A stretch of DNA of 33,557 nucleotides, from the NCBI GenBank assembly GCA_027315255.1, contig DAHUYL010000215.1, positions 1 to 33,557 of the forward strand. The letters are read 5' to 3'. Under the pieces are notes generated by a model. The model saw only the letters and a list, made by a program, of their open reading frames with translations, was not told where the DNA came from and did no database searches. Origin of the DNA: Solirubrobacterales bacterium (lineage in GTDB: Bacteria > Actinomycetota > Thermoleophilia > Solirubrobacterales > Solirubrobacteraceae). Position numbers and translations under genes: made by a program. How positions within the stretch are numbered: position 1 is the first letter of the stretch; each line of letters starts with the position of its first letter. Shown here in pieces: positions 1 through 33,557 of this stretch.

Positions 1-903
1 GCGCTGCGGTTCGCCAACGCGCTGTTCGAGCCGGTCTGGAACCGCAACTACATCGATCACGTGCAGATCACGGTCGCCGAGGACATCGGGATCGGCGGCC
101 GGGCGGAGTACTACGAGCGCTCAGGGGCGCTCCGCGACCTCGTGCAGAACCACATGCTCCAGCTGCTGGCGCTGCTGGCGATGGAACCGCCGACGGCATT
201 TGACGCCGATCGGCTGCGCGACGAGAAGCTCAAGGTGCTCGAGGCGATCGTGCCGCCGAGGCCCGAGGAGGTTGCATCGATGGCGGTCCGGGCGCAATAC
301 GCGCCGGGGGTCGTGGCCGGCGAGGAGGTGCCGGGCTATCGCGAGGAGGAGGGGGTGGCGCGGTACTCGCGCACCCCGACCTACGCGGCGCTGCGGCTGC
401 ATGTTTCCAACTGGCGCTGGGCCGGGGTGCCCTTCTATCTGAGGACCGGCAAGCGGCTGGGGCGAAAGCTGACCGAGATCGCGGTGATCCTCAAGCAGAT
501 TCCACACGTGGCCCTGCAGAGTTCGGGCTCGGTTGGGATTCAGGCCAACCAGATCGTCCTAACCGTCCAACCCGACGAGGGCGTGTCGATGTCGATCGGC
601 GCCAAGATCCCTGGCACGCGGATGCGGATCCACCCCGTGAACATGGAATTCCGTTACGGAACCTCATTCCTGTCCGAGTCGCCAGAGGCCTATGAACGCC
701 TGATTCTCGACGCGATGCGCGGCGACGCAACGCTGTTCACGCGAAACGACGAGATCGAGGCTCTGTGGGGGATAGTCGATCCGATCCTCAGCGCCTGGGA
801 CGCCGACCGCTCGTCCACGATCCCGCAGTACGACGCAGGCTCGGCTGGGCCGCCGGAGGCCCAGACGCTGCTCGGTGACGGACGCGTCTGGCGGCGGCTG
901 TGA
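1..903 (+). CDS. zwf: Glucose-6-phosphate dehydrogenase, C-terminal part (5' truncated by window)
   Basis: Catalyses NADP-dependent oxidation of glucose 6-phosphate to 6-phosphogluconolactone, the entry step of the oxidative pentose phosphate pathway. The reading frame is open from base 1, so the N-terminal NADP-binding domain lies outside the window. Visible family signatures are FEPVWNRNYIDHVQIT just before the first in-frame internal start, then VAEDIGIGGRAEYYE, DLVQNHMLQLLALLAMEPP and the sugar-site segment PFYLRTGKRL. The stop overlaps the GTG start of opcA by 4 nt, so the two are translationally coupled, as expected because OpcA serves this enzyme. It heads a five-gene sugar-phosphate operon. 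The identification is secure; only the missing 5' end limits it. Confidence 0.97.
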   Translation, partial: ALRFANALFEPVWNRNYIDHVQITVAEDIGIGGRAEYYERSGALRDLVQNHMLQLLALLAMEPPTAFDADRLRDEKLKVLEAIVPPRPEEVASMAVRAQYAPGVVAGEEVPGYREEEGVARYSRTPTYAALRLHVSNWRWAGVPFYLRTGKRLGRKLTEIAVILKQIPHVALQSSGSVGIQANQIVLTVQPDEGVSMSIGAKIPGTRMRIHPVNMEFRYGTSFLSESPEAYERLILDAMRGDATLFTRNDEIEALWGIVDPILSAWDADRSSTIPQYDAGSAGPPEAQTLLGDGRVWRRL

Positions 904-1970
904 GCGAGGACGTCTGGGCTGCCGAGTCCACCACGCCCGACGCGGTCGAGGCGGCGCTGCGTGAACTGCTGCGTACCCGCCACGCCACCGACGCGGCGCT
1001 CGCTCCGGCCCGCGTGCTCAACCTCGTCGTGATCGTCGACCGCGACTGGAAGGGCGAGATCGCAAACCGGCTCGAGGGCGCGGGCCGGTATCACGCCTCA
1101 CGAACCGTGCTGTGCGCGGTGCAGGAAGGCCGTCGTGCTCTGGACGCCGTCGCGACCGTCGCGGACGGGGAGCGCGCGGGAGGCACGTCGGGGGTCCTGC
1201 ACGAGAGCGTCGTGCTTGACATAGGCACCGAGCACCTCCGAGGTCTGCGCACGATCGTCGACCCGATCCTGGTTGACGAGCTGCCGACCGTGGTCTGGTC
1301 TCCGCACGGTCACGATGAGGCGGTGGACGCGCTCAAGGGCGTCATGGACGTTGTGCTGATCGACTCCGACGACACCGACGACCCCGCACAGGCGTTCGCG
1401 CGCGCGCGGACGCTTGCGCAGCACGCCTATGTGGTCGACCTCGCCTGGCTTCGCACCACACCGTGGCGCGAGCGCCTGGCCGCCAGCTTCGACCTGCCCG
1501 ATCGCCGCGGCGAACTGCGACGCCTCTCACGACTCGAGGTGCGTCACCGCGAGAGCTCGGCCGCGAGCGCGCTGCTCCTGGCGGGATGGCTGGCATCACG
1601 GCTGGAGTGGGAGGGCCGGCCCCTGGACGCGATCGGAGGGGTGCTCACCGGCAATCTGCGACGGGGCGATCTCGGGCTCGATGGCTCCGACGAGGTGCTC
1701 GTGGCGCTGCGTCCGTCGGAGCTGGACGTGCCGGGGCTTGCCGGTCTGACCGTCTCCAGCGATGCCGGAACGGCGTTCTCGCTGGCGCGAGGGCGCGGCG
1801 GTCTCGACGCCTGCGAGCTGGACGCGGATGGCACCGAGCGCGTATGGCGAATCCTGGGGGCCTCGCGTGGCGAAGGCGGCATCCTCGGCGAAGGAGTCCG
1901 GCAGGCATTGCTTCGCGATCAGACCTACGAACCGGCGCTCGGAGCAGCGCTCGCGCTGTGCGCCGCGTGA
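900..1970 (+). CDS. opcA: Glucose-6-phosphate dehydrogenase assembly protein OpcA
   Basis: OpcA is an accessory factor for assembly or activity of glucose-6-phosphate dehydrogenase, known mainly from actinobacteria and cyanobacteria. The 356-residue product has the OpcA pattern: an N-terminal helical part with ALRELLRTRHATDAALAPA and RVLNLVVIVD, then a central region around HLRGLRTIVDPILVDELPTVVW, and a C-terminal alpha/beta part. The GTG start at 900 overlaps the zwf stop (GTGA), which fixes the start and argues for a stoichiometric pair. The next gene, pgl, begins 34 nt downstream with its own ribosome site. No catalytic function is expected. Presence of this gene supports an actinobacterial origin. 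Confidence 0.93.
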   Translation: MSEDVWAAESTTPDAVEAALRELLRTRHATDAALAPARVLNLVVIVDRDWKGEIANRLEGAGRYHASRTVLCAVQEGRRALDAVATVADGERAGGTSGVLHESVVLDIGTEHLRGLRTIVDPILVDELPTVVWSPHGHDEAVDALKGVMDVVLIDSDDTDDPAQAFARARTLAQHAYVVDLAWLRTTPWRERLAASFDLPDRRGELRRLSRLEVRHRESSAASALLLAGWLASRLEWEGRPLDAIGGVLTGNLRRGDLGLDGSDEVLVALRPSELDVPGLAGLTVSSDAGTAFSLARGRGGLDACELDADGTERVWRILGASRGEGGILGEGVRQALLRDQTYEPALGAALALCAA

Positions 1971-2004
1971 GCGATCCTTGCGTCGCGGTGCTGAGGGGCG
2001 CAAG

Positions 2005-2727
2005 TTGAAGATTTCGATCGAGGTCGTGCAGGACCCGGCGCGCAGCTGCGCAGCGCTGATGGTGGGAGCGGCGCTCCGCAATGGGCACATCGTCCTGACC
2101 GGAGGCTCCACTCCGCGCGCGGCGTATGAGAAATTCTGCGACGCCGTCCACACGGTCGGGATCGATCTGCGCCAAACGACGTTCTGGATCGGGGACGAGC
2201 GGTGCGTCGAGCCGGCCGATGAGCGGTGCAACTGGCGGATGATCTCCGAGTCCTTGCTTGACCGGCTCCCGGCCGACAATCGCCCCGCCGCTGCACACCG
2301 GATGCGCGGCGAGCTCGGACCCGATGAGGGCGCCGCGGATTACGAGCGCACGCTGGACGCCGCGGGGACGCCGGAGTTCGATCTGCTGCTGCTGGGGATC
2401 GGCCCGGATGGCCACTGTGCATCGTTGTTTCCAAATCAGCCCTCGCTGCACGAGCGCGACCGCATGGTCGTCGGCGTCCCGCAGGCGGGCCTGGAGCCGT
2501 TCGTGCCGAGGATCTCGTTCACGCTGCCGACGCTGACCTCGGCGCGGCACATCGTGTTCCTGGCAACGGGAGAGTCGAAGGCCGACGCGATCACCGCGGC
2601 GTTCGGGCCGGAGGCGCGACCGGATCCGAACGTTCCGTCATCGTTGGTGGCTCACGAGGCCAAGCAGATCACCTTGCTGCTGGATGACGCCGCGGCGAGC
2701 GGCCTGCGCAGCCTGGGGGCGGTGTGA
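2005..2727 (+). CDS. pgl: 6-phosphogluconolactonase
   Basis: Hydrolyses 6-phosphogluconolactone to 6-phosphogluconate, the second step of the oxidative pentose phosphate pathway. The 240-residue product has the NagB/RpiA/6PGL sugar-phosphate isomerase-like fold with the motifs VLTGGSTPRAAYEKF near the N-terminus, FWIGDERCVEP (active-site loop) and LLLLGIGPDGHCASLFP. The frame is open further upstream, but I choose TTG at 2005 because it is preceded by GAGGGG at 1993-1998 with 6-nt spacing and gives the normal family length; upstream extension would overlap opcA and shows no family sequence. The stop overlaps the glucokinase GTG by 4 nt. Confidence 0.93.
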   Translation: MKISIEVVQDPARSCAALMVGAALRNGHIVLTGGSTPRAAYEKFCDAVHTVGIDLRQTTFWIGDERCVEPADERCNWRMISESLLDRLPADNRPAAAHRMRGELGPDEGAADYERTLDAAGTPEFDLLLLGIGPDGHCASLFPNQPSLHERDRMVVGVPQAGLEPFVPRISFTLPTLTSARHIVFLATGESKADAITAAFGPEARPDPNVPSSLVAHEAKQITLLLDDAAASGLRSLGAV

Positions 2728-3737
2728 CTCCCACCGGCGAGGCGGGACTGCAGGCGGTCATGCCGGCCGCAACAGCCCGAGCCGGAGAGGTGATCGGCGT
2801 GGACCTGGGGGGGACCAAGGTCGCGGTCGCGGCGCTCAGTGGCGGTGAGCTGTCAGACTCGTCGATCGCGCCCACCGAGCTTTCAGATCAGCGGCGACTG
2901 ATCGAGCAGCTCGTCTCGATGGTGCAGGCTCGTCGCGGTCCGCAACTGGCAGGGGTCGGCATCGGCGTGCCATCGGTGGTCGACTTCGCGACGGGCCGTG
3001 TCGTGTCCTCCGCGAACATCCCGCTCGCCGACGTCCCCCTGCGACAGGTGCTCGGCGAGCGCCTCGGGGTGCCCGTGTTCGTCGACAACGACGCGACCGT
3101 CGCTGCACTCGCCGAGGCCCATGACGAGCAGCTGGAGCTCGTCGCTCGCGACCTTGTGATGATCACCGTCGGGACCGGGATCGGCGGCGGGATCGTGATC
3201 GGGGGGCGCATCTTCCGCGGGACCACCGGAGGTGCCGGCGAGATCGGTCACACGATCATCGCCGTCGATCCCGCCGATGACGGCCTGCCGTCCCCGCATT
3301 TCCCCCAGGAGGGGTCGCTCGAGTACCTCGGTGCGGGGCGGGCGCTCGACCGGCTCGCCGTCTCGATGGGGCTCGAGCGCGGCAGCGACATCATCGACGC
3401 GGCGCGCCGCGGCAACCCGGAGGCGTGCGCCGGGGTCAGGCGCTGGGCGCGGATGGTGGGGATCGGGATCTGCAATGCGATCAACACCTTCGATCCGGAC
3501 GAGGTCGTGCTCGGCGGCGGCGCCGCGGCCGCCGCGGGCGAGCTCCTGCTCGGCCCCGCGACCGAGCTCGCGCGCGCCCATGTCGTCCCGGGGCTCGGGA
3601 CCCGTACGCGGATCCGCGTGGCCCGGTTCCATGCGACCGCGGGCGTGCTCGGCGCGGCGCTGCTGGCGGCCCACGAGCTCGGCGACCGCCGGAGCGCTGG
3701 GCGAGCAAGCGCCGAACGGGCGTCGGCCCCGTCGTGA
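2724..3737 (+). CDS. ROK-family glucokinase
   Basis: Probably phosphorylates glucose to glucose 6-phosphate, feeding the enzymes encoded just upstream. The 337-residue product has the actin-like ATPase fold of ROK kinases: phosphate loop DLGGTK (residues 27-32), VFVDNDATVAALAE with the catalytic aspartate, and GTGIGGGIVIGGRIFRG. The family normally then carries a zinc site of the form CxCGxxGCxE. Here the equivalent stretch after EIGHT reads SPHFPQEGSLEYLGAG and contains no cysteine, so the structural zinc site is absent or rebuilt. The GTG start is set by a 4-nt overlap with pgl; it adds about 20 residues before the fold, and an internal ATG at 2760 is possible. A ROK regulator is unlikely because there is no helix-turn-helix domain. 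Confidence 0.85.
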   Translation: MTPTGEAGLQAVMPAATARAGEVIGVDLGGTKVAVAALSGGELSDSSIAPTELSDQRRLIEQLVSMVQARRGPQLAGVGIGVPSVVDFATGRVVSSANIPLADVPLRQVLGERLGVPVFVDNDATVAALAEAHDEQLELVARDLVMITVGTGIGGGIVIGGRIFRGTTGGAGEIGHTIIAVDPADDGLPSPHFPQEGSLEYLGAGRALDRLAVSMGLERGSDIIDAARRGNPEACAGVRRWARMVGIGICNAINTFDPDEVVLGGGAAAAAGELLLGPATELARAHVVPGLGTRTRIRVARFHATAGVLGAALLAAHELGDRRSAGRASAERASAPS

Positions 3738-4333
3738 GTCGGTCGCCGATCGACGCGCCGGCCGGTGGCGTCGTGGTGGTTCGCCACGGCGCGACCGAGT
3801 GGAGCGAGAGCGGCCGGCACACGGGCAACACCGACCTGCCGCTGCTCCCGATCGGTCGCGAGCGTGCGCAGCGGCTCAGCTCGATCCTCGATCCGGGCGC
3901 CTTCTCGACCGTGCTCTGCAGCCCCCTGCGCCGGGCGCGCGAGACCTGCGAGCTGGCCGGGTTCGGTGAGCGCGCGTCGATCGTCGAGGACCTGCGGGAG
4001 TGGGACTACGGCGACTACGAAGGCCTGACGAGCGCCGAGATCGGCGCTCGTGATCCGGGCTGGAACCTGTGGCGCGATGGCTGTCCGGGCGGCGAGTCGC
4101 CGGGCGACGTGGCCGCACGCGCAGACCGCGTTCTGTCGCTTGCTGCGAACGGGGCGGGCCAGGCGGCGATCGCGTTCGCCCACGGGCACATCCTGCGCGT
4201 GCTGGCGGCCCGCTGGATCGAGCTGTCAGCCGCCGGCGGCGGGCGGTTGGCCCTCAGCCCGGCCGCGCTGGGCGTGCTCGGTCACGAGCGCGAGGCGCGA
4301 GTCGTCCAGCGCTGGAACCTCGACGCGGGCTGA
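3734..4333 (+). CDS. Histidine phosphatase family protein (phosphoglycerate mutase-like)
   Basis: A 199-residue member of the histidine phosphatase superfamily. The phosphohistidine motif RHGATEW (R17-H18-G19) is near the N-terminus, followed by TGNTDLPLLPIGRERA and CSPLRRARETCELAGF; the second catalytic histidine sits in FAHGHILRVLAARW (H150). Size and the cluster context suggest a phosphatase acting on a sugar phosphate or similar metabolite rather than a true glycolytic mutase, but the substrate cannot be read from sequence. The GTG start overlaps the glucokinase stop by 4 nt, so it is the last gene of the zwf operon. A 568-bp non-coding stretch follows. Confidence 0.87.
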   Translation: MSRSPIDAPAGGVVVVRHGATEWSESGRHTGNTDLPLLPIGRERAQRLSSILDPGAFSTVLCSPLRRARETCELAGFGERASIVEDLREWDYGDYEGLTSAEIGARDPGWNLWRDGCPGGESPGDVAARADRVLSLAANGAGQAAIAFAHGHILRVLAARWIELSAAGGGRLALSPAALGVLGHEREARVVQRWNLDAG

Positions 4334-4902
4334 TTCGGCACCGCCAGGCCGCCGGCGCCGGGCCGGCCGCGCCCGTCGGGCCGGGGCGGCTTGCATCCTG
4401 GGCGAGCGTCACAAGGGTCGGAGATGTGGTCGCTCCAGAGCCCTCGCGAGGCGGCCACGGTTCGCTGGCATGTCGGGGATGCCGGGCAAGACGGCGGCGT
4501 TTGGGGGGTCCGGGTGAAGTTGGAACGCCACGACAGCGGCTCGATTGCGGTGTCGCGCACGCCCAGGCTCGAAAGGGGCCAAAACGTCACAACCCCCCGG
4601 TGTTTGCGCGCGGGGTGTGCATCAGGCGCCCTCCAGGGGCGCTGCCTGCACAACCGCCCTGCGGCGAGCATGGGGTTGCGACCCTTCGGCCCCTCGTGTG
4701 CGGATGCGGGGCCGCCTCTCAGGCGGGTCTCGATCATCAGTTCACGCCCGGGTCGACCGACGCTGCGGGGACGAATGGTCGACGTCGGCAGCGGGTTCCG
4801 CGTCGAACGCCCCCGTTCGACAGCACCCCGCGCAGCTGGCCACGTCCGGTCGCGTCGCCGGCAGCGCAGCCCGGCCTGAGCGGGGAGCGGGCGAGCGAGC
4901 GA
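4334..4902. other. Intergenic region with imperfect inverted repeat
   Basis: No credible coding frame is seen on either strand: possible frames give low-complexity Arg/Pro-rich peptides and no family motif. The stretch holds an imperfect inverted repeat (described separately) and a 6-bp GC hairpin, GCGCCC-TCCAG-GGGCGC, between its arms. Any terminator for the zwf operon must lie at its left end, which is GC-rich and self-complementary but has no T-tract. Confidence 0.5.
4574..4694. repeat. Imperfect 23-nt inverted repeat
   Basis: The arms are 4574-4596 (starting AGGGGCC, ending CAACCCC) and 4672-4694 in inverse orientation, identical at 19 of 23 positions by eye, separated by about 75 nt. 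It could be the stem of a structured RNA or a remnant palindromic repeat. No gene lies inside. Confidence 0.45.
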
Positions 4903-4986
4903 TGCGGCTGAAGGGACTCGAACCCCCAAGCCCGTACGGGCACGGCGACCTGAACGCCGCGTGTTTACCAATTTCACCACAGCCGC
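4903..4986 (-). tRNA. tRNA-Leu (anticodon CAG)
   Basis: Read on the minus strand, an 84-nt cloverleaf begins GCGGCTG and ends CAGCCGC plus discriminator A; the 7-bp acceptor stem pairs perfectly. The D-loop region is TGAAATTGGTAAACAC. The anticodon stem CGGCG/CGCCG encloses TTCAGGT, giving anticodon CAG. A long variable arm (GTGCCCGTACGGGC) marks a class II tRNA as expected for leucine, and the T arm reads GGGGGTTCGAGTCCC. CCA is not encoded. Confidence 0.97.
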
Positions 4987-5105
4987 TTGGGAAGCCATCA
5001 AGGTAGCATCCCTGCCAGCGGGCCGGGGTGATGCCGCGGGCCTCGGGCTGTGACGGCGCGGGCCGCCCAGGCTGGTCGGTCCGCTACCCTGCGCTGCAGC
5101 GCTGC

Positions 5106-5178
5106 GCCGCTATCGTCTAGGGGACTAGGACGCCGCCCTCTCACGGCGGAAACCCGGGTTCGAATCCCGGTAGCGGTA
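5106..5178 (+). tRNA. tRNA-Glu (anticodon CTC)
   Basis: A 73-nt cloverleaf: acceptor GCCGCTA pairs with TAGCGGT (the first pair is G-U), discriminator A. The anticodon stem CCGCC/GGCGG encloses CTCTCAC, anticodon CTC. The T arm is CCCGGGTTCGAATCCCGG. A possible -10 element TACCCT lies at 5085-5090. The 3' half is the likely attachment site of the adjacent integrase remnant, whose C-terminal codons are antisense to it. Confidence 0.97.
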
Positions 5179-5649
5179 CTTCAGAACCCCCGTGGCGACG
5201 GGGGTTTCGTCGTTCTGGGGGTCCTGCGCCACAGTCTGCGCCACAGTCGGGGTGGGCTTAGGAGGGTTTAGGTAGGCGTCGAGGCGCTCGCGGGCCTGCT
5301 CCTCGCCGCCCGGGACGAGGTGTCCGTAGCGGTTCCACGTCTGGCGAACGTCGCCGTGTCCGGCCCAGGTGGAGATCTGCTTCCAGTCGAGGCAGGCGGC
5401 GATGAAGTACGAGTTCGCGCAGTGGCGGGCCTCGTGCCGTGTGATCGGCTCGAGGCCCGCCTCCTCCCACGCCTTGTTCGCTCGGGCCCGGATCGTGGAC
5501 GCGTAGAAGACCTCAGTGGCGGTGCGGTCGAAGACGAGGTCCGGGCCGTCACGTCCTGTCCGTGCCTTGTGGGCCATGAGTTGTCTTCTGACGACGAACG
5601 CCATCGGCACAGCCCGGCGGCCGGCACCGGTCTTGACGTCGACCGGGCC
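5125..5649 (-). pseudogene. Tyrosine-recombinase (phage integrase) remnant, catalytic C-terminus only
   Basis: The C-terminal half of a site-specific tyrosine recombinase. On the minus strand the frame shows KTGAGRRAVPM, then the HxxR box in ITRHEARHCANSYFIA, the second His in WAGHGDV and the nucleophile Tyr in WNRYGHL. The N-terminal arm-binding and core-binding domains and the first catalytic Arg box are missing: upstream of about 5650 the frame stays open but matches nothing and runs antisense to the excisionase-like gene. The last residues (KYRYRDSNPGFRRERAAS) are encoded antisense to tRNA-Glu and stop inside it at 5125, typical of an element integrated in a tRNA 3' end. I judge it non-functional. 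It marks an old integration event. Confidence 0.8.
5185..5206 (+). terminator. Terminator-like hairpin after tRNA-Glu
   Basis: The 8-bp stem AACCCCCG (5185-5192) pairs with CGGGGGTT (5199-5206) around loop TGGCGA and is followed by a weak T-rich tail (TCGTCGTTC). It lies 7 nt past the tRNA-Glu end. Confidence 0.7.
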
Positions 5650-5955
5650 TTGACGGGATCCCAGGAGCGCTCGACCCGGACGGACGGAGGCATCAAGCGA
5701 AAGAGGAAATCTCTGGCTGAGGCAGAGCGCGACGCAGCGGACCCATGGCTCACGCTGGCTGAGATCGCCGACGAGCTCCGCGTCAACCCGGCGACTGTGC
5801 GGCAGTGGGCCAGCAAGGGGCAGCTGAAGGCCTCGCGCGCGGGCGTGCGCAAGTGGATCGTCCGGCGTTCGGAACTTGACCGCATGCTCGCGGGCCCGAC
5901 CGCGAACATCACGAACGTCGACGGGTTTACGCGGGTGCCGGCCGGAGCGAGCTGA
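5650..5955 (+). CDS. Excisionase-like helix-turn-helix protein (5' end uncertain)
   Basis: A small DNA-binding protein of the excisionase/MerR-like winged-helix type: WLTLAEIADELRVNPATVRQ (about residues 33-52), then a wing with GQLKASRAGVRKWIVRR and SELDRMLAG. In mobile elements such proteins direct excision together with the integrase. The only nearby in-frame start after the integrase break is TTG at 5650, with no convincing ribosome site. The gene faces the integrase remnant, whereas such pairs usually run in the same direction, so a deletion or inversion probably fused two ends of the element near 5650 and this gene may lack its true 5' end. Function today is doubtful. Confidence 0.55.
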   Translation: MTGSQERSTRTDGGIKRKRKSLAEAERDAADPWLTLAEIADELRVNPATVRQWASKGQLKASRAGVRKWIVRRSELDRMLAGPTANITNVDGFTRVPAGAS

Positions 5956-5957
5956 AT

Positions 5958-5991
5958 CTGCCAACCCCCCCGATTTGCCGGGGGTTGGCAG
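5958..5991. repeat. Hairpin 1 of a twin palindrome
   Basis: The 12-bp perfect stem CTGCCAACCCCC (5958-5969) / GGGGGTTGGCAG (5980-5991) has a 10-nt loop and starts 3 nt after the excisionase-like stop. There is no T-tract, so it could be a terminator stem or a dispersed palindromic repeat. Confidence 0.75.
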
Positions 5992-6018
5992 CTCAGACCA
6001 CCTCACACCTAGCTGTAG

Positions 6019-6052
6019 CTGCCAACCCCCCCGCTGCGAGGGGGGTTGGCAG
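6019..6052. repeat. Hairpin 2 of a twin palindrome
   Basis: The 13-bp perfect stem CTGCCAACCCCCC (6019-6031) / GGGGGGTTGGCAG (6040-6052) has an 8-nt loop. It is the same stem as the hairpin 28 nt to the left. The outer flanks also match across the pair (GAATCTGCC at 5954-5962 versus GGCAGATTC at 6049-6057), and the inner flanks do too (GGCAGCT and AGCTGCC), so the four arms can pair in alternative ways. The 6053-6211 stretch beyond holds nothing I recognise. Confidence 0.75.
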
Positions 6053-6211
6053 ATTCGAACTGGTGTGCCGGGCCGCTTCGAGTCCCGCCGCGGGGGATCA
6101 GACGCCCGACCCCGGCCTCGCCGGCGCGTGTCGCCGGCGGCCGCGGTCCGTCTGGCCGGTATTGACCGCGACGTCACTTCGAGCAGCCGCGGATCTCCCG
6201 AGTCGGTCGAG

Positions 6212-6550
6212 TCACTGGGTGACCGGCGCAGCGCTGAGGATATCGGTCGCACGGTGACCGATCGGCACGCCATCGACGAGGACGACCCAGCCGATGGTGT
6301 TCGCAGTCCGCAAGGTGATGATCTCCCGATAGGCCGGTGACTCGTACCAGCCGCGCGCGTGATCTCGGTCCGGGAACTCGATCACGATCACGTATCCACC
6401 GAAGTCTCCTTCGCGGACTTCGGCTTGGCCCCCGTGAACCAGGAAGCGCCCCCCGAACCCCGACAGCGTCGCGTCGATCCGCTCGAGGTACTCGACGATC
6501 TCAGGTCCGGGAACGACCGACTGCACGTGTGCGATGGCATATGTCGACAT
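6212..6550 (-). CDS. DUF1330 domain-containing protein
   Basis: A 112-residue cytosolic protein of the DUF1330 family (dimeric ferredoxin-like alpha/beta barrel fold). Features seen: N-terminal MSTYAIAHVQSV strand, a central GGRFLVHGG, then VIVIEFPDRDHARGWYESPA and YREIITLR, the family's most conserved region. No catalytic role is established for the family. The ATG start has a good ribosome site (GAGAGG, spacing 6). It stands alone, with hairpins downstream of its stop on one side and a damaged membrane ORF upstream. Confidence 0.9.
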   Translation of the reverse strand: MSTYAIAHVQSVVPGPEIVEYLERIDATLSGFGGRFLVHGGQAEVREGDFGGYVIVIEFPDRDHARGWYESPAYREIITLRTANTIGWVVLVDGVPIGHRATDILSAAPVTQ

Positions 6551-6668
6551 CTGCGTCCTCTCGGTGATGGATGGTCACGACGATGTCGAGCAACGTAGCT
6601 GCGGTCGCTGCGCAGGTCGATGATCTGTCAGGTAATCGTCGGGGCCGCGTCGCAGGTGGCGATCGAGG

Positions 6669-7122
6669 TCAGTCTCGGTAGCGCCACCGCCGTGCGCAGA
6701 CGATCCCAACGACTGCCGTCAAGATCAGGACCGAGGCGCTGCCGCCGGTGAGGCGGGCGGGGACGTCGGCGGGCGTGCTCGGCGTCGAGCGCGCCTGCGG
6801 TTGCGATCGCGGAACCCGGGAGGCGCAGCGGCACCGTGAGCACGGCGCACAAGCTCAGCCCCAGCACGGAGACTGCACGGTCGTAGACCAGCGGCCTGGC
6901 GAACAGTGCCGCGAGCGCGCTCGCGGCGATCGTCACGATCAGGTTCGCTAGCAGGATCACCGCGAGCTGACCGATGCTGGGGCTGCGTTCGAAGCGGCCG
7001 GCGAGCAGCGGGTAGCCAACCGCGACGAACGAGGCGATCAGCGCGAGCCAGCCGGCGGAGCATCCGACCGAGCACGGCCGCACGCCCGCCGGCGGAGGCG
7101 GCAAGAACGTGCCGGTCGGCAT
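6669..7122 (-). pseudogene. Probable frameshifted small membrane protein
   Basis: On the minus strand, a frame starting at ATG 7122 encodes three hydrophobic stretches (GWLALIASFVAVGYPLLAG, LAVILLANLIVTIAASALAA, VLGLSLCAVLTVPLRLPG) and then degrades into Arg/Pro-rich sequence ending at 6628. From about 6800 a different minus frame carries convincing protein: a Ser/Thr/Pro linker (STPSTPADVPARLTGG), a membrane helix (ASVLILTAVVGIV) and a basic tail CARRWRYRD ending at TGA 6669-6671. The simplest reading is one membrane protein broken by a frameshift, or a sequencing error; two overlapping small genes are also possible. I do not recognise the family. Confidence 0.4.
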
Positions 7123-7166
7123 CGCCCTGGGAGTTCAACAACGCGAGCACCAGCGAGCACTGGGAG

Positions 7167-7769
7167 TCAGCTGGCTTGACCGAGCTGCTCGAGCAGCCGC
7201 TCGTAATCCTCCCGCGTGTCGACGTCGCGGGGGATCATCCCGGCGACCGCCACCTCGACGAGCGAACGCGCGTGGCGGTCCATCAGCTTCCAGACGGCCT
7301 TGTCGCCGTGCATCGCGGCGAGCTCGCCGAACAGCGCCCGGTCGAACGCGAGCGGATGGCCGCGCCCGTCCTCGTATAGGCACGCGGCGATCGGAGCCTC
7401 GCCTCGCCCGCGGAGGAGCGCCGCGACGCTCGCCGGCGAGATGCCCGGCTGGTCGCCGAGCATCAGCACGAGCGTCTGGGCGCGGGGGTCGACCGCGCCG
7501 AGCGCGGCCGCGATCGACGACGAGCAGCCCTCGCCGAAGCTCGGGTTCTCGACGACGTCGAACCCGGACAGATCGACCGCCGTCCGGACCCGCTCGGAGG
7601 CGCCGCCGATCACGCACAGTCGCTGATCGAGCGCGCACCTGCGAACCACCTCCAGCACCGCTCCAAGCAGTGTCGAGTCGCCCAACGGCAACAGCTGCTT
7701 GGGCTCGCCGAGGCGCTGCGAGCCGCCGGCGGCGAGCACCAGCCCGCTCACGAACCCGGGCCCGGTCAT
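7167..7769 (-). CDS. mocA: Molybdenum cofactor cytidylyltransferase (MocA-like nucleotidyltransferase)
   Basis: Predicted to transfer CMP from CTP to molybdopterin, making the cytosine-dinucleotide cofactor used by CO dehydrogenase and related hydroxylases. The 200-residue product has a single NTP-transferase domain: GLVLAAGGSQRLGEPKQLLP (residues 9-28), the metal-binding LMLGDQPGIS, and GRGHPLAFDRALF. I start at ATG 7769 because it overlaps the stop of the upstream zinc-ribbon gene (ATGA) and gives the family length; the frame extends upstream without family sequence. It is the last gene of the cox operon. A GTP-using MobA role is less likely given the CODH context, but sequence alone does not prove CTP specificity. 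Confidence 0.85.
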   Translation of the reverse strand: MTGPGFVSGLVLAAGGSQRLGEPKQLLPLGDSTLLGAVLEVVRRCALDQRLCVIGGASERVRTAVDLSGFDVVENPSFGEGCSSSIAAALGAVDPRAQTLVLMLGDQPGISPASVAALLRGRGEAPIAACLYEDGRGHPLAFDRALFGELAAMHGDKAVWKLMDRHARSLVEVAVAGMIPRDVDTREDYERLLEQLGQAS

Positions 7770-8041
7770 CCGTCGGCCGGGCGGCGCCGGTAGGCCGACC
7801 CGTAGTCGACCCCCTCCTCCTCGATCGCGACGTTGACGGCGCCGCACCCGCCACAGCGGATGCGCAGCTTGCGGTTCATCCACTCGGCCGGCATCGACGC
7901 TGCGAGCAGGTTGCCGCACTGCCCGCAGACGTAGTCGTGATCGCCGTTGCCGCGAAACACCGGCCGGCCGGGTTGATCCTGGACGGCGGTGCCGCCGCCC
8001 AGCGGGACCTCGCCGGGCTCGGCTAGCCGCATCGTCTTCAC
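7766..8041 (-). CDS. Small zinc-ribbon protein of the cox operon
   Basis: A 91-residue protein with two CxxC knuckles, C39-GQ-C42 and C63-GG-C66, spaced like a zinc ribbon, flanked by FRGNGDHDYV and NVAIEEEGVDYGSAYRR. No known function is recognised. It begins at GTG 8041, overlapping the coxL2 stop (GTGA), and its own stop overlaps the mocA ATG, so it is translationally coupled to both. Position between a molybdenum hydroxylase and its cofactor enzyme suggests a role in metal or cofactor delivery or in redox coupling; that is inference. The four-cysteine pattern could also bind iron (rubredoxin-like), although the spacing of 20 residues is short for that. Confidence 0.7.
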   Translation of the reverse strand: MKTMRLAEPGEVPLGGGTAVQDQPGRPVFRGNGDHDYVCGQCGNLLAASMPAEWMNRKLRIRCGGCGAVNVAIEEEGVDYGSAYRRRPADG

Positions 8042-10431
8042 CGCCACGCGTGCTTCACCCCGCTGCGCCCGCGCGCAGCCTCCCGGGCGTCCTGCATCGC
8101 CTCCCACACGCGCGACGGCGTGCACGGGATGTCGAGGTGCCGCACGCCGAGCTCGCCGAGTGCGTCGCAGATCGCCCCGACGATCGCCGGCGGCGAGCCG
8201 ACCGTCGCCGACTCGCCGATCCCCTTGGCGCCGAGCGGGTGGTGCGGGCACGGCGTGACCGTGAACCCGGTCTCCCACTCGGGGACCTCGAGCGCGGTCG
8301 GGATCAGGTAGTCCATCAGCGAGCCGCTCAGGCAGTTGCCCTCGTCGTCGAACGCGATCTGCTGCATCAGCGCGCAGCCGACGCCGTCTGTGAGGCCGCG
8401 GTGGATCTGTCCCTCGATGATCTTCGGGTTGATCCGGGTGCCGCAGTCGTCGACCGCGACGAACCGCCGCACGGTCACCTTGCCGGTTCCGGGGTCGACG
8501 TCCACGACGCAAACGTACGCGCCGAACGGGAACGTCAGGTTCGGCGGGTCGTAGACGAGCTCGGCGTCGAGCCCGGCCTCGACGCCCTCCGGCAGCTCGA
8601 CCGACCCGCGCGCGGCACGAGCTATCTCCGGGATCGTCGCCCCCTGCTCGGGGTCGCCCTTGACGAACCAGCCAGCCGGCCGCCCCGACCCCGCACCCTC
8701 CCACTCGAGATCCTCAGGCGCGACCTCGAGCATCGCCGACGCGACCAGCCGCGCGCGGTCCCTGACCTTGCGCGCCACCAGCGCGGTGGCGGCGCCGCTG
8801 ACGGGGGTCGAGCGCGAGCCGTAGGTGCCGAGTCCGTACGGCGTCAGGTCGGTGTCTCCGTGGACGACGTCGATGTCCTCCACCGGGATACCAAGCTCGG
8901 ACGCGACGATCTGGGCGAACGTCGTCTCGTGCCCCTGCCCCTGCGTCTGCACGCTGACCGCCAGCTGTGCCTTGCCCGTCGGGTGCACGCGCAACGTCGC
9001 GGTGTCGTTCATCCCCAGCCCCATGATGTCCATGTGCCGGCGCGGGCCGGCGCCGACCGCCTCGGTGAAGAACGCCAGCCCGATTCCCATCAGCTCGCCG
9101 CGCTCGCGCGCGCGCGCCTGCTCGCGGCGCAGCTCCTCGTAGCCGGACAATTCGAGCGCGAGCCGCAGCGCGCGCTCGTAGTCGCCGGAGTCGTACACCC
9201 AGCCGGTCGGGCAGCGGTACGGGAACTGATCCGCGGCGATCAGATTCGACAGCCGCAACGCCGCCGGGTCGCTCCCCAGCTCGCGGGCAAGACAGTCGAC
9301 CAGCCGCTCGACCAGGTAGACGGCCTCGGCGATCCGGAACGAGCAAGAATAGGCGACACCTCCCGGAGCCTTGTTCGTGTAGGCGCCGCGCACCCGGCAG
9401 TGGGCCGCCTCGAGGTCGTAGGAGCCGGTGAACACGCTGAAGAACCCGGCCGGGTAGTTGCTCGGCTGCGCCGCGGCGTTGAACGCACCGTGGTCGGCGA
9501 TCACGTCGACGCGCACCGCCAATATCCGCCCGCTACGCGTGGCGGCGATCTGGCCGCGCATCAGGTAATCGCGCGCGAAGCCGGAGGCCATCAGGTTCTC
9601 GGAGCGGTCCTCGACCCACTTGACAGGCGCGCCGGTGTCGATCGCGCCCGCGATCGCGAGCAGGTAACCGGGGTAGACCGGCACCTTGTTACCGAACCCG
9701 CCACCGACGTCGGGCGAGATCACCCGGATCTTGTGCTCGGGCACGCCGGTCACGAGCGCGTACAGCGTGCGGTGGGCATGCGGCGCCTGGGTCGTGCAGT
9801 GGACGGTCAGCCTGCCGCTGACCCGGTCGAACTGCGCGAGCGCGCCGCAGGTCTCCATCGGCGCCGGGTGCGAGCGCGGGAACACCAGCTCCTGCTCGAC
9901 GACGACGTCGGCCCTGGCAAACGCCGCGCTGGTCGCCGCCGCGTCGCCGGCCTCCCAGTCGAACACGAGGTTGCCGGCCTGACCCGACCGGTCATCGCGG
10001 ATCACCGGCGCGTCGCGATCGAGCGCGCGAATCGGATCGACCACCACCGGCAGCGGCTCGTACTCCACGTCGATCAGCTCGAGCGCGTCGCGCGCGGCGT
10101 AGCGGTCCTCGGCGATCACGAATGCGACCTCCTGGCCCTGGAAGTGGACCTTGTCGAGCGCGAGCACGGCCTGGGTATCGGCCGACATCGTCGGCATCCA
10201 CGCCATCCCCCGCCGCTCGAGGTCGCGGCCGACGAGCACCGCGCGCACCTTGGGATGCGCCAGCGCTGCACTGGGGTCGATCGAGACGACCCGGGCGTGC
10301 GCCAGCGGGCTGCGCAGGACAGCGCCGTGCAGCATCCCGGCCGGCTGCAGGTCGTCGACGAACAGTCCCTGGCCGCGGATCATGCGGGCGTCCTCCTTGC
10401 GCGGAATCGGGCCGAAGCCGAACGGCTCCAC
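8038..10431 (-). CDS. coxL: Aerobic CO dehydrogenase large subunit, form I type (second copy)
   Basis: The molybdenum-binding subunit of a CO dehydrogenase-type hydroxylase (797 residues). It carries the form I active-site motif as AYSCSFR (Cys363, the expected Cu-S-Mo ligand), QTQGQGHETTFAQIV and YGLGTYGSRSTP cofactor loops, and GAKGIGES with the catalytic Glu740. An a/b hammerhead domain starts at PRKEDARMIRGQGLFVDDL. The upstream frame is open, but GTG 10431 gives the expected length and places six residues before the conserved FGFG; the ribosome site is weak (AGGA about 15 nt away). It lies apart from any coxM/coxS pair, downstream of coxG and upstream of the zinc-ribbon gene. Serine precedes the Cys where coxL1 has Arg. 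True CO activity versus a related substrate is unproven. Confidence 0.92.
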   Translation of the reverse strand: MEPFGFGPIPRKEDARMIRGQGLFVDDLQPAGMLHGAVLRSPLAHARVVSIDPSAALAHPKVRAVLVGRDLERRGMAWMPTMSADTQAVLALDKVHFQGQEVAFVIAEDRYAARDALELIDVEYEPLPVVVDPIRALDRDAPVIRDDRSGQAGNLVFDWEAGDAAATSAAFARADVVVEQELVFPRSHPAPMETCGALAQFDRVSGRLTVHCTTQAPHAHRTLYALVTGVPEHKIRVISPDVGGGFGNKVPVYPGYLLAIAGAIDTGAPVKWVEDRSENLMASGFARDYLMRGQIAATRSGRILAVRVDVIADHGAFNAAAQPSNYPAGFFSVFTGSYDLEAAHCRVRGAYTNKAPGGVAYSCSFRIAEAVYLVERLVDCLARELGSDPAALRLSNLIAADQFPYRCPTGWVYDSGDYERALRLALELSGYEELRREQARARERGELMGIGLAFFTEAVGAGPRRHMDIMGLGMNDTATLRVHPTGKAQLAVSVQTQGQGHETTFAQIVASELGIPVEDIDVVHGDTDLTPYGLGTYGSRSTPVSGAATALVARKVRDRARLVASAMLEVAPEDLEWEGAGSGRPAGWFVKGDPEQGATIPEIARAARGSVELPEGVEAGLDAELVYDPPNLTFPFGAYVCVVDVDPGTGKVTVRRFVAVDDCGTRINPKIIEGQIHRGLTDGVGCALMQQIAFDDEGNCLSGSLMDYLIPTALEVPEWETGFTVTPCPHHPLGAKGIGESATVGSPPAIVGAICDALGELGVRHLDIPCTPSRVWEAMQDAREAARGRSGVKHAWR

Positions 10432-10448
10432 GACGGTCGGGGTCAGTC

Positions 10449-10877
10449 CTAGATTGCGGACAGCTTCTCGGTGAAGTCCCGGATCAGCGCGTCGAGCACG
10501 CTGACCATCACGCCCTCGCCCATCGACGCGGCCTTGCCGGTGATCTGCGCGGCGGTGTGAACGGTGCCGCCACCATCGCCGAGCGTGAGCGTGACGTCGG
10601 CGTTGGCATGCCCCTGGCCGCCCTCCTCGCGCGACTTCACGCGCAGCACCACGCGATGGGCGTCCTCGTCGCGCTCGGCGACCTCGACCGTGCCCTTGAA
10701 CTTCAGCGACATCGCGCCCATCTTCACCTTGATCTCGGCCCTGACGCTGTCGTCGGCGGTGCGCTCGAGCACGCTGCCGCCCTCGACGCACGGGATCAGC
10801 CGCTCGAGGTCGAGGATCGCCTCCCAGTTGTAGTCGGTCGACTTGCCCGTACTGAACTGATGGTCCAGCTCAACCAT
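10449..10877 (-). CDS. coxG: CoxG-like SRPBCC protein
   Basis: A 142-residue SRPBCC-fold protein of the CoxG type: MVELDHQFSTGKSTDYNWEA, then IPCVEGGSVLE, VKMGAMSLKFKGTVEV, and the C-terminal helix TGKAASMGEGVMVSVLDALI. Family knowledge: CoxG proteins couple CODH to the membrane, and a quinone-handling role has been proposed. This copy ends right after the SRPBCC helix (FTEKLSAI) and has no C-terminal transmembrane tail, unlike longer CoxG proteins. It starts 8 nt inside the end of the YceI-like gene and ends 17 nt before coxL2. Confidence 0.88.
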   Translation of the reverse strand: MVELDHQFSTGKSTDYNWEAILDLERLIPCVEGGSVLERTADDSVRAEIKVKMGAMSLKFKGTVEVAERDEDAHRVVLRVKSREEGGQGHANADVTLTLGDGGGTVHTAAQITGKAASMGEGVMVSVLDALIRDFTEKLSAI

Positions 10878-11427
10878 GCCGCTCCTCCTCCTGTCCGAGT
10901 TGTGCCTCGACCGCCACCTCGACCTCGTCGGCCACCTTGAGCGTGCCGAACAAGGTCGTGTACGGCTTGATCCCCCAGTCGCTCTGCTTGAACCTGGTCG
11001 TGCCCGTCAGCCGCCCGGAGCCCTCGAGCGACAGCGTCACCGCCAGCGGGTGGCGCTGTCCCATCAGCTCCAGCTCGCCGTCGGCGCTCAGGCCGGCCAC
11101 GCCCAGCTCGACCGCGCGCGAGCGGAACTCGACGATCGCTCCCTTCAACACCTCCTCGTTGATCGTCTGCGCGATCGAGCGCTTGTCGTCCTCGGTCAGC
11201 GCCTGGACGCCGCCGGTTCCCTCGAGCACCTCCAGCGCACCCGTATCGACCCTCAGCGCAATTCGCGACTCGTTGTCCTGGCCCCCGAGCTCGAGCGTCG
11301 CCTCCCAGTCGCGCGCCTCGATCAGCAGGTTGTGCCCAGCCTTGGCCGCGACTCCGGCCTTGCCGGTGCGCACGGTCAGCCGCGCGTTGGACGGCCCGAA
11401 CGTGTATGAGCCGGGAGCGATCGCCAT
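10870..11427 (-). CDS. YceI-like lipid/quinone-binding beta-barrel protein, cytosolic
   Basis: A 185-residue protein resembling the YceI family, lipocalin-like barrels for which polyisoprenoid binding has been shown in some members. Seen here: SYTFGPSNARLTVRTGKAG, KAGHNLLIEARDWEATLEL, VDTGALEVLEG, and the C-terminal strands GTTRFKQSDWGIKPYTTLFG with VADEVEVAVEAQL. There is no signal peptide, so it should stay in the cytosol. The ATG overlaps the stop of the CoxL-fragment gene by one base (TGATG), and its 3' end overlaps coxG. Being adjacent to CoxG, it may share a quinone or membrane-coupling function (inference). The family assignment rests on pattern recognition. Confidence 0.75.
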   Translation of the reverse strand: MAIAPGSYTFGPSNARLTVRTGKAGVAAKAGHNLLIEARDWEATLELGGQDNESRIALRVDTGALEVLEGTGGVQALTEDDKRSIAQTINEEVLKGAIVEFRSRAVELGVAGLSADGELELMGQRHPLAVTLSLEGSGRLTGTTRFKQSDWGIKPYTTLFGTLKVADEVEVAVEAQLGQEEERHG

Positions 11428-11882
11428 CAGTCGCGGTACACGGTCTGCGCGTCGAGCCCGCCCTCCACGCCAGGCGGCAGCTCGCCGCTCCCGTGGGCGT
11501 ACAGCGCGATCTCGGCGATCGTCTGCGACCTCGCCGGCTCGCCCTGCGCGACGAACGCGCCGCCCTCCCAGCTGAGGCTCTCCGCCGGGGTCTCGAGTGC
11601 CATCCCGGCGAGCAGCTGCGCCTTGGCCCGGATCTTGCCGGTCGCGCTGACGATCGCGGCGGCGGTGCCGGTCGACGGGGTGGTGTTGTAGCCGTGCCCG
11701 TCGCCGAAGCGGTTGGTGTCCGCCGCCACGACCTTGACGTCGAGCGCGGGCACTCCGAGCTCGCCGGCCACCAGCTGCGCGTAGCTCGACTCCTGGCCGT
11801 CGGCCTCGGTCGTCAGGCTCAGGACCATCTTGCCGGTCGGGTGGATGCGCAGGAACACCGCCCGGTAGGCCTCATCGGCCAT
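11427..11882 (-). CDS. Free-standing CoxL fragment (molybdopterin-binding subdomain)
   Basis: The 151-residue protein aligns with an internal block of CoxL: FLRIHPTGKMVLSLTTEADG corresponds to LRIHPSGKAVVSLSCQTQG in coxL1, and the C-terminal PPGVEGGLDAQTVY to LPEGYEGGLDAQVIY. The CoxL cofactor loop QGQGHET is replaced by DGQESSY, and GLGTYGSRSTP by GHGYNTTPSTG, so it would not hold the cofactor in the standard way. It is not an obvious relic: it has its own ATG with a near-consensus ribosome site (AAGGAGGT, 5-nt spacing), an intact frame, and a one-base overlap with the next gene. A scaffold, chaperone decoy or regulatory role is conceivable. No function is known to me. Confidence 0.8.
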   Translation of the reverse strand: MADEAYRAVFLRIHPTGKMVLSLTTEADGQESSYAQLVAGELGVPALDVKVVAADTNRFGDGHGYNTTPSTGTAAAIVSATGKIRAKAQLLAGMALETPAESLSWEGGAFVAQGEPARSQTIAEIALYAHGSGELPPGVEGGLDAQTVYRD

Positions 11883-12063
11883 CGTCTACCTCCTTCGTGG
11901 TTCGATCTGCCGCCTCGAGGCGCTGCCGCTCCAGATGGGCGCTCAGCGCGTTGTGCGCCTCCAGGTCGCAGAAGCTCGGCTGCGGACCGCCGAGCGGGTG
12001 CGCTGGAACCGCGGGCCGCTCGCAGCCCGGGTAGATGCACCGTCTGCTCGCCTCGGCGTTCAT
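11872..12063 (-). CDS. Small Cys-containing protein, possible zinc finger
   Basis: A 63-residue protein with Cys9 and Cys14 in RRCIYPGCERPAVPAH, then a third Cys in PQPSFCDLEAHNALSAHLE with nearby His residues: a CxxxxC...C...H pattern reminiscent of short zinc knuckles seen in actinobacterial DNA-binding or replication-linked proteins. The ATG at 12063 overlaps the coxE stop (ATGA); an upstream ATG at 12159 would overlap coxE by 100 nt and is less likely. The 3' end overlaps the CoxL-fragment gene by 11 nt and contains its ribosome site. Function unknown. Confidence 0.65.
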   Translation of the reverse strand: MNAEASRRCIYPGCERPAVPAHPLGGPQPSFCDLEAHNALSAHLERQRLEAADRTTKEVDDGR

Positions 12064-13424
12064 CCGTGGCTCCATCCGGGCGTCGTCAGTCCGCGCCGTG
12101 GACCGTAGCCGCTCGGCATCGCGACCGAGCTGCCCGGGATCGGCGTCGCGCTCGCCCACGGCTCTGCGTCACCTCCGCCGGGGGGCTCCACCGCCACTCC
12201 GCGCGCGACCCGTGGTGCCGCGATCACGTCGGCGAGCTCCTCGAGCGCCTCCAGCGTGTGCCCGCTGAGCAGCGCGTCCACGTGCGGCAGCGCCGCCGCC
12301 ATCCCGCCGGCCCTCGGCTCGAAGCCGGCGGCCGCGACGCGCGGGTTGACCCACACGATCCGGTGCGCGACCCGGGCGAGGCGCGCCATCTCGCGTGCAA
12401 CGCCCGCCGGATCGCCCCGCTCCCAGCCGTCGGAGATGATCACGACGACTGAGCCGCGGGCGATCCCGCGCCTGCCGTAGCCGTCGTTGAACGCCTTCAG
12501 CGCATCGGCGATCCGGGTGCCGCTGCTCCAGTCGGGTGCGGTCGCGGCGGCCCGCTGCATCGCGCGATCCGCCCGCCCGCCCCGCAGCGCGCGCGTCAGC
12601 CGCGTCAGCCGGGTCGCGAACGCGAACGCCTCGGCACGCCGGCTGCTCCCGACCGCGCACACGAGCAGCTGCAGGTACGCGCGCGCGTAGGGTTCCATCG
12701 AGCCCGAGATGTCGCACAGCATCACCAGCCGCCGGCGGGTCTCGATCCGCCGGCGCCGGGTCAGCCGGACGGGCTCGCCGCCGCTGCGGCGGCTGTCGCG
12801 CAGCGTCCGCCGCAGGTCGATCCGGCGCCCGTGGCGGTCGCGCCGCTGGCGCCGCGTGAGCCGCACCGGCGGCGACAGCGCGAGCCGCGCGATCAGGCGC
12901 GAGAGCATGGCGAGCTCGCCGGCGTCGAGCGCGTCGAAGCGCTTGTCGCGCAGCAGCTCCTCGTCGCTCGCCAGGACCGGAAGCGCCAGCTCGTCGAGCT
13001 CGAGTGCCCGTGAGTCCGGACGCGCGCCTGTCGCGATGCTGGCTCGCGCTGCGGGCGCGCCCGCGCCCTCGAGCTCCGGCCCCGGGGGGGCCTGCGCCGC
13101 CGTGGCAGGGGCTCCAGCCGGCATCTCCGGCGCCGGCGCCGCGAGCTCGCCGGCCGCCGTCCCGGCCCCGAACACCTCCGCGAACACCGCGTCGAACACC
13201 CGCATTTGCGCGGGGTCGCTGACCAGCACCGCGCGCGCGGTGAAGTACAGCCGGCGCCGCGCGACCGGCGCCTCGAGCGCGAGCGCGCGCGCCAGCCACG
13301 TGGCGCGCGCGGGGCCGACCGGCATGCCGGCGTCGTGCAGCCGCCGCGTGAACGCGCCGACGAGCGGCGGGAGGTCCAGCGTCAGCCCGCGGACCCCCGT
13401 GGCGACCTCGAGCTCGCGGCTCAC
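12060..13424 (-). CDS. coxE: CoxE, VWA-domain CODH maturation protein
   Basis: A 454-residue protein with an N-terminal helical region (TRRLHDAGMPVGPARATWLA), a Pro/Ala-rich middle, an Arg-rich linker (RLTRRQRRDRHGRRIDLRRT) and a C-terminal von Willebrand A domain. Its MIDAS motif is DISGS at Asp238, with later MIDAS elements SSGTRIADAL and IISDGWERG. In CO-oxidising bacteria CoxE works with the CoxD ATPase in maturing the Cu-S-Mo centre. GTG 13424 overlaps the coxD stop (GTGA); the same frame is open upstream but there it lies antisense-free within coxD and shows no family sequence. The stop overlaps the small zinc-knuckle gene. Confidence 0.92.
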   Translation of the reverse strand: MSRELEVATGVRGLTLDLPPLVGAFTRRLHDAGMPVGPARATWLARALALEAPVARRRLYFTARAVLVSDPAQMRVFDAVFAEVFGAGTAAGELAAPAPEMPAGAPATAAQAPPGPELEGAGAPAARASIATGARPDSRALELDELALPVLASDEELLRDKRFDALDAGELAMLSRLIARLALSPPVRLTRRQRRDRHGRRIDLRRTLRDSRRSGGEPVRLTRRRRIETRRRLVMLCDISGSMEPYARAYLQLLVCAVGSSRRAEAFAFATRLTRLTRALRGGRADRAMQRAAATAPDWSSGTRIADALKAFNDGYGRRGIARGSVVVIISDGWERGDPAGVAREMARLARVAHRIVWVNPRVAAAGFEPRAGGMAAALPHVDALLSGHTLEALEELADVIAAPRVARGVAVEPPGGGDAEPWASATPIPGSSVAMPSGYGPRRGLTTPGWSHG

Positions 13425-14344
13425 CGCGCCGTCCTCAGCAGCCGCTCGAGGCCGGCCGCCCGCACGGCCTCCTGATCCTCGGCGTACTTGAGCACCGACC
13501 CGAGCGTGCGATCGATGACCGAGGGTTCGAGCGCGTCGACCCCGAGCACCTGCAGCGCCGCCACCCAGTCGATCGCCTCGGCGACCCCCGGCGGCTTCTG
13601 CACGTCGCTCATGCGGATCCGGGTGATCGCGGTCGCGACCTGGACGGCGAGCGTCTCCGAGACACCCTTGACGCGCCGGCGGATGATCTCGACCTCGCGG
13701 TCGGCGCTCGGATAGTCGATCCACTGGTACAGGCAGCGGCGCTTGACCGCGTCGTGCAGGTCCCGCGTCCGGTTCGAGGTCAGCACGATCGCGGGCGGGT
13801 GGGTGGCGCGGATCACGCCCAGCTCGGGGATCGTCACCGCCGCCTCGCCGAGCAGCTCGAGCAGGAACGCCTCGAAGTCGTCGTCGGCGCGATCGATCTC
13901 GTCGATCAGGAGCACCGCCGGGCGCGGGCCGGGGTGCTCGAGCGCGCGCAGCAGCGGCCGGCGGATCAGGTAGTCGCTGCCGAACAGATCTTCCTCGTGC
14001 AGGCTCCTGCCCTCGGACTCGGCAAGCCGGATCCCGAGCAGCTGGCGCGGGTAGTTCCACTCGTACAGCGCCTCGGCCGCGTCGATCCCCTCGTAGCACT
14101 GCAGGCGGATCAGCGGCGTCTCGAGCACCGCCGCCAGCGCCTTCGCCGCCTCCGTCTTGCCGACGCCCGCCTCGCCCTCGAGCAGCAGCGGCTGCGGCAG
14201 GCGCAGGCTCAGGAAGATCGAGGTGGCGAGCGCCTCGTCGACCAGGTAGTCGACCGCGGCGAGCCTGATCGCGAGCGTCTCGACGTCCGGGAGCAGCCGC
14301 CTGACCTCCTCGGCGGCCTCGCTGGTGACCGGCTCGGAGCTCAC
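13421..14344 (-). CDS. coxD: CoxD, MoxR-type AAA+ ATPase
   Basis: A 307-residue AAA+ ATPase acting as a metal-centre maturation chaperone for CODH. Walker A GEAGVGKT is at residues 57-64, Walker B VLLIDE at 144-149, sensor 1 ALVLTSNRT-like segment reads AIVLTSNRTRDL, and the arginine-rich DAVKRRCLYQWIDYP follows. The start is GTG 14344, overlapping the coxF stop (GTGA). Known biology: CoxD and CoxE together help introduce sulfur and copper into the CoxL active site. The order coxL-coxF-coxD-coxE here differs from the classic coxMSLDEFG order. Confidence 0.94.
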   Translation of the reverse strand: MSSEPVTSEAAEEVRRLLPDVETLAIRLAAVDYLVDEALATSIFLSLRLPQPLLLEGEAGVGKTEAAKALAAVLETPLIRLQCYEGIDAAEALYEWNYPRQLLGIRLAESEGRSLHEEDLFGSDYLIRRPLLRALEHPGPRPAVLLIDEIDRADDDFEAFLLELLGEAAVTIPELGVIRATHPPAIVLTSNRTRDLHDAVKRRCLYQWIDYPSADREVEIIRRRVKGVSETLAVQVATAITRIRMSDVQKPPGVAEAIDWVAALQVLGVDALEPSVIDRTLGSVLKYAEDQEAVRAAGLERLLRTAR

Positions 14345-15237
14345 GCCGCCGCGCGCTCCAGGAAGCGGGTCCGGCATCCCTCGCAGCAGAAGTGGAACGT
14401 CTCGCCGCCGACCTCGGCGGTCGGGGTCTGCGGTCCGATTGCGACGGTCATCCCGCAGATCGGGTCGAGCGCCGTGAGCGGTTCCTTCGCCGCTGCTGCT
14501 CTGGCCGGAGCAGCAGCGGCGGTGCTGCGCCGCACGCTGATGATTCGCGCCAGGATCGCGACCGCGATCTCGGCCGGCGTGAGCGCGCCGATCGCGACGC
14601 CGGCGGGCGTGTCGATCCGCGCGAGCAGCTCGTCCGCGACGCCCGCCGCGCGCAGGTCGTCGAGCACCGCTGCGCCGCGGGCCGGACTCGCGACCAGGCC
14701 GATGTACGGGATCCCCAGCTCGAGCGCGCCGTGTAGCGGGCCGAGCTCGTCGCGGCCGTGCGCGGCCACTACCAGCGCGAGGTCGCCTGCCTCCGGGCTG
14801 GCGACCTCGGCGACGACAAGCCCGACCGCAGGCGCGAGCGCTCGCACCGAGTCCGCGATCGGGCTCTCGCCGGCGACGCTCACCCGCGGCTGCGCGAGCA
14901 CCGGCTCGAGGAAGATCTCGACCGCCCCGCCCGCCAGGCACGGGTTGCGGACGGTCACGGTGCCGTCCTCGCCGGGCTCGTCCTCGCCGGCCTCGGGCTC
15001 GATCGCCAGCAGCAGCGGCTCGCCCGACTCGAGCGCGTGGAGCGCGTACGCGCGCACGCTCTGCTCCGCGCAGACCCCCCCGACGAACCCTTCGATCGTC
15101 CCGTCTGCGTGGACCAGCGCCACGTCGCCGGCGTGGGCGCTGGTCGGGTGGCGTGCGCGCACGACCGTCGCCGTGACGAACGCCTCACCGGCCCCGGTCA
15201 GTTCCCGGGCGCGGCGTGCGAGCTCCTGCGAGATCAC
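14341..15237 (-). CDS. coxF: CoxF/XdhC-family maturation protein fused to a YHS-like metal domain
   Basis: A 298-residue protein. The N-terminal XdhC/CoxI domain has GEAFVTATVVRARHPTSAHAGD and GFVGGVCAEQSVRA; the XdhC C-terminal Rossmann-like domain includes LALVVAAHGRDELGPL and YIGLVASPARG. Family members bind and deliver sulfurated molybdenum cofactor to Mo hydroxylases. After an Ala-rich linker, residues 257-298 form a YHS/TRASH-like domain: LDPICGMTV (Cys261) and FHFCCEGCRTRF (Cys284, Cys285, Cys288), a likely heavy-metal site. Copper is an attractive guess because the CODH centre needs it, but that is inference. GTG 15237 overlaps the coxL1 stop (GTGA). Confidence 0.9.
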   Translation of the reverse strand: MISQELARRARELTGAGEAFVTATVVRARHPTSAHAGDVALVHADGTIEGFVGGVCAEQSVRAYALHALESGEPLLLAIEPEAGEDEPGEDGTVTVRNPCLAGGAVEIFLEPVLAQPRVSVAGESPIADSVRALAPAVGLVVAEVASPEAGDLALVVAAHGRDELGPLHGALELGIPYIGLVASPARGAAVLDDLRAAGVADELLARIDTPAGVAIGALTPAEIAVAILARIISVRRSTAAAAPARAAAAKEPLTALDPICGMTVAIGPQTPTAEVGGETFHFCCEGCRTRFLERAAA

Positions 15238-17621
15238 TGCGGCGGCTCCGGTCTTCCCTGCATCGCCGCCCACACGCGGGCGGGCGTGCACGGCATGTCG
15301 ATGTGCGTGACCCCGTGGGTCTCGTGCAGCGCGTCGATCACGGCCGCGACGATCGCCGGCGGCGTGCCGACGTTCGGCGACTCGCCGACGCCCTTGGCGC
15401 CGAGCGGGTGGTGCGGGCACGGCGTCACCGTCGCCCCGAGCTCGAAGTCGGGGCACTCGAGCGCGGTCGGGATCAGGTAGTCCATGAACGAGCCGTTCAG
15501 GCAGTTGCCCTCCTCGTCGAACGTGATCACCTCCATCAAGGCGATCCCGATCCCCTCGGCGATACCGCCGTGGATCTGGCCGTCGACGATCATCGGGTTG
15601 ATCCGCACGCCGCAGTCGTCGACTGCGATGAACCGCCTGACCTTGACCGCCGCCGTCTCGGGATCGATGTCGACGACCGCGATGTAGGCGCCGTAGGGGT
15701 AGGTGAGGTTCGGTGGGTCGTAGATCACCTGCGCGTCAAGGCCGCCCTCGTAGCCCTCGGGCAGCGGCTCGCCGCTGTATGCCCGCGCCGCGATCTGCTC
15801 GATCAGGACGCCCTGCTCGGGGTCGCCCTTCACGTACCAGCGGCCCTTCTCCCACGCCAGGTCCTCGGGCCTCGTCTCGAGCATCGTCGCCGCGATCAGC
15901 CGCGCCTTGTCGCGCACCTTGCGGCTGACGATCGCGACCGCGCCCCCCGACACCGGCGTCGAGCGCGAGCCGTAGGTGCCGAGGCCGTACGGGGACTTGT
16001 CGGTGTCGCCATGGCGGACCTCGACGTCCTCGGGCGGGATCCCCAGCTCCTCGGCGACGATCTGGGCGAACGTCGTCTCGTGGCCCTGGCCCTGGGTCTG
16101 GCAGCTGAGCGACACGACCGCCTTGCCCGAGGGATGGATCCGCAGGTCGGCGCCGTCGTTCATCGACAGCCCGAGGATGTCCATGTGCTTGCGGGGTCCG
16201 GCGCCGACGCCCTCGGTGAAGAACGCCACCCCGATCCCCATCAGCTCGCCGCGGGCGCGCTTCTCCGCCTGCTCGCGGCGCAGCTCGTCGTAGCCGGCGA
16301 TCTCCATCGCGACCCGCATCGTGTTCGCGTAGTCGCCGGAGTCGAACGTCCAGCCCGTGGTCGTCTCGTACGGGAACTGCTCGGGCGCGATGAAGCTCCG
16401 CATCCGCAGCTCGATCGGGTCGACGCCCATCTCCATCGCCAGCGCCCCGACCATCCGCTCGACCAGGTACACCGCCTCCGTGATCCGGAACGAGCAGCGG
16501 TAGGCGACCCCGCCCGGCGCCTTGTTCGTGTAGACGGCCTTGACCTTCACGTGCGCGGCCTCGAGCGCGTAGGAGCCGCAGCAGATGTGGAAGAAGCCGG
16601 CCGGGAACTTCGTCGGCTGGGCGGTCGAGTCGAACGCCCCGTGGTCGGCGATCACGTCGACCTTCAGGCCCGTGATCCTCCCGTCCTTGGCGCAGATCGC
16701 GCCGTGCATGACGTAGTCGCGCGCGAACCCGGTCGACATCAGGTTCTCGGAGCGGTCCTCGATCCACTTGACGGGCCGGCCGGCGACGATCGAGCCCGCG
16801 ATCGCGCACACGTACCCGGGGTAGACGGGGACCTTGTTGCCGAAGCCGCCGCCGATGTCGTTGCAGCGGATCCGGATCATGTGCTCGGCCAGCCCGGCGA
16901 CGTGCGCGTACACGGTCCGGTGCGCGTGCGGCGCCTGGTTGCCGTTGTAGATGTCGAGCTGCCCCGTCTGCGGATTGAAGTCGGCGATCATCCCGCAGGT
17001 CTCGAGCGGGGCCGGGTGACAGCGGGGATAGATCATGTCCTGCTCGACGACCACGTCCGCCTCCGCGAACACGCGGTCGGCCGCCTCCTCGTCGCCCGCC
17101 TCCCAGGTCGGGCTCGCGAGGTTGTCGAGCTGCCCCTGCTTGTCGTCGCGGATCAGCGGCGCGTCGGGATCGAGCGCCTTGCGCGCGTTGACGACCGCCG
17201 GCAGCGGGTCGTAGTCGACCTCGATCAGCGCCAGCGCGTCGCGCGCCGAGTACTCGTCGGTGGCGATCACGCACGCCACCTCCTGGCCCTGGAAGCGGAC
17301 CTTGTCGCCGGCGAGCACGGCCTGCGTGTCGTAGGAGATCGTGGGCATCCACGCGAGCCCCAGCGTCTCCAGGTCCTTGGCGGTGATCACCGCGGCGACG
17401 TTCGGGTGCGCGAGCGCCGCGCTCGTGTCGATCGAGTTGATCTTCGCGTGCGCGTACGGGCTGCGCAGGATCGCGGCGTGCAGCATCCCGGGCAGGCGGA
17501 TGTCGTCGAGGTAGTTGCCCTTGCCGCGGATGAAGCGCGCGTCCTCCTTGCGCTTCAGGCGCCCGAACCCGATCGGGCGCTCCTGCTCACCGCTCGGCAG
17601 GTTCTCGGTTGTGACGGCCAT
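15234..17621 (-). CDS. coxL: Aerobic CO dehydrogenase large subunit, form I (first copy)
   Basis: A 795-residue catalytic Mo subunit that oxidises CO to CO2 in the CoxLMS complex. The form I signature AYRCSFR is present (Cys376 ligates Cu in the Cu-S-Mo centre); cofactor-binding loops are QTQGQGHETTFAQIV and YGLGTYGSRSTPVSGG; the catalytic base is Glu747 in GAKGVGESP. The N-terminal hammerhead domain begins at KRKEDARFIRGKGNYLDDI. ATG 17621 lies 3 nt after the coxS1 stop, directly behind coxM1-coxS1, so this is the canonical MSL trio. Overall sequence, from the N-terminus through the PPNLTYPYGAY region, matches bona fide CoxL more than xanthine dehydrogenase. Confidence 0.96.
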   Translation of the reverse strand: MAVTTENLPSGEQERPIGFGRLKRKEDARFIRGKGNYLDDIRLPGMLHAAILRSPYAHAKINSIDTSAALAHPNVAAVITAKDLETLGLAWMPTISYDTQAVLAGDKVRFQGQEVACVIATDEYSARDALALIEVDYDPLPAVVNARKALDPDAPLIRDDKQGQLDNLASPTWEAGDEEAADRVFAEADVVVEQDMIYPRCHPAPLETCGMIADFNPQTGQLDIYNGNQAPHAHRTVYAHVAGLAEHMIRIRCNDIGGGFGNKVPVYPGYVCAIAGSIVAGRPVKWIEDRSENLMSTGFARDYVMHGAICAKDGRITGLKVDVIADHGAFDSTAQPTKFPAGFFHICCGSYALEAAHVKVKAVYTNKAPGGVAYRCSFRITEAVYLVERMVGALAMEMGVDPIELRMRSFIAPEQFPYETTTGWTFDSGDYANTMRVAMEIAGYDELRREQAEKRARGELMGIGVAFFTEGVGAGPRKHMDILGLSMNDGADLRIHPSGKAVVSLSCQTQGQGHETTFAQIVAEELGIPPEDVEVRHGDTDKSPYGLGTYGSRSTPVSGGAVAIVSRKVRDKARLIAATMLETRPEDLAWEKGRWYVKGDPEQGVLIEQIAARAYSGEPLPEGYEGGLDAQVIYDPPNLTYPYGAYIAVVDIDPETAAVKVRRFIAVDDCGVRINPMIVDGQIHGGIAEGIGIALMEVITFDEEGNCLNGSFMDYLIPTALECPDFELGATVTPCPHHPLGAKGVGESPNVGTPPAIVAAVIDALHETHGVTHIDMPCTPARVWAAMQGRPEPPQ

Positions 17622-17624
17622 CGC

Positions 17625-18110
17625 TCACGCCTCCTGTTCGACGGTCGCGGGGTGCTCCGCCGCCCAGCGGATCGCGGCGACGATGTTCTTGTATCCGGTG
17701 CAGCGGCAGATGCCGCCGGAGATCGCGGTGCGGATCTCGGCCTCGCTCGGGTCGGGGTTTGCGTCGAGCAACGCTCGGGCGGTCATCATCATCCCCGGGG
17801 TGCAGAACCCGCACTGGAGCGCGTGCAGCTCGTGGAAGCCCTGCTGCACCGGGTCCAGGCGTCCGTCGCGTTCGAGCGACTCGACCGTCCGGATCTGATG
17901 GCCCTGCGCCATCGCCGCCAGCACCGTGCACGACTTCACCGGCTTGCCGTCCATCAGCACCACGCAGGCGCCGCAGTTGGAGGTGTCGCAGCCCCAGTGC
18001 GTGCCGGTCAGCCCCGGCGTCTCGCGGATGAAGTGGACGAGCAGCTTGCGCGGCTCCTCCTCGCGCGTGACGTCCTCGCCGTTGATGTTCACCGTGATCT
18101 GCACGCTCAT
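17625..18110 (-). CDS. coxS: CO dehydrogenase small subunit, [2Fe-2S] protein (first copy)
   Basis: The 161-residue iron-sulfur subunit carries electrons from the Mo centre to FAD. The N-terminal ferredoxin-like cluster is ligated by Cys41, Cys46, Cys49 and Cys61 (GCDTSNCGACVVLMDG); the C-terminal helical cluster by Cys100, Cys103, Cys135 and Cys137 (LQCGFCTPGMMM and GICRCTGY). All eight ligands are present. The ATG overlaps the coxM1 stop (ATGA), and coxL1 follows after 3 nt. Confidence 0.96.
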   Translation of the reverse strand: MSVQITVNINGEDVTREEEPRKLLVHFIRETPGLTGTHWGCDTSNCGACVVLMDGKPVKSCTVLAAMAQGHQIRTVESLERDGRLDPVQQGFHELHALQCGFCTPGMMMTARALLDANPDPSEAEIRTAISGGICRCTGYKNIVAAIRWAAEHPATVEQEA

Positions 18111-18985
18111 GCCTCCGTCTGCAGTGCGCGGGCCGCGGCGCGGCGCAGGGCGCGTTTGGTCAGCACGCCGGCGAGGTGGCGCTTGTAGTCGACCGGCCCG
18201 CGGCCGTCGGCCATCGGCGCGCAGTCCTCCGAGGCGATCCCGCCCGCCTGCTCGAACAGCTCCTCCGAGGGTCGGGCGCCGCGCAGCAGCTCCTCGGCGC
18301 GGGTGATCTCGATCGTCGTCGGGGCGAGCGCGCTGAGCGCCACGCCGGCGGCCGCGATCGTGCCCCCCTCGATCTCGAGCGCGGCCGCGGCGGCGCCGAT
18401 CGCGAAGTCGCCGGCCCGCCGCTCGACCTTCTCGTAGGCGCTGCCGGCCCCGGGGCTCGTCCTGATCCTGACCTCGGTCAGGATCTCGTCCGGGGCCACG
18501 ACCGTGACGTACGGACCGAGCTGGAACTCGCGCATCGCCACGATCCGCTCGCCGCTCGGGCCCTGGAGCACGACGTGCGCCTTCAGCGCCGCGCACACGG
18601 CGCTCAGGTCCTCGCCGGGATCGGCCTGGCAGAGCGAGCCGCCGATCGTCCCGCGGTTGCGCACGACCGGGTCGGCGATCACCTCCTCGGCGTCGCGGAA
18701 CACGGGGAAGTGCTCGGCCAGCAGCTCGGAGTCCAGCAGCTCGGCGTGGCGGGTGAGCGCGCCGATCCTGATCTCGCCCTGCTGCTCGCGGATGTAGGCC
18801 AGGTCAGACTCGAGGTCGTTGATGTCGATCAGCCGCTCCGGGCTCGCCAGCCGCAGCTTCATCATCGGCAGCAGGCTGTGGCCGCCGGCGATCACGCGGG
18901 CCTCGGCGCCTGCGGCCTTCAGTGCTGCGATCGCGCCGGCGAGGCTCGTCGCGCGCTCGTACTCAAACGGTGCGGGCGTCTGCAT
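18107..18985 (-). CDS. coxM: CO dehydrogenase medium subunit, FAD-binding (first copy)
   Basis: The 292-residue flavoprotein subunit passes electrons from CODH to quinone-linked acceptors. FAD motifs are AGGHS (33-37, followed by LLPMMKLRLASP) and TIGGS (113-117, within VVRNRGTIGGSLCQADPGED); the C-terminal CO dehydrogenase flavoprotein domain ends with VDYKRHLAGVL. The ATG has a good ribosome site (GAGAGGAG). The gene overlaps the 3' end of the preceding membrane-protein gene by 23 nt, so the membrane proteins and this MSL set are translated from one message. Confidence 0.95.
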   Translation of the reverse strand: MQTPAPFEYERATSLAGAIAALKAAGAEARVIAGGHSLLPMMKLRLASPERLIDINDLESDLAYIREQQGEIRIGALTRHAELLDSELLAEHFPVFRDAEEVIADPVVRNRGTIGGSLCQADPGEDLSAVCAALKAHVVLQGPSGERIVAMREFQLGPYVTVVAPDEILTEVRIRTSPGAGSAYEKVERRAGDFAIGAAAAALEIEGGTIAAAGVALSALAPTTIEITRAEELLRGARPSEELFEQAGGIASEDCAPMADGRGPVDYKRHLAGVLTKRALRRAAARALQTEA

Positions 18986-19625
18986 CTGGGCTCCTCTCGT
19001 GTGTCGTCGGGCGCTCGAGCACCGCGGTCGCGGCGGGCGGGGTCCGTCTGGTGCCGGGCGTCTGCGCCGGCTCGTACTGCACCGGGGCGCCGGTCCCGAT
19101 CACCGGTGAGCGCGGCATCTTCGCGGGCCGCGCCTGGCGCGCGTCGGGATAGAGCGCCCGCGCGGCGGCGCTGCCGTAGGTGACGTCGCGAAGTGCCGGC
19201 CCGTTCGGGCTCGCCGCCGCGATCGGCGCCTCGCGGCCGAGCCGGGCGAGCGTCAGCGTCCCCTTCGTGTAGACCTCGGCGATCCGCGGCGGGGTGACCT
19301 GAAGGCTCTCCGGGAAGTTGCGCAGCCCCTCGGCCGCGGCTCCCGGGTACAGCCCGTCGATCAGCCCGACCGCATCGTCCAGTCCCGCCTTCTTGACGAG
19401 CAGCCCCTCGAGCGCGTCGACTGCCGCGTCGAGGTTGGCGTTGATCGTCTGGACGACCGGCGCGACCGGCTCTGACTTGCCGATCAGCTCACCGACGCCG
19501 GCGATCGCGCGATCGAGCCCCGTGGCGATCGCGCGCAGCGCGAGGATCGTCGAGACGAGGAAGTAGACGAGCACCGCCACGATCGCGACGACCGCGATCG
19601 CCAGCACCACTCCTGCCGCGGGCAT
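18963..19625 (-). CDS. Single-helix membrane protein A of the cox operon
   Basis: A 220-residue protein: an N-terminal hydrophobic helix (VLAIAVVAIVAVLVYFLVST), then an amphipathic helical region (LRAIATGLDRAIAGVGELIG), a block PVAPVVQTINANLDAAVDAL, and a longer, partly disordered tail rich in Pro, Ala and Thr (PAQTPGTRRTPPAATAV). The PVxPxVxxINA block resembles PLEPAVRDINAQ in protein C, suggesting common origin. No known domain is recognised; short DUF948-like proteins have a comparable helix-plus-coil layout. The ATG overlaps the upstream gene's stop by one base; the 3' end overlaps coxM1. A role as membrane anchor or scaffold for CODH is inferred only from position. Confidence 0.75.
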   Translation of the reverse strand: MPAAGVVLAIAVVAIVAVLVYFLVSTILALRAIATGLDRAIAGVGELIGKSEPVAPVVQTINANLDAAVDALEGLLVKKAGLDDAVGLIDGLYPGAAAEGLRNFPESLQVTPPRIAEVYTKGTLTLARLGREAPIAAASPNGPALRDVTYGSAAARALYPDARQARPAKMPRSPVIGTGAPVQYEPAQTPGTRRTPPAATAVLERPTTHERSPDADARTV

Positions 19626-19897
19626 CAGTTCGCTCCTTCGGTGTTGTCGTCGAGGATCACGTCGAGCGAGCCGCCGTAGTCGGCGACCGTCTGCACGGTC
19701 CGGATCACGTGCTCCTGGGTGCTCAGCAGCAGCGGCACCGCGTCCAGGTCCTTGGAGCCGGCGGCGGCGGCGTTGGCGATCCGCTCGACGCTCGGCACGA
19801 TCCCGCGGGCCGTGGTCAGGACCGCCTGCAGCAGCGCCACCACCAGCGGTGCGACGACGAGGATCAGGATCGCGTCGCCGATCCAGTAGAGGGTCAT
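19625..19897 (-). CDS. Single-helix membrane protein B of the cox operon
   Basis: A 90-residue protein: a hydrophobic N-terminal segment (IGDAILILVVAPLVVALLQA), then a predicted cytosolic helical part with IVPSVERIANAAAAGSKDLD, VPLLLSTQEHVIRTVQTVA, and an acidic end (SLDVILDDNTEGAN). The ATG at 19897 overlaps the stop of protein C's gene (ATGA). No family recognised. It shares only its overall plan with its four neighbours. Confidence 0.72.
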   Translation of the reverse strand: MTLYWIGDAILILVVAPLVVALLQAVLTTARGIVPSVERIANAAAAGSKDLDAVPLLLSTQEHVIRTVQTVADYGGSLDVILDDNTEGAN

Positions 19898-20169
19898 CGC
19901 GGCCTCCGCTCGGCCACCACCGCCGCCTTCGTGGCAATTCCCGGCAGCGCGCCGAGGATCGTCGCGAACTGGGCGTTGATGTCCCTGACCGCCGGCTCGA
20001 GCGGCCGCAGGTGCTCCGACTCGACCGATTCGAGCGCGGTTGCGAGCGTCGCGAGGTTCCCCGAGATCGACTCGAGTCCGCGACGGACGAGAATCAGCGC
20101 GGCGGCGAGCACGACGATCACGACGATCGCCAGCGCGACGCTGAGCGCGACCAGTGCGTGCGTGCTCAT
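19894..20169 (-). CDS. Single-helix membrane protein C of the cox operon
   Basis: A 91-residue protein: a strongly hydrophobic helix at residues 6-28 (VALSVALAIVVIVVLAAALI) followed by positive RRG, then a heptad-like helix (LESISGNLATLATALESVES) and PLEPAVRDINAQFATIL, similar to a block in protein A. The charge pattern suggests the C-terminal part lies in the cytosol. Coupled by 4-nt overlaps on both sides. No known family; function unknown. Confidence 0.75.
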   Translation of the reverse strand: MSTHALVALSVALAIVVIVVLAAALILVRRGLESISGNLATLATALESVESEHLRPLEPAVRDINAQFATILGALPGIATKAAVVAERRPR

Positions 20170-20456
20170 GCGCCACCGAACCCATCGGTCAGCGCGTTCA
20201 TGTAGCCGTCCTGCACCACCGCCTCCTCGACGATCTTTGCGAGCACCGGCGCGGTCGCCGTCAGCTCCGGGATATGCGAGGTGTTGCCGGCGACGAGGCC
20301 GGCGACGCCGAGCAGCTGCCTGACGGAGCGCTCGATGCTCGAGACCGCCCGGATCAGGATCGCCAGCAGCGCGGCGACCGCGAGCGCGGCCACAAGGCCG
20401 ATGATCAGCGAGATCCCCCAGTAGGTGTGGGCCGAGGTTGCGAGCACGAGCGTCAT
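20166..20456 (-). CDS. Single-helix membrane protein D of the cox operon
   Basis: A 96-residue protein: an N-terminal hydrophobic region of about 25 residues (WGISLIIGLVAALAVAALLA) followed by a helix with charged residues (IRAVSSIERSVRQLL) and a moderately hydrophobic C-terminal part (VAGNTSHIPELTATAPVLAK) ending in DGFGGA. The ATG at 20456 overlaps the stop of protein E's gene; the stop overlaps protein C's ATG. No family recognised. Confidence 0.73.
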   Translation of the reverse strand: MTLVLATSAHTYWGISLIIGLVAALAVAALLAILIRAVSSIERSVRQLLGVAGLVAGNTSHIPELTATAPVLAKIVEEAVVQDGYMNALTDGFGGA

Positions 20457-20691
20457 CTGCCCACCGCCACCTTTCTGAGCGCGCGCGCGCTGCGGAGGAT
20501 CCGCACGCCCGAGTCGTTGACCCTCGAGATCCCCGCGAGCTCGTCGGTCTGGCGCTTGACGGCGCCGACCCCCTCGACCGCGGTCTGCGCCTGGCGCGCG
20601 ATCCGCTGGGCGAGCCGCACGATCGTGATCACGATCGCGGCCGCCACGGCGATCACGACCACGCCGAGCACGATTCCGACAATCCATCCCG

Positions 20692-20695
<4 letters not shown>
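20453..20695 (-). CDS. Single-helix membrane protein E of the cox operon
   Basis: An 80-residue protein: an N-terminal transmembrane helix (IVGIVLGVVVIAVAAAIVIT) and a basic, helical cytosolic part (VRLAQRIARQAQTAVEGVGA, then RILRSARALRKVAVGR). GTG 20695 overlaps the coxS2 stop (GTGA), which fixes the start and ties it to CODH subunit translation. It is the first of five consecutive small membrane-protein genes between the two coxM/coxS sets. Function unknown. Confidence 0.73.
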
Positions 20696-21194
<499 letters not shown>

Positions 21195-21198
<4 letters not shown>

Positions 21199-22061
21199 CG
21201 AGTTGCCCTCTCCGCGGCGCGGTTCAGCGCGCGCAGCACCAGCACGCCCGCGAGGTGACGCTTGTAGCGGGCCGAGCCGCGCTGGTCGGAGACCGGGCGT
21301 GCACCGTCCGCGGCGGCTGCCGCTGCCTGCTCGAATGCCTCCTGCGATGGCGGCCGGCCGGCGAGCGCCGCCTCCGCCTCGGCCGAGCGGGTGCCGGCGC
21401 CGACGGCGGCGAGCGCGATCCCGGCCCGCTCGATCAGGCCGTCGGTCAGGGTCACCGAGACGCCCGCGGCGGCAACCGCCCAGTCGCCGGCGCGCCGGTC
21501 GAGCTTCTCGTAGGCGCTGCCCGAGCCCGCCCGCAGCGGCACGCGGATCTCGGTCACCATCTCCGCGTCTCCCACGGCTGTCCGGTAGGGCCCTCGGCCG
21601 AACGCCTCGATCGGGACGACGCGCTCTGAATCGAGGCCGCGAATCACGATCGAGGCGCCGACGGCCGCGCACACGGCGCTGAGATCCTCGGATGGGTCGG
21701 CCTGGCACAGCGCGCCGCCGATCGTGCCGCGGTTGCGCACGACGGGATCCGCGATCACCCGCTCCGCGTCCGTGAAGATCGCCAGCTTCTCGCGCAGCAG
21801 CGGCGACTCGAGCAGCTCCCGGTGGCGCGTCATCGCTCCGATCCGCACCTCGTCTCCGTGCTCGCGGACGTAGCCGAGCTCGCTCACCAGCGGATCGATG
21901 TCGATCACGTAGGCGGGCGAGGCGAGCCGCAGCTTCATCATCGGCAGCAGCGAGTGGCCGCCGGCGAGCAGGCGTGCGCCCGGGCCGAGCTGCGCAAGCA
22001 GCCCGAGCGCATGCTCGACGCTAGAGGCGCGCTCGTACTCGAACGCCGCTGGAACCTGCAA
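21195..22061 (-). CDS. coxM: CO dehydrogenase medium subunit, FAD-binding (second copy)
   Basis: A 288-residue flavoprotein subunit and the first gene of the 20-gene operon. FAD motifs are AGGHS (33-37) and TIGGA (113-117, within VVRNRGTIGGALCQADPSED), with C-terminal ARYKRHLAGVL. The start codon is TTG at 22061, preceded by GAGAGGGAG at suitable distance; no ATG or GTG gives the conserved MQVPAAFEYERA N-terminus. It resembles the coxM1 product throughout. A promoter and palindromic operator lie upstream, between it and the divergent LysR gene. Confidence 0.94.
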
Positions 22062-22088
22062 CCGTCTCCCTCTCCACTGGTTGACGGC

Positions 22089-22117
22089 ACTGTGGCGTCT
22101 CGGGAGCGAACCGTCAA
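22089..22117 (-). promoter_or_regulatory. Candidate promoter of the cox operon
   Basis: On the minus strand TTGACG (22117-22112) and CACAGT (22094-22089) are separated by 17 nt, resembling a sigma-70-type -35/-10 pair with a weak -10, as expected for an activated promoter. The TTG start of coxM2 is about 28 nt downstream. Confidence 0.45.
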
Positions 22118-22125
22118 GCCTCAGT

Positions 22126-22139
22126 TAAGTGATCGCTTA
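22126..22139. promoter_or_regulatory. Candidate LysR-type operator
   Basis: An imperfect palindrome TAAGTGATCGCTTA (12 of 14 positions symmetric) lies just upstream of the candidate cox -35 element and between the divergent coxM2 and lysR-type genes. This is the usual place for a LysR activator site. Binding is inferred. Confidence 0.5.
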
Positions 22140-22180
22140 GGGCACGCCCGGTGGGGTGCCGATCAGCTACCAATTGCGGG

Positions 22181-23179
22181 GTGACGCTCGCGCAGCTGCA
22201 ATCGTTCGTCCTCGTCGCGCGGCTCGGTTCGGTGAAGGCCGCGGCCGCCGAGCTCGAGGTCACCGAGCCGGCCGTGTCCGTGGCCGTCGCCGCGCTGCGC
22301 AGGGAGCTTGGCGACGAGCTGTTCGTTCGCTCCGGTCGCGGCATCGCGCTCACGGCCGGCGGGCGCCGGCTGGCAGCGCTCGCCACCGAGATCCTCGGGC
22401 TGGCGGAGCAGGCGCGCCGCTCGGTCCACGACACGCCCGGCCGCCCGCGGCGTCTCGAGCTCGTCACGACCCAGCTCGCCGCCGAGTACATCGCCCCGCT
22501 GATCGACGCGTTCGCGGCGCGCGGGGAGGGGGTGGAGATCGCGGTCGAGCCGGCGCCGGGCCGCTCGTTCGCCGAGCTGCTCGAGCATCGCCGGGCCGAC
22601 ATCGCGCTCGGTCCGCACCCCGGGCCGGAGCGCGCGGGGGCGATCGCCGTCGTCCCGTTCCTGCGCTGCCGTCAACTGCTCGTTGGCGCCCCGGGCCATC
22701 GCCTCGCCGGGCGCAGCCAGGTGCAGCCGTCCGAGCTGGCCGGGGAGCGCTGGTTGATTCCACATCCCGACCTGGACCCGACCACCGGCACCGGCGCCTT
22801 CTTCGAGCGCAGCGGGCTCCAGCCGCGACAGCTGAGCCACTACACGAGTCAGGCTGCGGCGATCGCTGCGGCGGTCGCGGGCGAGGGGATCGTGCTGGTC
22901 GTCTCGCATTCCGTGGTCGACGAGGTTCGCCGCCGTGCGCTGGTCCGCCTGGACGTCGCGGGGACGCCGGTCGAGGAGCTGTGGTACGCGAGCACGCTCG
23001 GACTCGATCGCGCGCTGCCGGCCGCGCTGTCGCTGCAGCGGTTCGCGACGACCTCGGACGCGACCCAGGCGATCTCCTCGGGTCGTGCCGGTGCGATCTC
23101 GAAGCGCTCGCGCCCGACCGTCCACGTCACCCTGTGGCGGTCGGTCGCGGCCGAGCTGGACGCCGGCGGCGGCGCCTGA
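22181..23179 (+). CDS. LysR-family transcriptional regulator, probably of the cox operon
   Basis: A 332-residue LysR-type regulator: N-terminal winged helix-turn-helix (LAQLQSFVLVARLGSVKAAA, then LEVTEPAVSVAVAALRRELG, and DELFVRSGRGIALTAGG), a linker helix, and a two-lobed effector domain (VVPFLRCRQLLVGAPGHRLA, VAGEGIVLVVSHSVVDEVRR). It is divergent from the CODH operon, like CutR-type regulators known beside mycobacterial CODH genes, so CO- or energy-dependent control is likely. GTG 22181 matches the usual LysR N-terminus; a GTG at 22151 is possible, and neither has a strong ribosome site. The next gene starts 5 nt after its stop. Confidence 0.9.
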   Translation: MTLAQLQSFVLVARLGSVKAAAAELEVTEPAVSVAVAALRRELGDELFVRSGRGIALTAGGRRLAALATEILGLAEQARRSVHDTPGRPRRLELVTTQLAAEYIAPLIDAFAARGEGVEIAVEPAPGRSFAELLEHRRADIALGPHPGPERAGAIAVVPFLRCRQLLVGAPGHRLAGRSQVQPSELAGERWLIPHPDLDPTTGTGAFFERSGLQPRQLSHYTSQAAAIAAAVAGEGIVLVVSHSVVDEVRRRALVRLDVAGTPVEELWYASTLGLDRALPAALSLQRFATTSDATQAISSGRAGAISKRSRPTVHVTLWRSVAAELDAGGGA

Positions 23180-23184
23180 GGCGG

Positions 23185-25302
23185 ATGCGGCGTCCCGCGC
23201 TCGTCGCCCGTGTCGCGGTTGGAGCGGTCGTGCTCAGCGCCGTGCTGATGCTGTGGAGCGGGCAGGCCCTGGCGACGAGCGTGTACGGGCTGGCGACGAC
23301 GTTCGGATACGAGGGCACTGCGGCGTTCGCGAGCTGCTCGACGGCCACCGTCCCCTGCAGCGGCACCCTCAGCGGGTATGCGGTCGCGAGCTCGAACACC
23401 GCGGAGTCGCTTGCGTTTGCGACGCTGCTGGCCGACATGGGCGGCGCGGGACACATGCGGTGGGCGAGGTTCGCGATCCCGTACGACGCGCTGAACATCG
23501 AGGGCCCGGCGGGCACCGGCTGCGTTCAATCGCCCGCGTATTCGAATCCGGATCTCGCCGGGCCCGGGGATGTGCGTCTGACCGGCCAGCAGGTGTTCGA
23601 CGCCCTCGTGTGGGCGATCCAGGCGGCGGCGGCGGACGGGCTAACCCCGGAGGTGGCGTTCACGAACGGCAGCGGTGACGGAGCTCCACCGATCCCCGAC
23701 CCCGGCTACGGCAGCGGCGCGAAGCCGTTCGTCGGGATCACACAGGCGGGGGACGACTACCGGTGTGGCGTCACGCAGATCATGCGGCAGCTGGCACCCG
23801 GCAACAGCGGCAAGCTCCCCGTCGTCGTGAACTGGGAGGCGTGGAACGAGCCGAACGGCTCGTCGGTGCTGAACGGAGCGCTCGGCGGCGAGTGCGCATC
23901 TGCCAGTCCGACCAACCCGTGTGGCGGTGGACCGTACGGGGGGCCGGCGTCGCTGTGCAATTCGAGCGGCTCGTCTCCGGCTCCTGCTCAATGCGGTCCG
24001 ATCGAGGCCTCCGAGCTGTGGGAGCTCGCGAACGTCGCCGCAACGCAGCTCCAGCAGGCAACGGGGACGGCCGAGACCGTCGCCGCGCTGACGGCCAACC
24101 TGAGCGGAACGCCCGCTGCCAACGAGCTGTGGAATGGCGCCTACGCGGTCGGAATCCACGGGTCCGCTGCCGGAACCCCCGGGTTCATGCCGGGGGATGG
24201 CCTGCCATCGGTATGGGCGGTTCACGATTACGCGGACGTGCTCAGCTGGCCGAGCACCCCGGTGATCTCGTCGTTCACGAGCTGGTTGCGCTCGAACTTC
24301 GGGACCGGCCTCCAGGTGTGGATCACCGAAGCCGCCGCCAACCTACGCCCGCCGGGCTGCAAGGCGCCGTGTAGCCCGACCACCGCCGACGGGTCTCCCG
24401 CGACGCAGGCGTCGGACGCGGAGAACTTCCTGAAGCTCGCCGGCTACGGGAATGGAGAGGCCATCACGGACGTCGACTGGTTCGAGTTCCAACCCGCGAA
24501 CGAGAGCACGGGCTGGGACTCGGGGCTGCTGTCGGCCGGACAGGGTCGCGATCTGTCACCCGACGGCCTCTACTCGCAGGAACGCCAGAGCTACTGCGTC
24601 CTGACGGGCGCGACGGGCTGCAGCACGTCGAGCGGGACGGCGAGCGACTGGAGCGCGAGCTGGGACGTCCAGAACGCACCGACCGGCGTCGCTGCCGGGC
24701 CGGTCACGGCCACATCGGTCCAGGTCGATTGGCGGGCCGCGCCCGGCGCTCCCGCCGGGACAACCTACGAACTGTTCGACAGCGGCAGCTCGCTGCCGGC
24801 GATCTCCGACGCCGGCGGCGGTCCGCAGGAGCTCGGTGGGCTACCTCCGAACTCAGCCGTCGGGTTCTCGGTCGTCGCCGTGTCGAACGGGGTTGCGTCG
24901 CCGGCGGCCACGGGATCGGCCGTGACGTTGGCGGCGACCCCTTCGGCGCCGGCCGTGACGGGCGAGACCGCGACGGCGGTCGGCCTGAGCTGGACGGAAC
25001 CGTCCGGCGGGAACGCTCCCGCGTCATACGAGATCGTCGACTGCCGAGGCACCGAAGCCGTGTGCCGCAGCGGGCCGTACGCAACGGCGGCCACCGGCGT
25101 GGATCCCGCCTGCGCCCGGAGCTGCTCCTACCGCATCGCCGGGCTGTCGCCGGGCACGGCCTATTCGTTCGGCGTCGCGTCCGTGAACTCCCAGGGTGAT
25201 GCCTCGCCCGTGAGCGGCACCGCCTCGACCACGACGTATCTGCCGCCATCGTTCTTCAACCAAGCCTGGATCGGGATCGAGGACGCGATCAACGGATGGT
25301 GA
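23185..25302 (+). CDS. Secreted glycoside-hydrolase-like protein with two fibronectin III domains
   Basis: A 705-residue exported protein. The N-terminus (MRRPALVARVAVGAVVLSAV, then GQALATS) is a Sec signal peptide. A TIM-barrel-like domain follows, with NWEAWNEPNGSS (Glu222, candidate acid/base) and VWITEAA (Glu382, candidate nucleophile), the two-glutamate arrangement of clan GH-A glycosidases. Many cysteines suggest extracellular disulfides. Two fibronectin type III modules start near residues 498 (APTGVAAGPVTATSVQVDW) and 585 (TPSAPAVTGETATAVGLSW). No membrane anchor or sortase motif is seen. The ATG 23185 is 5 nt after the LysR stop with GAGGCGG as ribosome site, so cotranscription is possible though the functional link is unclear. 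Substrate unknown. Confidence 0.82.
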   Translation: MRRPALVARVAVGAVVLSAVLMLWSGQALATSVYGLATTFGYEGTAAFASCSTATVPCSGTLSGYAVASSNTAESLAFATLLADMGGAGHMRWARFAIPYDALNIEGPAGTGCVQSPAYSNPDLAGPGDVRLTGQQVFDALVWAIQAAAADGLTPEVAFTNGSGDGAPPIPDPGYGSGAKPFVGITQAGDDYRCGVTQIMRQLAPGNSGKLPVVVNWEAWNEPNGSSVLNGALGGECASASPTNPCGGGPYGGPASLCNSSGSSPAPAQCGPIEASELWELANVAATQLQQATGTAETVAALTANLSGTPAANELWNGAYAVGIHGSAAGTPGFMPGDGLPSVWAVHDYADVLSWPSTPVISSFTSWLRSNFGTGLQVWITEAAANLRPPGCKAPCSPTTADGSPATQASDAENFLKLAGYGNGEAITDVDWFEFQPANESTGWDSGLLSAGQGRDLSPDGLYSQERQSYCVLTGATGCSTSSGTASDWSASWDVQNAPTGVAAGPVTATSVQVDWRAAPGAPAGTTYELFDSGSSLPAISDAGGGPQELGGLPPNSAVGFSVVAVSNGVASPAATGSAVTLAATPSAPAVTGETATAVGLSWTEPSGGNAPASYEIVDCRGTEAVCRSGPYATAATGVDPACARSCSYRIAGLSPGTAYSFGVASVNSQGDASPVSGTASTTTYLPPSFFNQAWIGIEDAINGW

Positions 25303-25909
25303 GGCGGCCGGCACCGTGGGGCGTGGCGAGCGGCCGACCTTCCCGGTCGTCGGCGTCTCGGTTCTGGCGCTCGCGATCACCGGGGTGCTCCCCAGCGCGT
25401 AGCGTTCTTGAAGGTCGTCCGCGCCGGCCCGACCGTCGCCCACGGCGGGGACTCTGCCGCGAAGGAGGGGTTCGACCGCCTCGCAGGTGATCCGCCGCGG
25501 GTGGTCCGGCGCACGTTCGTGCTCGTCGGGCCGACGGCGTATGGGTGGCGGCCGGCACCAGCCGGGCTGGGAGCTGCTCAGCCCGGCCGCCGACCGGCAC
25601 GACCGCACAACCGCGCCAGCACCGGCCCCGCGATCACACCGCGCGCAGCCACGCCGCCATACGCAGCCGATCCGCACCACCCCAACCGCAAACCTCGGTG
25701 CTGTCGCGCCTGTGCCGTTTCCACGCGACACACCGACCGTGACCCGCGCGACGCGCTCGCCCCGAGCGTCGCAGACCGCCCGACGACCGCGTTCAACCCG
25801 ACGGAGCACTGCTATGCGTGGCGGGGAGCGCGCCTGATCCGGATCGGCCGGCACACGTTCACGCGCCGCGGGCTCCTGGCCGCGAGCGAAACCGGGATCG
25901 GCGGCACCG
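25303..25909. other. Convergent intergenic region without a convincing gene
   Basis: About 600 nt between the convergent secreted-protein and O-demethylase genes. Frames in it lack family motifs and overlap neighbours. A 28-residue hydrophobic peptide could be read from GTG 25316 (VVGVSVLALAITGVLPSA at its end, stop 25400-25402), but nothing supports its expression beyond hydrophobicity. Confidence 0.5.
25561..25587. terminator. GC-rich hairpin between convergent genes
   Basis: A perfect 9-bp stem GCCGGGCTG (25561-25569) / CAGCCCGGC (25579-25587) with a 9-nt loop. There is no T-tract, so a terminator function is possible but unproven. Confidence 0.4.
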
Positions 25910-27301
25910 TCAGACCCGCGCAGCGCGCCACCCGTCGGGCGCGTACGAGCGTCGCACGGTCTCGACGTAGGGAGCGGGCGCGACCGTGGCACGGATCTCG
26001 CGCTGGACGTGGGGCTCGACCGTCGGCTTGGCGGTGCCGCCGCCCTCCTCGCCCCACAGGAGCGTCACCTCGGTGCCCGGCTCGGCGTGTTCGGCGTCGA
26101 CCACGGCGAGCGTCAGCATCCGCCCCTCGTTGGCGCTATAGCCGATCCAGGTGGAGATCCCGACCGTCATGCCCTCGGCGAGCACCGCGTCGTACGGGTG
26201 CATCGAGTAGACGGCGGATGGAAAGTCGATGAACTTGGCGCGGTCGCGCTTGCCGAACATCGTCGCGATCGCCGCGGTGACATCGTCCTCGTCGAGCGCG
26301 AGTGTCACCTTGTGGCGATGTGGGCCCGCCGCCGCCATCCGCTCGAGCGACTCGCGGCCGATGAAATCGTGGTCGAACTTGACGATGTGGCCGTAGCCGA
26401 GATCCCACGGGGTGAAGTAGTAGTCCTCGATGCTCGAGGACACGAAGCTGCCCCCGATCGAGGCGGAGCCCTCGTAGCCGGCCGCCGGCAGCCACTCACG
26501 GTAGGCGCGCAGCGCTTCGCCCGAGTAGATCGCCGGGAGCGGTGACGGGATCCACGCCGATTCGAGCGCGTTCGACGAGTACGCGCGGCCGCCGACCTGC
26601 CGCAGTCCGAGCTCGGCGCCCGCGGCGAGGATCGCCTCGCGTACCGCGTCGCCGTCGTCGAACGCTCCGAACAGCTCCCATCCGGGTTGCCCGGCCATCC
26701 CGTGGCGCAGCGCGCGCACCGCGCGCCCTGCGATCGTGACCATCGTCATGTTGAAGAACTTGAGCTCGGGTGGCTCCCGTCCGAGCAGCCTGCGGATCAC
26801 GTCCATCGCGTTCGGTCCCTGGACCTGGAAGCGGAACGACCGCCGCCGGCCGTCGCTGCGCAACGCGGTGCGCTGGTCGAATTCGAGCTGCACGTCGTAG
26901 CCGCCGGTCTGCGCGTGGTAGGTGACCCAGTTGAGCACGGGGGCCCGGCCGACGAGGTTGAACTCCTGCTCTGCGAGGTGGAACAGGATCACGTCCCCGA
27001 CCACGTAGCCGTCGGGCGTGCACGGAATGAACTGCTTGGCCTTGTCGACGGCGGTGGTGGCGAAGCTGTTGACGCCGAGCGACGACAGGAGCCGCAGGGC
27101 GTCCGGTCCGGCAACCGTCAGCTCAGCCATGTGATAGGTCTGGTTGAACAGCACGCACGTCTGCTGCCATGCCTGCTGCTCGTCACGCCAGTTCGTGAAC
27201 TCCGACGGCACGCCCGGGTACACGTTCGGACCGGTCGGGGAATTGCGCAGCAGGTCGACCACGTTGCGACCGGACAGCAGATCCTCGAGATGCTGTGTCA
27301 T
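25910..27301 (-). CDS. LigM-type THF-dependent O-demethylase (GcvT family), copy 1
   Basis: A 463-residue protein of the GcvT/aminomethyltransferase fold with the length and motifs of LigM (vanillate/3-O-methylgallate O-demethylase), which moves a methyl group from an aryl methyl ether to tetrahydrofolate. Seen: TNWRDEQQAWQQTCVLFNQT, YHMAELTVAGPDALRLLSSL, NLVGRAPVLNWVTYHAQTGG, SSNALESAWIPSPLPAIYSG and DYYFTPWDLGYGHIVKFDHD. The ATG 27301 has GAGG upstream. The AraC gene ends 7 nt before it, so it is probably the last gene of the C1 operon. The substrate could be an aromatic or another methylated compound. It diverges clearly from copy 2. Confidence 0.85.
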   Translation of the reverse strand: MTQHLEDLLSGRNVVDLLRNSPTGPNVYPGVPSEFTNWRDEQQAWQQTCVLFNQTYHMAELTVAGPDALRLLSSLGVNSFATTAVDKAKQFIPCTPDGYVVGDVILFHLAEQEFNLVGRAPVLNWVTYHAQTGGYDVQLEFDQRTALRSDGRRRSFRFQVQGPNAMDVIRRLLGREPPELKFFNMTMVTIAGRAVRALRHGMAGQPGWELFGAFDDGDAVREAILAAGAELGLRQVGGRAYSSNALESAWIPSPLPAIYSGEALRAYREWLPAAGYEGSASIGGSFVSSSIEDYYFTPWDLGYGHIVKFDHDFIGRESLERMAAAGPHRHKVTLALDEDDVTAAIATMFGKRDRAKFIDFPSAVYSMHPYDAVLAEGMTVGISTWIGYSANEGRMLTLAVVDAEHAEPGTEVTLLWGEEGGGTAKPTVEPHVQREIRATVAPAPYVETVRRSYAPDGWRAARV

Positions 27302-27308
27302 GCGATCC

Positions 27309-28310
27309 TCACTCTCGATCGGTCGCGGCCGCGAGCGCCGCGCCGCGTTGGTTGATGATCCCGCGGCCACTGCGACACTCGCGGGGGCAGCACCCGTACG
27401 CGTCGCGGAACAGCCGGCTGAAGTGCGCGGCGCTGACGAGCCCCCAGCGGCCGGCGATCGCGTGGATCGGCTCGCGCGCGAGCGCCGGGTCGAGCAGGTC
27501 GCGCCGGCAACGCTCGAGCCGCGCGGTGCGAATGAACTCGCACACGCTCGTGCCCTCCCGCTCGAACACGCGGTGCAGATAGCGAGTCGAGATGAAGCAC
27601 GCGCGCGCGACCTGCTCGGGACCGAGGCCGGGATCGCCCAGCCTGGTCTCGATCTCGGCCTTGGCACGCAGCAGCAGCTCTGCGGTCGAGTACGGGCGCT
27701 CGAGGTCCGGAGCGGCCGCGAGGTCCGCATAGAGCCGGCGAACGACGTCGAGCACGTGGCGCTGGGCGCCGAGGTCGTCGGGCGCGATGCTGCCGCCGGC
27801 GAGGCCGCCGACGGTCGCACAGAAGACGCGGCCGGCGAGGCGGGGGAGGCCCGAGCCGCCCGCGATCCGGACGCTCGCCAGGCGCGCGACCATGGGTGCT
27901 TGACGGCCGAGCGCGGACTTGGGGATGCGCAGCACGAGCACCTCGAACGGCGCCTCGGCGCGGAGGATCGCCGACCTGGACGTGTCGTACACGGCCATGT
28001 CCCCGGGCTCCAGCGTGGCCAGCCGCTCCTGCTGGACTCCATCCAGCCGTCCGCGCAGCATCAGGTGCAGATGCAGGCATTCGGGGTCGGCGGCGGCGAT
28101 CTCGCGGGCGCTGCGGCTCATCGTGCTCGCGGTCGCGGAGATCCGGACGAGGCCGATCGACCCGAGCTGCTCAGACCACATCCGCGCGCTGAAGCTGGCG
28201 CCGTCGACGGTGTGGATCCGCAAGGGGTGCAGCGCTCGGCGCGCCATCGCCGCCCAGTAATCCGCGCGCTCCCCGCTGGGGACCACGCTCGTGTCGATCA
28301 GGACGGCCAT
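27309..28310 (-). CDS. AraC-family transcriptional regulator
   Basis: A 333-residue regulator. The N-terminal sensor domain (AraC-binding-like, with HLHLMLRGRLDGVQQ, LEPGDMAVYDTSR, VLVLRIPKSALG) is followed by a C-terminal double helix-turn-helix: LGPEQVARACFISTRYLHRV and AIAGRWGLVSAAHFSRLFRD, closing with AYGCCPRECR. I start at ATG 28310; the open frame continues upstream but only as sequence antisense to nothing recognisable and overlapping purU. It lies between purU (52-nt gap) and ligM-like copy 1 (7-nt gap) on the same strand and likely senses the methoxylated substrate or a breakdown product. Confidence 0.88.
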   Translation of the reverse strand: MAVLIDTSVVPSGERADYWAAMARRALHPLRIHTVDGASFSARMWSEQLGSIGLVRISATASTMSRSAREIAAADPECLHLHLMLRGRLDGVQQERLATLEPGDMAVYDTSRSAILRAEAPFEVLVLRIPKSALGRQAPMVARLASVRIAGGSGLPRLAGRVFCATVGGLAGGSIAPDDLGAQRHVLDVVRRLYADLAAAPDLERPYSTAELLLRAKAEIETRLGDPGLGPEQVARACFISTRYLHRVFEREGTSVCEFIRTARLERCRRDLLDPALAREPIHAIAGRWGLVSAAHFSRLFRDAYGCCPRECRSGRGIINQRGAALAAATDRE

Positions 28311-28362
28311 CGGCGCGCGAACGCGGCCCGTGAGCGTCGTGAGCGACACCCCGGCGCCGACA

Positions 28363-29211
28363 TCAGAACACCACGGTCGTGTTGCCGTGACGCAGGACGC
28401 GATCCTGGCAGTGCGACTGGACGGCCCGCGCGAGCACGGCACGCTCGATGTCGGCGCCGCTGTGGGTCAGCGCCGCGACGTCGTCGCGGTGGCTGACGCG
28501 GATCACGTCCTGCTCGATGATCGGCCCCGCGTCGAGCTCCTCGCTGACGTAGTGCGCGGTCGCGCCGATCAACTTGACGCCTCGCTGCTTCGCCTGCTCG
28601 TATGGGGAGGCGCCGGCGAACGCGGGCAGGAACGAGTGGTGGATGTTGATCACCGGCACGCGCGCGCGGGCGAGAAAATCCCCCGACAGGATCTGCATGT
28701 ACCGGGCGAGCACGACCAGGTCGCAGTGCCCTTCGAGCAGCCCCAGCGCACCCGCCTCGGCCTCGGCCTTCGTCTCGCGCGTGACCGGAACGTGGTGATA
28801 GGCGAGGCCGAAGGACTCCACCTGCTCGCGCAGATCCGGGTGATTGGAGATCACCATCACCACCTCGGCCTCCAGATCGCCGCGCCGCCAGCGCCACAGG
28901 AGGTCGAGCAGGCAGTGGTCGTAGCGGGAGACGAGGATCGCGATCCGCTTGCGCTCGGCCGCGTCCCACATCCGCCAGGTCATCCGGAACGGTTCGGCGA
29001 GTGCCAACCCGAACCGCTCTGCCAGGCCGCCGGCGCGAGCCTCGTCGATCGCGAACTCGACCCGCATGAAGAACGTGCCCCCGCTGGGATCGGTCGTGTA
29101 CTGGTCGGAGCGGACGATGTTGGCGCCCGCTTCGAACAGGAACTGCGCCACACCGGCGACGATCCCGGGGCGGTCCGGGCACGAGATCAACAGGCGGATC
29201 GTCCTGGTCAC
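28363..29211 (-). CDS. purU: Formyltetrahydrofolate deformylase
   Basis: A 282-residue enzyme that hydrolyses 10-formyl-THF to formate and THF. An N-terminal ACT-like regulatory domain ([30 protein letters not shown]) is followed by the formyltransferase-fold hydrolase with [20 protein letters not shown] (catalytic Asn/His) and [17 protein letters not shown] (catalytic Asp region). GTG 29211 overlaps the upstream gene's stop (GTGA). In this cluster it would regenerate free THF and export the methyl carbon as formate, completing the demethylation route, where other organisms use formyl-THF synthetase. Confidence 0.95.
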
Positions 29212-29912
29212 CGGCCCGACCCCGCCGTGGCCGGCAAGCGCCAGCTCGTCAAGCGCTCGACGCCGTCGAGCAGCTCGACGTAGGACCGCAGCGTGGCCGG
29301 TCCGCGCGCGCGGAGCACCGCCTGCGCCTGCTGCGGGCCCAGGCGCTCCAGTGCCTCGTGCGCGAGCGCGGCGCCGGCGCTCGCCCGCTCGCAGCGACGC
29401 CGGAACCAGCCGATCGCCCGCGGATCCCGCAGCCCGTAGTGGTCGATCAGCGCGTCACGCTGGACCGGCGCGAGCCGCGCCTGGATCGACTCGATCGCGT
29501 GGATCGTCGCGAGCTGCTCCGCCAGGTCGCGGTGCCCGTCGCCCACCCAGTCGCGAGCGCAGGCCACGGTCTCCGGCAGCGGGTCCTCGGCGTAGCACCA
29601 CGGTGAGCCGCGCCAGCCGACCGCCGCAGCGAACTCGTACCACAGGTCGAGCTCGCGCTCCCGCAGGACCGCGGCACGGCGCAGGGCCGGGACGAGGTCG
29701 CCGCAGTGCGACGGCGCCGCGACGGATCGCGCAGCGAGCTCCGCCGCGCTGCGAGCCGCGCGCGCGAGAGCGAGCACCGCGTGGTGGTGCTCGCTCGCGG
29801 ATGCGCGCAGATCGTCGCCCGTGAGCGCACCCGCGCACCACCGCTGGTGGAACGGGTGCGCGGCCGTGCTCCAGCGCTGCACCGGAGCGGTGGGCGCGGG
29901 CGGCAGGCTCAT
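29208..29912 (-). CDS. TenA/PqqC-like (heme-oxygenase fold) protein of unknown function
   Basis: A 234-residue all-helical protein resembling the TenA/PqqC/CADD group. Seen: [58 protein letters not shown], and [20 protein letters not shown] with [20 protein letters not shown], a Glu/His arrangement like that of the di-iron members. The ATG overlaps the copy 2 O-demethylase stop (ATGA), and its stop overlaps purU, so it is built into the THF operon. CADD-type proteins make p-aminobenzoate for folate synthesis; a similar supply role would fit but is speculative. Thiamine salvage (TenA) is an alternative, with no thiamine genes nearby. Confidence 0.65.
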
Positions 29913-31303
29913 CGCACCGGCGTGCCCGTGCGCCACCCGGTGGCGTAGCTGGTGCGAGCGACCTCGCTGTACGGGACCGGGCTGACGACCGCGCGGATCT
30001 CGGTCTGGGCGTGGCGCTCGACGACCGGTCGGTTCGAGCCGCCGTCCTCCTCGCCCCACACGAGCACGAGCTCTGCGCCGATCTCGATGTCGGTGTCGAC
30101 GATCGCGAGCGACAGCATCGAGCGTTCGTTGTAGCTGTAGCCCGAGAACGTCGAGACCCCGACGACGCGATCGCCGTCGAGCAGCTTGTCGTACGGCCAG
30201 GTCGCGTAGTTGGACAGCGGGAGGTCGATGTACTTGGTCGCGTCGCCCTTCTCGAACATCGTCCCGATCGCGTGCGCGACATCCTCGCCGTTCCACGCGA
30301 GCGTCACCTTGCGCCGCCGCGGGGAGTCGGCCATCGCCTCGAGCGCAGCGCGTCCCACGAACTCGTGGTCGAACTTGACGAACGACCAGTAGCCGAGGTC
30401 GTGCGGAGTCAGGTAGTAGTCCTCGATCGCGTCCGAGTAGAAGCTGCCGCCGAGCGAGCCGGTGCCTTCGTACCAGTTCGCGGGCAGCCACTGCCGGTAG
30501 GCCTCGAGCTGCTCGCCGGTGAAGATCGCCGGCAGCGGGCACGGGATCCACCCCGACTCGAGCGTGTTCGTCGCGTACACGCGCGAGCCGACCTGCGCCA
30601 GCCCGAACTCTGCGCCGGCCTCGACGATCGCCGCCTTGACCGCCGGCCCCTCGTCCCATGGGCCGAACAGCTCGAGTCCGGGGGCGCCGGACATGCCGTG
30701 GTGCAGTGCGCGCACGGCGTGACCGGCGATCGTGATCTCGCCCATGTTGAAGAACTTGATCTCGGGCAGTGGCCCGCCGATCGCCCGCTCGAGCACCTTC
30801 AGCGCGGTCGGCCCCTGCACCTGGTAGCGGTACAGCTGGCGGCGGCCCGTCGGGTTGGCCGCGGTCCGCTCGTCACGGTCGACCGTGACGTCATAGGAGC
30901 CGGTCTCGGCGTGGTACTGCACCCAGTTGTGAACGGAAGGCCTGCCGACCAGCCTGACGGTATCCGTGTCCATGTAGAACAGGATCGCGTCGCCGATCAC
31001 GTAGCCGTCGTGGTTGCACGCGACGAATTGCTTGGCCTTGCCGGGGCCGAAGGTTGCGAAGCTGTTGACGCCCACGTCGGAGAGCAGCTTGATCACGTCG
31101 GGACCCGACACCGTCAGGTCGGTCATGTGATGGGTCTGGTCGAACAGCGCGCACGTCTCGCGCCACGCGACCTGCTCGTCGCGCCAGTTCGAGAACTCGG
31201 CCGGCACCGCCGGATAGACATACGGTCCGAGCTGGGAGTTGCGCGCCAGTGTGACGGCGCTGCCGGCCTGCGCCAGCGCGTCGGCGAGACTGGGGTCGGG
31301 CAT
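29909..31303 (-). CDS. LigM-type THF-dependent O-demethylase (GcvT family), copy 2
   Basis: A 464-residue paralogue of copy 1, closer to LigM as I remember that sequence: SNWRDEQVAWRETCALFDQT, HHMTDLTVSGPDVIKLLSDV, GVNSFATFGPGKAKQFVACN, VGRPSVHNWVQYHAETGSYD, IKFFNMGEITIAGHAVRALH, and YATNTLESGWIPCPLPAIFT. Expected reaction: methyl transfer from an aryl methyl ether (vanillate-like) to THF. The ATG has ribosome site GAGGAG; the metF-like gene ends 40 nt upstream. Copy 2 sits with metF and purU, the partners that process methyl-THF, so it is the best candidate for the core enzyme; copy 1 may cover a second substrate. Confidence 0.88.
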   Translation of the reverse strand: MPDPSLADALAQAGSAVTLARNSQLGPYVYPAVPAEFSNWRDEQVAWRETCALFDQTHHMTDLTVSGPDVIKLLSDVGVNSFATFGPGKAKQFVACNHDGYVIGDAILFYMDTDTVRLVGRPSVHNWVQYHAETGSYDVTVDRDERTAANPTGRRQLYRYQVQGPTALKVLERAIGGPLPEIKFFNMGEITIAGHAVRALHHGMSGAPGLELFGPWDEGPAVKAAIVEAGAEFGLAQVGSRVYATNTLESGWIPCPLPAIFTGEQLEAYRQWLPANWYEGTGSLGGSFYSDAIEDYYLTPHDLGYWSFVKFDHEFVGRAALEAMADSPRRRKVTLAWNGEDVAHAIGTMFEKGDATKYIDLPLSNYATWPYDKLLDGDRVVGVSTFSGYSYNERSMLSLAIVDTDIEIGAELVLVWGEEDGGSNRPVVERHAQTEIRAVVSPVPYSEVARTSYATGWRTGTPVR

Positions 31304-31343
31304 CTGATCTTCTCCTCGTAGTGGTTCGAATCGGGCGACTTGG

Positions 31344-32222
31344 TTACCTGGCTGTGTCCACCGCTTCGGCCGGCCGCTTGCCCGCTGCGTGCGCACCCTT
31401 GCGGTGCTGCCACTGCCACGTCTCCAGCAGCTGGTTGAACGTGAAGTAGTGAAAGCCCGCGAGACCGAGCTGCGGGTCGGCGAGCTGGGGTGCCAGCGCG
31501 TCGTACAGGTTGTCCGCGGCGGAGCGACCGACGAGATGCTGGATCCCGTGCTGCTTGCGCAGATAGCTGAGCGACGGCCCGACGCCCACCTTGACCGACA
31601 GCTCCAGCAGGCGGCCTGGGTGGACCCGTCCGGGGACCCCCGCGAACACCGGGATCGACATCCCGGCGGCGCGCTTGACGAGGATCCACTCGCGCAGCGC
31701 GCCCGGGTGGAAGCAGAGCTGGGTCGTGACGTAGTCGGCGTGCCGGGCCTTCTCGAGCAGCACCCGATCGAGCGTGTCGGGGCCGATCAGCGGGTGACCC
31801 TCGGGGTAGCCGGGGATCCCGACGCTGCGCGGGCGGTGCGGGTGGTCGGCAAGCAGCCTCAGCACGTCGCCGCCGGCGGCGTACGGGCCGAGCGGCTGCT
31901 TGACGTCCCCACCGACGAGGAACACGTCGTCGACCCCTGCGCCGGCCAGCGCCACGAGCAGCGCGTCGAGGTGAGCGCGGTCACGAACCATCCGCGCGGC
32001 CACGTGGACGGTCACCCGATGACCGAGCGCGCGCAGCCGAGCGGCCACCTCGACCGACCGATCGGGTCCGTGCTTCGGCGAGCACGTGACGGTCAACCGG
32101 ACCTTCTCGGTCAGCTCGGCGGCCTCGGGCTCGCCTCGCCCGAACGGCAGGATCTCGAATCGCGTGCGCTCGTCGACCGTCGGCTCGGCTTGCGCCGTCA
32201 CGTCGGCACCTCCGCTGCCCAT
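31344..32222 (-). CDS. metF: Methylenetetrahydrofolate reductase family protein
   Basis: A 292-residue TIM-barrel protein of the MetF family, which interconverts methyl-THF and methylene-THF. Motifs: VRLTVTCSPKHGPDRSVEVA, RVTVHVAARMVRDRAHLDAL, DDVFLVGGDVKQPLGPY, SVGIPGYPEGHPLI, YVTTQLCFHPGALREWILVK, IPVFAGVPGRVHPGRLLELS, and FHYFTFNQLLETW at the C-terminus. It has a strong ribosome site (GGAGAGGGAG) before ATG 32222. Next to LigM-type enzymes it would oxidise the methyl-THF they form. Operator-like sequences lie just upstream, between it and the GntR gene. Confidence 0.88.
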   Translation of the reverse strand: MGSGGADVTAQAEPTVDERTRFEILPFGRGEPEAAELTEKVRLTVTCSPKHGPDRSVEVAARLRALGHRVTVHVAARMVRDRAHLDALLVALAGAGVDDVFLVGGDVKQPLGPYAAGGDVLRLLADHPHRPRSVGIPGYPEGHPLIGPDTLDRVLLEKARHADYVTTQLCFHPGALREWILVKRAAGMSIPVFAGVPGRVHPGRLLELSVKVGVGPSLSYLRKQHGIQHLVGRSAADNLYDALAPQLADPQLGLAGFHYFTFNQLLETWQWQHRKGAHAAGKRPAEAVDTAR

Positions 32223-32260
32223 CTCCCTCTCCTCACTCCGGCAATCCGTGCCACAAGATC

Positions 32261-32278
32261 ATCAATAATATTGTTGAC
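32261..32278. promoter_or_regulatory. Candidate GntR operator upstream of the C1 operon
   Basis: An AT-rich patch in GC-rich DNA: CAATAATATTG (a perfect odd palindrome) runs into ATTGTTGAC (32270-32278). The reverse complement GTCAACAAT recurs at 32969-32977 upstream of the GntR gene, suggesting one regulator binds both. Confidence 0.5.
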
Positions 32279-32281
32279 AGT

Positions 32282-32932
32282 TCACGAGGCCACGGCCCTC
32301 GGCTGCGACGCGACGCTGCTCCGCAGCGCCTCGGTCACGTGGTCGAGATGCAGCCGCATCGCGGCCTCGGCGGCGGCCGGCGCGCGCGCGGCGATCGCCT
32401 CGACGACCGCCGTGTGCTCGCTTAACGAGCGCGCCGCTCGGCCGGGCACGAGGATCGTGCGGTACTGGAAGCGCACCATCTGCGAGTTCAGCGAGGAGAC
32501 GAGCCGCGCGGCCGTCGCGTGACGTGCGATCTCGAGGATGCGGGCGTGGAGCGTCGCTCCGGCGGTCGAGCAGCCGACCAGATCGCCTGCGTCGAGCAGG
32601 CGTCGCAGCTCGGCGAGGATCTGCCGCAGCTCGTGGACTTCCGCATCGCTGGCGCGGACGGCGGCCTCGCGGGCGGCAAGCGCCTCCAGCAGCGCGCGCG
32701 CCTGCATGATCTCGATCGCCTCCTCGACCTGGACGAGCCGGACCTTGGCGCCGCGATTGCGCTCGTGCTCGACGAGCCCTTCGTGCGCGAGCCGCACGAG
32801 CGCGGTCCGAACGGCCGCCCGGGAGACGCCGAGCGACTCGATCAGGTCGGCCTCGATCAGCCGCTCGTTCGGCTGGAAGTCGCCGGCGAGGATCGCAGCG
32901 CGCAGCCGCTCGTAGCCGTCGTCGGAACTCAT
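32282..32932 (-). CDS. GntR/FadR-family (FCD) transcriptional regulator
   Basis: A 216-residue regulator: N-terminal winged helix-turn-helix (GYERLRAAILAGDFQPNERL, then LIESLGVSRAAVRTALVRLA and GLVEHERNRGAKVR) and a C-terminal all-helical FCD ligand domain (ARALLEALAAREAAV, LHARILEIARHATAARLVSS, EHTAVVEAIAARAPAAAEAA, MRLHLDHV). I start at ATG 32932 because GAGG stands 5 nt before it; the ATG at 32947 lacks a ribosome site. It is upstream of metF on the same strand (59-nt gap) and probably controls itself and the C1 operon through the repeated GTCAACAAT sites. FCD regulators usually sense small organic acids. Confidence 0.92.
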   Translation of the reverse strand: MSSDDGYERLRAAILAGDFQPNERLIEADLIESLGVSRAAVRTALVRLAHEGLVEHERNRGAKVRLVQVEEAIEIMQARALLEALAAREAAVRASDAEVHELRQILAELRRLLDAGDLVGCSTAGATLHARILEIARHATAARLVSSLNSQMVRFQYRTILVPGRAARSLSEHTAVVEAIAARAPAAAEAAMRLHLDHVTEALRSSVASQPRAVAS

Positions 32933-32968
32933 CGCGTCCTCAATCATAGCGGGATTAGCGCGAGGATC

Positions 32969-32977
32969 GTCAACAAT
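32969..32977. promoter_or_regulatory. Second GTCAACAAT site, upstream of the GntR gene
   Basis: GTCAACAAT lies about 37 nt upstream of the chosen GntR start and matches the reverse complement of the site upstream of metF, consistent with autoregulation. Confidence 0.45.
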
Positions 32978-33027
32978 CGCTGCCGCACGATTGCACCAGC
33001 TCGACGCTCACGGCGCGACTGTCACGT

Positions 33028-33366
33028 TTGGCGCTCGGCCGCTGTCGTGGGAGTAGTGACCACAACCACCTGGAGAAGCGGGTGGAGAACCCGACGCCCG
33101 ACGGCCCTCGGTTTCTGACGGTCGGTGCGAAGGGGGACGAGTTCCAGCTGGTCCTCTGGCCGGGGACACCGGGGGAGGCCCAGCCGGCGCTCGGAAGCCC
33201 GCCACCGTGCGTCACGTTCGTGACCGACGACTGCCGCAAGACGGTCGAGGAGCTGAAGTCGCGCGGCGTGGAGTTCGTGACGGACGTGCTCGAGTTCCCA
33301 TGGGGCTGCGTCGCACAGTTCCTGGACCCGGATGGCAACCGGCTGCAGCTCCGAGAGGGCCGCTGA
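33028..33366 (+). pseudogene. VOC/glyoxalase-fold protein lacking its N-terminus
   Basis: From about 33070 the frame reads like the second part of a vicinal-oxygen-chelate (glyoxalase/bleomycin-resistance fold) protein: LEKRVENPTPDGPRFLTVG, EFQLVLWPGTPGE, CVTFVTDDCRKTVEELKSRG, and FPWGCVAQFLDPDGNRLQL. The family's first beta-alpha-beta unit (about 25 residues, with the first metal ligand and FYxxxLGF) is replaced by unrelated sequence (ALGRCRGSSDHNH) behind a TTG start. I judge it a 5'-truncated remnant. A functional short version is possible if it pairs with another half. No link to its neighbours is evident. Confidence 0.65.
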
Positions 33367-33398
33367 TCCCTCGGCAGCGCCGGCGCACGTCAGGTCGG

Positions 33399-33557
33399 TC
33401 ATGTCGGGACGCTCATCACGTGTGTCTCGGTGAAGGCGTGGAGGCCTTCGCGGCCGAGTTCGCGGCCGATGCCGGATTGGTTGATGCCGCCGAAGGGGGC
33501 GCGTTCGTCGACGGCGGTGGCGTTGTGGTTGTTGAAGAAGGTGACGCCGGTGCGTAG
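33399..33557 (-). CDS. Aldehyde dehydrogenase, C-terminal fragment (5' end beyond window)
   Basis: The minus frame is open to the window edge and encodes 52 residues ending TGA at 33399-33401: LRTGVTFFNNHNATAVDERA, then PFGGINQSGIGRELGREGLH and AFTETHVMSV. This is the conserved C-terminus of NAD(P)-dependent aldehyde dehydrogenases (PFGGxxxSGxGRE). The rest, including the catalytic Cys and Glu, lies outside. An aromatic or C1-related aldehyde would suit the neighbouring demethylase cluster but cannot be inferred from this piece. Confidence 0.88.
   Translation of the reverse strand, partial: LRTGVTFFNNHNATAVDERAPFGGINQSGIGRELGREGLHAFTETHVMSVPT

What the first reader, a model, noticed from the sequence alone, without database searches (positions are those of the whole stretch)
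18963..20695. Five consecutive small single-helix membrane proteins embedded in a CO dehydrogenase operon
Between coxS2 and coxM1 lie five genes (80, 96, 91, 90 and 220 residues), each with one N-terminal hydrophobic helix and a helical soluble tail, all joined by 1- to 4-nt overlaps and tied to coxS2 at one end and coxM1 at the other. Proteins A and C share a PVxPxVxxINA-like block, suggesting duplication. No such set belongs to the classic coxMSLDEFG locus. CODH is a peripheral cytosolic enzyme that must reach the quinone pool, and the CoxG here lacks a membrane tail, so these could form a membrane dock or electron-transfer scaffold. That function is inference.
Basis: partly seen in the sequence, partly recalled or inferred. 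Interest (0 to 1): 0.82.

Follow-up and report, generated by a model that had tools for sequence, protein, structure and literature searches.

The report
Membrane module shared by CO/H2 oxidizers
Five tiny membrane proteins encoded inside this bacterium's carbon-monoxide-oxidizing gene cluster belong to a recurring cassette that sits beside both CO-oxidizing and hydrogen-oxidizing enzymes in many actinobacteria, and is probably the membrane dock (perhaps the quinone conduit) that these soluble enzymes were missing.

Summary
In detail: five overlapping genes (80, 96, 91, 90, 220 aa) lie between coxS2 and coxM1, each with one N-terminal membrane helix and a helical tail. Corrections: E overlaps coxM1 by 23 nt, and the PVxPxVxxINA-like block is in C and E. 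No Pfam or NCBIfam model reaches its cut-off. The cassette is not dedicated to CO dehydrogenase: of 95 cassette clusters (81 genomes, Actinomycetota), 84 have CODH (37) or [NiFe]-hydrogenase/hyp genes (47) in the stretch examined, five of them between the hydrogenase small- and large-subunit genes; 11 have neither. In the class, CoxG is tailless in 17 of 17 CODH loci with the cassette on the same contig, while 6 of 8 loci without it and with CoxG visible have a C-terminal membrane helix (one is cut off, one has no clear helix); this may be one evolutionary event. Best reading: a hetero-oligomeric membrane stalk that docks soluble trace-gas dehydrogenases near the quinone pool. It would work like CoxG's anchor or HucM's stalk, but no homology to HucM was detected. 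Docking is inferred; no complex was modelled or measured.

The parts
20453..20695 (-). gene A, 80 aa, single TM helix + helical tail (GTG start)
20166..20456 (-). gene B, 96 aa; AlphaFold2 helix 2-59 and 69-94, mean pLDDT 84.8
19894..20169 (-). gene C, 91 aa, paralogue of E N-terminal part
19625..19897 (-). gene D, 90 aa
18963..19625 (-). gene E, 220 aa; N-terminal TM/helical part related to C, long C-terminal extension seen in the class's CODH-linked cassettes
20692..21198 (-). coxS2 (CODH small subunit, by similarity)
21195..22061 (-). coxM2 (CODH FAD subunit)
18107..18985 (-). coxM1, overlaps E by 23 nt
17625..18110 (-). coxS1 (by similarity)
15234..17621 (-). coxL1, form I type (AYRCSFR)
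10449..10877 (-). coxG, 142 aa, no C-terminal membrane tail
10870..11427 (-). YceI-domain protein
11427..11882 (-). stand-alone CoxL-like fragment (part of MoCoBD_2)
8038..10458 (-). coxL2 (second form I type large subunit; start uncertain)

Best explanation
Genes A-E encode a membrane-docking module for cytosolic trace-gas dehydrogenases. Each protein is inserted N-out/C-in by one helix that runs on as a long amphipathic helix into the cytosol; the paralogous helices assemble into a hetero-oligomeric stalk. CODH (CoxMSL, possibly both sets, with tailless CoxG) binds the stalk, so that its FAD site and CoxG come within reach of menaquinone; here the module takes the place of CoxG's own C-terminal membrane helix, and the E C-terminal extension may be the CODH-specific contact. 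In relatives the same module serves [NiFe]-hydrogenases, of the actinobacterial (HofG-like) type where tested. Shown: genes, predicted topology and helices, linkage to two enzyme types, absence of cofactor residues, co-variation with the CoxG tail. Inferred: assembly, binding, quinone access.
For: Of 95 clusters of three or more A-E genes in 99 stretches, 33 have coxL and 45 hydL/hydS in the stretch, 2 only hyp/hycI genes, and 4 more have other cox genes at a contig end: 84 of 95. A rough baseline for a random +-10 kb stretch is 1-3%. In L160, L168, L174, L180 and L191 the cassette lies between hydS and hydL on one strand, with 21-32 nt between the matched stretches of the last cassette gene and hydL, the place of a structural subunit. 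Over 399 class genomes, 33 of 49 cassette-bearing versus 46 of 350 others have a NiFe large subunit at E<=1e-30 (hand count; Fisher p 4e-15; relatedness not corrected). The cassette tree needs at least two CODH/hydrogenase changes. CoxG tail 0-7 aa in 17 of 17 class CODH loci with cassette and CoxG on one contig; membrane helix (KD19 1.86-2.46) in 6 of 8 loci without the cassette and with CoxG visible. Topology 388 of 402; tail amphipathicity peaks at 100 degrees in all five families. AF2: E helix 3-51, B helix 2-59. Two cluster hydrogenase large subunits tested match 5aa5 HofG best. Literature, passages only: CODH primarily cytosolic, CoxG implicated as anchor in O. carboxidovorans (PMC6794299); Hyd-1h membrane-associated without TM helices (PMC7174314); no cytochrome b-type anchor found in the Huc and Hhy operons of M. 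smegmatis (PMC6883350).
Against: No complex could be modelled and nothing was measured. The CoxG-tail contrast is phylogenetically thin: the class's cassette-type CoxL1 form one clade (27 rows, SH-aLRT 99), so it may be one event. The second, distant CODH group with the cassette keeps a 45-59 aa CoxG tail (8 loci; amphipathic, no clear TM), and cassette-less L208 has a similar tail, so replacement is not universal; that group's E is short. 11 of 95 clusters have neither enzyme in the stretch; L054, L055 and L057 are sisters of the CODH clade and sit by uvrA-, acyl-CoA-dehydrogenase- and AMP-ligase-like genes (labels by eye). E 81-220 is not modelled (pLDDT mostly under 50). For Huc and Hhy another link has been proposed, the putative Fe-S proteins HucE/HhyE (PMC6883350); whether cassette-linked hydrogenases also have HhyE was not tested. 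Linkage alone would also fit an assembly factor.
Confidence: 0.6

Rival explanations
1. A-E are an assembly/maturation platform: membrane-bound helpers that work with the MoxR/vWA pair CoxD-CoxE (or hydrogenase maturation) to build the metal centre, and are not part of the working enzyme.
For: CoxD/CoxE-like genes lie in the same stretch in 22 of 37 CODH-linked and 11 of 47 hydrogenase-linked clusters, so both enzyme types share more than A-E. hyp genes are often neighbours.
Against: 36 of 47 hydrogenase-linked clusters have no coxD/E in the stretch, including the five between hydS and hydL; some stretches are cut by contig ends. A place between structural subunit genes suits a subunit better. 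No catalytic motif was recognised.
Confidence: 0.2
2. A-E are electron carriers: a membrane redox subunit passing electrons from CoxM or HydS to quinone through cofactors of its own.
For: Position in operons of enzymes without a recognised membrane redox subunit.
Against: No cysteine in the five window proteins; only 41 of 402 family members have any; no invariant Cys or His in the A, B, D, E alignments.
Confidence: 0.04
3. A-E are general membrane-structure or stress proteins (DUF948-like) that only travel with CODH and hydrogenase gene islands.
For: 11 of 95 clusters are away from both enzymes in the stretch examined; weak DUF948 resemblance of B and E.
Against: DUF948 scores 11.8 and 13.7 against a cut-off of 37.2; 84 of 95 linked; position between hydS and hydL.
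Confidence: 0.12

Closest known systems
[quoted passage not shown]
   Same: Elongated helical protein(s) linking a cytosolic trace-gas enzyme to the membrane; amphipathic helices that could form a quinone-accessible stalk.
   Different: HucM is one protein forming a tetramer that is peripheral to the membrane; here five families, each with a predicted membrane helix, beside CODH and HofG-type hydrogenases. No Huc chain among PDB matches of the A, B, D, E profiles.
CoxG (PF06240)
   Same: Implicated in linking CODH to the membrane and quinone (PMC6794299, PMC13240472, passages; Kropp 2025 known only from their citations).
   Different: A CoxG domain, in some loci with a C-terminal helix; A-E have no CoxG domain and occur beside a tailless CoxG.
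Cytochrome b anchor subunits of group 1 hydrogenases (recalled; described in a passage of PMC6883350)
   Same: Membrane partner encoded with the hydrogenase.
   Different: Those carry heme and several helices (recalled); A-E have one helix each and no conserved cofactor residues.
HucE/HhyE putative iron-sulfur proteins (PMC6883350, passages)
   Same: Encoded with Huc/Hhy and proposed as the link to the respiratory chain.
   Different: They carry CxxC motifs; the window's A-E have no cysteine. Their presence in cassette-linked clusters was not tested.
DUF948 (PF06103)
   Same: N-terminal membrane helix plus helical tail (recalled).
   Different: Scores far below the gathering cut-off.

Membership tests
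Form I CO dehydrogenase operon (host context) | CoxL with AYXCSFR-type motif and CoxM, CoxS partners | tested here: met
   CSFR in 55 of 56 CoxL rows used for the tree, the exception being the 42% row L063; CoxM and CoxL Pfam domains. That the motif defines form I is recalled.
DUF948 (PF06103) | Score above Pfam gathering cut-off | tested here: not met
   B 11.8, E 13.7 bits, cut-off 37.2
HucM | Sequence homology to HucM | tested here: inconclusive
   Profiles A1-A4 (proteins A, B, D, E) against PDB, which holds the Huc entries 7utd and others (that these include a HucM chain is assumed): no Huc chain at E<=1. C was not searched. Distant homology is not excluded.
HucM | Helical stalk reaching the membrane with hydrophobic interior carrying menaquinone | not testable with these tools
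   Only single-chain models possible; amphipathic tails are compatible
CoxG (PF06240) | CoxG domain | tested here: not met
   No CoxG match for A-E up to E 10
Redox membrane subunit (cytochrome b / Fe-S) | Conserved His or Cys ligands | tested here: not met
   (A, B, D, E aligned; C only counted for Cys)
Actinobacterial-type (group 5/1h) hydrogenase (partner in relatives) | Large subunit closest to HofG 5aa5 | tested here: met
   Two cluster large subunits (from L061 and L056) tested: best hit 5aa5, E 6e-144 and 2e-140. The other clusters' hydrogenases were found by similarity to these two pairs (40-94%) and not classified.

The most novel reading that the evidence does not exclude
A-E form a hetero-oligomeric transmembrane coiled-coil tube, a plug-in quinone conduit recruited by two unrelated soluble enzymes (Mo-CODH at least twice, and NiFe-hydrogenase), giving actinobacteria one common way to wire atmospheric CO and H2 oxidation to menaquinone: a membrane-embedded counterpart of the HucM tube.
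Probability: 0.3. Interest if true: 0.92.

Novelty: new variant of a known kind. Interest (0 to 1): 0.8.

Why it matters
How cytosolic group 1h hydrogenases and CODHs of soil bacteria pass electrons to the membrane is treated as open or partly open in passages of PMC6883350, PMC7174314 and PMC6794299. A module found beside both enzymes names five concrete candidates for that step, in cultured strains (Solirubrobacter soli, S. phytolaccae, S. taibaiensis), and would link two main biological sinks of atmospheric trace gases by one shared part. It would also mark a CODH subtype with tailless CoxG.

Tried and rejected
Pfam and NCBIfam scans of A-E: none above its curated cut-off; PHROGs: nothing at E<=0.01; member-by-member scans of A1 (NCBIfam) and A2 (Pfam): single weak matches only. 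PDB profile searches: chance-like helical hits. Foldseek of the E model: one hit, E 8.7, meaningless. Dedicated-to-CODH reading: rejected on the hydrogenase contexts. Electron-carrier reading: rejected on absence of ligands. Maturation reading: kept as rival. Own-genome second copy of E: none at E<=0.001. In one search the window's own genome has only weak NiFe-large-subunit matches (best 1e-13; the genome is 92% complete), so here the cassette probably serves CODH alone; not followed further. Rows left out of the 95: stretches with fewer than three A-E genes by the rule used (L050 with E alone beside coxMSL; L144, L162, L165, L166, L171, L189 with two weak members, or a few weak ones, beside hydrogenase genes); L062 and L063 (no cassette); the G043:C20 copy of C2; and hits that I did not fetch for context: G361, G689, G754, G763 and G143 (E 2e-4 to 8e-4), G687:C9 (E 1e-5). 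The 402 proteins leave out members scoring under 45 bits. In diverged sets the labels C and E are easily swapped. Ten paper searches, of which I saw listings, and passages of eight papers showed no description of such a cassette; the library is open-access only and most subscription papers are not held.
Full report
Observation. Overlaps are 4, 4, 4, 4 and 1 nt from coxS2/A to D/E; E overlaps coxM1 by 23 nt. None of the five reaches a Pfam or NCBIfam cut-off or E 0.01 in PHROGs. The shared INA block is in C and E. Profile comparison of 27 orthologues each gives C-E and A-B as clear paralogues and B-D as a weak one.

Operon. Read 5' to 3': coxM2, coxS2, A-E, coxM1, coxS1, coxL1, an XdhC-like gene, coxD, coxE, a stand-alone CoxL-like fragment, a YceI-domain gene, coxG, coxL2, and further on a MobA-like gene (the names coxS, coxD, coxE and XdhC-like are by eye or recalled). 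Both CoxL carry the form I motif. On a CoxL tree CoxL1 and CoxL2 fall into different clades.

Distribution. Protein E was found in 28 of 201 genomes of the order, B in 49 of 399 of the class, A in 40 of 396 of the phylum, at E<=0.001; the weakest of these are doubtful. A pattern scan of the collection of 84,980 species' genomes with CODH-type B returned 33 loci, all with actinobacterial titles, among them cultured Solirubrobacter soli DSM 22325, S. phytolaccae KCTC 29190 and S. taibaiensis KCTC 29222. The scan used two CODH-type patterns, so it says nothing about diverged members elsewhere, and nothing beyond Actinomycetota was searched with the wide profiles.

Context. I fetched 29 stretches around the first hits and 71 more and mapped genes in them by similarity to the window's cox genes and to the hydrogenase genes of L056 and L061. 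Of these and the window, 99 stretches (L062 and L063 left out) went into: 95 clusters with at least three A-E genes, in 81 genomes. 33 have coxL, 45 hydL or hydS, 2 only hyp/hycI genes, 15 none of these; of the 15, L040, L126, L152 and L176 have other cox genes next to the cassette at a contig end. That makes 37 CODH-linked and 47 hydrogenase-linked, 84 of 95. The other 11 are L054, L055, L057, L125, L127, L132, L140, L167, L175, L185, L194. L132 and L125 have hydrogenase genes further along the same contig (L211, L214). L127 has a RuBisCO large subunit by Pfam; L194 has a similar gene by eye. Gene orders: ABCDE 43, ADBE 16, ABC 14, DEABC 7, others 15 (C and E labels are easily swapped in diverged sets). 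In five stretches (L160, L168, L174, L180, L191) the cassette lies between hydS and hydL. G117, G033 and G189 each have one cluster with CODH and another with hydrogenase; G075 likewise, though only E is visible beside its coxMSL (L050).

Chance. With two to six target genes in a 3.5 Mb genome a random +-10 kb stretch would hold one in 1-3% of cases; a rough figure. At genome level, 33 of 49 cassette-bearing class genomes and 46 of 350 others have a NiFe large subunit at E<=1e-30, counted by hand (Fisher p 4e-15; relatedness not corrected). Of 31 cassette-bearing phylum genomes, 22 have a NiFe match over the Pfam cut-off; of the other 9, seven have a CoxL at 55% identity or more to CoxL1, and G616 (hydS beside its cassette) and G779 (78% complete) do not.

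History. A tree of joined A, B, D alignments (78 clusters, 259 columns, quick method) puts CODH-linked cassettes in two separate groups (27 and 9 rows) and needs at least two changes between CODH and hydrogenase partners even counting only starred branches. The root is unknown and several rows are long. The module seems to have changed partner, which fits a plug-in part.

CoxG. In the class, where cassette and CoxG are seen on one contig, CoxG ends 0-7 residues after the domain match in 17 of 17 (G000, G165, G132, G010, G194, G147, G196, G011, G213, G033, G117, G001, G189, G075, G356, S. soli, L233; for G075 only E is visible, at the contig start). CoxG is also tailless in L213, L257 and L210, where the cassette is not on the contig. 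In eight form I loci without the cassette and with CoxG visible, six (L198, L200, L201, L202, L203, L206) have a linker, mostly proline/alanine-rich, and a C-terminal hydrophobic helix, L197 is cut by the contig end, and L208 has a short amphipathic tail without a clear membrane helix. This is what replacement of one anchor by another would look like. Against over-reading: the cassette-type CoxL1 form one clade, so it is perhaps one event, and the second, distant CODH group keeps an amphipathic CoxG tail. By CoxL identity to CoxL1 in the order (a capped listing read by hand), 22 genomes have a CoxL at 78% or more and 21 of them have the cassette, not always on the same contig; the exception is G049, whose contig ends within the operon. 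The 15 genomes whose best CoxL is 60-76% have no CODH-linked E. G107 has a cassette beside a 74% CoxL as well as an 82% copy.

Proteins. Over 402 family members of 45 bits or more, 391 have one hydrophobic segment and 388 have more K/R after it than before. The 28 residues after the helix are amphipathic with a moment peak at 100 degrees in all five families; individually below p 0.05 in 86 of 95 B, 54 of 72 D, 31 of 83 E, 29 of 92 A, 17 of 60 C, so the signal is strong in B and D and modest in the others. AlphaFold2 gives B one helix 2-59 and another 69-94 (mean pLDDT 84.8, pTM 0.42) and E helices 3-51 and 54-80, with 81-220 unreliable. E is 185-268 aa (from the profile start) in 27 CODH-linked cassettes of the class, 75-87 in 8 of the distant CODH group, 80-130 in 40 hydrogenase-linked hits. 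The long E extension is therefore a trait of one CODH group, not of CODH linkage as such; L132, L127 and L125 also have E of 157-197. No cysteines occur in the window's five.

Partner hydrogenases. Two large subunits tested match 5aa5, the HofG large subunit of the actinobacterial-type hydrogenase, far better than others. I did not classify the rest.

Literature, passages only. PMC6883350 says it is unresolved how Huc and Hhy pass electrons to the chain, found no anchor equivalent in their operons, and shows that the putative Fe-S proteins HucE and HhyE are required. PMC7174314 finds Hyd-1h membrane-associated without transmembrane helices, and mentions two hypothetical membrane proteins in the SolV operon that are absent in Actinobacteria. 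PMC6794299 calls CODH primarily cytosolic with CoxG implicated as anchor in another species. PMC13240472 reports CoxG as menaquinone-binding, citing Kropp 2025, which is not held. PMC10017518 describes HucM as a helical membrane-associated stalk that lets menaquinone reach Huc. Ten searches showed no account of the five-gene cassette in the held library.

Judgement. Most likely A-E are a membrane-docking stalk for cytosolic trace-gas dehydrogenases (0.6). That it also conducts quinone is the bold form (0.3, included in the former). A maturation platform is the main rival (0.2). It would work like HucM or the CoxG anchor; it is not CoxG, and kinship with HucM was not detected.

Noticed in passing
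window 11427-11882 (-): A stand-alone 151-aa piece of the CoxL MoCoBD_2 domain lies between coxE and YceI; homologues occur near coxE in many cassette-bearing CODH loci and none was detected in the cassette-less loci L195-L206, some of which are short.
   Followed up: partly
window 10870-11427 (-): A YceI-domain protein (PF04264) without an obvious signal peptide (by eye) sits beside coxG, as in many cassette-bearing CODH loci; YceI proteins are recalled as isoprenoid/quinone binders, so it may be a second quinone-handling protein.
   Followed up: partly
window 8038-22061 (-): Two CODH sets share the operon: coxM2-coxS2 at its start, coxL2 near its end, with coxM1-coxS1-coxL1 complete in between.
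   Followed up: no
window 22151-23179 (+): A LysR-type regulator gene (by eye) is divergent to coxM2; similar LysR-like genes stand before coxM in L049 and L052 (by eye).
   Followed up: no
L248-L252: In five related genomes (G033, G117, G001, G189, G075) hypC and hypD follow some 2-3 kb behind coxG, and in four of them a hydrogenase 40-49% identical to the L056 type comes next: a CO/H2 supercluster.
   Followed up: no
L052:11483-13006 (-) and L052:8977-9576 (-): Two longer single-helix proteins (246-260 aa) with repeated ING-like motifs precede A in this genome, and a weakly PsbP-like protein (below cut-off) follows E.
   Followed up: no
L127, L194, L125, L132: Cassettes without CODH/hydrogenase genes in the stretch stand near RuBisCO genes (L127 by Pfam, L194 by eye) or MinD/CooC-like P-loop ATPase genes (by eye), a kind of gene that also occurs near the hydrogenase of L059.
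   Followed up: partly
window 4903-5179: tRNA-Leu (CAG) and tRNA-Glu (CTC) genes on opposite strands, with an integrase-like ORF (5125-6273, by eye) beside them.
   Followed up: no
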